In this document: one piece after another, positions 1 through 64,000 of the stretch | Numbering within the stretch: the first letter of the stretch is position 1 | Layout: each line of letters opens with the position of its first letter | Assembly: GCF_029910215.1 (NCBI RefSeq) | Contig: NZ_CP110395.1 | Span: forward strand, 4,402,001 to 4,466,000 | Length of the DNA: 64,000 bases | Direction: 5' to 3' | From: Paraburkholderia sp. D15 | GTDB taxonomy: Bacteria > Pseudomonadota > Gammaproteobacteria > Burkholderiales > Burkholderiaceae | Position numbers and translations under genes: made by a program | The notes under the pieces: model-generated | The model's database searches: none | What the model was told of the DNA's origin: nothing | The model's input: the letters and a program-made list of their open reading frames with translations, nothing else

Positions 1-1518
1 ATGATCGATCGGCTTGCCGAGCAGGGCCGTCGCCTCGTCGGCCGGTAGCGTCTTGGGATTCACCCATGTCGTGCGCAACCGCTCTGTTTCACGTGAAACA
101 GCGTCGCGCTTGCGGCTAAACGCATCCCAGCGGATGTCATCGACAACGCCTAGCTCGCGTCCAATCTCCGTCAGACGCATATCCGCATTGTCTTCGCGCA
201 AGCTCAGGCGATACTCCGCGCGGCTCGTGAACATGCGATACGGCTCCGACACGCCACGCGTCACCAGATCGTCGACCAGCACGCCAAGGTAAGCTTGATC
301 GCGGCGCGGACACCAGGCTTCCTTGCCCTGCACAAACAGACCCGCATTGATGCCCGCCAGCAGACCTTGTGCGGCAGCCTCTTCATAGCCGGTCGTGCCG
401 TTAATCTGACCCGCGAAGAACAGCCCGTTAATCACCTTCGTTTCCAGCGATGCCTTCAGGCCACGCGGGTCGAAATAGTCGTATTCGATCGCATAGCCGG
501 GTCGCAGAATGTGCGCGTGCTCCAAACCGCGCATCGAGCGAACCAGTTCGAGTTGCACGTCGAACGGCAGGCTTGTCGAGATCCCATTCGGGTAGAACTC
601 ATTGGTGGTCAGCCCTTCAGGCTCAAGGAATATCTGGTGCGATTCTTTCGACGCAAACCGGTGAATCTTGTCCTCGATCGACGGGCAGTAGCGCGGCCCC
701 ACCCCTTCGATCACACCGGTGTACATCGGCGAACGATCCAGACCACCGCGAATGATGTCGTGCGTCCGTTCATTCGTATGCGTCACCCAGCACGGAACCT
801 GCCGTGGATGCTGCTCGACACGCCCCAGGAACGAGAACACCGGCACCGGATCCAGATCGCCGGGTTGCTCTTCCAGCTGCGAGAAATCGATCGTGCGGCC
901 ATCGATCCGCGGCGGCGTCCCCGTTTTCAGACGCCCTTGCGGCAGCTTCAACTCCTTCAACCGCGCGGACAACGAGACGGCAGCCGGATCGCCGGCACGG
1001 CCGCCGGTGTAGTTATTCAGGCCCACGTGAATCTTGCCGTCGAGAAAAGTCCCCGCCGTCAGCACTACCGCACGGGAGCGGAAGCGAATGCCCACTTGAG
1101 TCACCGCACCGACGACACGGTCGCCTTCCACCATCAGATCGTCGACGGCCTGCTGGAACAGCCACAGATTCGGCTGATTCTCCAGCCGATGCCGGATCGC
1201 CTGCTTGTACAGCAGCCGGTCGGCCTGAGCGCGCGTCGCGCGAACCGCTGGCCCCTTCGACGAATTGAGGATACGGAACTGGATACCGCCCTCGTCCGTC
1301 GCGGCCGCCATGGCGCCGCCGAGCGCATCGACCTCCTTGACCAGATGGCCTTTGCCAATCCCGCCAATCGACGGATTGCAGCTCATCTGTCCGAGCGTTT
1401 CGATGTTGTGCGTCAGCAGGAGCGTTTTATTGCCCATGCGAGCCGAAGCCAAAGCGGCCTCGGTACCGGCATGGCCGCCGCCGACGACGATTACGTCAAA
1501 TTCTGTGGGAAAAAGCAT
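1..1518 (-). CDS. mnmG: tRNA uridine-5-carboxymethylaminomethyl modification enzyme MnmG (GidA), 3' end cut by window edge
   Basis: FAD-dependent partner of MnmE; together they install the carboxymethylaminomethyl group at C5 of the wobble uridine of certain tRNAs. The minus strand opens with [20 protein letters not shown], with the Rossmann GGGHAG at residues 13-18. The reading frame stays open for 506 codons to the window edge; the family is usually about 630-650 residues, so roughly the last fifth is missing. The start at 1518 is chosen because the conserved N-terminus follows directly. A parS palindrome lies inside the coding sequence (codons 473-478). In many bacteria mnmG lies beside rsmG and parAB, which would be to the left of this window. 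Identification is firm. Confidence 0.96.
85..100. other. parS: parS centromere site inside mnmG
   Basis: TGTTTCACGTGAAACA is a perfect 16-bp palindrome identical to the widespread chromosomal ParB-binding consensus. The symmetry extends one more base on each side (84-101). It is encoded within mnmG, where the minus-strand codons read AVSRET. ParB loading here would act in origin segregation. Confidence 0.88.
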
Positions 1519-1624
1519 CGCGGATCTCACGCCAGATCATCGCGTGAGCCTTCAAAGGAAAATGTATGGGCGAATTATAACGGGTTCGGTTTCGGCCCGA
1601 ATTTCGTCCGTTTGGCGTAGGACG

Positions 1625-1660
1625 AAAAAAGCGGCGTGTTTCACGTGAAACACGCCGCTT
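1625..1660 (-). terminator. Intrinsic terminator of the liv operon, formed by the parS palindrome
   Basis: Read on the minus strand, downstream of the livF stop, the 1629-1660 palindrome is a GC-armed hairpin followed directly by six T residues (1630-1625) and CGTC. That is the form of a rho-independent terminator. The same bases therefore appear to serve as terminator and as ParB site. A perfect palindrome has almost no loop, so the real hairpin would open a few central pairs. Confidence 0.7.
1629..1660. other. parS: parS centromere site inside a 32-bp perfect palindrome
   Basis: The 16-bp core TGTTTCACGTGAAACA lies at 1637-1652. It is extended on both sides by complementary arms (AAGCGGCG and CGCCGCTT), giving 32 bp of perfect symmetry. 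The site lies between mnmG and livF. It is the second exact parS copy in 1.6 kb, supporting a primary-chromosome origin region. Confidence 0.9.
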
Positions 1661-1715
1661 CGAATTGTTTGTGAACCGCGAAGGCCGAAGTCCCCGCCCC
1701 ATGCTCACGCCATCG

Positions 1716-2483
1716 TCACGCTGCCTTCTTCGCGAGCCCCAGATACGTTTCGATCACGCGCGGGTTCTGCGCCAGATCCGCCGCCGGCCCTTCTAACGCC
1801 AACTCACCCGTTTCAAGCACGTAGCCATAATCGGAAATCTGCAGCGCGGCGCGCGCATTCTGCTCGATCAGCAAGGTTGCAACACCCGTCTGCCGAAGCG
1901 CGCTGATGATGTGAAAAATCTCCTTCACGATCAACGGTGCAAGCCCAAGGCTCGGCTCGTCGAGCATAAGCAGGTCGGGCTTGCCCATCAACGCTCGGCC
2001 AACCGCCAACATTTGCCGCTCGCCACCGGACAACGTGCCGGCCGCCTGCTGACGACGCTCCTTCAAGCGCGGAAACAACGTGAAAACGGGCTCCAGCTGA
2101 TCCAGGAAATTGCGCTCCCCTGCCCGCTTGCGACGGTACGCGCCGAGCACCAGGTTGTCCTCCACCGACATCGACGCGAACAACTCGCGCTTCTCCGGCA
2201 CCAGACACATGCCACGCGCGACCCGCTTCTCGACCGGCACCGCGCCGACCTCTTCGCCCTGATACACCACCTCGCCCTTCGCGTGACCGGTGGTCGGGAG
2301 CGCGCCCATGATCGCGTTCAGCAGGGTAGATTTGCCGGCGCCGTTCGGCCCGATCACCGAAACGATCTGGCCAGGCCGCACCTTGATTGCAGCACCGTGC
2401 AGCGCCTCGACCTTGCCATAGCGAACCGACAACCCCTTCACGTCGAGGATGGGCGCCGCTGCATTCATCGTGTTCTCCATCAT
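1716..2483 (-). CDS. livF: LIV-type ABC transporter ATP-binding protein LivF
   Basis: ATPase subunit of a branched-chain-amino-acid-type importer (HAAT family), acting on the cytoplasmic face. The 255-residue protein has Walker A GPNGAGKST near residue 47, signature LSGGERQ, Walker B LLMLDEPSLGL and the LivF-type switch LLIEQN. Its ATG overlaps the stop of the upstream livM-livG fusion by 4 bases (ATGA), so translation is probably coupled. It is the last gene of the operon and is followed by the parS-containing terminator. The true substrate cannot be read from the sequence; related systems carry amino acids, amides, urea or aromatic acids. Confidence 0.93.
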   Translation of the reverse strand: MMENTMNAAAPILDVKGLSVRYGKVEALHGAAIKVRPGQIVSVIGPNGAGKSTLLNAIMGALPTTGHAKGEVVYQGEEVGAVPVEKRVARGMCLVPEKRELFASMSVEDNLVLGAYRRKRAGERNFLDQLEPVFTLFPRLKERRQQAAGTLSGGERQMLAVGRALMGKPDLLMLDEPSLGLAPLIVKEIFHIISALRQTGVATLLIEQNARAALQISDYGYVLETGELALEGPAADLAQNPRVIETYLGLAKKAA

Positions 2484-4264
2484 TCCACCCCGCCGAGATA
2501 GGCTTCGAGCACCGCCGGATCCTGCTGGACCTCCTGCGGCAGACCTTCCGCGATCCGCGTGCCGAACTCCATCACCACCAGCCGATCAGTGAGATTCATC
2601 ACAAAATCCATATCGTGCTCGACCAGCAGCACGCTCATTCCTTCCGCTTTCAAGCGGCGCAGCAAGTCCGCCAGTTGCAGCTTTTCCTGATAGCGCAGAC
2701 CAGCAGCCGGTTCGTCCAGCAACAACAAGGTCGGATCGCAGCACAACGCCCGCGCGATTTCGAGAATCCGCTGCTGGCCCAACGCGAGGCTTCCAGCCTC
2801 GTCATACATGTGCTGCTCCAACCCGACGCGACGAATCTGCCGCGCGGCTTCCGCCATCAGGCGTGCTTCCTCGGCGCTGTTCAGGCGCGCAATGCTGCGC
2901 CACACGCCGGCGTGACCACGCAAGTGCGCGCCGATCGCGACGTTCTCCAGCACCGTCATCCCCGGCAGCAGCTTGACGTGCTGGAACGTACGGCCGATCC
3001 CGCGTTTGACGATTTCACGTGAACTCAGCGAATCGATACGCTCGCCGCAGAACGTGATCTCGCCGCTGGTCGCCTGCAACACGCCGGTCACGAGGTTGAA
3101 CGTCGTCGACTTGCCGGCGCCGTTCGGGCCGATCAGTCCGATGATCTGCCCCGCCTTCACCTCGAAGCTCACGTCGTTCACCGCGACGAGGCCGCCGAAC
3201 TGCTTGCGCGCCTTGTTCACCGTCAACAGATTTTCACCCGCCGTCGGCTTGCTGCGCTGCGGCAACGGTTCGGCGTGATCCGCCAGATGCGCCCGAGGGC
3301 CACGCGGGAAAAATCGCGCGACGAACGGCCACACGCCCTGTCGAGCGTATTGCAGCAACAGCACCATCAAGATGCCGAACACGATCACCTCGAAGTTGCC
3401 GTTCTCGCCGAGCAACTTCGGAAGCAGCGTCTGCAGATAGTCCTGCAGCACCGTCAGGATCGCCGCGCCGAGCACCGCGCCCCACACGTGGGACACGCCC
3501 CCCACCACCGCCATGAACAGAAACTCGATGCCGTGGTTCAGCCCGAACGGCGTCGGATTCACCGCGCGCTGCAGGTGCGCGTACAGAAAGCCCGAAATCG
3601 ACGCCAGCACCGCCGCATAGACGAAGATCACCACGCGCATCCAGCCGGTATTCACGCCCATTGCTTCGGCCACCATGCCGCCGCCGCGCAGTGCGCGGAT
3701 TGCCCGGCCCGGCCGGCTATTAAGCAGGTTTTGAACAGAAATCACCGCACCCAGCACGACTAGCCAGATCAGGTAATAGATGTGGCGGCCGGATTCGAGA
3801 TTGATGCCGAAAACATTCAGCACCGGAATCCCGTTGATGCCGTCGTACTTGCCCAGGATATCGAGATTGCCGAACAGGTAGAACAGCGCGAGCCCCCACG
3901 CGATCGTGCCGAGCGGCAAAAAGTGGCCGGATAGACGCATCGTCACGAGGCCGAGCATCAGCGCGATCAGCGCCGTCACGATCACGCCGGCGATCAGCGC
4001 AAGCCACGGCGACACGCCATATGCGGTCGTCAGATAGGCGGTCGCATAGGCGCCGATCCCGACGAACGCCGCCTGCCCGAAACTCGTCATCCCGCCGATG
4101 CCGGTCAGCAGCACGAGCCCGATTGCCACGATCGAATAGAGGCCGATGTAGTTGAGCAGCGTCACCCAGTATTCGGGCACGTGAATCGGCTGCGGCAGCA
4201 CCGGCAGCGCGAACAGCACCACGAGGAACAACCAGAAGAACTTGTTTTGCATGATCCGTTTCAT
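2480..4264 (-). CDS. livM: Fused LIV-type ABC permease and ATPase (LivM-LivG)
   Basis: A single 594-residue chain joins two subunits that are usually separate. Residues 1 to about 310 are a multi-pass LivM permease (motif GMTSFGQAAFVGIGAYATAY, then repeated hydrophobic segments). After a polar linker near 315-345, residues from about 345 to the end are a LivG ATPase with Walker A GPNGAGKST, signature LALGQQ, Walker B LLLLDEPAAGL and switch VEHDMDF. The livH stop lies 4 bases upstream of its start and livF overlaps its end by 4 bases. No frameshift or internal stop is seen, and such fusions occur in Burkholderia, so it is a real fusion rather than a misread. Confidence 0.93.
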   Translation of the reverse strand: MKRIMQNKFFWLFLVVLFALPVLPQPIHVPEYWVTLLNYIGLYSIVAIGLVLLTGIGGMTSFGQAAFVGIGAYATAYLTTAYGVSPWLALIAGVIVTALIALMLGLVTMRLSGHFLPLGTIAWGLALFYLFGNLDILGKYDGINGIPVLNVFGINLESGRHIYYLIWLVVLGAVISVQNLLNSRPGRAIRALRGGGMVAEAMGVNTGWMRVVIFVYAAVLASISGFLYAHLQRAVNPTPFGLNHGIEFLFMAVVGGVSHVWGAVLGAAILTVLQDYLQTLLPKLLGENGNFEVIVFGILMVLLLQYARQGVWPFVARFFPRGPRAHLADHAEPLPQRSKPTAGENLLTVNKARKQFGGLVAVNDVSFEVKAGQIIGLIGPNGAGKSTTFNLVTGVLQATSGEITFCGERIDSLSSREIVKRGIGRTFQHVKLLPGMTVLENVAIGAHLRGHAGVWRSIARLNSAEEARLMAEAARQIRRVGLEQHMYDEAGSLALGQQRILEIARALCCDPTLLLLDEPAAGLRYQEKLQLADLLRRLKAEGMSVLLVEHDMDFVMNLTDRLVVMEFGTRIAEGLPQEVQQDPAVLEAYLGGVE

Positions 4265-4268
4265 CGCG

Positions 4269-5324
4269 TCACTCCTCGTCCTCTTCGCTGTGCGGGCTGG
4301 CCAGACTTCGCCAGAGCAGCACCGGGATGATCAGCGTGAACACGATCACTTCCTTGTAAGCGCTCGCCCAGAACGACGAATACGACTCCAGCAGGCCGAC
4401 CAGGATCGCGCCGGCAGCCGCCAGCGGATAACTGACCAGACCGCCGATAATCGCCCCCACGAAGCCCTTCAATCCGATCAGGAAGCCCGAGTCGTAATAG
4501 ATGGTGGTCAGCGGCGCGACGAGGATGCCGCACAGCGCGCCAAGGCCGGCGGCCAGCGTGAACGCAAGCCGGCCGGCCTGTGTGGTGCCTATACCGACGA
4601 GGCGCGCGCCGAGCCGGTTCACCGACGTCGCGCGCAACGCCTTGCCCGAGATCGAGCGGTCGAAGTACAGGTACAGCGCGCCGATCAGCACCGCTGCCGT
4701 GCCGATCACCCACAGGCTCTGCCCGGAGATCGACAGACTGCCGAGATTGAACGTGGCGTCGGAGAACGCGGTGGTGCGTGAGCCTTCCGCGCCGAACATC
4801 ACGAGGCCGAGCCCGACCATCGCGAAGTGCACCGCCACCGCCACGATCAGCAACAGCAGCGTGGTCGCTTCGGCGATCGGTTCATACGCGAGCCGATAGA
4901 CGAACGGCCCCATCGGAATCACGATCAGCAGCGTCAGCGCGATCTGCACGATCATCGGTAACGGCTGCAGGAACACGCCGCGCGTGAGCGCGTACACCGC
5001 AACGGGGAACAGCAGGTATTTGCCGACCAGCACGGCAAGCGTGCGAGCCGCATGCCGGCGCCGTTCCGCGTGTCGCACGAGCCCCCCTACCTCGACGACG
5101 AAACAGGCCGCGCCCATTGCCATCAAGAGCCAGCAGGTGGCCGGAAATTTTTGAGTCTGCAGCGCGGCGAGCGTCAGCGCGCCGTACGACACGAACTCCC
5201 CCTGCGGGATGAAGATCACCCGCGTGACGGAAAACACCAGCACCAGCGCAAGCGCGAGCAACGCGTAGATCGCGCCGGTGGTGATGCCGTCCTGCGCGAG
5301 GATCGCCGCAATTGATAGATCCAT
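4269..5324 (-). CDS. livH: LIV-type ABC transporter permease LivH
   Basis: Inner-membrane permease, 351 residues, almost wholly hydrophobic segments. The N-terminus GITTGAIYALLALALVLVFS and the later ALRATSVNRLGARLVGI match LivH. It is about 50 residues longer than typical LivH: residues about 65-115 form an extra loop and membrane segment rich in Arg and His (HAERRRHAARTLA). The C-terminus is acidic (SEEDEE). It follows its binding-protein gene after 220 bases containing a hairpin and precedes the livM-livG fusion by 4 bases. The start is the first ATG of the open frame. Confidence 0.9.
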   Translation of the reverse strand: MDLSIAAILAQDGITTGAIYALLALALVLVFSVTRVIFIPQGEFVSYGALTLAALQTQKFPATCWLLMAMGAACFVVEVGGLVRHAERRRHAARTLAVLVGKYLLFPVAVYALTRGVFLQPLPMIVQIALTLLIVIPMGPFVYRLAYEPIAEATTLLLLIVAVAVHFAMVGLGLVMFGAEGSRTTAFSDATFNLGSLSISGQSLWVIGTAAVLIGALYLYFDRSISGKALRATSVNRLGARLVGIGTTQAGRLAFTLAAGLGALCGILVAPLTTIYYDSGFLIGLKGFVGAIIGGLVSYPLAAAGAILVGLLESYSSFWASAYKEVIVFTLIIPVLLWRSLASPHSEEDEE

Positions 5325-5433
5325 ACTTCCTCGTCCTGAAGCGTCGAAATCGAAACCGGGAAAGACCGGAAAAGGTCGTGGCGCGCTATGCGGCTAACCG
5401 ACCGCGGCCACCGACCTGCAAGCCTGAAAAGAC

Positions 5434-5464
5434 GACCGCCGCGCCGGGGTCCGGTGCGGCGGTC
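5434..5464 (-). terminator. Intra-operon hairpin between binding protein and permease genes
   Basis: Perfect 9-bp arms (5434-5442 and 5456-5464) lie in the 220-base gap between the binding-protein stop and livH. On the minus strand the hairpin is followed by GTCTTTTC, a poor T-run. It may be a partial terminator or a 3' mRNA stabiliser that keeps the binding protein in excess over the membrane subunits. Confidence 0.45.
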
Positions 5465-5544
5465 GGTGCCATTGTCATCGACCAGAATGGCAATGCGGCG
5501 TCATGTGCCGCACGTTGCGCGAGAGGCGCGTACCGCTTTTGTGA

Positions 5545-6705
5545 TTAGTCGTTCTGCAGCTTCCACTTGCCGTCGACGATCTGCACGATCACGCGTGCGC
5601 GCTTGTCGAGGCCGTTGTGGTCGGTCGTCGTGGTGTTCATGATGCCGTGCGACACCGGCAGCTCCTTGATGTTTTCCAGCGCGCCGCGCAATGCCACGCG
5701 GAACGCTTCGGTGCCCGGCTGAGCGGTCTTCAACGCGACCGGAATCGCCGCCTGCAACATCTGGCCGGCATCCCACGCGTGACCGCCGAAGGTCGCCACC
5801 GAGCCCGCGCCGTACGCCTTCTCATACGCGTTCTTGTACGCTTCCGACGACTTCTTCACCGGGTTCGATTCCGGCAGCTGATCCGCCACGAGGATCGGAC
5901 CGGCCGGCAGGAATTCGCCTTCGCAATCCTTGCCGCATACGCGCAGGAAGTCGTTGTTCGCAACGCCGTGCGTCTGGTAGACCTTGCCCTTGTAGCCGCG
6001 CTCCTTCAACGTCTTGGCCGGCAGCGCCGACGGCGTGCCCGCGCCGGCGATCAGCACGGCATCCGGATTCGCGCCCATCGTCTTCAGGACCTGGCCGGTC
6101 ACGGACGCGTCGGTGCGGTTAAAGCGTTCGTTGGAGACGATCTTCAGATGGTGCGCGGCGGCCGCCGCCGTGAACACGTTGTTCCAGCCGTCGCCGTACG
6201 CATCCGCGAAGCCGATGAAGCCGACCGTCTTCACGCCGTGGCGCTCCATGTAGTCGGCGATCGCGTCGGCCATCAGGCTGTCGTTTTGCGGCGGTTTGAA
6301 GGCCCATGCGCGCTTCGCGTCCATCGGCGAAATGATCGCCGCCGATGCCGCCAGCGAGATCACCGGCGTCTTGCCTTCCGCGGCGGGGTCGAGCATGGCG
6401 AGCGAATTCGGCGTGACGGTCGAGCCGATGATCGCGTCGACGTGGTCTTCGTCGATCAGCTTGCGCGTGTTCTGCACGGCCTTGCCGGTATCGGACGCGT
6501 CGTCGAGGATGATGTACTGCACCGTCTTGCCGCCGATCTCCTTCGGCAACAGCGCGATCGTGTTCTTCTCAGGAATCCCGAGCGATGCCGCCGGCCCCGT
6601 GGTGGACAGCGTCACGCCGATCTTTACCTGCGCGAACGCCGCGCCCGCGCCGCACATCAGCGCCATTGCGATGCCGGTGCGTACCCATTGCTTGGTCTTT
6701 TTCAT
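5545..6705 (-). CDS. LIV-type ABC transporter periplasmic substrate-binding protein
   Basis: Periplasmic binding protein of the livH-livMG-livF importer, 386 residues. A Sec signal peptide MKKTKQWVRTGIAMALMCG ends at AFA and is followed by QVKIGVTLSTTGPAASLG, the usual start of a type I periplasmic fold. The open frame runs 30 codons further upstream, but the ATG at 6705 starts the signal peptide and has GGAGA just before it. The pair DFLRVCGKDCEG may form a disulfide. It resembles the next gene (7140-8306) along its whole length, so the two look like a tandem duplication. The ligand is unknown. Confidence 0.92.
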   Translation of the reverse strand: MKKTKQWVRTGIAMALMCGAGAAFAQVKIGVTLSTTGPAASLGIPEKNTIALLPKEIGGKTVQYIILDDASDTGKAVQNTRKLIDEDHVDAIIGSTVTPNSLAMLDPAAEGKTPVISLAASAAIISPMDAKRAWAFKPPQNDSLMADAIADYMERHGVKTVGFIGFADAYGDGWNNVFTAAAAAHHLKIVSNERFNRTDASVTGQVLKTMGANPDAVLIAGAGTPSALPAKTLKERGYKGKVYQTHGVANNDFLRVCGKDCEGEFLPAGPILVADQLPESNPVKKSSEAYKNAYEKAYGAGSVATFGGHAWDAGQMLQAAIPVALKTAQPGTEAFRVALRGALENIKELPVSHGIMNTTTTDHNGLDKRARVIVQIVDGKWKLQND

Positions 6706-7076
6706 TGCCAGTCTCCAAACGCCTTGAAGTGCGTATCTGTAATCCGGCTCATGGGCCGGGTGTCTGAATCTAGTTATAGGGTTCGGGCATGCCAAGCATG
6801 GTTTTCCCTGCTCGGCGCGGCTGCCCTCACCGGATGCGATGCGACTCCCCTTCTGCGTGCCACGACTGCGAACTGCTGCGATTCCGGTAGCGTGTCAGCG
6901 GTGCCTGTTACGGCGGACGTGCGCGTCAAACCTGCCACGACCCGTCACCGATAAAACACTAATATGTTAGTAGTAGTATTGCGTTCTGCATCATCGACGG
7001 TCAAGAGACAGCAGGTCAGATTCGGGTTTGTCCTGAAGCCTCGACGCCACACTTGCGCCCACGTGAAACGGGCAAT
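6706..7076. other. Intergenic region upstream of the first binding protein
   Basis: Between the two paralogous binding-protein genes. It should hold the promoter of the 5545-6705 operon, but I could not find a convincing -35/-10 pair. A short AT-rich stretch with TAG repeats lies near 6960-6975 without accompanying motifs. Confidence 0.4.
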
Positions 7077-7108
7077 AAAAAAGACGCGTCAACTGCACGC
7101 GTCTTTTT
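7077..7108 (-). terminator. Intrinsic terminator after second binding protein
   Basis: Stem with arms AAAAAAGACGCGT (7077-7089) and ACGCGTCTTTTT (7097-7108) around a 7-base loop. It lies 30 bases past the stop of the gene at 7140-8306 and is T-tailed on both strands, so it can work in both directions. Confidence 0.85.
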
Positions 7109-7139
7109 CAATGAGGTTTCCGTAGCGCTTCGCCTTCGC

Positions 7140-8306
7140 TCAGTCGCCGGACAACTTCCACTTGCCGCCGACGATCTCTACCATCACGCGCGCCCGCTGG
7201 TCGAGACCGGCATGGTCGTTCGCGCTCATGTTGAAGATCCCGTGCGACGCGGGCATGTCTTTGGTGCTTTCGAGCGCTGCGCGCAACGCTTCACGGAACG
7301 CCGGCGTGCCGGGCTGCCCTTTCTTCAGCGCGAGTGGGATGGCCCGTTGCAGCAGCAGGCCGGCGTCCCATGCATGACCGCCGAAGGTCGACACCGAGCC
7401 GGCGCCGTACGCGGTTTCATAGGCGCGCTTGTAGGCGACGGCGGTCTTCTTCACCGGATTCGAGTCGGGCAATTGATCGGCGACCAGCAACGGACCGGCG
7501 GGCAGATACGTGCCTTCGCAATCCTTGCCGCACACGCGCAGGAAGTCGTTATTGGCGACGCCATGCGTCTGATAGTACTTGCCCTTGTAGCCCCGTTCCC
7601 TGAGCGTTTTCTGCGGCAGCGCGGCCGGTGTGCCGGCGCCCGCGATCAGCACCGCATCCGGGTTCTGCGACATGATCTTCAGTACCTGCCCGGTGACCGA
7701 CGCATCGTTGCGCGCGAAGCGTTCGTTCGCGACGATCTTGATCTTCGCGAGATCGGCGGCCTTGCCGAATTCCTTGAACCAGCTCTCGCCGTACGCGTCC
7801 GCGAAACCGATGAACGCAACCGTTTTCACGCCATGGTTCGACATGTGCTGCGCGATCGCGGTGGCCATCAGAATGTCGTTCTGCGGCGTCTTGAAGACCC
7901 ACGCGCGCTTCGCATCCATCGGTTCGACGATGCTCGCGGCGGCGGCCATGGAGATCATCGGCGTGGTGCTTTCGGCGGCGACGTCGATCATGGCGAGCGA
8001 GTTCGGCACGACGGTCGAGCCGATCAGCGCATCGACGTGATCTTCACTGGTGAGCTTGCGGGCATTCTTGACGGCCTGCGTGGGATCGGTCGCATCGTCG
8101 AGCACGATGTAATCGATTTTCTGACCCGCGACCTCTTTAGGCAGCAGCGCAATCGTATTCTTTTCCGGAATACCGAGCGATGCGGCCGGCCCCGTTGCCG
8201 ATACCGTCACGCCGATTTTCACGTCCGCGAATGCCGTATTGCACCATGCCGCGGTGACTCCAGTGGCGACTAATGCCGCGCTTATCCAACGCAATGCCGA
8301 CTTCAT
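7140..8306 (-). CDS. Second LIV-type ABC transporter substrate-binding protein (paralogue)
   Basis: Periplasmic binding protein of 388 residues with signal peptide MKSALRWISAALVATGVTA ending near AFA, then DVKIGVTVSATGPAASLGIP. It shares long blocks with the neighbour at 5545-6705, including IPEKNTIALLPKE, DDATD, GFADAYG, KTLRERGYKGK and the Cys pair CGKDCEG. The ATG has AGAGGAGCG upstream, a good ribosome site. It has its own terminator, so it is probably expressed apart from the downstream operon. It likely feeds the same permease with a different ligand range; that is inference. Confidence 0.9.
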   Translation of the reverse strand: MKSALRWISAALVATGVTAAWCNTAFADVKIGVTVSATGPAASLGIPEKNTIALLPKEVAGQKIDYIVLDDATDPTQAVKNARKLTSEDHVDALIGSTVVPNSLAMIDVAAESTTPMISMAAAASIVEPMDAKRAWVFKTPQNDILMATAIAQHMSNHGVKTVAFIGFADAYGESWFKEFGKAADLAKIKIVANERFARNDASVTGQVLKIMSQNPDAVLIAGAGTPAALPQKTLRERGYKGKYYQTHGVANNDFLRVCGKDCEGTYLPAGPLLVADQLPDSNPVKKTAVAYKRAYETAYGAGSVSTFGGHAWDAGLLLQRAIPLALKKGQPGTPAFREALRAALESTKDMPASHGIFNMSANDHAGLDQRARVMVEIVGGKWKLSGD

Positions 8307-8340
8307 CCCGCTCCTCTGATTACCCCGTTAATTCATTCGA

Positions 8341-8362
8341 ATTTAAATCCGCGGATTTAAAT
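8341..8362. promoter_or_regulatory. 22-bp perfect palindrome upstream of the second binding-protein gene
   Basis: ATTTAAATCCG and its exact complement meet at 8351/8352, 35 bases upstream of the start at 8306. Its AT-rich arms and position suggest an operator or a promoter-overlapping regulator site. No regulator gene is adjacent, so the protein bound is unknown. Confidence 0.45.
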
Positions 8363-8525
8363 CCCGACCCAGCGGTCGGTTAATAGCGAGTGTAACGGAG
8401 CAAAGGCCCGTGCTGCAAGCGTTTTGCAGGCTTATCGGCAGGCGGAAAGCGTATGGACGGGCGAATAAAAAAGGGCCCGAAAATTAGCGGCCGATTCGAA
8501 TGGCGCTATAGTGAAATGACAAATA

Positions 8526-8561
8526 AAAAGCGCTGTTGGATATCAATCCAACAGCGCTTTT
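8526..8561 (-). terminator. Strong intrinsic terminator after the second LIV operon
   Basis: A 16-bp perfect stem (8526-8541 with 8546-8561) has a 4-base loop and T-rich tails on both strands. It lies 310 bases past the livM stop at 8872 and also separates that operon from the divergent upstream region of 7140-8306. Confidence 0.85.
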
Positions 8562-8871
8562 GTCTGGGCACTGAGTGCCTCATTGTCTCCTCGTTCTCCA
8601 CCTGCAAAATTCGTGGTGCATCAGAACTGCATGAAGATTAAACGAGCACATGGCGTACTACAACTAGCAATTACCCTAGTGGTGCACTGCCGCACAAAGT
8701 TGGGGCGGTCATGCTTGCTCATGGAACGGACAATTGCCCAGTGCTGAATGCGGTGGATTTTACCTCAGCGTCTCGGCGTCGAAGCCCGGCAAATTAGATC
8801 GGATGCCAAAGCAATTTTCGACGATGCCCGAACCGCCCGCAGCCACCCGCAGCCACCTGCAGCCACCCGCA
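8562..8871. other. Non-coding stretch with a short tandem repeat
   Basis: No supportable gene. At 8841-8870 three copies of the 10-mer AGCCACCCGC (the middle one with a single change) follow one another directly beside the livM stop codon. The rest shows no structure I can interpret. Confidence 0.5.
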
Positions 8872-9846
8872 TCACGCGCGCAACGGCCTCACACGCGCGA
8901 CGATCTCCCCGACAATGCCGCGCCGGAACGCCAACACGCACGCGATGAAAATCACGCCCGTCACGATCGTCACCGACTCGCCGAGCGAGCGAAACCAGTC
9001 GATTCCGGTCGTCGACGCCAGCGCGGAGCCGATATCACCGAGCCTGTCTTCGAGCGCGACGATCAACGCCGCGCCGAGCAGCGGCCCGAACAGCGTGCCC
9101 ATGCCGCCCACCAGCGTCATCAGGATCACCAGCCCGGACATCGTCCAGTATGCGTCGCTCAGCGTCTCGAAGCCTTGCACCAGCACCTTCAGCGAGCCGG
9201 CAAGACCCGCCAGCCCCGCCGACAGAATGAACGCCAGCAGCTTGAAGCGATCCGTGTCGTAGCCGAGCGACACCGCACGCGGCTCGTTCTCCTTGATCGC
9301 CACCAGCACCTGTCCAAACGGCGAATGAACGATCCGCACGATCAGCAGGAACGCCAGCACCATCACCGCGAGCACGACGAAGTACAACGCGACGTCGGAC
9401 GACAGATCCAGCAGGCCGAACAGCTTGCCGCGCGGCACGCCTTGCAGGCCGTCCTCGCCATGCGTGAACGGCGCCTGCAGAAAGACGAAGTAGACCATCT
9501 GCGCGAGCGCCAGCGTCACCATCGCGAAGTAGATGCCCTGGCGACGGATCGCGAACAGACCCACCACGAGACCGAGCAGCGTCGCCGCCGCGGTACCGGC
9601 GAGCACGCCGAGTTCCGGCGAGAAGCCGAGCGTCTGCATCGCGTAACCTGTCACGTAACCAGCCGACGCAAGGAACATCGCGTGACCGAAGGACAGCAGG
9701 CCGGTGTACCCGATCAGCAGATTGAACGCCGCCGCGAACAGCGCGAAGCACATCACCTTCATCACGAACAGCGGATAGATGCCGAGCACGGGGACCGCGA
9801 GCAGCGCGATCAGCAGCAGACCGTAGAGCACTTTTCTCTGCATCAT
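8872..9846 (-). CDS. livM: LIV-type ABC transporter permease LivM (second system)
   Basis: Inner-membrane permease, 324 residues, hydrophobic throughout, with the LivM landmark GYTGLLSFGHAMFLASAGYVTGYAMQ near residues 40-65 and the cytoplasmic coupling segment AIKENEPRAVSLGYD. An open frame extends far upstream, but that part is out-of-frame livH. The real start is the double ATG at 9846/9843 with AAGGAAAA before it, overlapping the livH stop. It is the last gene of the operon livG-livF-livK-livH-livM. Confidence 0.93.
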   Translation of the reverse strand: MMQRKVLYGLLLIALLAVPVLGIYPLFVMKVMCFALFAAAFNLLIGYTGLLSFGHAMFLASAGYVTGYAMQTLGFSPELGVLAGTAAATLLGLVVGLFAIRRQGIYFAMVTLALAQMVYFVFLQAPFTHGEDGLQGVPRGKLFGLLDLSSDVALYFVVLAVMVLAFLLIVRIVHSPFGQVLVAIKENEPRAVSLGYDTDRFKLLAFILSAGLAGLAGSLKVLVQGFETLSDAYWTMSGLVILMTLVGGMGTLFGPLLGAALIVALEDRLGDIGSALASTTGIDWFRSLGESVTIVTGVIFIACVLAFRRGIVGEIVARVRPLRA

Positions 9847-10727
9847 TTTTCCTTGCCGAAGAGACCCGCCGGACGCACCAGCAACACCAGCGCCATGATC
9901 ACGAACACGACGGTCGCCGACGCCTCCGGATAGAACACGCGCGTCAATCCTTCGATCACGCCGAGCATCAAGCCCGTCAAAATCGACCCCATGATCGACC
10001 CCATGCCGCCGATCACGACCACGGCGAACACGGTGATGATCATCGGCTGGCCCATCAGCGGCGAGACCTGAATGACCGGCGCGGCGAGCACGCCGGCAAA
10101 TGCCGCCAGCGCGACGCCGAAGCCGTAGGTGAGCGTGATCATCAGCGGCACGTTGACGCCGAACGCCTCGACCAGTTTCGGATTCTCGGTGCCCGCGCGC
10201 AGATAGGCGCCCAGGCGCGTCTTTTCGATCACGAACCACGTCGCGAAGCACACCGCCAGCGACGCCACCACGACCCAAGCACGATAGTTCGGCAAGAACA
10301 TGAAGCCGAGATTGGTCGCGCCGGACAGCGCGGACGGCACGTCGTAAGGCTGGCCCGACGACCCGTAGATGGAATGAAACACGCCTTCGACCACCAGCGT
10401 CAGCCCGAAGGTCAGCAGCAGCCCATACAGATGATCGAGCCGGTATAACCAGCGCAGCATCGTCCGTTCGATCAGAATGCCGAACAGCCCGACGACCAGC
10501 GGCGCCAGCACCAGCATCACCCAGTACGGCAGGCCGAAATACGAAAAACCCATCCATGCGAGCATTGCGCCGAGCATGAACAACGCGCCGTGCGCGAAAT
10601 TGATCACGTTGAGCAGGCCGAAAATCACCGCGAGCCCAAGACTCAGAATCGCGTAGAACGAGCCGTTGACGAGCCCTAGCAGTAGCTGGCTCAGCATCGC
10701 CGGGAGCGGAATGCCAAAGATTTCCAT
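9843..10727 (-). CDS. livH: LIV-type ABC transporter permease LivH (second system)
   Basis: Inner-membrane permease, 294 residues from MEIFGIPLPAMLSQLLLGLV. It carries the LivH motif GLLNVINFAHGALFMLGAML and the coupling segment YLRAGTENPKLVEAFGVN. A slightly longer frame starts at 10757, but the ATG at 10727 matches the family N-terminus and has TAAGG upstream. Its stop overlaps the start of livM. It lies 145 bases after its binding-protein gene, with a hairpin in the gap. Confidence 0.92.
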   Translation of the reverse strand: MEIFGIPLPAMLSQLLLGLVNGSFYAILSLGLAVIFGLLNVINFAHGALFMLGAMLAWMGFSYFGLPYWVMLVLAPLVVGLFGILIERTMLRWLYRLDHLYGLLLTFGLTLVVEGVFHSIYGSSGQPYDVPSALSGATNLGFMFLPNYRAWVVVASLAVCFATWFVIEKTRLGAYLRAGTENPKLVEAFGVNVPLMITLTYGFGVALAAFAGVLAAPVIQVSPLMGQPMIITVFAVVVIGGMGSIMGSILTGLMLGVIEGLTRVFYPEASATVVFVIMALVLLVRPAGLFGKEK

Positions 10728-10837
10728 TGAAGCCTTAACCCCTGAAGCCAACGCCAAGGTGAGATCGCCGACACGCGATCAGGCCGGCGCGCGAACGATG
10801 GCGAAGCCACCGGCCGCGCACGGCGGGTGAAGCGGCT

Positions 10838-10864
10838 GGCCGCCGGTCAGTCGCGCCGGCGGCC
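10838..10864 (-). terminator. Intra-operon hairpin between binding protein and LivH
   Basis: Perfect 9-bp GC arms (10838-10846 and 10856-10864) right after the binding-protein stop, without a T-run. This copies the arrangement in the first LIV operon. It probably protects the binding-protein mRNA 3' end; a full stop of transcription is unlikely. Confidence 0.4.
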
Positions 10865-10872
10865 GCCCGTGC

Positions 10873-12087
10873 TTACTTCCACAACGCGCAACGCGTCTGC
10901 GCCTTGGTCGTGAACGCCTGCTCGCCGGGGATGGTCGCCATGATCTTGTAGTAGTCCCACGGCTCTTTCGACTCGGCCGGCGTCTTCACCTGCATCAGGT
11001 ACATGTCGTGGATCATGCTGCCGTCCTGACGGATGTAGCCCTTCGCGTAGAAGTCGTCGATCTTCGTCTTGCGCAACTGCGCCATCACCTTGTCCGGATC
11101 GGTCGTGCCGATCGCCTTCACCGCGTTCAGGTAGGTCATGGTCGCCGAGTAGTCGGCGGCCTGCAGGCTCGACGGCATCTTCTTCGTCTTGTCGAAGTAG
11201 CGCTGCGCCCATTTGCGCGTGTTGGCGTCCTTGTTCCAGTACCAGCTGTCGGTCAGCACCAGCCCCTGGGTGGTTTCGAGGCCGAGGCTATGCACGTCGT
11301 CGATGAACATCAGCAGCGCGGCCAGCTTCATCGTCTTGGTGATGCCGAATTCCTTCGCGGCCTTGATCGAGTTCACGGTATCGCCGCCGGCATTCGCGAG
11401 GCCGAGGATCTGCGCCTTCGACGCCTGCGCCTGCAACAGGAACGACGAGAAGTCCGATGCCGACAGCGGCGCGCGCACGGCGCCCAGCACCTGGCCGCCG
11501 TTCGCCTTCACCACGTCCGACGTCGCCTTTTCCAGCGCCTTGCCGAACGCGTAGTCGGCGGTCAGGAAGTACCACGTCTTGCCGCCCTGCTTCGTCACCG
11601 CCGAGCCGGTACCGTTGGCGAGTGCGGTCGTGTCGTACGCGTAGTGGACCGTGTACGGCGTGCATTGCTCGTTGGTCAGCGTGTCGGCGCCCGCACCGAT
11701 GTTGATGTAGACCTTGTGCTTCTCACCCGCGACGGTGTTCATCGACAGCCCCGTCGCCGAGTTCGTGCCGCCGATCAGCATGTCGACGCCGTCGCGGTCG
11801 AACCACTCGCGTGCGCGCGACGCGGCGATATCGGCCTTGTTCTGGTGATCCGCGTACACCAGCGTGATCGGCTTGCCGTTGACCTTGCCGCCGAAGTCGG
11901 CGATGGCCATGCGGATCGCTTCGAGGCCGCCGGGGCCGTCGATATCCGCGTACAGCCCCGAAAGATCGGTGATGTAGCCGATCTTCACCGCGTCGTCAGC
12001 CGCTTGCGCGCTGCCCAGCGTCAGGGCGGCGCCGGCGGCGGCCGCGAAGCAGAGGGTGGCGAGTCGCGCGAGTGGGTTCTTTTTCAT
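10873..12087 (-). CDS. LIV-type ABC transporter substrate-binding protein (second system)
   Basis: Periplasmic binding protein, 404 residues. Signal peptide MKKNPLARLATLCFAAAAGAAL ends at AQA and is followed by ADDAVKIGYITDLSGLYADIDGPGG. It is a different subgroup from the two binding proteins at 5.5-8.3 kb (motifs DHQNKADIA, GGTNSATGL, LTADYAFGKALE). The ribosome site CAGGAGACAGG sits just before the ATG. It belongs to the livG-F-K-H-M operon, next to an organic-acid or alcohol catabolic cluster, so the ligand may not be an amino acid; that is only a contextual guess. Confidence 0.9.
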   Translation of the reverse strand: MKKNPLARLATLCFAAAAGAALTLGSAQAADDAVKIGYITDLSGLYADIDGPGGLEAIRMAIADFGGKVNGKPITLVYADHQNKADIAASRAREWFDRDGVDMLIGGTNSATGLSMNTVAGEKHKVYINIGAGADTLTNEQCTPYTVHYAYDTTALANGTGSAVTKQGGKTWYFLTADYAFGKALEKATSDVVKANGGQVLGAVRAPLSASDFSSFLLQAQASKAQILGLANAGGDTVNSIKAAKEFGITKTMKLAALLMFIDDVHSLGLETTQGLVLTDSWYWNKDANTRKWAQRYFDKTKKMPSSLQAADYSATMTYLNAVKAIGTTDPDKVMAQLRKTKIDDFYAKGYIRQDGSMIHDMYLMQVKTPAESKEPWDYYKIMATIPGEQAFTTKAQTRCALWK

Positions 12088-12142
12088 TCCTGTCTCCTGT
12101 TTCTTCGCTTGTGGTTATCAGAGGCAATCGGGCGATCCGGAA

Positions 12143-12901
12143 TCAGACGCCCAGTAGATCGTGCAGGACCGGCATCTTGCTTTCCAGTTCGGCGGCGCCG
12201 AAGTGTTCGACGATCGCGCCGTGCTCCATCACGTAGAAACGATCGGCGAGCGGCGCGGCAAAGCGGAAATTCTGTTCGACCATCACGACGGTATAGCCGC
12301 GCTCCTTCAGCGTGATGATCATGCGGGCGAGCGCCTGCACGATGACCGGCGCGAGCCCTTCCGAAATCTCGTCGAGCAGCAGCAGGCTCGCGCCGGTGCG
12401 CAGGATGCGCGCGACCGCCAGCATCTGCTGTTCGCCGCCCGACAACCGCGTGCCCTGGCTCATGCGGCGTTCGTGCAGGTTCGGGAACATCGCGTAGATT
12501 TCATCGAGCGACATCATGTGCGCCTTGTCGCCGACAGGCGGCGGCAGCAACAGATTTTCCTCGCACGACAGGCTCGAAAATATGCCGCGCTCCTCCGGGC
12601 AATAACCGATGCCGCAGTGCGCGATGCGATGCGTGGACATGCCGATGGTTTCGCGCCCACCGATGCGAATCGAGCCGGTACGACGGCCCGTCAATCCCAT
12701 GATCGCGCGCAGCGTGGTGGTGCGGCCCGCGCCGTTGCGGCCGAGCAGCGTGACGACCTCGCCGCGGTTCACGGTCAGATCGACGCCATGCAGAATGTGG
12801 GATTCCCCGTACCACGCCTGTAGACCCGCAATCTCCAGCGCGGGCGCGGCGTCCGCCGTGCCGCTCACCTCGAGGCTCTCGCGCTCGGCAATCGTATTCA
12901 T
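12143..12901 (-). CDS. livF: LIV-type ABC transporter ATPase LivF with Arg in place of the Walker A Lys
   Basis: ATPase subunit of the second importer, 252 residues. Signature LSGGEQQMLAVARIL, Walker B LLLLDEISEGLAP and switch VVMVEQN are intact, but the P-loop reads GRNGAGRTT: Arg60 stands where nearly all ABC ATPases have Lys (codon CGC on the minus strand). The partner LivG has a normal GPNGAGKTT, so one of the two composite ATP sites would keep its lysine. The start overlaps the livG stop by 4 bases. The family call is firm; whether this subunit hydrolyses ATP normally is open. Confidence 0.9.
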   Translation of the reverse strand: MNTIAERESLEVSGTADAAPALEIAGLQAWYGESHILHGVDLTVNRGEVVTLLGRNGAGRTTTLRAIMGLTGRRTGSIRIGGRETIGMSTHRIAHCGIGYCPEERGIFSSLSCEENLLLPPPVGDKAHMMSLDEIYAMFPNLHERRMSQGTRLSGGEQQMLAVARILRTGASLLLLDEISEGLAPVIVQALARMIITLKERGYTVVMVEQNFRFAAPLADRFYVMEHGAIVEHFGAAELESKMPVLHDLLGV

Positions 12902-13677
12902 GCGTGGGCTCCGGCGAGTGCCGCGTCGGCACTGCCCATGTAGGCTTGCATCACCAGCGGATTCTTCGAAACTTCGGCGTAGCTGCCTTCGGCGAGCACT
13001 TCGCCGCGTTGCAGGACGGTGATCGTGTCGGAGATGCCGGCGATCACGTTCATGTTGTGCTCGACCATCAGGATCGTGCGGCCGCTCGATACTTTCTTGA
13101 TCAACGCCGTCACGCGATCGACGTCTTCATGGCCCATGCCTTGCGTCGGTTCGTCGAGCAGCATCAACTCGGGTTCCATCGCGAGCGTGGTGGCGATTTC
13201 CAGCGCGCGCTTGCGACCGTACGAGAGTTCGACGGTCAGAACATCGGCGAAATCGGTCAGACCGACCTGCGTGAGCAGATCCATCGCGCGGTCGTCGAGC
13301 CGGCGCAGCGTGCGCTCGCTCTTCCAGAAATGAAACGCGGTGCCGAGCTGGCGCTGCAGACCGATACGCACGTTCTGCAATGCAGTCAGATGCGGAAACA
13401 CCGCGGAAATCTGGAACGAACGGATGATGCCGCGACGCGCAATCTGCGCGGGACGTTCGCCGGTAATGTCGATACCGTTGAAGACGATCTGCCCCGCGGT
13501 GGGTTCGAGAAATTTGGTGAGCAGATTAAAGCAGGTGGTCTTGCCTGCCCCATTGGGGCCGATCAGCGCATGGATCGAGCCACGGCGCACGCGCAGGTTC
13601 ACCCCGTTCACGGCGATGAAGCCTTTGAACTCACGGGTGAGGCCGCGCGTTTCGAGAATCGTATCGCCGAGAATCAT
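12898..13677 (-). CDS. livG: LIV-type ABC transporter ATPase LivG (second system)
   Basis: ATPase subunit, 259 residues, with Walker A GPNGAGKTTCFNLLTKF, a LivG-type insert around ISAVFPHLTALQNVRIGLQ, signature LSYGRKRALEIA, Walker B LMLLDEPTQGMG and switch VEHNMNV. An ATG four codons upstream (13689) is possible, but the sequence GGAAGGG sits between the two and serves as ribosome site for the ATG at 13677. First gene of the operon. Together with livF, a binding protein, livH and livM it makes a complete importer. Confidence 0.9.
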   Translation of the reverse strand: MILGDTILETRGLTREFKGFIAVNGVNLRVRRGSIHALIGPNGAGKTTCFNLLTKFLEPTAGQIVFNGIDITGERPAQIARRGIIRSFQISAVFPHLTALQNVRIGLQRQLGTAFHFWKSERTLRRLDDRAMDLLTQVGLTDFADVLTVELSYGRKRALEIATTLAMEPELMLLDEPTQGMGHEDVDRVTALIKKVSSGRTILMVEHNMNVIAGISDTITVLQRGEVLAEGSYAEVSKNPLVMQAYMGSADAALAGAHA

Positions 13678-14029
13678 GTTCCCTTCCATACGGAGTAAGG
13701 CGAAGCACTACGATCTTCCGCGCGAACCTTTGCGCGACTTTTTTATGACGGCGGCACCCCCTGCCGCTCGTTGGCGTGCTGCACCAATACGGACGGTAAT
13801 CCCAGGCGCGGCACGCAGCATGGCTGCCATTGTCGCGCCAATGATGCAGCGCATTCATTGGGATTTGCACTAGTGAGGGACGGCTGCGGGCCCTGATGCG
13901 GCGATGGGCCGCGCCGTGTGACGAATGTACGGACGCGGCCTGCTGACGGCCCGGGGGACGGCAGTGGGCCGCCTGCGCAAACGGCGTGCCGCTGGCTGGC
14001 GTCGCTGGCTGGCGTCGCTTGTCGCGTTG
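13678..14029. other. Intergenic region before the LIV operon
   Basis: 352 bases between the end of hpdH and the start of livG. It should hold the LIV promoter, but no clear promoter or terminator was seen. A 13-base direct repeat, CTGGCTGGCGTCG twice in a row, lies near 13991-14016. Small open frames here have no support. Confidence 0.4.
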
Positions 14030-15757
14030 TCACACGGCGGACATCGAAGGACTCGCCGCGCGCTGAGTCACCGCGTTCCCGGCAACACGAGCGCGACGGT
14101 CTTCGCGGATCATGTCGCTCGCACGCTCCGCGATCATCAGCGTCGGCGAATTGGTGTTGCCCGAGGTGATGGTCGGCATGACCGAGGCATCGACCACGCG
14201 TAATCCTTCGACGCCGATCACCCGCAGGCGGGTATCGACGACCGCCGCAGGATCGTCGGTCGTGCCCATGCGACAGGTGCCGACCGGATGAAAGATCGTC
14301 GTGCCGACCGCGCCGGCCGCCTGCTGCAGCTCGTCTTCGGTCTGGTACTGAATGCCCGGCAAAATCTCCCGAGGCTGATACCGTGCGAGCGCGGGCGCGG
14401 CCGCAATCCTGCGCGTGAGACGCAACGCGTTCGCGGCAACGTGACGGTCGTAATCGGTGGAGAGGTAGTTAGGCGCGATCAGCGGCGCAGCGGAACTGTC
14501 GCGCGATTCGATGTGGATGCTACCGCGCGAGGTCGGCCGCAAATGGCACACCGACGCCGTGAACGCATTGAAGCGATGCAGCGGCTCGCCGAACCGGTCG
14601 AGCGACAAAGGCTGCACGTGATACTCGAGATCCGGACGCGTGAGCGAGCGATCCGCCGGATCGGACTTCGCGAACGCGCCGAGTTGCGACGGCGACATCG
14701 ACATCGGGCCGCTTTGAAAGAGCGCGTACTGCATGCCGATCATCAGCTTGCCCCACCAATGCGCGGAGGCCGTGTTCAGCGTGCGCACGCCGTCGACCTG
14801 ATAGGCCATGCGCAACTGCAGATGGTCCTGCAGGTTTTCGCCGACACCGCGCAGATCGTTGACCACGTCGATGCCGAGTTGCTGCAGGCGCGCGCCATTG
14901 CCGATGCCGGACAGTTCGAGCAATTGCGGCGAGTTCACCGCACCCGCGCTCAGGATCACTTCGCAGCGCGCCCTGGCCAGATAGTCGACGTCTGCCCCGC
15001 GATATTCGACGCCGCTGCAACGGCGCCCGTCGAACACCAGGCGCTGCGTGTGCGCCCCGGTGATGACGGTGAGATTCGGACGCTTGAGCGCGGGACGCAA
15101 GAACGCTTTCGACGCGTTCCAGCGAATGCCGCGTTTTTGATTGACGTCGAAATAACCGACGCCGCTGTTGTCGCCGCGATTGAAATCGTCGGTGGCGGGA
15201 ATGCCGGTCTGCTGCGCGGCCTGTGAAAACTCTTCGAGAATCTTCCACTTCAGGCGCTGCTTTTCGACGCGCCACGGACCGCCCGCGCCATGCGATTCGC
15301 TCGCGCCGGCATGGTGATCCTCGCTGCGTTTGAAGACCGGCAGCACCGCATTCCACGACCACGACGCGTCGTTCGTCACGCGCGCCCACTCGTCGTAGTC
15401 TTCACGCTGACCACGCATGTAGATCATGCCGTTGATCGACGAGCTGCCGCCTAATACGCGTCCGCGAGGATACGACAGCGCGCGCCCATTCAACCCCGCT
15501 TCGGGCTGCGTTTTATAAAGCCAGTCCGTGCGCGGATTGCCGATGCAGTAGAGGTAGCCGACCGGCACGTGAATCCAGTGATAATCGTCCTTGCCGCCGG
15601 CTTCCAGCAGCAGGACCTGCACGTCGGGATCTTCGGTCAGGCGATTCGCCAGCACGCAGCCCGCCGTGCCCGCGCCCACGATGATGTAATCGAACTCGCC
15701 TTCCAGACGTCGGGGCGATGCGCGCTGCGAGTCTGTCTGCGTGCCGGCTGATTTCAT
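14030..15757 (-). CDS. hpdH: GMC-family FAD oxidoreductase, probable 3-hydroxypropionate dehydrogenase
   Basis: Choline-dehydrogenase-like flavoenzyme, 575 residues. The FAD-binding motif FDYIIVGAGTAGCVLANRL lies near residues 22-40, GMC signature 1 near PRGRVLGGSSSINGMIYMRG, and the C-terminal catalytic region has FHPVGTCRMG and GNTNSPTLMIAE. AGGAG stands before the ATG at 15757. It is followed upstream in the operon by a CoA-acylating semialdehyde dehydrogenase and a divergent LysR gene. That trio is the known 3-hydroxypropionate catabolic set in Pseudomonas and Cupriavidus, where HpdH is a GMC enzyme. The alternative is choline or another alcohol, but no betaine genes are present. Confidence 0.72.
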   Translation of the reverse strand: MKSAGTQTDSQRASPRRLEGEFDYIIVGAGTAGCVLANRLTEDPDVQVLLLEAGGKDDYHWIHVPVGYLYCIGNPRTDWLYKTQPEAGLNGRALSYPRGRVLGGSSSINGMIYMRGQREDYDEWARVTNDASWSWNAVLPVFKRSEDHHAGASESHGAGGPWRVEKQRLKWKILEEFSQAAQQTGIPATDDFNRGDNSGVGYFDVNQKRGIRWNASKAFLRPALKRPNLTVITGAHTQRLVFDGRRCSGVEYRGADVDYLARARCEVILSAGAVNSPQLLELSGIGNGARLQQLGIDVVNDLRGVGENLQDHLQLRMAYQVDGVRTLNTASAHWWGKLMIGMQYALFQSGPMSMSPSQLGAFAKSDPADRSLTRPDLEYHVQPLSLDRFGEPLHRFNAFTASVCHLRPTSRGSIHIESRDSSAAPLIAPNYLSTDYDRHVAANALRLTRRIAAAPALARYQPREILPGIQYQTEDELQQAAGAVGTTIFHPVGTCRMGTTDDPAAVVDTRLRVIGVEGLRVVDASVMPTITSGNTNSPTLMIAERASDMIREDRRARVAGNAVTQRAASPSMSAV

Positions 15758-15833
15758 GATTCAGTCTCCTAAGCTTTTTTATACGCGGGTGGTCTTGCCT
15801 GATCGCACCCGCGTCGTCACGCCATGCCCGCGC

Positions 15834-17375
15834 TTATTTCGCCACCGGCATCGTGAACTCGGCGCCCTTCGCAATGCTGTCGGGCCAGCGCTGCATGATG
15901 CTCTTGTAGCGCGTGTAGAAGCGCACGCCTTCCTCGCCGTACGCATGATGATCGCCGAACAGCGACTTCTTCCAGCCGCCGAACGAATGCCACGCCATCG
16001 GCACCGGAATCGGCACGTTGATGCCCACCATGCCGATCTGAATCTGCCGCGAGAACGCCCGCGCGACGCCACCGTCCGACGTGAACAGCGACACACCGTT
16101 GGCAAACTCGTTCGCGTTGATCAATTCCACCGCCGACGCGAAATCCGGTACGCGCACCACGCACAACACGGGCCCGAAGATTTCTTCGCGATAGATTTTC
16201 ATATCGGTCGATACATCGTCGAACAAGGTGCCACCCAGGAAAAAGCCCTGCTCGTGTCCTTCCACCCGATGCCCGCGCCCGTCGACCACCAGTTTCGCGC
16301 CGGCAGCGACGCCCGCTTCGATATAGCCGACCACCTTGTCGCGATGCACGCCCGTCACCAGCGGCCCCATCTCCGCCGCCGACTCCATGCCGTTGAGAAT
16401 CTTCAGGCTCTTCACGCGCGGCGTCAGGCGTTCGATCAGCTCATCGGCGATATGACCCACCGCGACCGCCACCGAAATCGCCATGCAGCGCTCGCCGGCC
16501 GAGCCGTACGCGGCGCCGATCAAGGCATCGACAGCTTGATCGAGATCGGCGTCCGGCATCACCACCAGGTGATTCTTCGCACCGCCCAAGGCCTGCACGC
16601 GCTTGCCGTGCTTCGTGCCTTCCGTATAGATGTATTCGGCGATCGGCGTCGAGCCGACGAACGACAACGCGCTGACGTCCGGATGCACGAGCAGCGCGTC
16701 CACGGCCGTCTTGTCGCCGTGCACGACATTGAACACGCCGTCGGGCAGACCCGCTTCCTTCAGCAATTCGGCAAGCCGGTTCGCACACGAAGGATCGCGT
16801 TCCGACGGCTTCAACACGAAGGTGTTGCCGCACGCGATCGCGACGGGGAACATCCAGCACGGCACCATCATCGGGAAATTGAACGGCGTGATGCCGGCCA
16901 CCACGCCCAACGGTTGCCGCAGATTCCAGTTGTCGATGCCGCCGCCGATCTGATCGGTGAAATCGGTCTTCAACAGGTTCGGAATGCCGCACGCGAATTC
17001 GACGATCTCGATGCCGCGCATCACCTCGCCCTTCGCGTCCGAGAACACCTTGCCGTGTTCGCGGGTGATCAGTTCCGCGAGTTCGTCGTGGTGGCGGTCG
17101 AGCAATTCCTTGAACTTGAACAGCACGCGCGCCCGCTTGATCGGCGCGGTTTCGCTCCATGCGGGAAACGCGGCTTTGGCGGCGGCCACCGCGGCGTCCA
17201 CCTCGGCGACGCTCGCCAGCGGCACGCGCGCGCTGACGCTGCCGAGCGCGGGGTTGAAGACGTCGCCGAAACGGCCGCTCGTCCCGTCGAAAGCCTTGCC
17301 GCCGATGAAATGCGCCAACGCGCGCGCCTGAGTTTCGCCGCTGCGAACGCCTGCGTCCTGATCTGTCTCGCTCAT
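15834..17375 (-). CDS. mmsA: CoA-acylating (methyl)malonate-semialdehyde dehydrogenase
   Basis: Converts malonate semialdehyde to acetyl-CoA and CO2, or methylmalonate semialdehyde to propionyl-CoA, with NAD and CoA. The 513-residue protein shows [18 protein letters not shown], the nucleophile Cys297 in [10 protein letters not shown], and Asn268 in GGAKNH where non-acylating aldehyde dehydrogenases have Glu; this marks the CoA-dependent branch. The open frame extends 37 codons upstream, but the ATG at 17375 has GAGGAC before it and the usual N-terminus. First gene of the mmsA-hpdH unit, divergent from the LysR regulator. Confidence 0.93.
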
Positions 17376-17502
17376 GGTGTGTCCTCTTCCTGTGGAGTCC
17401 TGGGTCCGGCGCGCAAATTCTTCTAAAAAACGTCGCGACGGTGTATCGAAAGGCAAGCGTACGGCGCTTCGGGGCAACAAATCCAATGAGTAATGCTCAA
17501 TT

Positions 17503-17516
17503 GCGATATAAGTCGC
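17503..17516. promoter_or_regulatory. Candidate LysR-type operator between mmsA and hpdR
   Basis: GCGATATAAGTCGC is an inverted repeat (GCGA and TCGC, 6-base spacer) lying 15 bases upstream of the LysR start, inside the 155-base divergent region. It sits in an AT-rich patch (17480-17530), the usual setting of a LysR-type autoregulatory site. A second, looser repeat around CAATGAG and CTCAATTG lies at 17484-17502. Confidence 0.4.
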
Positions 17517-17530
17517 GCTAATATCAAGAT

Positions 17531-18430
17531 ATGGATCTGACTCTGCTCCGGGCTTTCGTCACCGTGGCGCGCGAGGGCAATCTCACGCGCGCTGCCGTGC
17601 AGCTCCACCTGACCCAACCCGCCGTCAGCCTGCAAATCAAGCATCTGCAGGAGACGCTTGGCGTGACGCTGTTCTCGCGCACATCGCACGGACTTTCGCT
17701 GACGCGCGACGGTCAGGCGCTGCTGCCGCATGCCGAGCGCGCGCTTGGGGCGGCCAGCGACGTGCAGCGCGCGGCGCAGTCGTTGCGGCAGGAGGTGCGC
17801 GGACGCTTGCGGATCGGCACGATCCTGGACCCGGCGTTCCTGCGTCTTGGTGGTTTTCTCCGGCAACTGGTGGAGACGTGGCCGCATATCGAAACCGCGT
17901 TGCGGCATGGCATGTCGGGCTGGGTGCTGGATCAGGTGCGGGCGGGCGAACTCGACGTGGGGTATTACATCGGTCTGCCGTCGGAGGACGAACCGCGCGA
18001 TGGCGCGGCGTTTCACGCCGTCACGCTTACCCGCTTCCAGTACCGTGTGCTGGCGCCGGCCGGCTGGAAGGATCGGGTGAAAGGCGCACGCGACTGGCGC
18101 GCGCTCGCCGCGTTGCCGTGGATCTGGACGCCGCCCGCATCCGCGCATAACCGTCTGTTGACGCGCTGTTTCGATGACGCCGGCGTGAAGCCGGTCAAGG
18201 TCGCGGAAGTGGATCAGGAGCCGTCGATGCTCGATCTCGTCAAATCCGGCGTCGGCCTGACGCTGGCCCGCGATGCCACCGCGATCGCCGAGGCGCACGC
18301 GCATGCGCTGACCATCGTCGAAGGGGTGACGGTGCCGACCCAGCTCAGCTTCATCACGCTCGACGCGCGCCGGGATGAACCGGCGATCGCCGCTGCATTG
18401 AAGTTGATCGAGCAGCAATGGGCGACGTGA
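17531..18430 (+). CDS. hpdR: LysR-family transcriptional regulator, probable HpdR
   Basis: 299 residues: N-terminal winged helix-turn-helix ([48 protein letters not shown], residues 1-50), a linker helix, and an effector domain from about residue 90 ([11 protein letters not shown]). It is transcribed away from mmsA-hpdH, the standard arrangement for a LysR protein controlling its neighbours. By analogy with known hpd loci it would activate mmsA-hpdH with 3-hydroxypropionate. The regulator family is certain; the effector is inferred from context. Confidence 0.88.
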
Positions 18431-18820
18431 TGGGAAGCGACTGCGCGACGCATTAGCGCTCGCTTTGCGTTCGACGCTTCAGCGTATTCCGCCGAATTGA
18501 CACTGCCCGCGATATGAGTTGCTCTCATGACAGCGGGACCAACCACGCCATCGTGCGGCCTTTCGCCACCTGCAACGACGCTCGCTCAAGCGCGGCGCCT
18601 TTTCCCACGGCGTGCCCACGCTAATCCCCTTTCCCGCGCTTCCATCTGAAACCACACCGTCACGCAGTTTTTGTTAGATTGAGGGTTCGCGCCGACGCGC
18701 CCGGTTCCAGATTGCCCATTCCGCATCGTTGTCTGTTTCGCCTGACTTGTCCTTCCCGGCTGCTTCGCCTCGCTTTGCCGGAAGCGGCCGACCACTCCAT
18801 CCTCTCGACAGGAACCTGAC
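18431..18820. other. Intergenic region without recognisable gene
   Basis: 390 bases between two plus-strand genes. A small inverted repeat ATGAG-TTGCT-CTCAT lies near 18516-18530. No terminator with a T-run and no convincing promoter was seen. Confidence 0.4.
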
Positions 18821-19357
18821 ATGGCACGCAACATTGAAATCAAAGCTCGCGCCCGGCATTTCGACGACTTGCGCGAACGCGCGGCGAAGCTCGCGCCGGA
18901 CGCGCCGCTGATCTTCCGCCAGCAGGACTTTTTCTACGACGTGCCGCGCGGCCGCCTGAAGCTGCGTCAATTCGACGACGGCACGCCGGCCGAACTGATC
19001 TTCTATCAACGCGACGACCGCGACGGGCCCACGGCGTCGTATTACACGCGCAGCCCCGTGACCAATGCCGAAGCGATGCATTCGTTGCTGGCCACCGCAT
19101 TGACCACGCGCGGCATCGTCACCAAGGAACGTCACGTGTATCTGACCGGCCGCACGCGCATTCATCTGGATCGCGTGGACGGCCTCGGCGATTTCGTCGA
19201 ACTCGAAGTACTGCTTGCCCAGGATGACGACGAAGAAGGCGGCCACGCCGAAGCGCGCGAGATGTTCAAGACGCTCGGTGTGCCGGAGACGGATCTGGTG
19301 GCGGTGGCTTACGTCGATCTGCTGAATCCAGAAGTGGAGCCCAAGCAGGCTGCTTGA
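18821..19357 (+). CDS. CYTH-domain protein (class IV adenylate cyclase-like)
   Basis: 178 residues opening with MARNIEIKARA, the N-terminal strand of the CYTH fold. Further CYTH landmarks are QQDFFYDVPRGRLKLRQFDDG, FYQRDDRDGP, KERHVYLTGRTRIHLDRVDGLGDFVELEVLL and a late acidic DDDEEGG. These are charged residues of a triphosphate-binding tunnel. Members act on ATP, thiamine triphosphate or inorganic triphosphate; which applies here cannot be told. The ATG follows AGGAAC. It stands alone between hpdR and a convergent Lrp-type gene. Confidence 0.85.
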   Translation: MARNIEIKARARHFDDLRERAAKLAPDAPLIFRQQDFFYDVPRGRLKLRQFDDGTPAELIFYQRDDRDGPTASYYTRSPVTNAEAMHSLLATALTTRGIVTKERHVYLTGRTRIHLDRVDGLGDFVELEVLLAQDDDEEGGHAEAREMFKTLGVPETDLVAVAYVDLLNPEVEPKQAA

Positions 19358-19378
19358 GATTCACGCGGTTATGAGGCC

Positions 19379-19408
19379 ATTTGAAGCCGTTTGAAGTCAT
19401 TTGAAGCC
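19379..19408. repeat. Three 10-bp direct repeats between convergent genes
   Basis: ATTTGAAGCC, GTTTGAAGTC and ATTTGAAGCC follow one another exactly, 21 bases past the CYTH stop. No hairpin is associated. Function unknown. Confidence 0.6.
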
Positions 19409-19423
19409 TCAGGAATCAAACCC

Positions 19424-19915
19424 TCAAACCGCCGCCGCCCCCGGCGACAGATGACCTAGCGGCAACGGTCCATTGCGCTTGAACGTCGTCAACACGATGT
19501 TCGAGCGCACGCTGTCCACACCCGGCACGCGCATCAGCTTCTTCATCACGAACGTCGACAGATAGTTCAGGTCCGGCGCGACGATACGCAGCAGGTAATC
19601 GGCGTCGCCCACCACCGCGTGGCACTCCAGCACTTCGGGCAGCACATCGATCTGCTGCTGGAATTGCTCGATGATCGAGTCGCCGTGGTGTTTCAACTTC
19701 AGGCTGGTGAACGCGGTCACGCCGAGCCCGAGTTTTTCCGGCCGCAGCACCACCCGATAGCCGTCCACCACCCCCACCTGTTCAAGCCGCTGCAGGCGCC
19801 TGCCGATCTGCGACGGCGACAGCGGCACCTGCTCCGCAAGCTGTTGATGCGTGGCGCGCCCGAAGCGCTGCAGCACGTCGAGGAGCGCGAGATCGAAGTG
19901 ATCCAGTTCAAGCAT
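19424..19915 (-). CDS. Lrp/AsnC-family regulator, likely controller of phhA
   Basis: 163 residues: helix-turn-helix at the N-terminus (LDHFDLALLDVLQRFGRATHQQLAEQVPLSPSQIGRRLQRLEQVGVV) and a C-terminal RAM effector domain (LECHAVVGDADYLLRIVAPDLNYLSTFV). An ATG five codons upstream is possible; the ATG at 19915 is preferred because GCGGA precedes it. It is divergent from phhA across 149 bases that hold two phased palindromes. The same pairing of an Lrp-type gene with phenylalanine hydroxylase suggests response to aromatic amino acids. Confidence 0.88.
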   Translation of the reverse strand: MLELDHFDLALLDVLQRFGRATHQQLAEQVPLSPSQIGRRLQRLEQVGVVDGYRVVLRPEKLGLGVTAFTSLKLKHHGDSIIEQFQQQIDVLPEVLECHAVVGDADYLLRIVAPDLNYLSTFVMKKLMRVPGVDSVRSNIVLTTFKRNGPLPLGHLSPGAAAV

Positions 19916-19932
19916 GTCGATAGTCCGCATTA

Positions 19933-19977
19933 AATAAGCATTTGATGCGCGATTATTGCATATTCAATGCCGAATAA
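19933..19977. promoter_or_regulatory. Pair of phased palindromic operators for the Lrp-type regulator
   Basis: GCATTTGATGC (19938-19948) and GCATATTCAATGC (19958-19970) are each flanked by AATAA and TTATT arms, in the style of Lrp-family sites. Their centres are 21 bases apart, two helical turns. They sit just upstream of the regulator start, in the divergent gap with phhA. Confidence 0.55.
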
Positions 19978-20064
19978 GCCGTCATTGCGCCCAATCCGCA
20001 TGCATGCCGCTCTACACTCGCATCATCGAAATCTGATCGGCGCACCGCCGAAGCGCATCGCATC

Positions 20065-20955
20065 ATGTCCTCCGCCAACACCGCCAAACTGAAAGAGCAA
20101 TTCGACGCCGGTCTCGAAACCCGCGCCGACTTCACGATCGACCAGCCCGTCGAGCGCTACAGCGCCGTCGACCACGCCGTCTGGCGGCAACTGTATGCGC
20201 GCCAGACGGCGCTGCTCGAAGGCCGGGTCTGCGACGAGTTTCTGGCGGGCGTCGAACGCATCGGCATGCCGGCGGACCGCGTGCCGTCGTTCGACGAAAT
20301 CAACGCGAAGCTCACCCCCGCCACCGGTTGGCAGATCGTCGCGGTGCCGGGTCTCGTGCCCGACCAGGTGTTCTTCGACCATCTGGCGAACCGGCGCTTT
20401 CCCGTGACCTGGTGGATGCGTCGCCCCGACCAGCTCGACTATCTGCAGGAACCCGACTGTTTCCACGATCTGTTCGGCCACGTGCCGCTGCTGATCAACC
20501 CGGTGTTCGCCGACTACATGCACGCGTATGGCCGCGCCGCATTGGCCGCCGACGACGCCGGCGCACTGCCGCTGCTCGCGCGTCTCTATTGGTACACAGT
20601 GGAGTTTGGATTGATTCGCGACGCCGGTAGTCCGAACGGTGTGAAGATCTATGGCGCGGGCATCGTATCGAGCAAGGGCGAGACCGTCTACAGCCAGCGC
20701 AGCGCGTCGCCGAACCGGCTCGGCTTCGATCTCGAACGCGTGATGCGCACCCGCTATCGCATCGACACGTTCCAGAAAACCTACTTCGTGATCGATGACT
20801 TCGCGCAGCTATTCGACGTGGCACAAGCCAATTTCGCGCCGCTTCTGGCCAAACTCGCCGACGCCCCGGCATTCGCCGCCGGCACCGTGCTGGACGAGGA
20901 TCGCGTGATCACGCGCGGTTCGCGGGAAGGCTGGCAAACCGACGGCGACGTCTGA
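20065..20955 (+). CDS. phhA: Phenylalanine-4-hydroxylase
   Basis: Tetrahydropterin-dependent monooxygenase making tyrosine from phenylalanine; first step of phenylalanine breakdown. 296 residues, the usual bacterial length without the eukaryotic regulatory domain. The facial triad binding Fe(II) is visible: His134 and His139 in PDCFHDLFGHVP and Glu180 in YWYTVEFGLI. Downstream at 105 bases lies phhB, which recycles the pterin product, so the two probably form one operon. The divergent Lrp-type gene is the likely regulator. Confidence 0.96.
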   Translation: MSSANTAKLKEQFDAGLETRADFTIDQPVERYSAVDHAVWRQLYARQTALLEGRVCDEFLAGVERIGMPADRVPSFDEINAKLTPATGWQIVAVPGLVPDQVFFDHLANRRFPVTWWMRRPDQLDYLQEPDCFHDLFGHVPLLINPVFADYMHAYGRAALAADDAGALPLLARLYWYTVEFGLIRDAGSPNGVKIYGAGIVSSKGETVYSQRSASPNRLGFDLERVMRTRYRIDTFQKTYFVIDDFAQLFDVAQANFAPLLAKLADAPAFAAGTVLDEDRVITRGSREGWQTDGDV

Positions 20956-21059
20956 ACGCATGCGCTGACCGGACTCACGACGCGCAATCCGCATCCGTGA
21001 AAAAATAACGGATGGGCCTGCCTGCCGGCGGGTCCGTTCAGACCTGAGGGGTAAACATC

Positions 21060-21350
21060 ATGATCAACAAACTCACTTCCGAAGAGCGCGCGACCAGGCT
21101 CACCCAACTGCACGGCTGGCAAGCGGTGGCCGGCCGCGACGCCATCCAGCGTCAGTTCAAGTTCGCCGACTTCAACGAAGCATTCGGCTTCATGACGCGC
21201 GTCGCGATCAAGGCGCAGGAGATGGACCATCACCCGGAATGGTTCAACGTCTACAACAAGGTGGAGATCACGCTGTCCACCCACGAGGCGAATGGACTCA
21301 CCGAACGCGACCTCGAACTGGCCACCTTCATTGATACGATTACCGGGTAA
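21060..21350 (+). CDS. phhB: Pterin-4a-carbinolamine dehydratase
   Basis: 96 residues. It dehydrates 4a-hydroxytetrahydrobiopterin formed by phenylalanine hydroxylase so that the cofactor can be reduced again. The family motif with catalytic histidines is seen in [40 protein letters not shown] stands before the ATG. Same strand as phhA; GC-rich inverted bases near 21010-21040 in the gap are not a clear terminator. Confidence 0.95.
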
Positions 21351-21454
21351 TACACGCGTTACATGGCCATGGCGTGACGTTTATGCCCGAAGCATCGAAC
21401 AATGGGCCGCACTGAAAGGGCATTGCAGGCAATCCCTGATCGAAACCTTCAGTT

Positions 21455-21679
21455 CTACAGGCTATTATTAAGGCGCGCGTAAGTTTCCCACGCTTGCCTG
21501 GCAATCCCGTCTAAACGTTCGGGTGATAGCGTGTGCTGACGCTGTACAATCATCAGCGCATACGGCTTGGAGAGCGCGCTTGCCTCCTTGCACAGAACGA
21601 GTTCATCGCCGCTCGAAGGTGAGCGGGCACGCCAGAAATTGATTGCGGCTTCCAGTTCGTGAATGCTTATTTCGGACAT
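21455..21679 (-). CDS. DUF3717-type small protein
   Basis: 74 residues, MSEISIHELEAAINFWRARSPSS to WETYARLNNSL, a short soluble helical protein of the kind named DUF3717, common in Burkholderia and relatives. A longer frame runs back to 21820, but the start at 21679 matches the conserved N-terminus, and the longer form would overlap the promoter of the response regulator. It is convergent with phhB and divergent from the two-component operon. Function unknown. Confidence 0.75.
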   Translation of the reverse strand: MSEISIHELEAAINFWRARSPSSGDELVLCKEASALSKPYALMIVQRQHTLSPERLDGIARQAWETYARLNNSL

Positions 21680-21780
21680 GACGTCGTGATCGCTTCTGGA
21701 GAAACAAGCTACCTGTGCAGCAGGCGCCCCGGCGAACCGCTTGCCCAAACGCCTAAACCCATTGTACTTGAGCGAAATCC

Positions 21781-22467
21781 ATGCGACTCCTTCTGATCGA
21801 AGATGACCGTCCCATCGCACGCGGCATCCAAAGTAGTCTCGAACAAGCCGGCTTCACCGTCGACATGGTCCATGACGGCATCTTCGCCGAACAGGCCCTG
21901 ACCCAAAACCGCCACGAGCTGGTGATCCTCGATCTGGGTCTGCCCGGCATCGACGGCATGACGCTGCTTTCGCGCTTCCGCCAGAGCAACCGCCACACGC
22001 CGGTGATCATCCTCACCGCGCGCGACGAGTTGAACGACCGCGTGCAAGGCCTGAATTCCGGTGCCGACGACTACATGCTGAAGCCGTTCGAACCCACCGA
22101 ACTCGAAGCGCGCATTCGCGCGGTCATGCGCCGCAGCGGTCCGCACGGCGACATGCCGCGTCCGGAAGTGTCGCTGGGTGGCGTGCGTCTGTCGGGCGTC
22201 GACCGTCGTATTTTCAACGACGACAAGCCGCTCGAATTGTCGCCGCGTGAATTCGCGGTGCTCGAAATGCTGCTGCTGCGCCATGGCCGTGTGGTCAGCA
22301 AGGCGCAACTGCAGGATCACCTCACGCACTTCGGCGGCGATCTCGGCGACACCGCGATCGAAGTCTACGTGCATCGCGTGCGCAAAAAGCTCGAAAACTG
22401 CCGTGTCGAAATCGTCACGGTGCGCGGCTTCGGTTACCTGTTGCAGGAAATCCGCCAGGCCGCATAA
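21781..22467 (+). CDS. OmpR-family response regulator
   Basis: 228 residues: receiver domain with acidic pocket Glu7-Asp8-Asp9, phosphoacceptor Asp51 in VILDLGLPG and Lys101 in MLKPF, then a winged-helix DNA-binding domain from about residue 125 (LELSPREFAVLEMLLLRHGRVVSKAQL, EVYVHRVRKKLE, TVRGFGYLL). It resembles the QseB/PmrA/TctD group. It precedes a sensor kinase gene by 134 bases on the same strand. The signal is unknown. Confidence 0.93.
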   Translation: MRLLLIEDDRPIARGIQSSLEQAGFTVDMVHDGIFAEQALTQNRHELVILDLGLPGIDGMTLLSRFRQSNRHTPVIILTARDELNDRVQGLNSGADDYMLKPFEPTELEARIRAVMRRSGPHGDMPRPEVSLGGVRLSGVDRRIFNDDKPLELSPREFAVLEMLLLRHGRVVSKAQLQDHLTHFGGDLGDTAIEVYVHRVRKKLENCRVEIVTVRGFGYLLQEIRQAA

Positions 22468-22601
22468 TCGTCACGAGGGCCGTCATCTTCATGGCGGCCT
22501 GACGGCGCCGGGCCGGCGCCGCGCACCTGGTGCGCACCGCGCCGGCATCCGGCGAAATATCGCGGCGCATTCGCCGCAGTTACTTTCCCGCGCGTTCGAT
22601 C

Positions 22602-24104
22602 ATGCCCCAGCCGGCCGCTAATAGTCTGCGCCGCACGCTGCTGCGGCGCCTCGCTGCTCCCCTTTCGCTGCTCGCGCTGATGAGCGGCCTGATCGCTTAC
22701 TGGCTGGCGTGGCAATACACGCAGCATGTGGTCGACCGATCGCTCGCCGACCTCGCCACCGCGATTTCCAAACAGATCCAGATTGCCGGCCCGAATGCGC
22801 GCATTGCCGTGCCGCCACTCGCGCAGGCAATGTTCTCGGACCCGGTCGAACATCTCGTCTACCGGATCAGCAACGGCGATACGGAAATTGCCGGCGATCA
22901 CAATCTGCCGCTGCAAGGCACGAGCGTACGGCGCATGCACTACGCGTACGTGTTCGAGACGCAGCATGAAGGCGTGACGGTACGGGTCGCTCAGGTGCGA
23001 GTCGATCAGCCGAGCGGCAATCCGATCGTCGTCGAAGTCGGTCAGCCTGTGCATCATCGCTTCCGGATTGCCGCCGAGTTTCTGGTCGCGATCATGATGC
23101 CGCTGTTGTTACTGCTGCTTGCCGGTTGGGTGATCGTGTGGCGCGTCGTGAATCAGCAGCTCAATCCGCTGACCGATCTCGCCGACTCGTTGAACCGGCA
23201 GACGCACACGTCGCTCGAACCGGTCGACGAAACGTATGTGCCGGTCGAAATCCGGCCGCTCACCGGTGCATTGAACGCACTGCTCGACCGGCTGAAAACC
23301 GCCCTCGATGGGCAACGCAAATTCATCGCCGATGCCGCGCATCAGTTGCGCACGCCGCTCACCGCGGTCAAGCTGCACGCCGAACAGGCCGCTGTCGCGC
23401 GCGACCCGCAGCAGACCCTCACGGCCGTGCGCGAACTGCGTGCCGCGGCCGACCGCGCGGTGCGGCTGTCGAATCAACTGTTGTCGCTCGCCCGTGCGGA
23501 GCCGGGTGAACAGGCCGCCCGCTTCGTCAATGTCGACATGGCCGCGCTCGCATTCGATACCGGCGCCGAATGGGTGCCGCGTGCGCTCACCTTCCAGGTC
23601 GACCTTGGTTTCCAGCGTCTCGACGATCCGGCCAACGCACAGCCGCTGATCGCGCGCGGCAATCCGGTGCTGTTGCATGAAGTGATCGCCAATCTGCTCG
23701 ATAACGCGCTGAAGTACGTGCCGCCCTCGCGCTTCGACGGCGGTCGCATTACGGTGACGGTGTCGCAGACGGTCATCGATGAATTGCGCATGGCGGAGAT
23801 CATCGTCGAGGATAACGGGCCGGGCGTGCCGCTCACGCAGCAAGCGGATCTGTTCAAGCGCTTCTTCCGCGGCGACGGTCAAACCGAAGCGGGTGTGGAC
23901 AGCGGCGCCGGCCTCGGTCTCGCGATCGTGCACGACATCATGGTGCTGCATCACGGCAGCGTGCATTACGAGGACGCGCCCGAAGGCGGCGCCCGTTTCA
24001 TCGTTCGCATCCCGCTCGTGCCGGTCGGCATGCAGAGCGCGCCGGCGAACGAAGAACGGCGCGTCGAAAAAAAATCGGCGCACTCGGCGCCGATCGATAT
24101 CTGA
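22602..24104 (+). CDS. Sensor histidine kinase of the two-component pair
   Basis: 500 residues from MPQPAANSLRRTLLRRL. A membrane helix near residues 20-40, a periplasmic sensor of about 125 residues, and a second helix near 165-190 (FLVAIMMPLLLLLLAGWVIVW) are followed by HAMP, the H-box FIADAAHQLRTPLTAVKLHAEQ, N-box VIANLLDNALKY, and ATP-lid motifs DNGPGVP and GAGLGLAIVHDI. The topology fits QseC/TctE-type kinases with a sensor domain of the 2CSK_N kind. Upstream in-frame ATGs lack family support. A strong terminator follows. Confidence 0.92.
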   Translation: MPQPAANSLRRTLLRRLAAPLSLLALMSGLIAYWLAWQYTQHVVDRSLADLATAISKQIQIAGPNARIAVPPLAQAMFSDPVEHLVYRISNGDTEIAGDHNLPLQGTSVRRMHYAYVFETQHEGVTVRVAQVRVDQPSGNPIVVEVGQPVHHRFRIAAEFLVAIMMPLLLLLLAGWVIVWRVVNQQLNPLTDLADSLNRQTHTSLEPVDETYVPVEIRPLTGALNALLDRLKTALDGQRKFIADAAHQLRTPLTAVKLHAEQAAVARDPQQTLTAVRELRAAADRAVRLSNQLLSLARAEPGEQAARFVNVDMAALAFDTGAEWVPRALTFQVDLGFQRLDDPANAQPLIARGNPVLLHEVIANLLDNALKYVPPSRFDGGRITVTVSQTVIDELRMAEIIVEDNGPGVPLTQQADLFKRFFRGDGQTEAGVDSGAGLGLAIVHDIMVLHHGSVHYEDAPEGGARFIVRIPLVPVGMQSAPANEERRVEKKSAHSAPIDI

Positions 24105-24125
24105 CAGTCTGCTGCGTCACTCAGG

Positions 24126-24174
24126 CACGGGCTGCCGCGAACCATCCGAGGGAATGCGTTCGCGGCAGCCCGTG
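24126..24174 (+). terminator. Intrinsic terminator after the two-component operon
   Basis: A 17-bp perfect stem (24126-24142 with 24158-24174) around a 15-base loop, followed on the plus strand by TTTCATTTCTTCTT. It ends 3 bases before the stop codon of the convergent SET gene, so the two transcripts meet here. Confidence 0.8.
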
Positions 24175-24176
24175 TT

Positions 24177-24692
24177 TCATTTCTTCTTCGCCTTCTTGAC
24201 CGACGTCTTCGCCTTCTTCGCGGACTTGCCCTCGCCCTTCTCTTTCTCCGGCGGCGCCAGCATCGTGCCGCGGCACTTGCGCGCGCCGCAACGGCATTCG
24301 TATTCCTTCTTCAGCTTCTTGGTCTGACGTGCATCGATCACGAGGCCGTAGTCGTAAAACACTTCCTCGCCTTCATCGATATCGCGCAACGCGTGCACGT
24401 ACACGTGACCGTCGATTTCCTCCGCCTCGCAGTTCGGCGCGCACGAGTGGTTGATCCAGCGCGCGCTGTTGCCGTCGACCTTGCCGTCGATCACCTTGCC
24501 GTTGTCGAGCGCGAAATAGAACGTGTGATTCGGTTCAGCCGGATTGTGCGGATGCCGGCGCAGCGCTTCTTTCCAGGAAATCCGCTCGCCCTTGTATTCG
24601 ATCAGCCGCTCGCCTGCCTTGATCGGTTCGGTGGCAAACACGCCTTTGCCGTGCACACCCGAACGGCGCACGGCGATCCTGCGTGAACTCAT
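24177..24692 (-). CDS. SET-domain protein (putative protein lysine methyltransferase) with lysine-rich tail
   Basis: 171 residues. SET motifs in order: GVHGKGVFATEPIKAGERLIEYKGE near residues 12-36, TFYFALDN, ARWINHSCAPNCEAEE (cofactor-binding NHSCxPNC), GEEVFYDYG, then a post-SET cysteine cluster YECRCGARKCRGTM. The last 30 residues are basic and rich in Lys and Ala (KSAKKAKTSVKKAKKK), like a histone-H1 tail. The ATG at 24692 is chosen because the SET fold starts there; a longer frame upstream is arginine-rich with no support. Substrate unknown. Some bacterial SET proteins are effectors that act on host chromatin; no secretion signal is visible here. Confidence 0.88.
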   Translation of the reverse strand: MSSRRIAVRRSGVHGKGVFATEPIKAGERLIEYKGERISWKEALRRHPHNPAEPNHTFYFALDNGKVIDGKVDGNSARWINHSCAPNCEAEEIDGHVYVHALRDIDEGEEVFYDYGLVIDARQTKKLKKEYECRCGARKCRGTMLAPPEKEKGEGKSAKKAKTSVKKAKKK

Positions 24693-24911
24693 TGAATGAA
24701 TCCTTGTGAATAACGGGGGATGAGGTCCTGCAGCCGCCGAACGTGCCCGCGTTCGACGCCGCTTTTTCCGCGACGCTAATAGCAAACGCGGCGCCTTGCG
24801 AGCGCCGCGTCGACGTGTGGCGCATCTACGCCACATCCGGCATCGTACACGCTGTAGATGGCTTCCTTCAACCGTCAAAAAGACGCCATCCCATCACGCG
24901 CGCGACACGCT

Positions 24912-26024
24912 TCAACGTTGTCCGAACGATATGTCGCCGAACAGCGCTTTCTGCTCGCGCGGCTGCGAACGCCAGTATTGCGGCGGCGCTTCGACAGTGG
25001 CGCCAAGCTGGGCCGCGGCGTGCCACGGCCAACGCGGGTTGTAGAGCAACGCGCGGGCCAGCGCGATCAGATCGGCGTCGCCCGCTTCGATCAGTTGCTC
25101 GGCGTGCAGCGGATCGGTGATCAAACCGACGCCGATGGTGACCAACCCCGTCGCTTCCTTGACCGCCTTCGCGAACGGAATCTGATAGCCGGGTTCAAGC
25201 GGAATTTTCTGCAACGGCGATACGCCGCCTGACGACACGTCGATCCAGTCGCAGCCGCGTTTCTTCAACTCCTGGGCGAACGCGATCGTGTCTTCGACGC
25301 TCCAGCCGCCGTCCACCCAGTCGGTGGCCGAGACGCGCACGCCGACCGGTTTGTCGGCCGGAAACGCGGCGCGCACGATGTCGAAAATTTCGAGTGGAAA
25401 GCGCATGCGGTTTTCGAGCGAACCGCCGTAGTCGTCGCTGCGCTGGTTGGCGATCGGCGACAGAAATTGATGCAGCAGATAGCCGTGTGCGGCGTGCACT
25501 TCCAGCGCGTCGATGCCCAGGCGCGCGGCCCGCCGCGCGGAGGCCGCGAACGCTTCGCGGATCCGGTTCAGCGCGGGGATATCGAGCGCCAGCGGTGGCT
25601 CCTCGCCCGCCTTGTGCGGCAGCGCCGACGGCGCGTGCGGCAACCAGCCGCCTTGCGATACCGGAATCAGCTGTCCACCATCCCATGGCGCGTGGCTCGA
25701 TGCCTTCCGGCCCGCGTGCGCGAGCTGCATCGTCACCTTGATCGACGAATGCTTGCGAATCGCGGCCAGCACCGGCACGAGCGCGGCCTCGGTCACGTCG
25801 TCCCACAAGCCGAGATCGCCGGGCGTGATACGTCCGTCGGGTTCGACGGCGGTCGCTTCGATACAGAGCATCCCCGCGCCCGACAACGCAAGACTGCCGA
25901 GATGGATCATGTGCCACGCCGTGGCTTCGCCGCGATCGGCGGAGTACTGACACATGGGTGACACGACGATGCGGTTGGGAAGCGTCACGCTACGCAGCGT
26001 GAGCGGAGAGAAAAGCGCGCTCAT
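24912..26024 (-). CDS. Old yellow enzyme-type NADPH:flavin oxidoreductase (YqjM/XenA group)
   Basis: 370-residue FMN TIM-barrel enzyme that reduces activated C=C bonds and can reduce nitro compounds. Visible landmarks: SPMCQYSADRGEATAWH with Cys25 and Tyr27 (thermophilic-like class), MQLAHAGRKAS, HAAHGYLLHQFLSP, NQRSDDYGGSLENRMRFPLE and ALARALLYNPRWPWHAA. These place it with YqjM/XenA rather than classical OYE1. It stands alone on the minus strand. The start is the first ATG of the frame. Confidence 0.92.
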   Translation of the reverse strand: MSALFSPLTLRSVTLPNRIVVSPMCQYSADRGEATAWHMIHLGSLALSGAGMLCIEATAVEPDGRITPGDLGLWDDVTEAALVPVLAAIRKHSSIKVTMQLAHAGRKASSHAPWDGGQLIPVSQGGWLPHAPSALPHKAGEEPPLALDIPALNRIREAFAASARRAARLGIDALEVHAAHGYLLHQFLSPIANQRSDDYGGSLENRMRFPLEIFDIVRAAFPADKPVGVRVSATDWVDGGWSVEDTIAFAQELKKRGCDWIDVSSGGVSPLQKIPLEPGYQIPFAKAVKEATGLVTIGVGLITDPLHAEQLIEAGDADLIALARALLYNPRWPWHAAAQLGATVEAPPQYWRSQPREQKALFGDISFGQR

Positions 26025-26099
26025 GGATTACGCCCAGTAGTAACCGAGAGCGATCGAGCATAGCACCGCGAGGAATTTACTGCTGATGACAGCAGCCGC

Positions 26100-26813
26100 T
26101 CAGGGCTTCGGCTCCACCTGATCGAGCCATTCGCCGAACATCCGGCACGCGGCCGCTTCGAGCGTCGGGCCGAATTGCGCGGTCTCGGCGCGCAGGGTGC
26201 GTGCGTCGATGCCGTGAGCGATCAGTTCGCCGGCGTTGCCGATCAGCCAGGGTTCGAAGCGGTCCGCGCGAATCTCGGGATGGCATTGCAAACCCAGCAC
26301 GTGATCGCCCCAGCTGAACGCCTGGTTTTCGCAAGCGGGCGTGGACGCGAGACGCGTGGCGTTGGCGGGAAGATCGAAGGTATCGCCATGCCAATGCAGC
26401 ATGGAGGTTTGCGCACCGTCGAGATGACGCAACGGCGACGCGCGGCCGGCATCGGTCAAGGTCAGCGGCGTCCAGCCGAGTTCGGCCTGCCCCGCGGGAT
26501 AGACCCGCGCACCCAGCGCGCGAGCGATCAGTTGCGCGCCGAGACAGATGCCGAGCGTCGGCAAGCCAGCCGCGATGCGTTTTTCGATCAGCGAGAGCAG
26601 CGGCACGAGCGTTGGATAACGCGCGTCGTCGGTGGCGCTGATCGGACCGCCGAGCACCACCATCACCGACGCGGAAACGGGGTTCGGCGCCTCGATACGG
26701 CCTAGCCCGACGTCGAGATAACGTACCGGACGGCCGCGCTCGCCGAGCACCAGCTCAAGACTACCCAGATCCTCGAAGTGCACATGGCGAATGGCCAGAA
26801 CTTCGCGATTCAT
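26100..26813 (-). CDS. Class I glutamine amidotransferase-like protein
   Basis: 237 residues with the nucleophile elbow LGICLGAQLIARALGA (Cys in GICLGAQ) and the catalytic His-Glu in GLQCHPEIR. This is a stand-alone GATase1 domain of the kind often annotated as GMP-synthase-like glutamine amidotransferase. No synthetase domain or partner gene is adjacent, so the acceptor is unknown. It lies between the OYE gene and the MarR gene, all on the minus strand but with gaps of 75 and 123 bases. Confidence 0.87.
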   Translation of the reverse strand: MNREVLAIRHVHFEDLGSLELVLGERGRPVRYLDVGLGRIEAPNPVSASVMVVLGGPISATDDARYPTLVPLLSLIEKRIAAGLPTLGICLGAQLIARALGARVYPAGQAELGWTPLTLTDAGRASPLRHLDGAQTSMLHWHGDTFDLPANATRLASTPACENQAFSWGDHVLGLQCHPEIRADRFEPWLIGNAGELIAHGIDARTLRAETAQFGPTLEAAACRMFGEWLDQVEPKP

Positions 26814-26936
26814 CGGCCTGACCCACCTTCAGGTTGACTAAAGACTTGCCGCGACGCGGCGCCAGTCGGCTGACGGACGGCGTAGGCCGCCGGAGCCGGC
26901 TTGGCAGTGTAGCGGATTGTCCCGGAAGAAGCCGCG

Positions 26937-27575
26937 TTATTGGGCGAAGATCTTCCAGGTCTTCTTCTGGGTGGCGACGTCGGCGACTTCGTACACCGAG
27001 CAATCCAGCCGCACGTCCGTGTCCGACATGTTCATGTCGAGCAGCGAGCAGTGATGTGGCGTCTTCTTCGGATTCTTGCTCGGCTCGAAATGCGAGCAGG
27101 TCAGGCACATGCGATGCGCCGGAATCGTGCCCTGCGCTTCGAGTTGGTGGACGGTCTTCAGCAACGTGCGATAGAACACCGATTGCTCGTCGTCCTTCAA
27201 CGTGCCGACGGCCTTGGCCAGGAAGTCCGGCCATTGCGCGGCGCGCTTCGCGGCGGTACGGCCGCGTGCGGTCAGGCGAACCGCGAGCGCACGACCGTCG
27301 TCGAGGGCGCGGCGCTTTTCGACCAGACCCTTGGTTTCGAGCGTGCTGACGGCATCGCTCGTGGTCGCGGCGGTCAGCGCCGTTTCACGTGCGATCTCGC
27401 CGAGGCGCATCGGGCCCTTGCGCTGCATCAGCAGGACGAGGATTTCACCCTGCGTCGGCGTGAGGCCAGCGCCTTCCGCCCATTCCCAAGCCTGGCTTCG
27501 CATCGCCGTGCTCAATCGCAAGAGGCTGTGGGTCACTCGCCCGGTTGCCTGTTCTCCGTATACGCCTTCGCTCAT
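26937..27575 (-). CDS. MarR-family regulator with cysteine-rich C-terminal extension
   Basis: 212 residues from MSEGVYGEQ. The MarR winged helix spans about residues 35-115 (LTPTQGEILVLLMQRKGPMRLGEIARETALTAATTSDAVSTLETKGLVEKRR). After the dimer helices comes an unusual tail with CLTCSHF, then HHCSL and RLDCSVYE: four Cys plus His that could bind zinc or an iron-sulfur cluster. The frame is open to 27638, but the ATG at 27575 is the better start. It borders the left origin half. Target genes unknown. Confidence 0.87.
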   Translation of the reverse strand: MSEGVYGEQATGRVTHSLLRLSTAMRSQAWEWAEGAGLTPTQGEILVLLMQRKGPMRLGEIARETALTAATTSDAVSTLETKGLVEKRRALDDGRALAVRLTARGRTAAKRAAQWPDFLAKAVGTLKDDEQSVFYRTLLKTVHQLEAQGTIPAHRMCLTCSHFEPSKNPKKTPHHCSLLDMNMSDTDVRLDCSVYEVADVATQKKTWKIFAQ

Positions 27576-28053
27576 AATCTTCGATTCGTGTATTGACAGC
27601 CCGGGTTCAGTTCCGGCGACCTGTTCGCCGACCCGCACCCAAAGCCTGTATGGGGTAGCCTCGCCCGGTTGCGGACAAGACGGTTTCTACTATCTCAAAA
27701 ACTTGCCGCCTTGCGAGCCAAGGCAGCGAAAACGACATTCTATGCGAGAGCGGCGAATCGTACAGCTAACTTATCCAACGCAAGCTGTGGATAACAACGG
27801 GAAAACTAGCGGAACGCGTGTGCATCGATTCTTGATAAACGACTGCGCGGCCTGATTCGCTCGCCGGGTTATCCCCGTTTACCGCCGTCGACGCGCCTTC
27901 GTTCTGCCCACTTATCGTTTACGCAGCGCGTTGACTTTGAAGGGAATTATTCAGTTGTCCACAGGCCTCGCCAAGGCTTGTTAACTATTACTACGTTTGT
28001 ATACGTTAACGTTATAAAAACTTGAAGCGCTTCGAGCTGGAAAAAATAAATTA
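27576..28053. other. oriC: Predicted left half of a bipartite replication origin (oriC)
   Basis: Non-coding. Perfect DnaA box TTATCCACA on the minus strand at 27786-27794, a near-perfect TTGTCCACA at 27955-27963, and weaker forms at 27771 and 27869. On the minus strand an AT-rich stretch (28015-27994, with GTTAAC and GTATAC) leads into TAGTAATAG (27993-27985), TTAACAAG, a GC-rich 13-mer, then the box at 27963. This order fits AT-rich unwinding region, DnaA-trio, GC cluster, DnaA box. The same arrangement recurs inverted at 31158-31394. Confidence 0.68.
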
Positions 28054-28055
28054 TG

Positions 28056-28078
28056 AAAAAACCCGCGCGAGGCGGGTT
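28056..28078 (-). terminator. Intrinsic terminator of the YbdK-like gene
   Basis: Arms AACCCGC and GCGGGTT around a 5-base loop, followed on the minus strand by a T-run (28060-28056). It lies 55 bases past the stop at 28134 and would keep transcription out of the left origin half. Confidence 0.8.
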
Positions 28079-28133
28079 CAGACGGGTTGAAGCGGTTTTT
28101 CTTACGGTTTGGCGTAAGCGCTCGCGGAACGGC

Positions 28134-29249
28134 TTAAGCGCGCCATTGCAAAGTTTGCTGCCGCACGGCTTCGTGCAAGGATTTTTCCTTCTCGAACACG
28201 CCACGCAACCAGGTCGCGTCGTTCACCTGCCCGCGCGCGATCGCGCCGATTTCCGCCAGCGCATTGCCCGAGCCCAGCGCCTCGGCATGCGGCTCGATCA
28301 GATCGAGCGTCTCGAGAATATCTTCGGAAATCGTCTTGCGTTCGCCCGTCTGCGGATTGATGCACGTGCCGGCCAGACCGAAGCGGCACGCCTCGAAACG
28401 GTTGAAGGTGTAGACGAGATAGTCGTCTTCCTGCGGCGTGATCGGCTTGTCGAGCAGCAGATGGCGCGCCAGCGTCTGGATGTAGCAGGCGATCGCCGCG
28501 GCGCGATCCACCGACAGCGGCGTGTCCATCACGCGCACTTCGATCGTGCCGAAACCCGGCTTCGGGCGGATGTCCCAGTAGAAATCCTTCATGCTGTTGA
28601 CCACGCCGGTGTGGACCATCTTCGAGAAATATTCCTCGAAGCTGTCCCAGGTCAGCACGAACGGCGCGCGGCCCGACAGCGGAAAAGCGAACACGGAATT
28701 CAGGCGTGCCGAATGAAATCCGGTATCCACGCCTTGCACGAACGGCGACGAAGCGGACAGCGCGATGAAGTGCGGAATGAAGCGCGACATGGAATGCAGC
28801 AGATACAGCGCGCTGTTCGGATCGGGGCAACCGATGTGCACGTGCTGGCCGAACACCGTGAACTGCTTCGCCAGATAACCGTACAACTCGGAAAGGTACT
28901 GAAAGCGCGGCGTATCGACGATCTGCCGCTCGCTCCACTGCTGGAACGCGTGCGTGCCGCCGCCGCACAGACCGACGTTCAGATGATCCGCCGCGCCGAC
29001 CAGCGTGTCGCGAATCTTGCGCAGATCGGTGACAGCCTGCTCGTGCGTCGTGCAGATGCCGGTCGACAGCTCGATCATGCTTTCGGTGATTTCCGGCGTG
29101 ATGTTGCCGGGAATGGTTTCGTCCTTGATGAGGCGAAGCAGATCCGAACCGGCTTTGGTCAGATCATAGTCGTGCGTATTGACGATCTGCATCTCGAGTT
29201 CGACGCCGAAAGTGAACGGCTTCGAATCGATGAAGGGTTCGAGTGACAT
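28134..29249 (-). CDS. YbdK-type carboxylate-amine ligase (glutamate-cysteine ligase family 2)
   Basis: 371 residues with [19 protein letters not shown] at residues 13-31 (metal-binding Glu pair of the GCS2 fold), [34 protein letters not shown] and [13 protein letters not shown]. The family has weak glutamate-cysteine ligase activity; the true role is not settled. The real gshA lies at 55 kb, so this is not the main glutathione enzyme. Preceded by AGGGGAC. It lies between the two predicted origin halves, together with the antiporter gene. Confidence 0.88.
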
Positions 29250-29268
29250 AGCGTCCCCTGAGTCAGGT

Positions 29269-29304
29269 CGGCCGCACGGTTGTCATCCGTGCGGCCGTTT
29301 TTTT
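29269..29304 (+). terminator. Plus-strand intrinsic terminator without a matching gene
   Basis: 11-bp perfect stem (29269-29279 with 29287-29297), 7-base loop, then seven T residues on the plus strand. Both neighbouring genes run on the minus strand, for which there is no T-run. It would stop rightward transcription coming from the left origin half through ybdK. Confidence 0.7.
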
Positions 29305-29362
29305 GAATCGAATCAATCGAAAACTGCGAACCAGCACTGCGTGCGCCGACGGCGCCGCGCGC

Positions 29363-30568
29363 CTATTCCTCGCGCCGCTCGGCCACCATCGCGAGGCTGC
29401 GATACACGAGCCACGGCCCGAGAATCTGCAGCACGAAAATCGAGCACATCACGATGGCGCGCAGTTGCGGGTCGAAATTCGGATAAAGGTTGTAGGTGTC
29501 GTCGACCAGTAGATAAGCGAGCGCCGACATGGGCGACAGCGATAACCCGAGCGCCATGCCCTGCTTCCAGTTCAAACCGCTCGGTTTCGCGAATGCCATC
29601 ACACCGACGAGTTTCGCAACGAGACGAGCAACGATCAGGCCCAGCGCCGCGACGCCGCCGAGCGCAATGTCCTTCCATTCGAACGACGTCAGCGTCAGCA
29701 CGAACAGAATCACGGTCAACAGCCAGCCTGCCGTGCCGAAATGCTCCGGCCACAACTGCGGACGCGCTTCATGATTCTTCACGATGATGCCGGCCGCGAG
29801 CAGCGCCAGGATCGTCGAGAGTTTGAACAGATGCGCGACCGCGATGGCCAGCACCACGAGGCCGAACAGCGCGACGAAGGAGTGCTCGTCCTGCATGTTC
29901 AGGCGTCGATAGAAAAACGTGCAGGTCCGCGCCAGCAGATAGGCCAGCACGAGCGAGCCGACCAGCAGATAGAGCGGTTGCAGAATGGTCGCGAAAACGT
30001 TGCCATACGCTTCCTGGTGCAGCCAGCTCGACACGAGCTTTTCGATCACCACGGCGTACATGCTGTTCAGCGCGGTCAAGGTCAGCAGACGTTGCGTGAC
30101 CTGGCCTTCCGCGCGCAATTCCGTCTTGAGCTGGATCACCATGGCCGGCGACGTCGCCATGGCGATCGCGGCAAGCACGGTAGCGACCAGCAACGGGACG
30201 TTGAGAAACAGCAGCACCGGCAACACCAGTGCGAAAGTCAACGTGGCTTCCGCCACGCTCGACAGAATCAGCCAGGGATTGCGGCGAATCCAGCGCAAAT
30301 CGAGCCGGCTGCCGAGTTCGAACAACAGCAAACCGAGCGCGACATCGAGCAGCGGCCGCGCGGCGCTCGCGGAATCCGCGTCGATCACGCCCGAACCGGC
30401 CGCGCCGGCGATCAGACCGATGACGGCATAGCCGGAAATGCGTGGCAAACGCCACGCGCGATAGCACAACTCACCGCATAGGCCGGCGGCAAGCAAAGCG
30501 AGACCAGCCCAAAAAATGGCGTCGGGTGCGAGCGGCCAGGCTGGAAAAAATGAAAACGCCGACTTCAT
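29363..30568 (-). CDS. Cation:proton antiporter of the CPA2 (KefB-like) type
   Basis: Inner-membrane protein of 401 residues, mostly hydrophobic segments. LGLLLFELGSRLDLRWIRRNPW, AIAMATSPAMVIQLKTELRAEGQVTQRLLTLTALNSMYAVV and LALLAAGIIVKNHE correspond to the exchanger domain. There is no C-terminal RCK/TrkA_N domain, so it is the short form. The ATG at 30568 is preferred to 30628 because AGGAGA precedes it and the membrane domain starts soon after. Ion specificity cannot be judged. It sits between the predicted origin halves. Confidence 0.85.
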   Translation of the reverse strand: MKSAFSFFPAWPLAPDAIFWAGLALLAAGLCGELCYRAWRLPRISGYAVIGLIAGAAGSGVIDADSASAARPLLDVALGLLLFELGSRLDLRWIRRNPWLILSSVAEATLTFALVLPVLLFLNVPLLVATVLAAIAMATSPAMVIQLKTELRAEGQVTQRLLTLTALNSMYAVVIEKLVSSWLHQEAYGNVFATILQPLYLLVGSLVLAYLLARTCTFFYRRLNMQDEHSFVALFGLVVLAIAVAHLFKLSTILALLAAGIIVKNHEARPQLWPEHFGTAGWLLTVILFVLTLTSFEWKDIALGGVAALGLIVARLVAKLVGVMAFAKPSGLNWKQGMALGLSLSPMSALAYLLVDDTYNLYPNFDPQLRAIVMCSIFVLQILGPWLVYRSLAMVAERREE

Positions 30569-31071
30569 CGTGATGGGTTCTCCTTGGCAGCAACGGCAGG
30601 CGACACGAACCGGCGCAAACGCCGGCAAGCGGGCGGGCGCATGAAGCGCTCACTGTCGCAATCGCTTCGCGTGACCCGCGTTGCGAGTTTTCAACGATCG
30701 AATGATCTGAATGCGCCGCAGCCGCAGGGAGTCCGGCGCATTCCGGGTGCGGCCGTCGTATACGGCGGCATGGCACGGTGAAAGAACGCCGGCGACTTTG
30801 AATCAGATTCTGATTGACCGGCTCCGTTCCGTTGCAGCGTGTGCCGCTAGAGGCGCGGCACGACGCGGAAAAGAACGGCGATTGTGCCATAGCTTTTTGA
30901 GACTCAAGCGAAAAGGCGCGAACTTGCAGGCAAAACGGTAAAAACGTACGTCATCTTCGCGAGGGGTGGAAAAAGCGACCGTTTTGGGTGAGGGATGGGC
31001 GGTGCGGGACGATGAAGTTTGCCGTTCGAGGATGTGTTTTTCGAGTCAGTGAACGGGGATCGAGGGCGGTC
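30569..31071. other. Non-coding flank between antiporter gene and right origin half
   Basis: About 500 bases holding the antiporter promoter region. Short plus-strand frames are present but none resembles a protein. No terminator, DnaA box or repeat was recognised in this part. Confidence 0.4.
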
Positions 31072-31454
31072 GTTAACGCGGGGTTAACACGGTTTTCTCA
31101 TGACGAGGCCCGTCCAGCTCGCCGCTGCTTTGCTGTTTACTGGTTTACCGTATGTATACGTAGTAACAGTTAACAAGGTGCCTCGGTTTCTGTGGATAAC
31201 TCGGGTTTACCGAAATGAATCATCGGCTTGCCGACGGCATAACCCGATGTACAGGATGTGCGGCAGCGGCGGGTATACGAGGGCAACTTTTGGCAATTTT
31301 CCGCGGCGGGCAAGTTACCCCGTTTACGTCCACAACGGCTCCACATGAGTTGCAGCGGTTAACTGCGTGGTTATCCACAAGATTCGGTGGATAACCTGGA
31401 TGGCTGGTTAACCGGGGTTAACTGTGGTTAACCGCTGACGAGACGTCGCGTCGG
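31072..31454. other. oriC: Predicted right half of a bipartite replication origin (oriC)
   Basis: Non-coding. Perfect DnaA boxes at 31191-31199 (minus strand) and 31371-31379 (plus), and TTATCCACC at 31394-31386 (minus). GTATACG-TAGTAACAG-TTAACAAG, a 13-mer and TGTGGATAA (31154-31199) repeat the left half with the same spacing in inverse orientation. The paired boxes at 31371-31394 (7-base spacer) also recur at 27794-27771. GTTAAC occurs at least seven times; three copies at 31407, 31417 and 31427 are exactly 10 bases apart. The HU gene is 2.4 kb away. Confidence 0.7.
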
Positions 31455-33437
31455 TTAACTCGCCGTCGCCGCCGTGCCCTGACGTAACGCTCTCAATAGA
31501 AAGCGCGCCGGATCGATATCCTCGGCCAGATCCCGCTCGAGCGGCCATGGTTCGCCCTCGATCTGCGATGCGATCAGTTCCGCGCCGAGTGCCGCCCATA
31601 CCAGACCGCGAGAGCCATAAGCGAACGCGCCATACAGGCCGTCCACGCGTGGCAGGTCGAGCGGCCATGCGCCACGCAGACGCTGGGCATCGCGGACCGA
31701 CAGGGTTTCGTCCGCGAGTTGGCCGATCATCGGCATGCGGTCGCTGGTGACGCAGCGGAACGCGACGCGTCCGTCGAGCGTCGCGGCCATCGACTGTGTT
31801 TGCGATGCGATGCTCGCAAAGGCCGGCAGCATCTGCGCAATGCGTTCGAGGTTTTCCAGGTGACCGGCCGTGCGCAGCGAGGTGTCGGGATCGTCGAGTT
31901 CGTACGTGGCGCCCGTCAGCGTGACACCGTTCGCGAGCGGCACGGCGTAGCCGTCGCCGATAACCGGCAGTGCCAGGCGCGGCGCCTGTCCTACAGGCAA
32001 CAAGCTGAGTTGGCCGCGAATGCTGCGCGTGGGCGCGTGCCGCAAACCGGCGATCCGCGCCGCATCGTGCGCATTGGCGACGATCACCACCGGCGCGCGT
32101 GCAACCAATTGACCCGACGTATCGAATACCGACCACTGCTCGCCCATTCTTTCAAGACGCCCGACATCCACGCCAAAGCGACGTTCGAGCAAGCCGCCCG
32201 CCGCCGCGCACTGAGCCGCGCATAGCGACGCCGGGTCGATCCATCCGCCGTGCGGGAAAAACCAGCCGCCGCGCGCGAGCGCCGTGCCGGCGAGCTCCTG
32301 CGCGCGTTGCGCCGACACCGGCGTCACGTAGTCGGACGGATAACCGAATGCGGCGATCGCGTCGCCGATCGAGCGGGCTTCCTCTTCGTCGGACGCGATT
32401 TGCAGAAGCCCCGGCGCGCCGCGCGACGGCCGATACCCCGAGCGTTCGAGCGCGGCCCAGCGATTGAGCGCGTATAAAAAGCCCGCGCGCGTCACGCGCG
32501 ACGCGACGCTGTCGTCGCGAGAAATCATGGGATGAAACACGCCGGCCGGATTGCCCGACGCCTCCTGCGCGAGCGTCGCGTGACGTTCCAGCGACGTCAC
32601 GCGCCAGCCGCGCGCGGTCAGCCGCTCGATCGACGCGCAACCTGCAAGCCCCGCGCCGATCACGACGGCGTGACGTTCGTCCACCGCGAGCGGCGCGGGC
32701 GGCTCGTGACGCCGCACGCGCCAGCGTGGCGCGAAGTGGCCGACGAGCATCGCGCGTTTCCAGCCGAAGCCGTCCACCTTGCGGTACTCGAAGCCGCATT
32801 GCGTCAGCGCCCGTTTGATGTCGCCCGCGCTGCTGTAGGTGGCGACCGTCGCGCCTTCGCCCGCCAGGCGAGCCAGCGATTTGAAGACGAGCGGGCTCCA
32901 CAGTTGCGGATTTCTGGCCGGCGAGAAACCGTCCAGATAGAACGCGTCGGCGCGTAGCCGCAAGGTCGGCAGCGTATCGAGCGCGTCGCCGAATACCAGG
33001 GTGAGCACGACGCGGCCATCGTCGAATTCGAGCCGGTGCGTGCCGGGCACGAGCATCGGCCACGCGTCGGCGAGCGTATCGGCGAGCGCGGCAATGGTCG
33101 GATCGGAAATCGTCTTCGCGTAGACGCTGCGCAGATCTTCCTTCACGAACGGATGCAGTTCCGTCGACACGAAATGCAACCGCTCGCAACGCGCCGGATC
33201 GGCGCGCCACGCAGCCCAGGTCACCAGAAAGTTGATGCCCATGCCGAAACCGGTTTCGAGCACGGTGAAGATGCGGCGGTTTTGCCAGCGCTGCGGGAGC
33301 GCGTTACCGCGCAGAAAAACGTATTCGGCCTGTTCGAGACCGCCGACGGCGCTGTGATAGATGTCGTCGTAAAGCGGCGAAAAAGGTGTGCCGTTGTCGC
33401 GATAAGCGAGGACGGCGGGGATCAGCGGATCGGTCAT
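31455..33437 (-). CDS. mnmC: Bifunctional tRNA wobble-uridine modification protein MnmC
   Basis: 660 residues with two domains. The N-terminal part (to about 240) is the SAM-dependent methyltransferase (LETGFGMGINFLVTW; FYLDGFSPARNPQLWS). The C-terminal part is an FAD oxidoreductase (VIGAGLAGCASIERLTARGW near 260; GAYGSRGL-type end motif AFAYGSRGL). It turns cmnm5(s2)U34 into mnm5(s2)U34, the steps after MnmEG. The full-length fusion is intact. Its stop codon lies inside the last GTTAAC motif next to the predicted origin. Confidence 0.95.
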   Translation of the reverse strand: MTDPLIPAVLAYRDNGTPFSPLYDDIYHSAVGGLEQAEYVFLRGNALPQRWQNRRIFTVLETGFGMGINFLVTWAAWRADPARCERLHFVSTELHPFVKEDLRSVYAKTISDPTIAALADTLADAWPMLVPGTHRLEFDDGRVVLTLVFGDALDTLPTLRLRADAFYLDGFSPARNPQLWSPLVFKSLARLAGEGATVATYSSAGDIKRALTQCGFEYRKVDGFGWKRAMLVGHFAPRWRVRRHEPPAPLAVDERHAVVIGAGLAGCASIERLTARGWRVTSLERHATLAQEASGNPAGVFHPMISRDDSVASRVTRAGFLYALNRWAALERSGYRPSRGAPGLLQIASDEEEARSIGDAIAAFGYPSDYVTPVSAQRAQELAGTALARGGWFFPHGGWIDPASLCAAQCAAAGGLLERRFGVDVGRLERMGEQWSVFDTSGQLVARAPVVIVANAHDAARIAGLRHAPTRSIRGQLSLLPVGQAPRLALPVIGDGYAVPLANGVTLTGATYELDDPDTSLRTAGHLENLERIAQMLPAFASIASQTQSMAATLDGRVAFRCVTSDRMPMIGQLADETLSVRDAQRLRGAWPLDLPRVDGLYGAFAYGSRGLVWAALGAELIASQIEGEPWPLERDLAEDIDPARFLLRALRQGTAATAS

Positions 33438-33851
33438 GCGCGACGGATTTTGACGCTCGCGGGAGCGAGTAGAACGTTACCGCCCGCGCGAGCAGCTCGC
33501 CGGACGGCGAAATAGACGCGCCGAACGTTGGCAAAAACCAACGCCAAGCCCCGTCCATACTGGGTTTCAGCCATCGGTCAGGGATCGCCGAGGAGAAAAA
33601 TTGCGATTTCCTTGCGATATCGGCCCCGGAACCGTGGAAATCTTCGAAACCCTTGTCCTGATTGGGTTTGCGCTGCGCTATCATAGCAAGCGCCGCGAAG
33701 GGAGCGGCGGCACGGCCGCCTGGCGTCATCGCCCGGTGCTCAGGTCCGGAGGGGATCCGGAGCCGCAGCTGCTCGACGGCGCGGCGCGCGCACGTATAGA
33801 ATCGGCGCGTTCGCGCTGTTCGTGTCAACCTAAACTCAGAAAGGAACCTTA
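33438..33851. other. Intergenic region upstream of HU gene
   Basis: 414 bases between divergently transcribed mnmC and hup. A possible -10 element TATAGAAT lies near 33795-33802, about 50 bases before the HU start, but the -35 is weak. No DnaA boxes or stable terminator recognised. Confidence 0.4.
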
Positions 33852-34130
33852 ATGAACAAACAGGAACTGATCGACGCCGTCGCTGGACAGACGGGCGCCA
33901 GCAAGGCTCAAACCGGTGAAACGCTGGACACGTTGCTTGAAGTGATCAAGAAGTCTGTGTCGAAGGGTGACGCGGTCCAGCTGATCGGCTTCGGCAGCTT
34001 CGGTTCGGGCAAGCGCGCAGCACGTACGGGTCGTAACCCCAAGACCGGCGAAACTATCAAGATCCCGGCCGCCAAGACCGTCAAGTTCACGGCTGGTAAG
34101 GCGTTCAAGGACGCCGTCAACAAGCGCTAA
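33852..34130 (+). CDS. hup: DNA-binding protein HU
   Basis: 92 residues, [44 protein letters not shown]. The DNA-binding arm signature [45 protein letters not shown] is complete, and the length is typical. AAGGAACC precedes the ATG. HU bends and compacts DNA and assists DnaA-dependent origin opening. Its position beside the predicted origin is suggestive. A T-tailed terminator follows at once, so it is a one-gene transcript. Confidence 0.96.
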
Positions 34131-34154
34131 GCAGATTACTGCCCAGCAGTTGAC

Positions 34155-34178
34155 ACCCGCCGACGGCGGGTTTTTTTT
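34155..34178 (+). terminator. Intrinsic terminator of the HU gene
   Basis: Arms ACCCGCC (34155-34161) and GGCGGGT (34165-34171) with a 3-base loop, then a run of eight T residues. Confidence 0.9.
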
Positions 34179-34264
34179 CGTCCAATGGTTTTGCGATGCA
34201 GCGTGGCGCGCGGGTCGAGCGACGATGGGCGTCGTGCTTGAACCCGCGGGTGGCGTTAAGTCGC

Positions 34265-35653
34265 TCAGTCGTGACGGTGCACGATCTGGCCATGGCCATG
34301 GCCGTCATGGCTGTCGTGACCGCAATGATCGCAGTCGCCGTCGTGATCGTGATCGTGGTCGTGATCGTGTCCATGGCTATGACCGTGATGTTCGTGGTCA
34401 TGCTCGTCTTCATCGAAGTCCCACGCCGGGAACGGGTCGGCGAACTGTTGCCAGCCTTGCGGTCCCAACGCGTATTCCTCGTCGGTCAACAGGCAGGCGT
34501 CGAACTTCGCGCTCCACACCGCCGGATCGATACCGACGCCGATCATCACCAGCTCCTGACGACGATCGCCGATGCTCAGATCGTCCGCATCGCCGTACCA
34601 GTCGGCGGCGATTTCGGCGGCCAGTTCGTCGTCGCCGTCCGGCCATTCGCTGCGGTCCTGGGCGGCCCACCACATGCCCGCCGGACCATGCCGGCAAGCG
34701 CCGCCCGCCTGAGACAGCGAACCGGCGATGTCATTGCGCGTCGCCAGCCAGAAGAAGCCCTTGCTGCGCAACACGCCCTGCCATTCCTGATGCAGCAGCG
34801 CCCACAGGCGTTCCGGATGAAACGGCCTGCGCGCCCGGTAAATGAAATTGCCGATACCGAACTCGTCCGCCTCACCGTGATGCGCGTGACCGTGCTCATG
34901 CTCATGGTCGTGTTCATGATTCAGCGACGCGAGCCAGCCCGGCGCGCTCGACGCTTCGTCGAAATCGAAACGGCCCGTGTTCAGCACCTCGGCGATCGGC
35001 ACCGCGCCGAAGCGGCTGACCACCTGCTTCGCGCGCGGGTTGATGCGCGCGAGGATGCGTTGCAGACGCGTGAGGTCGTCGGCGCTGACGAGGTCGGCTT
35101 TGTTGACCACCAGCACGTCGCAGAACTCGATCTGCTCGATCAGCAATTCGACCAGCGTGCGATCGTCTTCCTCGGTCGCGGCGATTCCGCGCGCGGCGAG
35201 CGCGTCGGCGGAACCGTAGTCTCGCAGGAAGTTGAACGCGTCGACCACGGTCACCATCGTGTCGAGTCGCGCGACGTCGGATAGCGACGCGCCGTCGTCA
35301 TCGACGAAGGTGAAGGTTTCGGCGATCGGCATCGGCTCGGCGACGCCGGTCGATTCGATCAGGATCGCGTCGAAGCGTCGTTCGCCCGCCAGGCGCTTGA
35401 TCTCGACCAGCAGGTCGTCGCGCAGCGTGCAGCAGATGCAGCCGTTCGACAATTCGACCAGTTGTTCCTCGACATGCGAGAGCGCGGCGGCGTCGCGCAC
35501 GAGGGTGGCGTCGATATTGACGGCGGCCAGATCATTGACGATCACCGCGACGCGCAAGCCGGCGCGATTCGCGAGGATGTGATTCAGGAGCGTGGTCTTG
35601 CCGGCACCCAGAAAACCGGAGAGCACGGTGACGGGCAATAGCGGCTGGTTCAT
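34265..35653 (-). CDS. CobW/COG0523-family GTPase (putative zinc metallochaperone) with His-rich tail
   Basis: 462 residues from [27 protein letters not shown] (Walker A GFLGAGKT). The metal-site motif [11 protein letters not shown] is the CxCC of COG0523 zinc chaperones, and VVNKADLV gives the guanine specificity. Two histidine-rich stretches follow: an internal one ([15 protein letters not shown]) and a C-terminal one of about 40 residues rich in HD and HG pairs. A frame runs further upstream, but the ATG at 35653 begins the conserved domain. It probably delivers zinc under limitation; no zinc-uptake repressor box was recognised upstream. Confidence 0.9.
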
Positions 35654-35905
35654 CGCGGTACGGGAAACAAAGAGAGTGGAAGGCGTGCCGGGCGTGGGGT
35701 CGCATGACCGCGCGACCGCGTGGGCAGTCGCTTCGCGCCGGGCTGCACGAAGCCGCATTGTGCATCAAAACGGAAAACGGCCGGGCGGCGGGGTCGAGGC
35801 GCGAGCGCTTCGAGCCGATTGGTCCGCGAGCGAATCAACGTGACTCGACGTGACTCCACGCGAATCGGTATGAGGAAAAACCCATGGAGAATTCTGGAAC
35901 CGCGC

Positions 35906-36352
35906 TCAGCGTGCCGCCGGCATCAGATTCCATTTGCGCAGGATCGCGGCAATCTGCATCGCATATTTGTCGCGCAGCGCCGGCGTTTCGGAGTGGTACG
36001 CGCCAACCGCCTGCCACGTGTTGCCGTATTTGTTCATCTGCCGCCGCAGATGCCACGCCGCTATATAGACGTTCTTGCACGGCTCCATCAGCGTGCCTTG
36101 CGAGATCCCGTACTGCGCCAATACCGGCAGATGAATCGAATTGATCTGCATCACGCCGTAATCGGTCGAACCATTGGCGTTCTTATGCTGGGCATCCGGG
36201 CGATTATGTGACTCTTGCCACGCGATTGCGCGCAAAATCAACGGGTTGACCTTCTGATACTTCGCGGCTTCGTCGAAACAGTCCGCGCGCGCCTGCCCTG
36301 CTGCAATCAGCACGGCGAGTCCCGCGACGACGGTGACGAAGGTTCGATTCAT
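35906..36352 (-). CDS. Secreted lytic transglycosylase (SLT domain)
   Basis: 148 residues with signal peptide MNRTFVTVVAGLAVLIAAG ending at ARA, then DCFDEAAKYQKVNPLILRAIAWQESHNRP (catalytic Glu in WQESH), STDYGVMQINSIH and GAYHSETP. This small one-domain form (IagB/VirB1-like) cuts peptidoglycan locally, usually to let a secretion machine or pilus pass. It is the last gene before the type II secretion locus, on the opposite strand, so a role in assembling that system is plausible. Confidence 0.9.
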   Translation of the reverse strand: MNRTFVTVVAGLAVLIAAGQARADCFDEAAKYQKVNPLILRAIAWQESHNRPDAQHKNANGSTDYGVMQINSIHLPVLAQYGISQGTLMEPCKNVYIAAWHLRRQMNKYGNTWQAVGAYHSETPALRDKYAMQIAAILRKWNLMPAAR

Positions 36353-36863
36353 CGGTCAAGACGACTAATTAATGAGCAATCAGGCGCAAGGGTAAGGGTT
36401 GGTAAGGGCTTTCGTCGGCCATACTTCAGCCGCTGCCGGCCGCTGCGCCATGCTGGCCGGGCATCCGTCGCGCATCGGGGAAAACCCGTGTTGGCAAGCT
36501 TCCGCCAGCGACGCAATCGGCTCGTATCATACCGGCAGGTAGCCCGTCGTCAAGTTGGCTAACCGACATAAGCACTTGAAAAAACAAGGCGCTTGCATCT
36601 CAGGCCACGTCCCCCGCATGAGCTTTCATTTATGTGACGGTCATGAACGGGCTTTAGAGTATTCGCACGGGGCCGTTTCTTTTGTGACAAATCCGACATG
36701 AAAAACTGTTACTGTTCATTTTTTTCGGACATAGGGCGGTCGACGACCCGAGCGATGACTGCTCGCAAGGCGGCCAGGCAGACCGATAGGGCCCCGGCCT
36801 GTTCCCATGTCCGCAAAGCATGACCGTCGGCAGCACCGGCTGCCGGCATCGATACCACATTCC
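36353..36863. other. Divergent promoter region before the type II secretion locus
   Basis: About 510 bases between the lytic transglycosylase and gspD. A TTGTGA box near 36681 in an AT-rich patch (36670-36725) could be part of the gsp promoter, but no full -35/-10 pair with normal spacing was found. No other structure recognised. Confidence 0.4.
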
Positions 36864-39326
36864 ATGAGAAGAAATCGTATGGCTTTGCGTCGCGTCGCAA
36901 CGGCGCTGCTGGTGGCTGGCTTGATCACCGCGCAGACAGCACAGGCACAGGTGACACTGAACTTCGTGAACGCTGACATCGACCAGGTGGCCAAGGCGAT
37001 CGGCGCGGCAACCGGCAAAACGATCATCGTCGACCCGCGTGTCAAAGGGCAGTTGAACCTCGTGTCCGAAAACGCAGTGCCTGAGGATCAGGCGCTGAAG
37101 ACCCTGCAATCCGCTTTGCGCATGCAGGGTTTCGCGCTGGTTCAGGACCACGGCGTATTGAAGGTCGTGCCCGAGGCCGACGCCAAGCTGCAAGGCGTGC
37201 CGACCTACGTCGGCAATGCGCCGGTCGCACGGGGCGACCAGGTGGTCACGCAGGTGTTCGTGCTCAAGAACGAGTCGGCCAACAATCTGTTGCCGGTGCT
37301 GCGTCCGCTGATCTCGCCGAACAACACCGTGGCGGCCTACCCGTCCAACAATACGATCGTCGTCACCGACTACGCCGACAACGTGCGGCGCATCGCGCAG
37401 ATCATCGCGGGCGTGGATACGGCGGCGGGCCAGTCGGTGTCGGTCGTGCAGTTGAAGAATGCGAATGCGATCGACATCGCGCAGCAGATGAGCAAGATGC
37501 TCGACCCGGGCTCGATCGGCAGCACCGACGCGACGCTGAAGGTCCAGGTCACGGCCGATCCGCGCACCAACTCGCTCTTGATCCGCGCATCGAATGGCGC
37601 ACGTCTGGCCGCCGCGAAGACGCTCGCGAAAGAGCTCGACGCGCCGACCACGATGCCCGGCAACATCCACGTCGTGCCGCTGCGCAATGCGGACGCGACC
37701 AAACTCGCGAAGACGCTGCGCGGCATGCTCGGCAAGGGCGATACCGGCTCGTCGGCGAGTTCGAACGACGCCAACTCGTTCAATCAGAACGGCAATAGCG
37801 GCGGTGGCGGCTTCGGCAGCAATTCGACCGGCAACTCCGGCACACCGCCGCTGCCGTCGGGCGGATTGGGCGGCGGCGGCTCGCTGGGCTCGTCCTCACT
37901 GGGTAGCGGCTCGGGTGGTTCGGGCGGTTACGGTGCCGGCGGCAACGGCAATTCCAGCGGCCTGCTCGGCGGCGACAAGGACAAGGACGACAACCAGCCG
38001 GGCGGCATGATCCAGGCTGATTCGGCCTCGAACTCGCTGATCATCACTGCGTCCGAACCGGTGTACCGCAATCTGCGCGCCGTGATCGACCAGCTCGACG
38101 CGCGCCGCGCCCAGGTTTATATCGAGGCGCTGATCGTCGAACTGAACTCGACCACCAACGCCAACCTCGGCATTCAGTGGCAGGTCGCGAACAGCTCGAT
38201 CTATGCCGGCACGAACCTGACGACCGGCGGCGCCGGCAACAGCATCGTCAACCTGACGGGCGCGGCCGCGCTGGCCGCGGCAACCGGCGGGGCCGGCGCC
38301 GCCGGCCTGGCGAGCGCGCTCGGCAACAGTTCGACGGGTCTGCAGCAAGGTCTCAACGTCGGCTGGATCCGCAATATCTTCGGCGTGCAGGGTCTGGGCG
38401 CGCTGCTGCAGGCGCTGTCGCAAACGGCCGACGCCAACGTGCTGTCCACGCCTAACCTGATTACGCTCGACAACGAGGAAGCGAAGATCGTCGTCGGTAC
38501 GAACGTGCCGATCCAGACGGGCTCGTATTCGAACCTGACGAGCTCGACCGCGAGTTCGGCGTTCAACACCTACGATCGCGTCGACGTCGGCCTGACGCTG
38601 CACATCAAACCGCAGATCACCGAAGGCGGCATTCTCAAGCTGCAGCTCTACACCGAAGATTCGGCGATCGTGAACGGCACGACCAACGTCACGACCAATC
38701 CGTCGGGTCCGGAATTCACCAAGCGTTCGATCCAGTCGACGGTGCTGGCCGACAACGGCGAAATCATCGTGCTTGGCGGCTTGATGCAGGACAACTACCA
38801 GGTCAGCAACAGCAAGGTGCCGCTGCTTGGCGACATCCCGTGGCTCGGGCAGTTGTTCCGTTCGGAACAGAAGACACGCCAGAAGACCAACCTGATGGTG
38901 TTCCTGCGCCCGGTGATCATCGGTGATCGCGCGACTGCGCAAGCCGTGACGGAGAACCGTTACGACTACATTCAGGGCGTCCAGGGCGCGTACAAGCAGG
39001 ACAACCGGATCATCAAGGACAACGACGACCCGGTCGTGCCGCCGATGCCGCTTGGTCCGAGCCAGGGCGTTGCGCCGGCCGCGAATCTGTTCGATCTCGA
39101 CCAGATGCGCCGTCAGCAGATGACGCGTCCGCCGGTCGTCCTACCTGCGCCCTTCAATGGTGGCGCGGTGCAGACGAATCCGGTGCCGGCTAACAATGGC
39201 GCGGTGCAGACCAACCCGGTGCCGATGAACAGCGGCGCGGTGCAAAGCAATCCGGTGCCGTCGAATAACGGCCCGCTGCTCAGCAGCCCGACGCCGTCCA
39301 CCGCGGCGCCCGGAGTGAAGCCGTGA
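36864..39326 (+). CDS. gspD: Type II secretion outer membrane secretin GspD
   Basis: About 820 residues. Signal peptide MRRNRMALRRVATALLVAGL ends at AQAQ. The N0 domain follows (VTLNFVNADIDQVAKAIGAATGKTIIVDP), then N1-N3 with a long Gly/Ser/Asn linker inside N3 (about residues 310-380), and the secretin core (VGTNVPIQTGSYS; DRVDVGLTLHIKPQI; QSTVLADNGEIIVLGGLMQD; VPLLGDIPWLGQLFRS). The C-terminus has three 12-residue repeats. The frame opens at 36807; start 36864 or 36879 fits the signal peptide. It forms the exit pore and overlaps gspE by 4 bases. Confidence 0.95.
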   Translation: MRRNRMALRRVATALLVAGLITAQTAQAQVTLNFVNADIDQVAKAIGAATGKTIIVDPRVKGQLNLVSENAVPEDQALKTLQSALRMQGFALVQDHGVLKVVPEADAKLQGVPTYVGNAPVARGDQVVTQVFVLKNESANNLLPVLRPLISPNNTVAAYPSNNTIVVTDYADNVRRIAQIIAGVDTAAGQSVSVVQLKNANAIDIAQQMSKMLDPGSIGSTDATLKVQVTADPRTNSLLIRASNGARLAAAKTLAKELDAPTTMPGNIHVVPLRNADATKLAKTLRGMLGKGDTGSSASSNDANSFNQNGNSGGGGFGSNSTGNSGTPPLPSGGLGGGGSLGSSSLGSGSGGSGGYGAGGNGNSSGLLGGDKDKDDNQPGGMIQADSASNSLIITASEPVYRNLRAVIDQLDARRAQVYIEALIVELNSTTNANLGIQWQVANSSIYAGTNLTTGGAGNSIVNLTGAAALAAATGGAGAAGLASALGNSSTGLQQGLNVGWIRNIFGVQGLGALLQALSQTADANVLSTPNLITLDNEEAKIVVGTNVPIQTGSYSNLTSSTASSAFNTYDRVDVGLTLHIKPQITEGGILKLQLYTEDSAIVNGTTNVTTNPSGPEFTKRSIQSTVLADNGEIIVLGGLMQDNYQVSNSKVPLLGDIPWLGQLFRSEQKTRQKTNLMVFLRPVIIGDRATAQAVTENRYDYIQGVQGAYKQDNRIIKDNDDPVVPPMPLGPSQGVAPAANLFDLDQMRRQQMTRPPVVLPAPFNGGAVQTNPVPANNGAVQTNPVPMNSGAVQSNPVPSNNGPLLSSPTPSTAAPGVKP
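39156..39272 (+). repeat. 36-bp tandem repeats in the 3' end of gspD
   Basis: Three in-frame 36-base units (from 39156, 39192 and 39228) plus a partial fourth encode variants of NNGAVQTNPVPM in the disordered C-terminus of GspD. Copy number could vary between strains without loss of frame. Confidence 0.75.
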
Positions 39327-40876
39327 GCACGCCGTCCACGCCGCCGTCAGCTTCCGCGTCGCCGGCTGCGGCGCGTGCCGCAGCGTCGAGCCAGGCGCTG
39401 GCTGGCGCCGAACATGTCGAACGTGGCGCGCCCTCGCCGCTCGCCGCGCGTCTCGTGCCGTACGGCTTCGCGCGCAGCGGCCAGATTCTGGTCGCGCATC
39501 AGCATCCCGATAGCCTCGAAGTCTGGATCAGCGAACGCACCAGCGAAGCCGCGCTCGCCGAAGTGACGCGCAACTTCGGCGTGGTGTCGGTTGTGCGTCT
39601 GTCCGCCGACGAACTCGCGCAGGCGATCAACCAGGCGTACGCGCGCCAGGACGGCAGCGCCGCGCAGGTGGTCGGTGAGGTGGAAGGCGAAGTCGATCTG
39701 TCGCGCTTGATGCAGGACATTCCCGAAGTGGAAGACCTGCTGGAATCGGAAGACGACGCGCCGATCATTCGCATGATCAATGCGCTGCTCACGCAAGCAG
39801 CGCGCGAACAGGCGTCGGATATTCACATCGAGCCGTTCGAGAATGCGTCCGTGGTGCGTTTTCGCGTCGACGGTACGTTGCGCGACGTCGTGCGGCCGAA
39901 GAAAGCGCTGCACGGCGCGCTGATCTCGCGGATCAAGATCATGGCGCAGCTCGACATCGCCGAAAAGCGTCTGCCGCAGGACGGGCGGATCACGCTGCGC
40001 GTCGGCGGCCGTCCGGTGGATGTGCGGGTGTCGACGCTGCCGACCGGGCACGGCGAGCGCGCGGTGCTGCGTCTGCTGGAAAAAGACGCGTCGCGCCTGA
40101 ATCTCGAAGCGCTCGGCATGGCTTCCGACACGCTGGTCAAGTTCGACAAGTTGATCGGCAAGCCGCACGGCATCGTGTTGGTGACGGGCCCGACCGGTTC
40201 GGGCAAGACCACCACGCTGTACGCGGCGATGTCGCGGCTCGAAACGGCGACCACCAACATCATGACGGTGGAAGACCCGATCGAATACGACCTGTCCGGC
40301 ATTGGCCAGACCCAGGTCAACGAGCGGATCGGCATGACCTTCGCGCGCGCGTTGCGCTCCATTCTTCGGCAGGACCCGGACGTCATCATGATCGGTGAAA
40401 TCCGCGACCTCGAAACCGCGCAGATCGCGGTGCAGGCATCGCTGACGGGCCACCTGGTGCTCGCGACGCTGCACACGAACGACGCGGCGTCCGCCGTCAC
40501 GCGTTTGACCGACATGGGCGTCGAGCCGTATCTGCTGGCCTCGTCGCTGCTCGGCGTGCTCGCGCAGCGGCTGGTGCGGCGCCTATGCCCGGTGTGCCGC
40601 GAAGAGCGTACCGAGGAAGACGGCCGCGTGCGCTGGCATCCGGTGGGTTGCGACAAATGCGGCCAGTCCGGTTATGCGGGACGGCGCGGCGTGTACGAAC
40701 TGCTGCTGATCGACGACGAGATCCGCTCGCTGGTTCACCGTAACGCCGCCGATGCGGAAATTCTCGCGACAGGCCGCGCGCAAGGTATGCGCACGCTGCG
40801 CGAAGACGCGGACCGTTGGCTCGAATCGGGGCTGACATCGCTTGAAGAAGTGATCCGCGTCACGGGCGGAGCATAA
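39323..40876 (+). CDS. gspE: Type II secretion ATPase GspE
   Basis: 517 residues starting at GTG inside the gspD stop (GTGA overlap). Cytoplasmic motor for pseudopilus assembly. N-terminal N1E region, then IRMINALLTQAAREQASDIHIEPFE, Walker A GPTGSGKTTTLY, Asp box, Walker B DPDVIMIGEIRD, His box TGHLVLATLHTNDA, and a zinc tetracysteine (CPVC and CDKC). All catalytic motifs are present. Confidence 0.96.
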   Translation: MSTPSTPPSASASPAAARAAASSQALAGAEHVERGAPSPLAARLVPYGFARSGQILVAHQHPDSLEVWISERTSEAALAEVTRNFGVVSVVRLSADELAQAINQAYARQDGSAAQVVGEVEGEVDLSRLMQDIPEVEDLLESEDDAPIIRMINALLTQAAREQASDIHIEPFENASVVRFRVDGTLRDVVRPKKALHGALISRIKIMAQLDIAEKRLPQDGRITLRVGGRPVDVRVSTLPTGHGERAVLRLLEKDASRLNLEALGMASDTLVKFDKLIGKPHGIVLVTGPTGSGKTTTLYAAMSRLETATTNIMTVEDPIEYDLSGIGQTQVNERIGMTFARALRSILRQDPDVIMIGEIRDLETAQIAVQASLTGHLVLATLHTNDAASAVTRLTDMGVEPYLLASSLLGVLAQRLVRRLCPVCREERTEEDGRVRWHPVGCDKCGQSGYAGRRGVYELLLIDDEIRSLVHRNAADAEILATGRAQGMRTLREDADRWLESGLTSLEEVIRVTGGA

Positions 40877-40880
40877 GCGC

Positions 40881-42098
40881 ATGCCGGCATTTCGTTTCGA
40901 AGCGATCGACGCGGCAGGTAAAGCGCAAAAAGGCGTGCTCGACGCGGACAGCGCACGCGGCGCGCGGACCAATCTGCGCTCGCAGGGTTTGACGCCGCTG
41001 ATCGTCGAACCGGCGGCGACGCGCACGCGTGGCGAGCGCAGTCAGCGTCTGTCGCTTGGGCGTCGTCTGTCGCAGCGCGAGCAGGCGATTCTCACGCGCC
41101 AGCTCGCCAGTCTGCTGATTGCCGGCCTGCCGCTCGACGAAGCGCTCGCCGTGCTGACCGAGCAATCGGAGCGCGACTACATTCGCGAGCTGATGGCGTC
41201 GATCCGCGCGGAAGTGCTCGGCGGCCATTCGCTCGCCAATGCGTTGACGCAGCATCCGAAAGACTTTCCCGAGATCTATCGCGCGCTGGTCGCGGCGGGT
41301 GAACATACCGGCAAGCTTGGCCTCGTGCTGTCGCGGCTTGCGGACTACATCGAGCAGCGCAACGCGTTGAAGCAGAAGATCGTGCTCGCGTTCACGTACC
41401 CGACCATCGTCACGATCATCGCGTTCGGCATCGTCACGTTTCTGTTGAGCTATGTGGTGCCGCAGGTGGTCAACGTGTTCGCCAGCACCAAGCAGCAACT
41501 GCCCTTCCTCACCATCATGATGATGGCGCTGTCCGGCTTCGTGCGGAGCTGGTGGTGGGCGGTGCTGATCGCTGTCGTCGTGATCGCGTACCTGGTGCGC
41601 TCGGTATTGAAACAGGCCGGCCCGCGACTCACGTTCGACCGCTGGCTACTCACCGCGCCGTTGCTCGGCAAACTCGTGCGCGGCTATAACACCGTGCGCT
41701 TCGCCAGCACGCTCGGCATTCTGACCGCGGCGGGCGTGCCGATTCTGCGCGCGCTGCAGGCGGCTGCCGAGACGCTCAGCAACAACGCGATGCGCGAGAA
41801 CATCGATGATGCGATCGTGCGCGTGCGCGAAGGCACGTCGCTGTCGCGCGCGCTCGGCAATACGAAGACATTTCCGCCGGTGCTGGTGCATCTGATCCGC
41901 TCGGGCGAAGCGACCGGCGACGTGACGACCATGCTCGACCGCGCGGCCGATGGCGAAGCGCGCGAACTCGAACGTCGCACGATGTTCCTGACGAGCCTGC
42001 TCGAACCGTTGCTGATTCTGGCGATGGGGGGCGTGGTGCTGGTGATCGTGCTGGCGGTGATGCTGCCGATCATCGAGTTGAACAACCTGGTGCAGTGA
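40881..42098 (+). CDS. gspF: Type II secretion inner membrane platform protein GspF
   Basis: 405 residues, the usual length. Two duplicated cytoplasmic T2SSF domains (LTRQLASLLIAGLPLDEALAVL and RFASTLGILTAAGVPILRALQ) and three membrane segments (about 170-195, 220-245 and 375-400). GGCGGAG precedes the ATG, 4 bases past gspE. Forms the platform between GspE and the pseudopilins. Confidence 0.95.
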   Translation: MPAFRFEAIDAAGKAQKGVLDADSARGARTNLRSQGLTPLIVEPAATRTRGERSQRLSLGRRLSQREQAILTRQLASLLIAGLPLDEALAVLTEQSERDYIRELMASIRAEVLGGHSLANALTQHPKDFPEIYRALVAAGEHTGKLGLVLSRLADYIEQRNALKQKIVLAFTYPTIVTIIAFGIVTFLLSYVVPQVVNVFASTKQQLPFLTIMMMALSGFVRSWWWAVLIAVVVIAYLVRSVLKQAGPRLTFDRWLLTAPLLGKLVRGYNTVRFASTLGILTAAGVPILRALQAAAETLSNNAMRENIDDAIVRVREGTSLSRALGNTKTFPPVLVHLIRSGEATGDVTTMLDRAADGEARELERRTMFLTSLLEPLLILAMGGVVLVIVLAVMLPIIELNNLVQ

Positions 42099-42150
42099 TC
42101 GCGCGAATCGCGCGAATCAAATGAATCGCGCGGTGATGAGAAGCACCGCC

Positions 42151-42173
42151 GCGGCCACCGTTGCAGTGGCCGC
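42151..42173. terminator. GC-rich hairpin between convergent gspF and gspC
   Basis: Arms GCGGCCAC (42151-42158) and GTGGCCGC (42166-42173) around a 7-base loop, no T-run. Possibly a weak bidirectional end for the convergent transcripts. If it worked fully on the plus strand, gspG-N would need their own promoter. Confidence 0.35.
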
Positions 42174-42214
42174 GTAATCAGCTGAAGCCGGGACGCAAAG
42201 CGATGCGCCTTGCT

Positions 42215-42628
42215 TCAGCGCACGTAGATCGTGGGACCGGCGGGGTTGGCGGGCAGAAATACTTCGGAATGCGCGCCATTGCGATTGATGATGATCGAGC
42301 GGGCGCGGACTTCGCCGAGCGTGGCGCCTTGCATCAGCGCGCTGCCGAGCGATACCGCATGCGGCGGTTCGCCGCCGACGCTGACGATGGCCGCAGCGCC
42401 TTCCCGCAAAGCGAGGATGCCGAACAGATGCACGTCCTGGTTGACGTTGCGCGTGAGCTGGCCGCCGAACAGCGTGGCAGCCTGGTCGGTAGACACCGGC
42501 GCACGCGCGGCGGCGGCGGCCAACGGCGCGCCGGACATCGTGCTGAGCGTGATGACCCAGTAGGTCAGCGTCGCGCAAAACACGGCGAACAGCGCGAGCG
42601 ACAGAAGGCGGATTTGGATGGCGTTCAT
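42215..42628 (-). CDS. gspC: Short type II secretion protein GspC, reversed within the gsp locus
   Basis: 137 residues from MNAIQIRLLSLALFAVFCATLTYWVITL (one membrane anchor). A homology-region domain follows (DVHLFGILALREGAAAIVSVGGEPPHAVSLGSALMQGATLGEVRARSIII). It lacks the PDZ or coiled-coil C-terminus of enterobacterial GspC, as does the short form in Burkholderia. It links secretin and inner membrane complex. It is encoded on the minus strand between gspF and gspG; the 225-base gap to gspG may hold divergent promoters. Confidence 0.82.
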   Translation of the reverse strand: MNAIQIRLLSLALFAVFCATLTYWVITLSTMSGAPLAAAAARAPVSTDQAATLFGGQLTRNVNQDVHLFGILALREGAAAIVSVGGEPPHAVSLGSALMQGATLGEVRARSIIINRNGAHSEVFLPANPAGPTIYVR

Positions 42629-42853
42629 GCGTACATTGTACGGACTATTGTGAAAATTGCGTTGAGGGAAAGTGCCTGTTCCTGGCGCTTTGCGCGAGGT
42701 GGGCGAAAAGTTGAAGTAGTGCGCGGTTTTCTCGCAACCCTTCAACTGCGTAACATTAAAATGACCGGCCGGGCGTGTTCAATAGCAGCGTGAAGGTTGC
42801 TTCATGAATCCCGCCCTGTCGAAAAAATTCCACCTGATAAGAGGTAGCAAGCT

Positions 42854-43318
42854 ATGCAACTGTCGACCACTCGCCGCACCGAAATCGCGGGTCAGCGCAG
42901 CCGTCGTCAACGTGGTTTCACGCTGATCGAAATCATGGTCGTGATCGCGATTCTCGGCATTCTCGCCGCGCTGATCGTGCCGAAGATCATGAGCCGTCCG
43001 GACGAAGCGCGGCGCGTCGCCGCCAAGCAGGACATCGGCACGATGATGCAGGCGTTGAAGCTCTATCGCCTCGACAACGGCCGCTATCCGACCCAGGAGC
43101 AGGGCCTGCGTGCGTTGATCGAAAAACCGAGCACGGACCCGGTGCCGAACAACTGGAAGGACGGCGGCTATCTCGAGCGTCTGCCGAACGATCCGTGGGG
43201 CAATTCGTACCAGTATCTGAATCCGGGCGTGCACGGCGAGATCGACGTGTTCAGTTACGGCGCCGACGGCAAACCGGGCGGTGAAGGCAACGACGCCGAT
43301 ATCGGTTCGTGGCAGTAA
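42854..43318 (+). CDS. gspG: Type II secretion major pseudopilin GspG
   Basis: 154 residues. Prepilin leader ends at RQRG, followed by [25 protein letters not shown] (Glu5 present). The calcium-binding and C-terminal landmarks [29 protein letters not shown] and [23 protein letters not shown] are complete. Main subunit of the pseudopilus. It starts the gspG-N run. Confidence 0.96.
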
Positions 43319-43342
43319 TCCATTCGTCCCGAGAAGGTTTTC

Positions 43343-43900
43343 ATGCAAGTCGGATCGTCCTGCACTGTCGTTCGTTCGGATCGATCCGGTCATGATCGCG
43401 CGCGCGTGACGCTGGGTGTTCGCGGTGTCCGCCGTGTTCGCATGCAGCGTCGCACGGCGGGTTTCACGCTGCTGGAGATGCTGGTGGTGCTCGTGATTGC
43501 GGGCTTGCTGGTGTCGTTGACCGCGTTGACGATGAACCGCAATCCGCGCACGGATCTGAACGAGGAAGCGCAGCGTCTCGCGTTGCTGTTCGAATCGGCG
43601 GGTGACGAAGCGCAGGTGCGCGCGCGGCCGATTGCGTGGCAGCCGGTGGACGGCGGTTTTCGTTTCGATCTGCGCACGGAGGATGGCTGGCGTCCGCTGC
43701 GTGACGATCTGCTGGGACCGCGTCGCTGGGAAGGCGGGGTGACGGGCGTGACGATCAACTATCCGGGTTCGGATACGCAGGCGAATCGCATGGTGTTCGG
43801 CACCGAGGCGATCGACACGCCGGTGCAGATCACGCTGTTTTCGGCGGTGGGACGCGCGACGATCGTCGGCACCGGCAACGGCCGCTATGAGGTGCACTGA
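43343..43900 (+). CDS. gspH: Type II secretion minor pseudopilin GspH
   Basis: 185 residues, cleavage expected after Gly40 in RRTAG, then FTLLEMLVVLVIAGLLVSLTALTM. A 40-residue leader is long. The first ATG has a good GAGAAGG, while the ATG at 43442 would give a normal 7-residue leader but has no ribosome site. Which one is used is unsettled. A GspH-type C-terminal region follows (FRFDLRTEDGWRPLRDD; QITLFSAVGRATIVGTGNGRYEV). Confidence 0.88.
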   Translation: MQVGSSCTVVRSDRSGHDRARVTLGVRGVRRVRMQRRTAGFTLLEMLVVLVIAGLLVSLTALTMNRNPRTDLNEEAQRLALLFESAGDEAQVRARPIAWQPVDGGFRFDLRTEDGWRPLRDDLLGPRRWEGGVTGVTINYPGSDTQANRMVFGTEAIDTPVQITLFSAVGRATIVGTGNGRYEVH

Positions 43901-43922
43901 GATGCGTCGTTGCAGGAACGGG

Positions 43923-44336
43923 ATGATCGACAAAAAAGGCGGCAACGTCACGAACGGCCGCCGCGCGCAGCGCGCTTTCACGATGATCGAGGTGCTGGTG
44001 GCGCTGGCGATCATCGCGATTGCGTTGGCTGCGTCGTTGCGCGCGGTGGGCAGCCTTGCGAGTGGCGAGGCCGATTTGCACCGGCGTTTGCTGGCGGGCT
44101 GGAGTGCGGACAACACGCTGGCGCAATTGCATTTGACGCATGCGTGGCCGAATGTCGGCTCGACGAGTTTCGATTGTTCGCAGGGCAATTTGCAGTTGAT
44201 GTGTACCGAGCAGGTGACGGCGACGCCGAATCCGGTGTTTCGTCGGGTGGAAGTGATGGTGACGACGCCGGGCGGCGCCGGCAATCTGGCGCAGATGGTG
44301 ACGGTGGTCGCGAATGAAACGAACCGTTCGCTCTGA
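43923..44336 (+). CDS. gspI: Type II secretion minor pseudopilin GspI
   Basis: 137 residues from MIDKKGGN, chosen because AGGAACGGG precedes it; upstream ATGs at 43902 and 43887 are possible. The prepilin segment FTMIEVLVALAIIAIALAASLRAV is clear, but the residue before the cleavage site is Ala (QRA before FTMIE; codon GCT) instead of the usual Gly. The C-terminal half carries GspI features (WSADNTLAQLHL; two Cys in FDCSQGNLQLMC). It overlaps gspJ by 23 bases. Confidence 0.87.
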   Translation: MIDKKGGNVTNGRRAQRAFTMIEVLVALAIIAIALAASLRAVGSLASGEADLHRRLLAGWSADNTLAQLHLTHAWPNVGSTSFDCSQGNLQLMCTEQVTATPNPVFRRVEVMVTTPGGAGNLAQMVTVVANETNRSL

Positions 44337-44988
44337 GCGCCGCCGGGATGGCGCGCGTGGTTTCACGCTGATCGAACTGCTGGTCGCGATTGCGATTCTG
44401 GCGGTGATTGCCGTGTTGTCGTGGCGGGGGCTGGACCAGATCATTCGCGGCCGGCAGACGATCACGAACGCGATGGAGGACGAGCGCGTATTTGCGCAGT
44501 TGTTCGACCAGATGCGGATCGATGTGCGGCAGGCCGCGACCGATGACGAAGCGGGTCAAGCCGCGGTGTCGGTATCGGGGAGCGTGTTGCAGGTCGTGAG
44601 GCACATGGTGGTGCCGGGGGCTGCGCCGCGTTTGCAGGTGGTGAGGTACCGGATTTCGGGCGGGCGCGTGGTTCGATATGCGTCGCCGCCGTTGGAGAAT
44701 GTGGGGGAATTGCGGGGAGCGTTGCGCGGCAGCGAGGGAGAAGGCTGGAGTGCGGTGCCGTTGATGGGTGGGGTTGGCGCGATTACGGCGAGGCTGTATG
44801 TGCCCAAGGTCGGCTGGACCATTCAGATGAGCGATGTGCAGACGGCGATTACCGAGGCTGATAATAATCTCAAGGTGCCGCAGCTTGGCAGTGCACCGCT
44901 GCCGCGGTCTGTCACCGGGCTTGAGGTGAGTATTGGGGCTACGTCGTTGGCTAAGCCGGTGACGCGGGTTTTTCTCGTCGGAGAGTGA
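44314..44988 (+). CDS. gspJ: Type II secretion minor pseudopilin GspJ
   Basis: 224 residues; leader ends at GARG, then FTLIELLVAIAILAVIAVLSWRGLDQI. Later GspJ landmarks: LFDQMRIDVRQA, VRYRISGGRVVRYASPPLENV. With GspI and GspK it forms the pseudopilus tip. The second half is strongly enriched in G and T at silent positions, part of a composition change that peaks at the gspJ-gspK border. The last codons contain GGAGAG, the ribosome site of gspK. Confidence 0.92.
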   Translation: MKRTVRSERRRDGARGFTLIELLVAIAILAVIAVLSWRGLDQIIRGRQTITNAMEDERVFAQLFDQMRIDVRQAATDDEAGQAAVSVSGSVLQVVRHMVVPGAAPRLQVVRYRISGGRVVRYASPPLENVGELRGALRGSEGEGWSAVPLMGGVGAITARLYVPKVGWTIQMSDVQTAITEADNNLKVPQLGSAPLPRSVTGLEVSIGATSLAKPVTRVFLVGE

Positions 44989-44989
44989 A

Positions 44990-46657
44990 ATGAAGTTTTC
45001 TTTTTTGTCTCCGCGACGCTCTTGTGTGTTTTCTGGTCATTCTTTTGTTGGCCTTTCCTTGTTTTCGCGTCGGTCTATTTGTGTTCCCCCTGTGCGGGGG
45101 GGCACTTACTTTCTTTGCCGCGGCAAAGAAAGTAAGCAAAGAAAGCCGCTTCAAACCGCCAACATCAAAGCGGCACCCTCGCACAGCCCAAAAAGTGGCC
45201 ACCCTCGCGAGCAGTTCCTCACACAGCAACCCACAGTGACATTGCAGTCATCCGCACCGCCGCTGGCATACCGCACCGACGAGCGCGCAGCGCGAGCCGG
45301 GAAGAATGACTGCCTTGTCACGGACGCGGAATGTGCGGTGGCACAGATTCCAGATGCACCACTGCCGAATGCAGACCACGGAACCCACTTAAGAGTTAGC
45401 GGTGTGAGCCGCTTTCTTTTGCCTACTTTTCTTTGCGGCTGGCAAAGAAAAGTAGGTGCCGCCCCGCACAGGGGCAACGCTAATAAACCAGAAGCAATTG
45501 AATCAAGAGCAAGAGCAAGAGCAAAAGCAAAAGCAAAAGCAAAAGCAAAAGCAAGAGCAACGATAACAGCAAAAACAAACCAGGCAAAACCGAAAAACCA
45601 AACCGGCGTAGCCATCATCAGCGCGCTGCTAGTCGTAGCCCTATCAGCAATCCTGGTCTCAGGCATGCTATGGCGCCAGCAAGTGCAAATCCGAAGGATA
45701 GAGAACCAGCGCCTCCTATCCCAAGCCCAATGGGTAGCGCGCGGCGCCTTAGACTGGACACGCCTGATCCTTCGCTCCGAAGGCGACACATCCGCGGGAA
45801 TCACCTACTTAGGTGGCCTATGGGGCGTCCCCATCGCCAAAACACGCCTATCCGATTTCCTGGGCCAGATCGGCGAAGCCAAAAACTCCCAACAAGCCGC
45901 CGACACCCACCTGTCCGGCTCGATCGAAGACGCCCAAGCGAAATTCAATCTGAGAAATCTGGTCTCCAGCCCCGCCCCCGGCGTCTTGCAGATCAGCGCC
46001 GAACAAGTCGGCGCCTACCAGCGCCTGCTGGTTTCGCTGGGCATCAGCGGCGCGCTAGCCAAAGCGACCGCCGTGCAGGTGCGCTCGAGCCTGACCCAAT
46101 CGGCGACCCGGTTCCAGACCATCACCTCGACGAACGGCACCGCCCCCACTCCGTCCCCGCAAGGCGGCGCGATCGGCGGCACCTTCACCGACAAACCCGG
46201 CATGGAAGACGGCAACGACAACATCACGCAGATGCCGTTGCAGATGACCAGCGTCGACTCGCTCCTCGACATCCCCGGCTACACGCCGGAAACCGTCGCG
46301 CGTCTGCGCCCCTTCGTCACCGTGCTGCCGACGGTGTCGGCCGTCAACATGAACACCGCCTCCGCCGAAGTGATCGCGGCCGTCATACCCAGCATGAGCG
46401 TGTCGTCCGCGCAGGCATTCGTCGCGCGTCGCCAGACGGTGTTCTTCCACAACATCAGCGACGTGCAACTCGCGCTGCAAGGCGCCGGCGCGCAGCAGGT
46501 CTCGATCGACCCGAATCAGCTCGACGTCACCACCAGCTATTTCCTCGTCCACGGCCGCGTTCAGCACGAACGTGCGGTCGTGGATCGCATCACCCTCGTC
46601 TATCGCGACCCGTTGACTCACACTACGCGTATCGTGCGAGTACAAGACCAATCATGA
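44990..46657 (+). CDS. gspK: Type II secretion minor pseudopilin GspK with about 200 extra N-terminal residues from an inserted repeat element
   Basis: The frame from ATG 44990 (GGAGAG before it, one base past the gspJ stop) is open for 555 codons, but GspK is usually about 330-350 residues. Recognisable GspK starts with G206-VAIISALLVVALSAILVSGMLWRQQ (prepilin cleavage expected after Gly206). It continues with RGALDWTRLILRSE, FNLRNL, DSLLDIPGYTP and VNMNTASAEVIAAVIPS, so the mature part of about 349 residues is complete. The first 205 residues are translated from an inverted-repeat element and low-complexity DNA (RARARAKAKAKAKAKARA). Whether this long leader is made, or an internal start is used, is open; no in-frame ATG lies near residue 200. 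Confidence 0.85.
   Translation: MKFSFLSPRRSCVFSGHSFVGLSLFSRRSICVPPVRGGTYFLCRGKESKQRKPLQTANIKAAPSHSPKSGHPREQFLTQQPTVTLQSSAPPLAYRTDERAARAGKNDCLVTDAECAVAQIPDAPLPNADHGTHLRVSGVSRFLLPTFLCGWQRKVGAAPHRGNANKPEAIESRARARAKAKAKAKAKARATITAKTNQAKPKNQTGVAIISALLVVALSAILVSGMLWRQQVQIRRIENQRLLSQAQWVARGALDWTRLILRSEGDTSAGITYLGGLWGVPIAKTRLSDFLGQIGEAKNSQQAADTHLSGSIEDAQAKFNLRNLVSSPAPGVLQISAEQVGAYQRLLVSLGISGALAKATAVQVRSSLTQSATRFQTITSTNGTAPTPSPQGGAIGGTFTDKPGMEDGNDNITQMPLQMTSVDSLLDIPGYTPETVARLRPFVTVLPTVSAVNMNTASAEVIAAVIPSMSVSSAQAFVARRQTVFFHNISDVQLALQGAGAQQVSIDPNQLDVTTSYFLVHGRVQHERAVVDRITLVYRDPLTHTTRIVRVQDQS
45072..45490. mobile_element. MITE-like inverted-repeat element inserted at the start of gspK
   Basis: About 420 bases bounded by long, imperfect terminal inverted repeats of roughly 80 bases. 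Each contains CCCCTGTGCGGGG-type bases and a nested palindrome: 32 bp perfect at 45105-45136, and 15-bp arms at 45422-45436 and 45442-45456. The interior has no transposase and no recognisable protein. Similar CTTTCTTTGCC-type palindromes are, to my knowledge, dispersed in Paraburkholderia genomes. It leaves the gspK frame open. Confidence 0.72.
45505..45558 (+). repeat. Nine hexanucleotide repeats in the gspK leader region
   Basis: Units AAGAGC (three), AAAAGC (five) and AAGAGC (one) in direct succession, encoding alternating Arg/Lys and Ala. Gain or loss of a unit would change the protein by two residues and keep the frame. Confidence 0.85.
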
Positions 46658-46689
46658 ATAACGCCTTTCCCAGAGAGAGTGGCCTTTGA
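46654..46689 (+). CDS. 11-codon coupling ORF between gspK and gspL
   Basis: ATG at 46654 overlaps the gspK stop (ATGA) and the frame MNNAFPRESGL ends with a TGA that overlaps the TTG start of gspL (TTGA). It could hand ribosomes from gspK to gspL, whose own start is weak. No homology is expected for so short a peptide; the call rests on the two exact overlaps. Confidence 0.35.
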   Translation: MNNAFPRESGL

Positions 46690-48110
46690 GCACGCTGATC
46701 GTCCTACTGCCGCCGCGTGATCCGGCGGTGCCATCGCAGGAATGGCAATTGCCGGAGCTGCCGTTCGTGCTGCTCGACAAGTCGGGCCGCACCCAGCGCG
46801 CCGGGCGCTCGGCGCTCGCGCTGCTGCCACGCGCGTCGACCACGGTGCTGATGGTCGCCGCGCGCGACCTGCTGATGATGCCCACCACCCTGCCCCCGCT
46901 GCGCGGCCCGAAGCTGCGCCAGGCGCTGCCGAACATCGTCGAGGATCAACTGATCCAGGACCCGCAGACCTGCCACATCGCCGTCGATCCGAAGCCGCTC
47001 GCGGGCGGCAAGCAGATGCTCGCGATCGTCGACCGTGGCTGGTTCCGCTTTATCTGCGAAGCGTTCTCGACGGCCGGTCACCGCAGCCTGCGCGCCGTGC
47101 CGGTCACGCGCTGTCTGCCGCAAGCGGCCGCCGTGGCCGATGAACCCGCCGAAGTCGCCGAACTGGTCAGCGCCGGCGAACCGGGCGCCCTCGCCGCTGC
47201 CACGGTCGCGACGTCGCTGCCGGGCGTCGCGCCCGTCGTCGCGCCCGGCACGGCCTCGGCGACGCCGATGGTGGCCACCGTGCTCGGCGCGGTCGTCCAG
47301 ACCGCGCCCGCGCTGTTGCTCGAAGGCGCGGTCGAAGTCGCGAACGACAGGACCGTGCCGCGCGTCGAGGTGGCGATCGCCCGTGGCGTGCAAGGCGAAG
47401 GGCTGGCGGTGCCGGCCAACGCCGTGAATGCGACGCTCGCCGCGCTCGCGGGCGCCGCGCCGGTGTCGCTGTACATGCTCACCGAAATTCCCGGCAACGA
47501 GCCGAGCCTTGCCGCGACGAGTCCGGCGCGGCTCGCGTCGCACGTGCACGGCGCGAGTCCGCTGCCGTTCGAACAGCTGGCGCGCCGTGCGCTGGAATGC
47601 CGTTTCGATCTGTGCCAGTTCGAGTTCGCGTCGCAGCCGTGGCGTCTGGATCGCGCGACGCTGCGCCGTCTGCGCCTGCCGGTGCTACTGGCGATCGGCG
47701 CGCTGCTGGTCGCGATCGTCGGCATGAACGTGCAGTGGCTGATGCTTGCGCATCAACGCGACGCGATCAACACGCAGATGACCGAACTGCTGCTCAATAC
47801 CTTCCCGAAGACGACCGTCGTGCTCGACGCACCCGATCAGATGTCGCGCCAGTTGCAGCAATTGCGCGTGGCGGCGGGCGAGTTGTCGCCGGACGATTTC
47901 CTGTCGCTCGCCGACGGCCTCGCGCGTTCGCTGGCGCCGGTGCCGGTCAACGGCATCGCCGCGCTCGATTATCACGACCGCCGGCTCGACGTGACCTTCA
48001 AACCCGAGGTGAAGCTCGACCCGGACTTCGCCAAGCGTCTCGCGCGTAATGGGCTGAATGGCGCGATCGACAGCAATACCGGCAAGTGGACCATCAGGAA
48101 CGGACAATGA
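46686..48110 (+). CDS. gspL: Type II secretion inner membrane assembly protein GspL
   Basis: 474 residues from a TTG start. N-terminal actin-like cytoplasmic domain that binds GspE (STLIVLLPPRDPAVPSQEWQLPELPFVLLDKSGRTQRAG; PTTLPPLRGPKLRQALPNIVEDQLIQDP), an Ala/Val-rich middle part, one membrane helix (LPVLLAIGALLVAIVGMNVQWLML, about residues 335-358), then a periplasmic ferredoxin-like domain (FLSLADGLARSLAPVPVNGIAALDYHDRRLDV). The start is inferred from the GspL N-terminus following at once. It overlaps gspM by 4 bases. Confidence 0.88.
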   Translation: MSTLIVLLPPRDPAVPSQEWQLPELPFVLLDKSGRTQRAGRSALALLPRASTTVLMVAARDLLMMPTTLPPLRGPKLRQALPNIVEDQLIQDPQTCHIAVDPKPLAGGKQMLAIVDRGWFRFICEAFSTAGHRSLRAVPVTRCLPQAAAVADEPAEVAELVSAGEPGALAAATVATSLPGVAPVVAPGTASATPMVATVLGAVVQTAPALLLEGAVEVANDRTVPRVEVAIARGVQGEGLAVPANAVNATLAALAGAAPVSLYMLTEIPGNEPSLAATSPARLASHVHGASPLPFEQLARRALECRFDLCQFEFASQPWRLDRATLRRLRLPVLLAIGALLVAIVGMNVQWLMLAHQRDAINTQMTELLLNTFPKTTVVLDAPDQMSRQLQQLRVAAGELSPDDFLSLADGLARSLAPVPVNGIAALDYHDRRLDVTFKPEVKLDPDFAKRLARNGLNGAIDSNTGKWTIRNGQ

Positions 48111-48610
48111 AAGCTGAACTCGCTCAAACATGGGCCGGATTCTGGGACCAGCGCACCGAGCGCGAAAAGACGATTCTCGCGTGGGGCGGCGGCGTGCTCG
48201 CCGTGGTCATCGCGTGGTCGGTGTTGTGGGCGCCGGCTCAGGAAGGCCGCGCGCGTCTGCGTGAATCGCTGCCCAGCCTGCAACGCCAACTCGCGCAGAT
48301 GACCGCGCAGGCCAACGAGGCGCGTCCGCTGGCGGCCGCGGCGCAAGGCGTCGCGCCGACCGGCGCCGCGTTGAAGGACGCGCTGACCGCGTCGCTCACC
48401 GATCATGGTCTGACCGCGACGCAGGTCCAGGTGATCGGCAATGCCGTGCAGATCCAGTTGAAGAATGCGTCGTTCCCGGCGTGGACGAGCTGGGTCGACG
48501 ACGTGCGCAAGCAGTTCAAGGTGCAGGTCGCCGAGGCGCACGTCACCGCGTTGAAGGACGACGGTCAGGTGGACCTGAGCGCGTCGTTGCAGCCGTCCAC
48601 CGCGAAATGA
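48107..48610 (+). CDS. gspM: Type II secretion inner membrane protein GspM
   Basis: 167 residues from MKAELAQTWAGFWDQRTEREKTILAWGGGVLAVVIAWSVLWAPAQEGRARL: a short cytoplasmic part, one membrane helix near 29-48 and a periplasmic domain (SLTDHGLTATQVQVIGNAVQIQLKNASFPAWTSWVDDV). ATG overlaps the gspL stop (ATGA). Pairs with GspL to stabilise GspE at the membrane. An upstream in-frame codon is not needed. Confidence 0.9.
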   Translation: MKAELAQTWAGFWDQRTEREKTILAWGGGVLAVVIAWSVLWAPAQEGRARLRESLPSLQRQLAQMTAQANEARPLAAAAQGVAPTGAALKDALTASLTDHGLTATQVQVIGNAVQIQLKNASFPAWTSWVDDVRKQFKVQVAEAHVTALKDDGQVDLSASLQPSTAK

Positions 48611-48635
48611 TCGCGTCGATACAGGATCTTTCCGC

Positions 48636-49415
48636 ATGACTTACTGGATGCGGCGCCTGCGCGCCGCGCTACCCTGGCTGGCGATTGCGGTGGTGTCGGC
48701 CGCGATCGTGATGCTCACGCTGTTGCCGGCCGCCTGGATTACCCCGCAGTTCGCGAAACAGACGCGCGGCCACGTCAATCTCGTCGATCCGGCCGGCTCG
48801 TTATGGCACGGTTCGGCCACGCTGATGCTGGCCGCCGGCTCCGATCTGAGCACGGCGACGCTGCTGCCCGGACGGATCGAATGGACTACCGCGTTCTGGC
48901 CGCTGTTCACCGGCCGCGTTCGCATGACCATGCGGCACAGCGAAGCGATGCCCGAGCCGATCAATGTCGATGCCACCTTGCGCACCGCCACGGTGACGTC
49001 CGGCGCGATCGCCGTGCCCGCTTCGTTGCTGAGCGGCCTGGGCGCGCCGTTCAACACGCTCGATCTGCAGGGCGACGTACAGCTTGCGTGGTCGGACTGG
49101 CGCAGCTTCAACCGCGAAGCATTCGGGCAGATGACGATCACGCTGAACGACGTCAGTTCGCGCGTGTCGCTGGTGCGGCCGCTTGGGTCATACCGGATGG
49201 TGTTTCAGGCGCAGGGCGAGTCGTCGACGCTCGATCTGTCCACGCTGAAGGGGCCATTGATGCTGTCCGGCCACGGCACGGTATCGGCGGCATCGACGGA
49301 ATTTCATGGCTCGGCTAGCGCCACGCCCGAGGCGCATGACAACCTCGCGGGGCTGCTGAATCTGCTGGGACGTCCGAGCGGACCGGATACGGTGGCGCTG
49401 ACCTTCGTGCACTGA
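48636..49415 (+). CDS. gspN: Type II secretion protein GspN
   Basis: 259 residues: N-terminal membrane helix (LPWLAIAVVSAAIVMLTLLPAAWI) followed by a periplasmic beta-rich domain with the GspN opening (HVNLVDPAGSLWHGSATLML; TLLPGRIEWTTAFWPLFTGRVRMTMRH). GspN is an accessory subunit present only in some type II systems. Last gene of the gsp locus, followed by a bidirectional terminator. Confidence 0.88.
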   Translation: MTYWMRRLRAALPWLAIAVVSAAIVMLTLLPAAWITPQFAKQTRGHVNLVDPAGSLWHGSATLMLAAGSDLSTATLLPGRIEWTTAFWPLFTGRVRMTMRHSEAMPEPINVDATLRTATVTSGAIAVPASLLSGLGAPFNTLDLQGDVQLAWSDWRSFNREAFGQMTITLNDVSSRVSLVRPLGSYRMVFQAQGESSTLDLSTLKGPLMLSGHGTVSAASTEFHGSASATPEAHDNLAGLLNLLGRPSGPDTVALTFVH

Positions 49416-49498
49416 CGGACCCTGAGCTGATAGCCGGCGCGTTGATGCGTGTTCGTCGGCACGGTTTCAAACTTTCAAACTCGACGCACGCGATAACG

Positions 49499-49539
49499 AA
49501 AAAGAGGCATGGCCGCATTTCGCGGGCATGCCTCTTTTT
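49499..49539. terminator. Bidirectional intrinsic terminator after gspN
   Basis: Arms AAAAAGAGGCATG (49499-49511) and CATGCCTCTTTTT (49527-49539) around a 15-base loop, with T-runs on both strands. It separates the gsp operon from the convergent efflux gene. Confidence 0.88.
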
Positions 49540-49565
49540 TGACATCTACGACCAGGACAGTCGCG

Positions 49566-51173
49566 TTACTTGCCTTGCTGCGCTTGAAGTTCCACTGACG
49601 CAGCACCGTTTTGCGCGAGCGGCGCGTCGGCCGAAGCGACCGGTGCCGCTGGTGCCACCGACGAAGCCGGCAACGGCGCCGGCGCAGCCACATCGCCCGT
49701 TTCGCGGTTCATCTGCGCGACATCCCAGCCGCCGCCGAGCGCCTTCACGAGACCCACCGACGACACCATCCGCTGCCCTGCGAGGCTTTCCAGTTTCTGC
49801 TCGGCCGTGAACGCGGTGGTCTGCGCGGTCAGCACGTTCACGTAGCCGACGGTGCCCGCCTTGTACTCGTTCGTGACGATGGCGAGCGCCTGACGCGCCG
49901 AGTCCACCGCCTGCTGTTGCACGACGATTTCCTGTTCGAGAATGCGCTGCGACGCAAGGTTGTCCTCGACGTCCTGGAACGCGGCCAGCACGGTCTGACG
50001 ATAGGTCGCGACGTCCTGGTCGTAAGCGGCGCGCGCGGCCTCGGTCTTCGCCCGGCGCAGACCGGCGTCGAACAGCGTGGCCGCGAGTTGCGGACCGACG
50101 GTCCAGAACCGCGACGGCATGGTCAACAGTTGCGAGAACACCGAATTCTCGAAGCCGCCCGTGGCCGACAGCGTCAGTGTCGGGAAAAACGCCGCGATCG
50201 CGACGCCGATCTGTTCGTTCGCCGCCGCCGCCTTGCGTTCCGCCGAGGCGATGTCCGGCCGCCGTTCGAGCAGCGCCGACGGCATCTGCGCGGGTACGGC
50301 GGGCGGCGTGGCAGTGAGCGGCGCCGGCGCGATCGCGAAAGTCGAGGCCGGTTCGCCGACCAGCACGGCGATCGCATGTTCGTCCTGGGCGCGCTGCACA
50401 CCGTTGTCGATCGCGGCGGCTTGCGCGGACTGCAACTGCGTTTGCGCCTGAATCACGTCGGAGCGGGCCGCGACGCCGGCCGCGTACTGATTTTGCGTGA
50501 GCTGCAGCGAGCGCTTGTACGCATCGACGGTGTCGTCGAGCAGCTTCTGGGCCGAGTCGAGCGCGCGCAGCGAGAAGTAGGTCTGCGCGAGCGTGGCCTG
50601 CGCCGACAGCCGCGCGTTCGCGAGATCGGCGGCGGCGCCCTGCTGACCGGCCTTCTGCGAATTCACCTGACGCGTCACCGAGCCCCACAGGTCCGGCTCC
50701 CAGCTCGCGTCGAGTTGCACGTTGAAGCTGTTGTTGATGCCGGAGCGGCTCGTCGCGGTAGTCGCATTGCCGCTCGACAACGCACCGTTGCCCGAACGCG
50801 TTGCCCCCGCCGACGCGCCAATGGTCGGGAAGTACGCGGCGCGCGCTTCGCCGACGAGCGCGCGCGCCTGCCGGTAAGCGGCCGCATATTGCGCGATGGT
50901 CTGGTTCGCGACGTTCAGCTTGTCTTCGAGTGCGTTGAGTTGCGGGTCCTGATAGATGGTCCACCAGTCGCCGCGGTCCTGCCGGTCGGACGGCTGCGCG
51001 ACCTTCCAGCCGGGCGCGGCTTCCTTGTACGACGCGGGAATCTGCGCCGCGGGCCGCTGATAGTCCGGGCCCACCGCGCAGGCGGCGAGCAGGCTCGCGA
51101 GAGCCGCGGCGACGGCGATAGTCAGGGCGCGAGGCGCAACGGTCCGCGCGTGCGCGATTCGATCAGACTGCAT
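49566..51173 (-). CDS. NodT-family outer membrane efflux lipoprotein
   Basis: 535 residues from MQSDRIAHARTVAPRALTIAVAAALASLLAACAVGPDYQRP; the lipobox LLAAC gives a lipidated Cys typical of RND/EmrAB outer membrane factors. Two OEP repeats follow (FWWTIYQDP-like DWWTIYQDPQLNALED, ASWEPDLWGSVTRQV, LLERRPDIASAERKAAAANEQIGVA, ATLFDAGLRRAKTEAARAAYDQDVATYRQTVLAAFQDVEDNL). An Ala/Pro-rich tail follows. The frame opens at 51251, but 51173 starts the signal. It is likely the outer membrane channel for the DHA2 transporter at 52.8 kb. Confidence 0.92.
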   Translation of the reverse strand: MQSDRIAHARTVAPRALTIAVAAALASLLAACAVGPDYQRPAAQIPASYKEAAPGWKVAQPSDRQDRGDWWTIYQDPQLNALEDKLNVANQTIAQYAAAYRQARALVGEARAAYFPTIGASAGATRSGNGALSSGNATTATSRSGINNSFNVQLDASWEPDLWGSVTRQVNSQKAGQQGAAADLANARLSAQATLAQTYFSLRALDSAQKLLDDTVDAYKRSLQLTQNQYAAGVAARSDVIQAQTQLQSAQAAAIDNGVQRAQDEHAIAVLVGEPASTFAIAPAPLTATPPAVPAQMPSALLERRPDIASAERKAAAANEQIGVAIAAFFPTLTLSATGGFENSVFSQLLTMPSRFWTVGPQLAATLFDAGLRRAKTEAARAAYDQDVATYRQTVLAAFQDVEDNLASQRILEQEIVVQQQAVDSARQALAIVTNEYKAGTVGYVNVLTAQTTAFTAEQKLESLAGQRMVSSVGLVKALGGGWDVAQMNRETGDVAAPAPLPASSVAPAAPVASADAPLAQNGAASVELQAQQGK

Positions 51174-51444
51174 GCAATGGATTCCTTCTGGACGCCGCGA
51201 CGCCGGCAATGGCGGCACCGCTGGCCGGGCGAGATCATGGTCTGCCGGCATGTTAGCGTATGAACCCGCCTGAACGCGGGAAACTGAAAGGGTAATGCGC
51301 GGACGCGCGCAGGTGTGTTACCGAGGGTATGGGGATGGTTACGCGTTGTTACCGGGCGCGTGCCGGCTGGGGATGCCTTCGCAGACTTTTGCCCGCGACG
51401 CGCGTGGCAAGTGAAGCGCGCGTCAAGCGCGCGCCGTCCACGGA

Positions 51445-51849
51445 TCAGCCGCGTGTGTCTGCGGATTTCGCCTGCCGGGCGAGCTTGCCGGCCGCCGCGC
51501 GGCAAGGCGCGTCGCCGCGACTCTGGCAAGAACCGGCAACCGCCGCGAGATGACCATGACCGGGCTGAAGCGCCCTGTTAACCGCACCCGCCGAATTCAC
51601 CGAGGTCGCCGCCACGCTGCTTGCCGGCCCGCCCAACGCCTTCACCATTGCGGCGGGCTTCCCCTTCTTCTGCCCTCGTCGATGCTCGATCCACGCCAGC
51701 ACCGCCACGCCTACCGATCCACCAGGCAAGACGAACAACACCGCGAACAGCGCGAGTTTCCACCAGCGGTACGGGCCTTGAAAGCTATGTAGCGCGGAAT
51801 CGGTCAGGGAGCGGCTCAAGCCGCCAAGCGTGTTTTTGAGGTACAGCAT
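51445..51849 (-). CDS. Small membrane protein of unknown function
   Basis: 134 residues from MLYLKNTLGGLSRSLTDSALHSFQGPYRWWKLALFAVLFVLPGGSVGVAVLAWIEHRR: amphipathic start, one membrane helix, then a basic, Ala-rich cytoplasmic tail with no motif I recognise. AAGGA stands 7 bases before the ATG; the frame further upstream (to 51978) has no ribosome site. The gene is divergent from the marR-efflux operon and may share its regulation. Confidence 0.65.
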   Translation of the reverse strand: MLYLKNTLGGLSRSLTDSALHSFQGPYRWWKLALFAVLFVLPGGSVGVAVLAWIEHRRGQKKGKPAAMVKALGGPASSVAATSVNSAGAVNRALQPGHGHLAAVAGSCQSRGDAPCRAAAGKLARQAKSADTRG

Positions 51850-52043
51850 CGGAGAATCCTTTTTCGCACGGAGCGGTGTCGCGGCGTGCGGGCAAGCGGT
51901 CAGAACATAGTCTCGGGTGGCGCGGATCGCGCGTAACTCGTTGCCTATAATAATATTGACTATGCAATTAAATTTCAAGATACTTGCCTCCGCGCACGGT
52001 GAACGTGTTGTTTTTCCGCGCTTCGCACTACGTGAAATCAGGT

Positions 52044-52071
52044 TTGACTTGTCTGCTTAGGCAGCTAAAAT
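52044..52071 (+). promoter_or_regulatory. Promoter of marR with a candidate MarR operator in the spacer
   Basis: TTGACT (52044-52049), 16-base spacer, TAAAAT (52066-52071), 27 bases before the marR ATG. The spacer holds CTGC-TTAG-GCAG inside a 20-base imperfect palindrome (14 of 20 positions symmetric). A MarR dimer bound there would block polymerase, giving autorepression. A similar CTG-GCAG pair lies at 52690-52703 upstream of the transporter. Confidence 0.6.
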
Positions 52072-52097
52072 CCGCTTTTGCTAGATGATGGCTTGTA

Positions 52098-52646
52098 ATG
52101 ACGATGACTGACGGTCCCTACAAAGCGGACGAGATTTGCCTCGAATCGAGTCTCGGCTACTACCTGTCGAAAGCGCGGAACGTGCTGGTCGAGCGGACCG
52201 ATCGCGCGGTCAAACCATTGGGGCTCACCGCGCAGCAGATCGGCGTGGTGTTGATGTTGTCGTCGGGCCGGGCGGATACGCCGTTCGAGTTGTCGCGCGC
52301 CATGTCGTACGACAGCGGATCGATGACGCGTCTGCTGGATCGCCTTGAAAAGAAAGGCTTTGTGGTCCGCACGCGCAGCGACGCCGACCGCCGCATGGTG
52401 AAACTCGAACTGACGCCGCTGGGTCGGGAGGCCGCGCGGCAACTGCCCGGTCTCGGCGCCGAAGTGCTGAACGAGCAGCTACGCGGATTTTCGTCCGCGG
52501 ACCTGGCGACCTTGATCGATCTGCTCGCGCGGTTTATCGCGAACGGCATCGGCGAGGGCAGCGGCGCGGGTTGTGGGCTGGCGTCGCGGGAAGACGCGCC
52601 GGATGCTTCGTCGGATGCACCGGCGTCGGAAGAAGGCGAGCACTAA
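52098..52646 (+). CDS. MarR-family regulator of the efflux operon
   Basis: 182 residues. Winged helix with recognition region LTAQQIGVVLMLSSGRADTPFELSRAMSYDSGSMTRLLDRLEKKGFVVRTRSDADRRMVKLELTPLG. Acidic, Ser/Ala-rich C-terminal tail. It is followed after 146 bases by a DHA2 transporter gene on the same strand, the common repressor-pump layout, so it probably represses the pump until a drug or phenolic ligand binds. Confidence 0.9.
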   Translation: MTMTDGPYKADEICLESSLGYYLSKARNVLVERTDRAVKPLGLTAQQIGVVLMLSSGRADTPFELSRAMSYDSGSMTRLLDRLEKKGFVVRTRSDADRRMVKLELTPLGREAARQLPGLGAEVLNEQLRGFSSADLATLIDLLARFIANGIGEGSGAGCGLASREDAPDASSDAPASEEGEH

Positions 52647-52792
52647 CTGGCATTAACTGGAACGGCGTAGTTTGAACGCGTCGTTGTGATGAGATATCTG
52701 TCTGGGCAGAGAGTGATCCGGCATGTAAGCGCACCATTCGGTGACAGCGATAAAGCTGCCGCGACAAGCTTTGCAGATTGAGGAGAACACCT

Positions 52793-54367
52793 ATGAGCGC
52801 CACGGCTCCCGCCGCCGCCGATTCTGCCGCCCCACCCTCCGCCGAACTCGCACCGCTATCGGGCGGCACGCTGGCCCTGCTCACCGTCGGCCTTGCGCTC
52901 GGCACGTTCATGGAAGTGCTGGACACGTCGATCGCGAACGTCGCGGTGCCGACGATCTCCGGCAGCCTCGGCGTGGCGACCAGCCAGGGCACCTGGGTGA
53001 TTTCGTCGTATTCGGTCGCTTCGGCGATCGCCGTGCCGCTGACCGGCTGGCTTGCGCGGCGCGTCGGCGAAGTGCGGCTCTTCACGCTGTCCGTGCTGCT
53101 GTTCACGATCGCGTCGGCGCTGTGCGGCTTCGCGCACAACTTCGAGTCGCTGATCGCGTTCCGGCTCGTGCAGGGGCTCGTGTCGGGACCGATGGTCCCG
53201 CTGTCGCAAACCATCCTGATGCGCTCCTATCCGCCGGAAAAGCGCGGCCTTGCGCTCGGCTTATGGGCGATGACCGTGATCTGCGCGCCGATCTTCGGCC
53301 CGGTGATGGGCGGCTACATCACCGACAACTTCACGTGGCCGTGGATCTTCTACATCAACGTGCCGATCGGGCTGTTTTCGGCGGTGTGCGCGTTCCTGCT
53401 GCTGCGCGGCCGCGAGACGAAGATCACCAATCAGCGTATCGACGCGATCGGCCTCGCGCTGCTCGTGATCGGCGTGTCGTGCCTGCAGATGATGCTGGAC
53501 CTCGGCAAGGACCGGGACTGGTTCAACTCGACCTTCATCGTGACGCTGGCGATCATCGCGGTGGTGTCGCTCGCGTTCATGCTGGTGTGGGAGATGACGG
53601 AGAAAGAGCCGGTCGTCGATCTTTCGCTGTTCAAGGACCGCAATTTCGCGCTCGGCGTGGTGATCATCTCATTCGGCTTCATGGCGTTCTTCGGCTCGGT
53701 GGTGATTTTCCCGCTGTGGCTGCAAACGGTGATGGGCTATACGGCCGGCATCGCCGGGCTTGCGACCGCGCCGGTCGGCCTGCTCGCGCTGTTCCTGTCG
53801 CCGATGATCGGCAAGAACATGCATCGTCTGAATCTGCGGGTGGTGGCGAGCTTCGCGTTCGTCGTGTTCGCGTTCGTGTCGTTCTGGAACTCGACCTTCA
53901 CGCTCGACGTGCCGTTCAATCACGTGATCTGGCCGCGACTCGTGCAAGGCATCGGCGTGGCGTGCTTCTTCGTGCCGATGACGACCATCACGCTGTCCAG
54001 CGTGTCGGACGAGCGGCTGGCGAGCGCGTCGGGCTTGTCGAACTTTTTCCGGACCTTGTCGGGTGCGATCGGCACCGCGATCAGCACCACGTACTGGGAG
54101 AACGACACGATCTACCATCACGCGATGCTGACGGATTCGGTCAATGTCTATTCGGCCAACACGAACGCCTATACGAATGCGTTGGCGGGCGTCGGTCTGT
54201 CGGGCGACAGCCTTACCGCGCAGTTGAATCAGGTGGTGACCGCGCAGGCGTACATGATGGCGACCAACGATTTCTTCCGGATCTCGTGCGCGGCTTTTAT
54301 CGTGCTGGCGTTGCTGGTGTGGGTCACCAAACCACGCAAGGGCGTCGGCCCGTCGATGGGCCACTGA
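52793..54367 (+). CDS. DHA2-family (EmrB-type, 14 membrane segments) drug:proton antiporter
   Basis: 524 residues of MFS type. Motifs: LGTFMEVLDTSIANVAVPTISGSLGVATSQGTWVISSYSVASAI (motif D1 and segment 1-2), GWLARRVGEVRLF (motif A), RLVQGLVSGPMVPLSQTILM (motif B), GPVMGGYITDNFTWPWIFYINVPIG (motif C). AGGAG precedes the ATG at 52793; a longer frame with a TTG start is rejected. The pump normally works with a periplasmic adaptor (EmrA) and an outer membrane factor; the factor is at 49.6 kb but no adaptor gene is in the window. Confidence 0.93.
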   Translation: MSATAPAAADSAAPPSAELAPLSGGTLALLTVGLALGTFMEVLDTSIANVAVPTISGSLGVATSQGTWVISSYSVASAIAVPLTGWLARRVGEVRLFTLSVLLFTIASALCGFAHNFESLIAFRLVQGLVSGPMVPLSQTILMRSYPPEKRGLALGLWAMTVICAPIFGPVMGGYITDNFTWPWIFYINVPIGLFSAVCAFLLLRGRETKITNQRIDAIGLALLVIGVSCLQMMLDLGKDRDWFNSTFIVTLAIIAVVSLAFMLVWEMTEKEPVVDLSLFKDRNFALGVVIISFGFMAFFGSVVIFPLWLQTVMGYTAGIAGLATAPVGLLALFLSPMIGKNMHRLNLRVVASFAFVVFAFVSFWNSTFTLDVPFNHVIWPRLVQGIGVACFFVPMTTITLSSVSDERLASASGLSNFFRTLSGAIGTAISTTYWENDTIYHHAMLTDSVNVYSANTNAYTNALAGVGLSGDSLTAQLNQVVTAQAYMMATNDFFRISCAAFIVLALLVWVTKPRKGVGPSMGH

Positions 54368-54382
54368 CGCCCTGCTTTTCGA

Positions 54383-54799
54383 TCACATCGCGCCAGTGGC
54401 GCCGTTCGTGCCGCTGGCGCCACTACGCACGTACTCCTTGAAGTCAGCGCCCGCTTCCCACGGATTCGGCTTGCAGCCCATCGAGCCGTCGCAATGCGCG
54501 GCGAAGCCGATCGTCGCCGTGCCGTCGGGGTTGGCCGTGCGGGTGATCTGATACGCCAGCGCGCGCTTGCCGCCGTCGGGCCCGGCGGTCTGGATCAAGG
54601 TATCGGTCGCGGCTTCGATCTTGTATTTCGAGTGGCTCGATACCCAGCTCTGTGCGCGCTGCCACCAGACGTCGCATTGGGCCTTGCTCGTACACGTGAG
54701 CGGCGTCGTCGCGATCTGCATGACGTCGGGGTTGACCTGGCCTTGCGTCGAACACCCGGCTGCCGCCGCGCACAACATAGCCAACAGACCTTTCTTCAT
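54383..54799 (-). CDS. Putative lipoprotein of unknown function
   Basis: 138 residues: MKKGLLAMLCAAAAGC gives a lipobox AAGC. The mature part is soluble with paired Cys (TCTSKAQCDVWW; HCDGSMGC), compatible with disulfides, and ends in a Gly/Ala-rich tail. GGAGGAAA precedes the start; the codon just before this ATG is GTG and could also start. Convergent with the transporter, 15 bases apart. No family recognised. Confidence 0.75.
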   Translation of the reverse strand: MKKGLLAMLCAAAAGCSTQGQVNPDVMQIATTPLTCTSKAQCDVWWQRAQSWVSSHSKYKIEAATDTLIQTAGPDGGKRALAYQITRTANPDGTATIGFAAHCDGSMGCKPNPWEAGADFKEYVRSGASGTNGATGAM

Positions 54800-54960
54800 C
54801 ACGATGCTTTCCTCCCTCGCTGGAGCGCGTCATGTGAGTTTGGACCGTGGGGCCGGTGCGGTGTTTCATCTGCGTCAGAGAAACGTCAGATGGCGCGGAG
54901 AATTTGCCGATGACGCGCCGCGGTCGCTAAACGCGCCGTACAGGTTACCGACGTGCAATA

Positions 54961-54987
54961 AAAAAGCGGCCACGTGGGCCGCTTTTT
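54961..54987. terminator. Bidirectional terminator, main use for gshA
   Basis: Arms AAAAAGCGGCC (54961-54971) and GGCCGCTTTTT (54977-54987), 5-base loop, T-runs on both strands. It lies about 50 bases past the gshA stop. Confidence 0.85.
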
Positions 54988-55035
54988 CGTCGTATCAGTC
55001 GAGACCGCTCATTGCGATCACGCGCTGCTGACCGG

Positions 55036-56652
55036 TTAAACGCTGAACCGGTTCAACGTGTAGGCGCGATACGCGGCGACGAACGCATCGAACGAACCGA
55101 CCTCTTCCTGTTCGAGCTTCTCCTGCTCCGCGAGCGACTGTGCAGCGAGTTCGGTGAAGGCTTGGGTCTCTTCCGCATCCAGCGGACGCGAACGGAAATA
55201 CGCGGCATGCGCTTCGCTCTGTTCGAGGCCGAACGCGAGGAAACTCTGCTGCTTGTCGCGCATGATCTGCAGCACGCGCGCCGAAGGCGTCAGCGACGCA
55301 TCCGCCAGCTTCGCACGTTGTACCGCGACTGCGCGGACATGTGCGTCGCCGCCGTGCAAGGCGTCGAGCGTGGCCGCGGCCGCGTCGATCTTCACCATCA
55401 ATGCTTCGGCCCATGCCGTCATCGCGACCGGTTGGCCATCGCGTGTCAGTTCGAGGCCGGGCTTGCGGCCTTCCATCGTCACGCGGCCGAAGTTCTGGTT
55501 CGCTTCCGCGTACGCAGGCGGCGGCAGCGGCGCGCTATCGTCGAGCGCGCAGACCAGCAGATAGGCGTCGAGAAAGCGCGACGTCTCCAGCGAAATACCG
55601 GTGGGCTCGAACGGATCGATGTCCATGCAGCGCACTTCGACATACTGCACGCCGCGCGCGGCCAATGCATGCAGCGGACGCTCACCCGGATACGTGACGC
55701 GCTTCGGGCGGATCGTCGAGTAGAACTCGTTTTCGATCTGCAACACGTTGGTGTTGATCTGCACCCACTCGCCGTCGCGCTGCGTGCCGATCGCCTCGTA
55801 AGCCGGGTACGGCTGGCTGACGGCTTTCGCGAGCGCGTCGAGATAGCCCGGCAGCGTGTCGTAGTCGGCGTGCAGCGCGGCCTGCGCGGTGGTGTTCGAG
55901 TAGCCGAGGTCGCTCATTCGCAGACTGGTGGCGTACGGGCGATACAGCGTGTCGGCGTCGAAGGTCTCGAGCGTATGCGCGCGACCTCGCAGGAAGCGCC
56001 GATCCAGCGCCGGCGACGCGCCGAACAGATACATCAGCAGCCAGTTGGTGCGGCGGAAATTGCGGATCAGCGCGAGATAGCGCTCCGACTGAAAATCGAC
56101 CGCGCTCGCGGTGGATTGCTGATCGGCGTGCAGCAGGCGCCACACTTCTTCGTTCAGCGAATAGTTGTAGTGAATGCCCGCAATGCACTGCATGGTGCGG
56201 CCGTAACGCAGCGCGAGACCGATGCGATACACGTACTTCAGTTTGCCGATGTTCGAGGAGCCGTAATTCGCGATCGGAATGCCGTCGTCGGTATCGGGCA
56301 GCAAGCCCGGCATCGAGTCGTTCCACAGAATTTCGTCGCCGAGTTTTGCGTAGACGAAGCGGTGTAGCGTGTCGAGCTTGTCGAGCGTCTGCGCGACGTC
56401 GTGCTCGGCCGGCGTGATCAGTTCGATCAGCGCTTCCGAATAGTCGGTGGTCAGCGACGGATGCGTGAGCGCCGAACCGAGCGCGCGCGGATGCGGCGTC
56501 AACGCGAGCTGTCCTGCGCGCGTGACGCGCAGGCTTTCCTTTTCGATGCCGCGCAAGCCGTGCAGCAGCGCGTCGCGCTGCGGGCCGGAGGTCAGCACGG
56601 ACAGGCGGTGCGAGAACGCGTCGGTCGTGCGGGAAGGTGTCGTGTTTGGCAT
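55036..56652 (-). CDS. gshA: Glutamate-cysteine ligase GshA
   Basis: First enzyme of glutathione synthesis, 538 residues from MPNTTPSRTTDAF. Proteobacterial type (GCS family 1): GLRGIEKESLRVT, DYSEALIELITP, SSNIGKLKYVYRIGLALRYGRTMQCIAGIHYNYSL (substrate and metal residues), RPKRVTYPGERPLHALAARGVQYVEVRCMDIDPFEP. The frame continues upstream to 56724; the later ATG fits family N-termini. It stands alone. The true glutathione gene contrasts with the YbdK-like ligase at 28 kb. Confidence 0.94.
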   Translation of the reverse strand: MPNTTPSRTTDAFSHRLSVLTSGPQRDALLHGLRGIEKESLRVTRAGQLALTPHPRALGSALTHPSLTTDYSEALIELITPAEHDVAQTLDKLDTLHRFVYAKLGDEILWNDSMPGLLPDTDDGIPIANYGSSNIGKLKYVYRIGLALRYGRTMQCIAGIHYNYSLNEEVWRLLHADQQSTASAVDFQSERYLALIRNFRRTNWLLMYLFGASPALDRRFLRGRAHTLETFDADTLYRPYATSLRMSDLGYSNTTAQAALHADYDTLPGYLDALAKAVSQPYPAYEAIGTQRDGEWVQINTNVLQIENEFYSTIRPKRVTYPGERPLHALAARGVQYVEVRCMDIDPFEPTGISLETSRFLDAYLLVCALDDSAPLPPPAYAEANQNFGRVTMEGRKPGLELTRDGQPVAMTAWAEALMVKIDAAAATLDALHGGDAHVRAVAVQRAKLADASLTPSARVLQIMRDKQQSFLAFGLEQSEAHAAYFRSRPLDAEETQAFTELAAQSLAEQEKLEQEEVGSFDAFVAAYRAYTLNRFSV

Positions 56653-56875
56653 TGAGGCGAGTCGGGCGCTGTCGGCCGCCATGTGCCGCTGCGCTGCTCG
56701 CGGGCGGTACGGCGCGGTTGACAACGTTCGGCATAATTTTCGGTAGCGGGCACTTTAACATCTCGCCAGAACGGCTGCTTGAGGCCGCTTCGGCGGCTGT
56801 TTTGCCCACCTTCGCCAGGCTGTGTCTCGCCCCGCCGAGCCTTGCCTGTCATGCCCGCGAGCGCTTTTGGCGCCG

Positions 56876-57793
56876 TTAGCCGCCGCGCGCCGCGCCCATC
56901 CGGTCCGCCACTTCATTCCACAGATGCATCGCCGCGTACGCACGCCACGGCCGCCAGATGTCGGTGCGACTGCGCTGCTGCGTGGGCCGCGCGAGCGAGG
57001 GATCGCGTGCGCAGATCGATTGCATCAGCACGAGATCCCATGCGGGCCACGCGTCGGCGTCACGCCACGCGCGCATCGCAACGTACTCGACGGTCCACGG
57101 TCCGATCCCCGGCAACGCGAGCAAGGCGGCGCGCAACGCGGTGGTGTCGGCCGTGGTGCTGTCGACCGGCACATCGCCGGTGGCGACCGCATGCGCGAAA
57201 CCCTGCAACGCCGCTACGCGTTTACCCGGCATGCCGATCTGCGCGAGATCGACTGCGGCCAGTGCGGCGGGCGTCGGAAATCGCCATGCGGTGTTCTCGT
57301 GCGGATGCCCGTCGATGCGCTGCCCTGCCCGCTGCACCAACCGGCCGATGATCGTGGTCGCCGCCTTCACGCTGACCTGCTGACCGACGATCGCCCGCAC
57401 CACCAGTTCGAAGCCGGACCACGCACCCGGCACGCGCAAACCCGGAACGGCGTCGACGAGCGGCGCAAGCCAGGGATCGGCGGAGAGTTCGGCGCCGATC
57501 TTCTTCGGATCGGCGTGCAAATCGAACATCCTCGCGATGGGCACGGCAAGCGCGTTGGCGTGACGGCTCACGGGCCCGTCGATGCTCGCCACCAGACAGC
57601 GCTTGCGCGGATGCATGTGCACGCTGAGCGTGCCGCTGTCGCCGGCCCAATCGATCGCGCGGCGATACGCGCCGTCTTCCACGGCTTCGACGCCGGGCGT
57701 CGCGCGTCCACCGAAAAAACGCAGCAGACGCGGCCAGTCGAATGGCGCTTTGAACGGCAATTCCAGCGTGGCGACTTCGTCGATCGTGCTCAT
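56876..57793 (-). CDS. alkA: DNA-3-methyladenine glycosylase II AlkA
   Basis: 305 residues. N-terminal AlkA_N domain (LELPFKAPFDWPRLLRFFGGRATPGVE), then the helix-hairpin-helix glycosylase domain with LVVRAIVGQQVSVKAATTIIGRLV and LPGIGPWTVEYVAMRAWRDADAWPAWDLVL, where the late Asp is the catalytic residue. Removes alkylated bases. Its start overlaps the ada stop by 4 bases, so it is the second gene of an ada-alkA operon and probably induced by methylated Ada. Confidence 0.93.
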   Translation of the reverse strand: MSTIDEVATLELPFKAPFDWPRLLRFFGGRATPGVEAVEDGAYRRAIDWAGDSGTLSVHMHPRKRCLVASIDGPVSRHANALAVPIARMFDLHADPKKIGAELSADPWLAPLVDAVPGLRVPGAWSGFELVVRAIVGQQVSVKAATTIIGRLVQRAGQRIDGHPHENTAWRFPTPAALAAVDLAQIGMPGKRVAALQGFAHAVATGDVPVDSTTADTTALRAALLALPGIGPWTVEYVAMRAWRDADAWPAWDLVLMQSICARDPSLARPTQQRSRTDIWRPWRAYAAMHLWNEVADRMGAARGG

Positions 57794-58983
57794 GCGGCGT
57801 GATTCAGTTTGTTGGAAGCGAGGCGGGTGGACGAGTCGATGCCGGCGTCAGCATCGACGAGTGCGGGCTCGCAACGCTCGCGCGACGCGGCCGAACCGCC
57901 AGCGGCATGCAACGCCTCATTGTCGAGCAACGCGGCCTTGCGCGGCAAACCCCAGCGATAACCCGCCAGCGCCCCACCCTTTTGCACCACGCGATGACAC
58001 GGAATCGCCAATGCCACCGGATTCGTCGCGCACGCGCTCGCCACCGCACGCACCGCGCGCGGCGAACCGACCGCTTCGGCGATGTCCGAATAGCTGCGCG
58101 TCTCGCCGTACGGAATGCGCCGCAGCGCCTCCCAGACGCGCTGGCGGAACGCCGTCGCGGCGATGTCGAGCGGCAGATCGAAGTCATGTCGCGTGCCGTG
58201 CAGATATGCGTCGATCTGCGCGACGAACGGTGCGAGCCGCTCGGGGTCTTCCTGCAACTCGGCGTTGGCGAATTCGTTTTGCAGATCCTCGGCGAGGATC
58301 GCTTCGTCGTCGCCGAAACCGATCTTGCAGATGCCCTTGTCCGTCGCGGCGACCAGCACGAAACCGAGCGTCGTCGATGCGCACGCATAACGCACCGTCA
58401 GCCCCGCGCCCTTGCGCCGATACGCGGACGGCGCCATGCCGAGTTCCGCCGACGCGCTGTCGTACATCCGCGACGGTGAGCCGAAGCCGGCGTCGAGCGT
58501 GGCGCGCGTGACGTCGGCGCCGCTTTGCAGCGCGTCGCGCAGGGCCGCGCCGCGTTGCGCGGCCTGGTATTGCCGCGGCGAGACGCCCACCACGCGCTTG
58601 AACAGGCGCTGCAGGTGAAACGGACTGACGTGCACGGCGTCGCTCAATTGCGCGAGCGTCAGGCGCTGCTGCGGATCGGCGTCCAGCGCGGCGCAGGCGC
58701 GGTTGACGATCTCCAGCTCGCGCGGCAGGCCGCCAGGCTGACAGCGCTTGCAATCGCGAAATCCGGCAGCGCGGGCGTCGGCGACATCGGTGAAAAACGC
58801 GACGTTCTCGCGACGCGGCTGGCGCGACGCGCACGACGGGCGGCAAAACACGCCGGTGGTTTTGACGGCGTAGAAGAACGCGCCGTCGGCTTGCGGCTCG
58901 CGGCGGGTGACGGCTTCCCAGCGATCGTCGTCGGAAGACCAGGCGTCGGCGTGGGGGGATGAATTGGCTGTATGGCGGTTCAT
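57790..58983 (-). CDS. ada: Ada: alkylation-response activator and O6-methylguanine-DNA methyltransferase
   Basis: 397 residues. N-terminal zinc domain with Cys47, Cys51, Cys78 and Cys81 (GVFCRPSCASRQ; RDCKRCQPGG) that accepts methyl from phosphotriesters. An AraC-type helix-turn-helix follows (LAQLSDAVHVSPFHLQRLFKRVVGVSPRQYQ). The C-terminal methyltransferase has active site PCHRV. After the methyltransferase core come about 40 extra residues of low complexity, longer than typical Ada. Controls and starts the ada-alkA operon. Confidence 0.94.
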   Translation of the reverse strand: MNRHTANSSPHADAWSSDDDRWEAVTRREPQADGAFFYAVKTTGVFCRPSCASRQPRRENVAFFTDVADARAAGFRDCKRCQPGGLPRELEIVNRACAALDADPQQRLTLAQLSDAVHVSPFHLQRLFKRVVGVSPRQYQAAQRGAALRDALQSGADVTRATLDAGFGSPSRMYDSASAELGMAPSAYRRKGAGLTVRYACASTTLGFVLVAATDKGICKIGFGDDEAILAEDLQNEFANAELQEDPERLAPFVAQIDAYLHGTRHDFDLPLDIAATAFRQRVWEALRRIPYGETRSYSDIAEAVGSPRAVRAVASACATNPVALAIPCHRVVQKGGALAGYRWGLPRKAALLDNEALHAAGGSAASRERCEPALVDADAGIDSSTRLASNKLNHAA

Positions 58984-59161
58984 GACGGGTTCCAGTCAGG
59001 CAGTGTCGATGATTAGCAATGTAGGCCGCCTGGCCCTACGCTACGCCCCGGTTCTTGCTCTGTCATTGCGCTTCCTCGTAGGCCCGAACGCCCGTCAGGC
59101 GGTCGTTTTGCCGCAAACTGCGACAATTTGGCCCAATATCGGGTTTTCCCTTAAAAAGTTA

Positions 59162-59190
59162 TTGCGTCGCACCAACCCTGTGTGTATATT
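59162..59190 (+). promoter_or_regulatory. Sigma-70-like promoter in the ada-VOC gap
   Basis: TTGCGT (59162-59167), 17-base spacer, TATATT (59185-59190). Transcription would start near 59197. The next protein start is almost 190 bases away and a terminator lies between, so this promoter seems to drive a short RNA. Confidence 0.65.
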
Positions 59191-59196
59191 AGTCCC

Positions 59197-59259
59197 TGTC
59201 TCCTCCATGTCTCCTCCTGATATGGATTCAGCCCGCTCCACATTGAGCGGGCTTTTTTT
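59197..59259 (+). ncRNA. Candidate small RNA of about 63 nt with two anti-Shine-Dalgarno motifs
   Basis: Bounded by the promoter at 59162-59190 and an intrinsic terminator: stem 59230-59238 with 59245-59253, 6-base loop, seven T. The 5' part carries TGTCTCCTCC twice (59197-59206 and 59208-59217), an unpaired pyrimidine-rich stretch able to pair with GGAGGAG ribosome sites. A short frame (from 59209) crosses the terminator and is unlikely to be a real leader peptide. The rest of the 397-base gap (58984-59380) shows nothing else. Confidence 0.6.
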
Positions 59260-59380
59260 CGTCCGTCGTTTCCGCATCGAGTCGTGATCCGCCCCTGCTG
59301 ATTTCGGATCGCACGGCGCACGCGCTTCTCTCTACACTGGCGATTCCTTTGTTTTGCGAATCAGACGAGGAGCGTCCACG

Positions 59381-59806
59381 ATGAAAATCCACATTCGCGA
59401 AATCGACCACGTCGTCATCCGGGCGACCGACGCCCAGGCGCTGGCGCGCTTTTACTGCGACGTGCTTGGTTGCAGCCTCGAGAAGGAACAGCGCGATCTC
59501 GGCTTGACGCAATTGCGCGCGGGACGTTCGCTGATCGACCTGTTGCAGGTCGGCGCGCGGCTCGACCATGCCGAGAATGGCGTGCCGGGCGCGGGAAGGA
59601 ACATGGATCACCTGTGTCTACGCGTCGAACCGTTCGACGCCGATGCGCTCAAGGCGCATCTCAGTGAACGCGGAGCGCGGCTAGGCGAGTTTGGACTGCG
59701 CTATGGTGCGGACGGCTTTGGGCCGTCGCTGTATCTGTTCGATCCAGAGGGCAATATGGTCGAACTTAAAGGGCCGCCCGAAGCGGCGCGCGCGACATCG
59801 CTTTAA
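59381..59806 (+). CDS. VOC-superfamily (glyoxalase/bleomycin-resistance-like) protein
   Basis: 141 residues from MKIHIREIDHVVIRATDAQALARFYCDVLGCSLEKEQ. The paired beta-alpha-beta-beta-beta modules have metal-ligand-type residues at His10 (IDHVVIR), near the DHLCLRVE strand and in LYLFDPEGNMVELKG. Substrate cannot be told: members include glyoxalases, dioxygenases and drug-binding proteins. GAGGAGCG precedes the ATG. Single-gene unit. Confidence 0.88.
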   Translation: MKIHIREIDHVVIRATDAQALARFYCDVLGCSLEKEQRDLGLTQLRAGRSLIDLLQVGARLDHAENGVPGAGRNMDHLCLRVEPFDADALKAHLSERGARLGEFGLRYGADGFGPSLYLFDPEGNMVELKGPPEAARATSL

Positions 59807-59914
59807 TCAATGCTCGATGGCCGGGTCGAGCGCGGCGGGCCAACCGGGCGTTCATACTATGCGCGGTTGCCTTCAGGCCAACGCGGGACGCCGCCGCCCT
59901 TGCCCACCACGACT

Positions 59915-60469
59915 TCAAACGTTCGCGGGCGCCTTCAACACCGTCCAGTCGATCTTGACTGCATCGGCGTCGGCGCTGCCGAGCCATGCTTCGCCGTCCT
60001 GAACCGTGCATTGCAGGCGCATGGTCCGCTCCGCCAGCGAGCCGAGCGATGCGGCCACGTCTTCGCCGAGCGTCCACACGGTCACGTTGCGCATCCGCTC
60101 CACCTTGTTGCGCACGCCTTGCCACCAGATGTCCGAGGTCCGGCCGCCGTAGGCGACCACGATGACCTCGTTCGAGCGGCCGCTCGCCTTCGCGATGCGC
60201 CGTTCATCCGGTTGGCCGACCTCGATCCAGGTTTCGATCGCGCCGGTCAGATCTTTTTCCCACAGATCCGGCTCGTCGACGTCCGACAAACCTTTGCAGA
60301 ATTCGAGGCGCTCCTGCGCGAACAGCGCGAACGCGGCGACACGGACCATCATCCGTTCGTCGGTTTCGGAGGGATGGCGGGCGATCGTCAGCGAGTGGTC
60401 GGCGTAGTAGTGCCGGTCCATGTTGGCGATCTGCAGTTCCGCCTTGTAAATCGTCGATTTGAGAGCCAT
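59915..60469 (-). CDS. yaeQ: YaeQ family protein
   Basis: 184 residues from MALKSTIYKAELQIANMDRHYYADHSLTIARHPSETDERMM to the end. The family blocks FCKGLSDVDEPDLWEKDLTGAIETWIEVGQPDERRI and VVAYGGRTSDIWW are complete. YaeQ has a PD-(D/E)XK nuclease-like fold; its role is not established. A much longer frame reaches 60973, but residues before MALK show no conserved sequence, so 60469 is used. Confidence 0.9.
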   Translation of the reverse strand: MALKSTIYKAELQIANMDRHYYADHSLTIARHPSETDERMMVRVAAFALFAQERLEFCKGLSDVDEPDLWEKDLTGAIETWIEVGQPDERRIAKASGRSNEVIVVAYGGRTSDIWWQGVRNKVERMRNVTVWTLGEDVAASLGSLAERTMRLQCTVQDGEAWLGSADADAVKIDWTVLKAPANV

Positions 60470-61237
60470 GCCGTTGCTAAACCAGGCGCTCGCTCCACCG
60501 GAGCGAACTGAAAAAGAATCGTCGACGGCGCGTTGCCGTTTTCCGTGTTTGTTGTACATCGTCTGTTCCTCCCGCGCCGTCAGCCGGTCGCCGATACCAC
60601 GAGAGAAGCATTTATTGCGCCACAGGCGGCGCGAAGGCGTGCCGACGATGTCGCCGGCGGCATCCCATATGGCCTCGCGTGCTGCGCAGGCCGCGGGGGA
60701 AAGCGAAATGAGCCGGCGCGTGATGATACCGAATGTATCTATCCTGTACCGTGAATCGCCCGGAATATGCGCCGCGATCCGTGCCGTTGGCGCCGATGCG
60801 TCACTTCGGCAGGTAAAACCGCCAACACTTAGCGTTGTGCGAATAGCCGAGAGATGGTCGGAATATTGTGTGCATGATCGCAATTTGCGACGAAATTGCG
60901 CCGATCGGGGAAAACATAGGAGGAAAGGCCTGCGTTGGCTACTGCCTCTACTGCCTCGGTGGAAGCGGAACACGCGTTATGAGGGCAATTTCCCGCAACG
61001 TCCAATCTGTTTCATCTTCGAGAAAGCCGCCCGGACGTCAGCACAAGCGGCGAAATGCATAAGCGGTCACGAAAAATACTCGCACAAAAACAAATCGGCC
61101 GGACATGTCATGTCCGGCCGATTCAGTACTCACGCGTTCTCACTCTCCGATTTAAAAAAACCGGAGCAGCTATTCCAACTGCGCACAACCTCATTCCGGC
61201 ATTAAGCCGGAATGACGGCGTTCAGCTAATTGCCGGT
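60470..61237. other. Non-coding stretch with two hairpins
   Basis: 768 bases, less GC-rich than the neighbours. Overlapping plus-strand frames exist but none has a credible ribosome site plus domain. Near its right end lie a hairpin with 9-bp arms (61192-61200 and 61206-61214) and a near-perfect palindrome with 15-base arms (61093-61107 and 61109-61123) followed on the minus strand by TTGTTTTTGTG. These two probably end the transcript of the gene at 61238. Confidence 0.5.
61093..61123 (-). terminator. Probable terminator of the small secreted-protein gene
   Basis: 15-base complementary arms with a one-base centre, so in RNA a stem of about 12 pairs with a small loop. It is followed on the minus strand by a T-rich tail (61092-61082). 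It lies 115 bases past the stop at 61238. Confidence 0.6.
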
Positions 61238-61576
61238 TTATTGCTTGATAAACCGGTCGTTTGCCCAAAGGCCTTCCGTGTCGCTATTGCCTGAATTCAC
61301 GAATTCGACGTCATGGCCGACCACGCGGACCACGCGGAAGCTCGAGTTTTCAGGCGTCGATACGCACTGATAGCCGGAGAAGAATTCCTGCATCTTCTGC
61401 TGTTCGCCCGCCTGTGCGTGCTGGTCGGCGGCGTCGAGCTTATCCTTCGACAAACAGCCGTACGCATTGGCTTTGAACTGGATGGTTTGCTGCGGCTTGA
61501 TCATGACGTCTTGCGCCTGAACAGCGGCGGCTGCCAAACCCGCAATGGCGAAAACAAGGGCGATTCGCGTTTTCAT
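61238..61576 (-). CDS. Small secreted protein of unknown function
   Basis: 112 residues: MKTRIALVFAIAGLAAAAVQAQ is a clear signal peptide. The mature part DVMIKPQQTIQFKANAYGCLSKDKLDAADQHAQAGEQQKMQEFFSGYQCVSTPENSSFRVVRV has two Cys, probably a disulfide in the periplasm. GGAGGAAA precedes the ATG at 61576; the frame extends eight codons upstream. No family recognised. Confidence 0.75.
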   Translation of the reverse strand: MKTRIALVFAIAGLAAAAVQAQDVMIKPQQTIQFKANAYGCLSKDKLDAADQHAQAGEQQKMQEFFSGYQCVSTPENSSFRVVRVVGHDVEFVNSGNSDTEGLWANDRFIKQ

Positions 61577-62021
61577 ATTTTCCTCCGGTGCGGGTCGCAA
61601 TACTCAGGTTAGCTATGTATTTAACAATAACGTCGCACCCGCATCTCGCACTTTAGGAGAATGGTGAAGAACGACAAGCACATCTTGTGTGCGGTCGCAA
61701 CAGTGGCGAATTGTCGCAGCATGCGTCGCCCGTGCTTAAACATTGATCAGCTGCTTAAATGGCCCGGACTGTGATGGATTACTAAGCGACGGCGAGGGCG
61801 CACCGCTTTAACCAGTAAAGCTTTGCGGTGCGTATTGGCGTAAACGAGCAGCACCAATTAAGTGAATTACTACAATTTAATCGGCGGCTTGGTGCATTGC
61901 ACACAAAGTCATTCGGCCGATCAAAGCAAAATCGCGAAATAACGGTGTACGTGCAGAAGATAAACGATGCCAGGCCGATTCACGGGCGACCTGAGCCCGT
62001 GTCGATGCAGACTCGCGGGTG
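61577..62021. other. Intergenic stretch with one stem-loop
   Basis: 445 bases. An inverted repeat with 8-base arms CGCACCGC (61799-61806) and GCGGTGCG (61825-61832) and no T-run lies in the middle. An AT-rich patch at 61840-61900 may hold a promoter. No gene recognised. Confidence 0.4.
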
Positions 62022-62564
62022 TTACTTCAACCGCTGCCGGGACGCGAAGAACTCCGACTGGAACAGGCACATGCGCAGCGCATTGTGATAGCTGCCGTTG
62101 CCGAAAAACTCCTCGATCAGCTCGGCCTCGTGCCGGAAGCCGCATTTTTCGTAGACGTGAATCGCAGCCGTATTGGACTTGTCGACGATCAGATAGACCT
62201 TGCGCAGATTCAGCACGGAAAACGCGTAGTCGGTTGCGAGTTGCGTCGCGATGGTCGCGTAACCGCGTCCTTGCGCGTGCGGCGCGATGATGATCTGAAA
62301 CTCGCCGCGCCGGTGAATGTAGTCCAGCTCGATCAATTCGACGACGCCGACCGTTTGGCCTTCGTTATCGATCGCCACGAAGCGGCGCTCGCGCAGGTCG
62401 TGCACGTGCTGATCGTAAAGCTGGGTCAGTTCGGAGAAGGTTTCGTACGGCTCCTCGAACCAGTAACGCATGATCTTCGCGTTGTTGTTCACTTCGTGGA
62501 CGAAGCGCAGATCGGTGCGCTCGAGCGGGCGCAAGGTGAGGTCGCTGCTGCGTTCGGTGGTCAT
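62022..62564 (-). CDS. speG: Spermidine N1-acetyltransferase SpeG
   Basis: 180-residue GNAT enzyme. [46 protein letters not shown] is the SpeG N-terminus with acidic residues for polyamine binding. The acetyl-CoA motif is [20 protein letters not shown], followed by [26 protein letters not shown]. It acetylates excess spermidine or spermine. Single gene on the minus strand. Confidence 0.93.
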
Positions 62565-62844
62565 TGGATTCCCCTTGAGAATTTATTGGTTTGAGCGGCG
62601 TGGCCAGTGACGGCCATGCGCGATGCAAGTTCTGGTTAGTCACGGGGCGCGGCGGGGAGTTCTTTCCGCATCGCAGGACACGACGGTACGACGCGTGGGC
62701 GAGCCGAGGCGCCACGCGGGTTTGGCTGTCAGGCGGCGGCGCGTTGTCGCAGGCGTGCCGCCACACGTTTTCGCGCATCGCGGCGGGGTTCGGGAACGGG
62801 CGGTGCTCTACAATGAAATCATGCTCTGGCAAACGGAGGCCACC

Positions 62845-63024
62845 GTGATCGAGCATTGGATTCTGGGCATTTTTCTGATTATTCCGCTGCTGATCGTCGC
62901 GTTTCTTTTCACCGACGAATTGTGGCAGGAACATCGGCATCTGCATGACATGCGCCCCATGCACCTGAAGCCTCGCCGCATCGACTGGCGACATCCGCTG
63001 CGGCGGACGCGGCATCGGCTGTGA
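62845..63024 (+). CDS. Small single-span membrane protein
   Basis: 59 residues from a GTG start: MIEHWILGIFLIIPLLIVAFLFTDELWQEH, one membrane helix then a His/Arg-rich cytoplasmic tail. GGAGG stands 5 bases before the GTG at 62845; an in-frame ATG at 62821 lacks a ribosome site. The 280 bases upstream hold no gene. Function unknown. Confidence 0.55.
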   Translation: MIEHWILGIFLIIPLLIVAFLFTDELWQEHRHLHDMRPMHLKPRRIDWRHPLRRTRHRL

Positions 63025-63158
63025 GGGCGGGCGGTCGAACGTGAACGTATCAGCCGCTCGATCCGCCGAACTCGCCCGATATACCGACCTTCTGAGGTGC
63101 CGCGCTGCACGATTCGACCGTGCCGTTTAGAATGGCGGCCCGTTGAACAGGAGGTTGT

Positions 63159-63365
63159 GTGCGCAAACTGATGTCCTTGATGCTGCTGGCAGCGACCGCT
63201 GTCGCTTTCGTGCCGGCCACTGCCGAAGCGCATTCGCGCGTGGTGTGCAAACGCGTGTGGGTGCACGGTCGTGTGGTGAAACGCTGCCGCCGCGTGCCGG
63301 TACCGCACCATCACCATCATCGTCGTCCGCCGCCGCATCATCGTCCGGCGCCGTATCACCCTTGA
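63159..63365 (+). CDS. Small secreted His/Arg-rich protein
   Basis: 68 residues from GTG, with AGGAGG just upstream; ATG at 63171 is an alternative. Signal peptide MRKLMSLMLLAATAVAFVPATAEA, then VVCKRVWVHGRVVKRCRRVPVPHHHHHRRPPPHHRPAPYHP: two Cys and a histidine/proline-rich tail that may bind metal. A T-tailed terminator follows 10 bases after the stop, which supports a real gene. Function unknown. Confidence 0.65.
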   Translation: MRKLMSLMLLAATAVAFVPATAEAHSRVVCKRVWVHGRVVKRCRRVPVPHHHHHRRPPPHHRPAPYHP

Positions 63366-63374
63366 TGCAGCAGA

Positions 63375-63397
63375 AACCCGCCATGCGCGGGTTTTTT
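63375..63397 (+). terminator. Intrinsic terminator of the His-rich protein gene
   Basis: Arms AACCCGC (63375-63381) and GCGGGTT (63387-63393), 5-base loop, T-run to 63397. Confidence 0.85.
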
Positions 63398-63746
63398 TAC
63401 GCGTGACGCGGGGCAGCGCGGCGACGGGTGCCGCCCAGTAAGGGCGTTGCAGGGCTGCGCGGAGCAGCAGCAGCAACCCTCAGCGAACGGCCATGGCGCC
63501 CGCCCGCGCCAATGCGCACCGCCAATAAAAAAGCCTGCCGTTTCGGGCAGGCTGAAAAGAGATCCACACTCAATGCCTTGCGGGTACAAGGCAGAAGCAA
63601 GTCTAGCCGTTGAACGCGCGCCGCTGGTTTCATCGGCCATTACAGTTATTACCGCGCAATACTTGGCGGCCCGTGGCTGCGTGTAGAGCGGCCTTGAACG
63701 ACGGACCAGGCGACCGCCCATCACGCCGCGCATCGCCCAACCCGCG
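63398..63746. other. Gap between convergent genes
   Basis: No gene. It contains the terminator of the HIT gene at 63532-63553; the other bases show no structure I can interpret. Confidence 0.4.
63532..63553 (-). terminator. Intrinsic terminator of the HIT-family gene
   Basis: Arms AGCCTGCC (63532-63539) and GGCAGGCT (63546-63553), 6-base loop. On the minus strand it is followed by six T and ATT. Confidence 0.8.
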
Positions 63747-64000
63747 TCAGTCCGCCCGCCAATGTGCGCGAATCCGTCTCGCCAGCGCTTCGAGCGTGTC
63801 GGCATCGGCGACATCGCGGGCATGCATGCGCAGCGGCTGGCCTTCCCAACGCGGAATGACATGGAAATGCACGTGCGGCACCGTCTGGCCCGCCGCCGCA
63901 CCATTGAACTGACCGATGAACACGCCATCCGGCTTCAGCGCCGCGCGAACGGCGATCGCGAGCTTCTGCGTCATGCGCATGCAGGCCACCGTGGACGCGT
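63747..64000 (-). CDS. HIT-family (histidine triad) nucleotide hydrolase, 5' end cut by window edge
   Basis: The frame is open from the stop at 63747 to the window edge; 84 codons are visible, the C-terminal two thirds of a protein usually near 130-140 residues. The histidine triad PHVHFHVIPRW follows GVFIGQFNGAAAGQTV, which is diagnostic. HIT enzymes hydrolyse nucleoside phosphoramidates or dinucleoside polyphosphates. The internal ATG at 63989 is not the true start. Confidence 0.9.
   Translation of the reverse strand, partial: ASTVACMRMTQKLAIAVRAALKPDGVFIGQFNGAAAGQTVPHVHFHVIPRWEGQPLRMHARDVADADTLEALARRIRAHWRAD

Follow-up and report, generated by a model that had tools for sequence, protein, structure and literature searches.

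Two DnaA-box modules lie in opposite orientation on the chromosome of Paraburkholderia sp. D15 (genome G000), and the question they raise is whether they are the two halves of one replication origin or origin modules in their own right. The first-pass annotation of the window (the whole 64,000-nucleotide stretch analysed here) called them a bipartite chromosomal origin. The region does look like an origin, judging by the GC-skew minima of this genome and of two relatives (G285 and G382), but its supposed build from two halves is not supported. We consider it probable that the chromosome carries several conserved oriC copies, each of the mirrored modules being a complete oriC and the pair being the start region.

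The pair consists of two inverted copies (LEFT and RIGHT) of an element of ~250 bp, on either side of ybdK and an antiporter gene (Table 1), a repetition far above chance. Module A, the trio-containing part of the unwinding core, recurs exactly at 27953-27984 on the minus strand and 31170-31201 on the plus strand, with ACG and TAGTAA(T/C)AG immediately 5' of it at both sites; it sits where it had been placed, except that its left edge is 27953 and not 27954. At up to three mismatches it has 2 matches, against 0.01 expected from shuffles. Module B, the distal box pair, is likewise exact at both its sites and has 5 such matches against 0.05 expected; two of the five are the same sites read on the opposite strand, and one, at 31408-31431, has 3 mismatches. 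The distances between DnaA boxes, 169 bp on the left and 180 bp on the right, were given correctly. LEFT and RIGHT are also the sole pairs of TGTGGATAA and TTATCCACA (at most one mismatch each) spaced 100-300 bp apart in a 323-kb arc. We find the DnaA-box cluster of an oriC-type origin and a trio at a fixed 13 bp from a DnaA box, and both the form of the TAG run and this constant spacing fit its interpretation as a DnaA-trio. The AT content beside the trio is moderate (mean 0.51-0.60 over 49 bp, versus 0.37 in the arc).

Table 1. Features of the origin region and its surroundings, in window coordinates
Feature	Position	Strand	Basis
LEFT copy of oriC element	27768..28019	-	model R1 match, 149.1 bits; alignment
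LEFT unwinding core	27953..27996	-	ACG + TAGTAATAGTTAACAAG (DnaA-trio run) + 13 bp + TGTGGACAACT (DnaA box, 1 mismatch)
LEFT distal inverted DnaA-box pair	27771..27794	-	169 bp from proximal box
RIGHT copy of oriC element	31135..31397	+	model R1 match, 164.1 bits
RIGHT unwinding core	31158..31201	+	ACG + TAGTAACAGTTAACAAG + 13 bp + TGTGGATAACT (perfect DnaA box)
RIGHT distal inverted DnaA-box pair	31371..31394	+	180 bp from proximal box
Cluster of 5 GTWWAC sites in LEFT	27877..28010		motif count
Cluster of 14 GTWWAC sites in and around RIGHT	31072..31459		motif count
SET-domain protein gene, other border of conserved origin locus	24177..24878	-	Pfam PF00856
MarR-type regulator, flanking LEFT	26937..27638	-	Pfam MarR
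ybdK (carboxylate-amine ligase), between copies	28134..29249	-	NCBIfam NF010040
CPA2-type cation:proton antiporter-like gene, between copies	29363..30628	-	NCBIfam TIGR00932, below curated cut-off
mnmC, flanking RIGHT	31455..33437	-	NCBIfam NF002480
HU gene	33852..34130	+	Pfam PF00216
parS-type palindrome TGTTTCACGTGAAACA	85..100		palindrome match
Second parS-type palindrome	1637..1652		palindrome match

The surrounding landmarks largely agree with the annotation. NCBIfam bears out YbdK and MnmC, Pfam bears out HU, and palindromes of the parS type are present; the antiporter does have NCBIfam matches, but all fall below curated cut-offs. dnaA is indeed outside the window, on the same contig ~53 kb downstream of RIGHT (C1:1312). 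In two relatives, G430 (g4, a group that looks Cupriavidus-like) and G316 (g151, called Ralstonia-like here only because of the R. solanacearum HU/SET neighbourhood found in it), the gap between the HU and SET genes is occupied by a copy of the element.

Beyond the window, the same chromosome carries two more copies (THIRD and FOURTH), for four in all; one of the remote ones is 231 kb upstream of LEFT and the other 89 kb downstream of it. The search that found them gave 6 matches at up to two mismatches with its reversed-pattern control. The DnaA-trio is present in all four. A reverse transcriptase gene adjoins the fourth copy.

GC skew was examined in six genomes over arcs of 80-500 kb rather than whole chromosomes, and its minimum falls at or near a copy in four of them. 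The minimum of the 323-kb arc of G000 is at window 25,318, 2.5 kb from LEFT; that of G285, at 87,591, lies between copies at 84,755-85,018 and 87,829-88,028; that of G382, at 2,248,932, lies between copies at 2,248,801 and 2,251,772; and that of G425 is 6.0 kb from the main copy. It lies elsewhere in G316, where the nearest copy is ~71 kb away, and in G430, whose 480-kb arc has its minimum close to dnaA, at 17 kb, with copies at 298 and 440 kb. Shallow local dips accompany the third and fourth G000 copies, although the local turn there is at background level, 19-39% of positions turning as strongly.

The methylation motif GTWWAC occurs 86 times in 443 kb of G000, and the four densest 500-bp windows are the four element copies (RIGHT 14 sites, THIRD 7, LEFT 6 and FOURTH 6; the next densest window has 2). 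GATC methylation marks newly replicated origins in E. coli. The strong enrichment of GTWWAC at the putative origin resembles such GATC/SeqA-like marking, and the clusters on the copies suggest by analogy that methylation may mark newly replicated origins here too. SMRT sequencing found this motif and CACAG to be methylated at the origins of B. cenocepacia (PMC7364216), but the passages available from that study make no tie to several origin copies.

The element is widespread in the family: it occurs in 135 of 150 genomes, usually in one to four copies each, under a strict filter that loses weak matches. Boxes and spacing had been expected to be conserved in relatives, and they are, with the trio, 13-bp spacer and box present as a core in 234 of 299 genomes and with one extra base in only 3 of the 299 (the reversed-pattern control gave 6 matches, tallied by eye). 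Copies were typed from the best 93 of 98 matches to a sequence model (model R1), the five with E of 0.016 or more being dropped; the model was built from intact copies and so favours them, yet it still found copies lacking the trio. Three G255 copies were given site labels by hand, and the FOURTH label rests in G369 (g6) on a permease match of 23% identity and in G405 on an AraC match of 43%. The site tree, template counts and distal spacing cover 92 copies, the left copy of G380 being cut by a contig end.

We scored a core as intact if it had at most two mismatches to any of five trio templates, two of which were written after the g139 and g146 variants were known, and at most two in the box. 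By this measure the core is intact in 21 of 24 RIGHT copies (all three misses are g146 copies, with the trio one base out of register), 14 of 22 LEFT copies, 4/4 THIRD copies, 5/5 FOURTH copies and 27/27 copies at other sites. At the dnaA site the count is 0 of 10, the box finder having been mis-anchored in several of these copies (at least three of five in g2 and at least three of five in g5, after dnaA). Because of these mis-anchored boxes and the out-of-register g146 trio, the zeros obtained for g2 and g146 should not be read as biological counts. The distal pair was found in 64 of the 92 copies examined, 59 of which have it at a distance of 168-170 or 180-182 bp; the 11-bp difference in box distance pointed out for the window recurs in relatives. 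A period table of the distal-pair distances (92 copies) did not discriminate between periods.

In the reading that we favour, DnaA at the proximal box would load a filament that spans the constant 13-bp spacer and engages the TAG trios on a single strand, opening the AT-rich stretch beyond. The distal box pair, at a distance of 169 or 180 bp (~16 or 17 helical turns), would complete the DnaA complex, like R4 in E. coli. The pair at the skew minimum would be the chromosome's start region, its second copy and the two remote copies being old paralogues of the same origin that may act as back-up or auxiliary origins and/or as sites competing for DnaA. To judge from the unwinding core, which is intact in most lineages examined, the extra copies have most likely kept the ability to bind DnaA and to open the duplex. 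RIGHT is better conserved and richer in GTWWAC, while the skew minima are closer to LEFT; the local skew turn is greater at LEFT than at RIGHT in G000, G285 and G382, which speaks against RIGHT simply being the main origin. LEFT may have a helper role. What the sequences themselves show is the copies, their spacing and conservation, the position of the skew minimum in some genomes and the motif clusters, whereas unwinding, the parts played by the copies and control by methylation are inferred. A bolder version would make Burkholderiaceae main chromosomes naturally multi-origin, each with between two and four complete oriC copies that share an ancestry, lie as much as hundreds of kilobases apart, are kept competent by selection and are coordinated through GTWWAC methylation, more than one of them firing; taken whole, we judge it distinctly unlikely.

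One might object that the pair is a true bipartite origin after all, in which the DNA opens at one copy and the other contributes DnaA boxes by looping, as in H. pylori or B. subtilis. The inverted pair does recur, ~3.0-3.9 kb apart, in the g1, g6, g139, g141 and g152 genomes examined, and two cores are kept in 11/11 g152 genomes (group tallies from the 299-genome search were counted by eye). Moreover, in seven of eight g6 genomes the left copy lacks the trio, so that a box cluster faces a full right copy and only one half has an unwinding region, the classical layout. Both halves have a trio in G000, however, as do both pair members in most g1, g139, g141 and g152 genomes, which looping would not require. 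Some relatives have only one full copy, and thus neither half generally needs the other: in g5 it occupies the left site and is accompanied by a degenerate copy after dnaA; in g146 it is beside the antiporter; and in g2 it is between dnaA and dnaN. (A copy lies directly 3' of dnaA in all five g2 genomes examined, and in G420 a copy fills the dnaA-dnaN gap.) Looping would also leave the remote copies without explanation, and the third and fourth copies speak against a simple two-half origin. With a full oriC frame in each copy, four copies, relatives with one full copy and the left trio loss of g6, two halves of a single origin seem to us a rather unlikely description.

Alternatively, a single copy of the pair might initiate while the rest are DnaA-handling sites, through datA-like titration or DARS-like reactivation. 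The trio is lost in eight left copies, of which the seven in g6 retain a perfect proximal box; the G000 copies span no more than ~320 kb around the origin and are thus all duplicated early; and the skew turn at the remote copies does not rise above background. On the other hand, datA and DARS have DnaA boxes but are not known to carry a DnaA-trio, whereas every one of the four G000 copies has a trio. In the third and fourth g1 copies the trio, the box and the 13-bp distance between them are retained in all 8 cases although the 13 spacer bases themselves vary, and exactly three cores are kept in 13/13 g151 genomes. We therefore doubt a DnaA-handling role for all copies but one, and continue to prefer several complete oriC copies.

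That the copies are promoters whose GTWWAC methylation controls adjacent genes is very improbable. Such control has been proposed for the R. solanacearum HU/SET intergenic region, where the passages available describe conserved GTWWAC sites that overlap predicted promoters (PMC5390034), but the same element, with its core of trio, 13 bp and DnaA box, adjoins unrelated genes at six or more sites, and these varied neighbours disfavour a promoter-only role. A dispersed mobile repeat carrying DnaA boxes by coincidence, for which several copies per genome at differing sites and the reverse transcriptase gene beside the fourth copy might speak, is scarcely credible given the site-wise trees, in which 87 of 92 copies have as nearest relative a copy of another genome under the same site label (the label "other" lumps several sites) and the LEFT and RIGHT copies of g1, g6, g139, g141 and g152 form separate groups.

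A single origin per bacterial chromosome is a near-rule, which makes several copies of such a site unusual. Here a defined element with the geometry of E. coli oriC occurs two to four times on a chromosome, and its sites are conserved across species and in some cases across genera. Whether bacterial chromosomes can naturally have several origins thereby becomes directly testable. The element also provides precise candidates for the origin of the main chromosome, whose place had been left uncertain in B. cenocepacia, and points to a possible role of GTWWAC methylation. Our literature search, covering titles, abstract openings and main-text passages, largely of freely available papers, found no report of repeated oriC modules in Burkholderiaceae.

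The natural multi-origin exceptions proposed so far, within the scope of Gao 2015 (PMC4403523), are based on counts of DnaA boxes and on the skew of individual genomes. They include chromosome 1 of Ralstonia pickettii 12D, with two putative origins 291 kb apart, at hemE and dnaA; Burkholderia is absent from that account, and its box counts and Z-curves come without a shared element, a trio or cross-genus conservation. For B. cenocepacia oric1, main-text passages name a GC-skew minimum, nt1 and a second DnaA-box cluster, leave the exact origin open and do not mention repeated modules (Du et al. 2016, PMC4948915). On chromosome 1 of Cupriavidus metallidurans CH34, the passages available place three perfect DnaA boxes within 213 nt at the skew turn, ~90 kb from dnaA, and a further box cluster elsewhere, presented as box counts and not as repeated origin modules (PMC2864759). 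The putative origin of B. pseudomallei is a possible counterpart: an amplicon from close to the skew switch, carrying two DnaA boxes that face opposite ways, was bound by DnaA; the part of that report available has no comparison of copies (PMC12914326).

Further afield, the bipartite origins of B. subtilis and H. pylori have two separate DnaA-box clusters (PMC8235120, in the part available; PMC4403523), the g6 layout being the closest match. Here, by contrast, both halves can have a trio, the halves are inverted and not beside dnaA, and there are further copies. The basal unwinding system of B. subtilis, as described in the passages available, likewise sets a DnaA box beside DnaA-trios in a register that matters, but boxes 6 and 7 adjoin the trios there and the origin adjoins dnaA (PMC6669920). 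E. coli oriC (K-12 MG1655, NC_000913.3) differs in having one annotated copy, in using GATC and not GTWWAC, and in that R4 is not part of an inverted box pair with 7-bp spacing. It nonetheless has a trio-like TTATTAG, 13 bp and then R1 (TGTGGATAA), with the inverted R4 (TTATCCACA) 180 bp from R1, the same distance as in RIGHT; its methylation sites are also dense (11 GATC in 232 bp), and mnmG is adjacent, as it is in G341 (g146).

The two inverted DnaA-box modules around ybdK and an antiporter-like gene are present as the first-pass annotation described, far above chance, and their neighbours are MarR, YbdK, the antiporter-like gene, MnmC and HU. The pair probably marks the chromosomal origin region. 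The proposal that its left and right copies are halves of one bipartite replication origin proved too narrow: each half has the frame of a complete oriC. What was unexpected is a family of conserved putative oriC copies, two to four per chromosome, found in several genera, and the copies are compatible with back-up or auxiliary origins, DnaA-handling sites, or both.

A pattern of the core (ACG, the DnaA-trio run, 13 bp and the proximal DnaA box) located a third copy in Paraburkholderia sp. D15, 231 kb upstream of the left copy; the fourth lies 89 kb downstream of the left copy. The trio-run motif TAGTAnnAGTTAACAAG has exactly four mismatch-free occurrences in the genome plus one with two mismatches; the reversed control pattern gave 6 matches at ≤2 mismatches. 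The sequence model R1, built from eight copies (alignment A3), gave four matches to the genome at E up to 10, each at E ≤2.7e-43, all four being R1 training sequences. Separately, the fourth copy adjoins genes for a reverse transcriptase (PF00078) and a YhcG/DUF1016 nuclease, and the second contig has two perfect DnaA boxes face to face, 17 bp apart, perhaps part of that contig's origin.

Coordinates of the copies and associated features (C, contigs of the genome named or otherwise of D15, which is G000; L, individual loci)
Feature	Coordinates	Strand
Left copy	window 27768..28019	-
Right copy	window 31135..31397	+
Fourth copy	C1:33,662-33,923	
Reverse transcriptase and nuclease genes	L004:10738-13596 (C1:30738-33596)	
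dnaA	C1:1312	
Facing DnaA boxes, second contig	G000:C2:1707459-1707493	
Abrupt GC-skew change, from +0.20 to -0.13, outside the origin pair	window 43001-47000	
HU/SET-domain intergenic region of genome G316, which holds a copy	L248:1813-3264	
Tandem elements	G269:C5:82400-83428	
Tandem elements	G298:C1:274954-275976	
Tandem elements	G615:C14:442458-443360	
Tandem elements, G308	L245:2531-3263	

The contig carrying the pair is 4,485,038 bp long, in a genome of 8.3 Mb and three contigs, and the window covers its positions C1:4402001-4466000; if the contig is circular, the right copy and dnaA are ~53 kb apart. Along an unbroken 323-kb arc, cumulative GC skew is lowest at window position 25,318 and changes little between 25 and 30 kb, so the pair appears to sit in the origin region. 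The expected coincidence of skew minimum and element held for the arc minima of D15, G285 and G382, and to within ~6 kb in G425; it failed in G316, where the minimum is ~71 kb off the nearest copy, and in G430, where the minimum is at 17 kb and the two copies are at 298 and 440 kb. The third and fourth copies of D15 coincide with shallow skew dips that stay within background. As the main copy of the pair, conservation and GTWWAC density point to the right one, whereas the local skew turn, larger at the left copy in three genomes, points to the left.

In B. cenocepacia an adenine methyltransferase acts on GTWWAC, and the origins of this species carry methylated sites (PMC7364216). In or beside the pair lie 19 of the window's 25 GTWWAC sites. 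Across 443 kb of D15, which hold 86, the densest 500-bp windows are those of the right (14), third (7), left (6) and fourth (6) copies, the next having 2; none of seven similarly shaped control motifs exceeds 5 per 500 bp anywhere in the arc or 1 in the left or right copy. The densest windows are likewise the copies in G430 (13, 8), G285 (4, 4), G425 (5) and G382 (9, 3, a window near dnaA also reaching 3); the signal at the copies of G316 is weak (3, 2). There, a copy occupies the intergenic region between HU and a SET-domain gene, the kind for which the R. solanacearum methylome study reports three conserved GTWWAC sites, read as promoter control (PMC5390034).

The element is carried by 135 of 150 family genomes, and 39 of a further 40 complete genomes match at E up to 0.1. 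By-eye tallies from the core pattern search gave at least two cores in all 42 genomes of D15's own genus, g1 (four in 8, three in 21, two in 13), three in 13/13 of genus group g151, two in 11/11 of g152 and 3/3 of g143, and mostly one per genome in g5; g2 and g146 escape the pattern because their trio run differs. Among the further complete genomes, all five of g2 have a copy directly after dnaA; in G420 the order is dnaA, copy, dnaN, and in G341 (g146) the copy is flanked by the antiporter gene and mnmG. Across the order, matches occur in 81 of 299 genomes, and in some of these two or three copies are clustered. Tandem elements, two or three within ~1 kb, were seen in g143 and in a different family, f8. 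A contig titled as an Acidobacteriaceae MAG (L117, JAPWKG010000031.1) carries the element beside an AraC gene 85% identical to that of D15, probably through binning contamination.

With sites defined by neighbouring genes, the core is intact (≤2 mismatches to any of five trio templates, two of them written after g139/g146 variants, and ≤2 in the box) in 21/24 right, 14/22 left, 4/4 third and 5/5 fourth copies and in 27/27 at other sites. The 0/10 at the dnaA site is not biological for g2, since the box finder mis-anchored at least 3/5 g2 and 3/5 g5 copies after dnaA, and the zero of g146 is no biological count either, its trio being one base out of register with the template. Intactness elsewhere is not simply a detection effect, because R1 also finds trio-less copies. 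Left-copy losses affect G405 of g1 and seven of eight g6 genomes, the latter seven with their proximal box still perfect; GTWWAC is absent from all eight elements.

In trees from a short alignment, midpoint-rooted and with no support values shown, the left copies from g1, g6, g139, g141 and g152 cluster apart from the right copies of the same genera, which probably places the inverted duplication before the divergence of these genera; in g5 the copy at the left site joins the right group, and g151 copies group by site. G430 (g4) and G316 (g151) have one copy between HU and a SET-domain gene. This is probably the window locus, because the same two gene types flank the block that holds both copies there.

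On its own strand each copy comprises an AT-rich side with GTATAC and of moderate AT richness, then TAGTAnnAGTTAACAAG separated from TGTGGATAAC by exactly 13 bases of variable sequence and, beyond a middle that is less conserved, a box pair patterned as TTATCCACA-7-nTGGATAA. Of 299 family genomes, 234 contain the core at the correct spacing; three have hits with one extra base, none of them resembling the element. Allowing ≤4 mismatches of 17, the distal pair was present in 64 of 92 copies and not found in 28; it lies 168-170 bp from the proximal box in 38, 180-182 bp in 21 and 195-206 bp in 5. E. coli oriC, whose sequence we compared, runs TTATTAG, 13 bp, box R1, then R4 180 bp on. Because their core and distal-box layout matches this arrangement, each of the four D15 copies has the frame of a complete oriC of the E. 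coli type.
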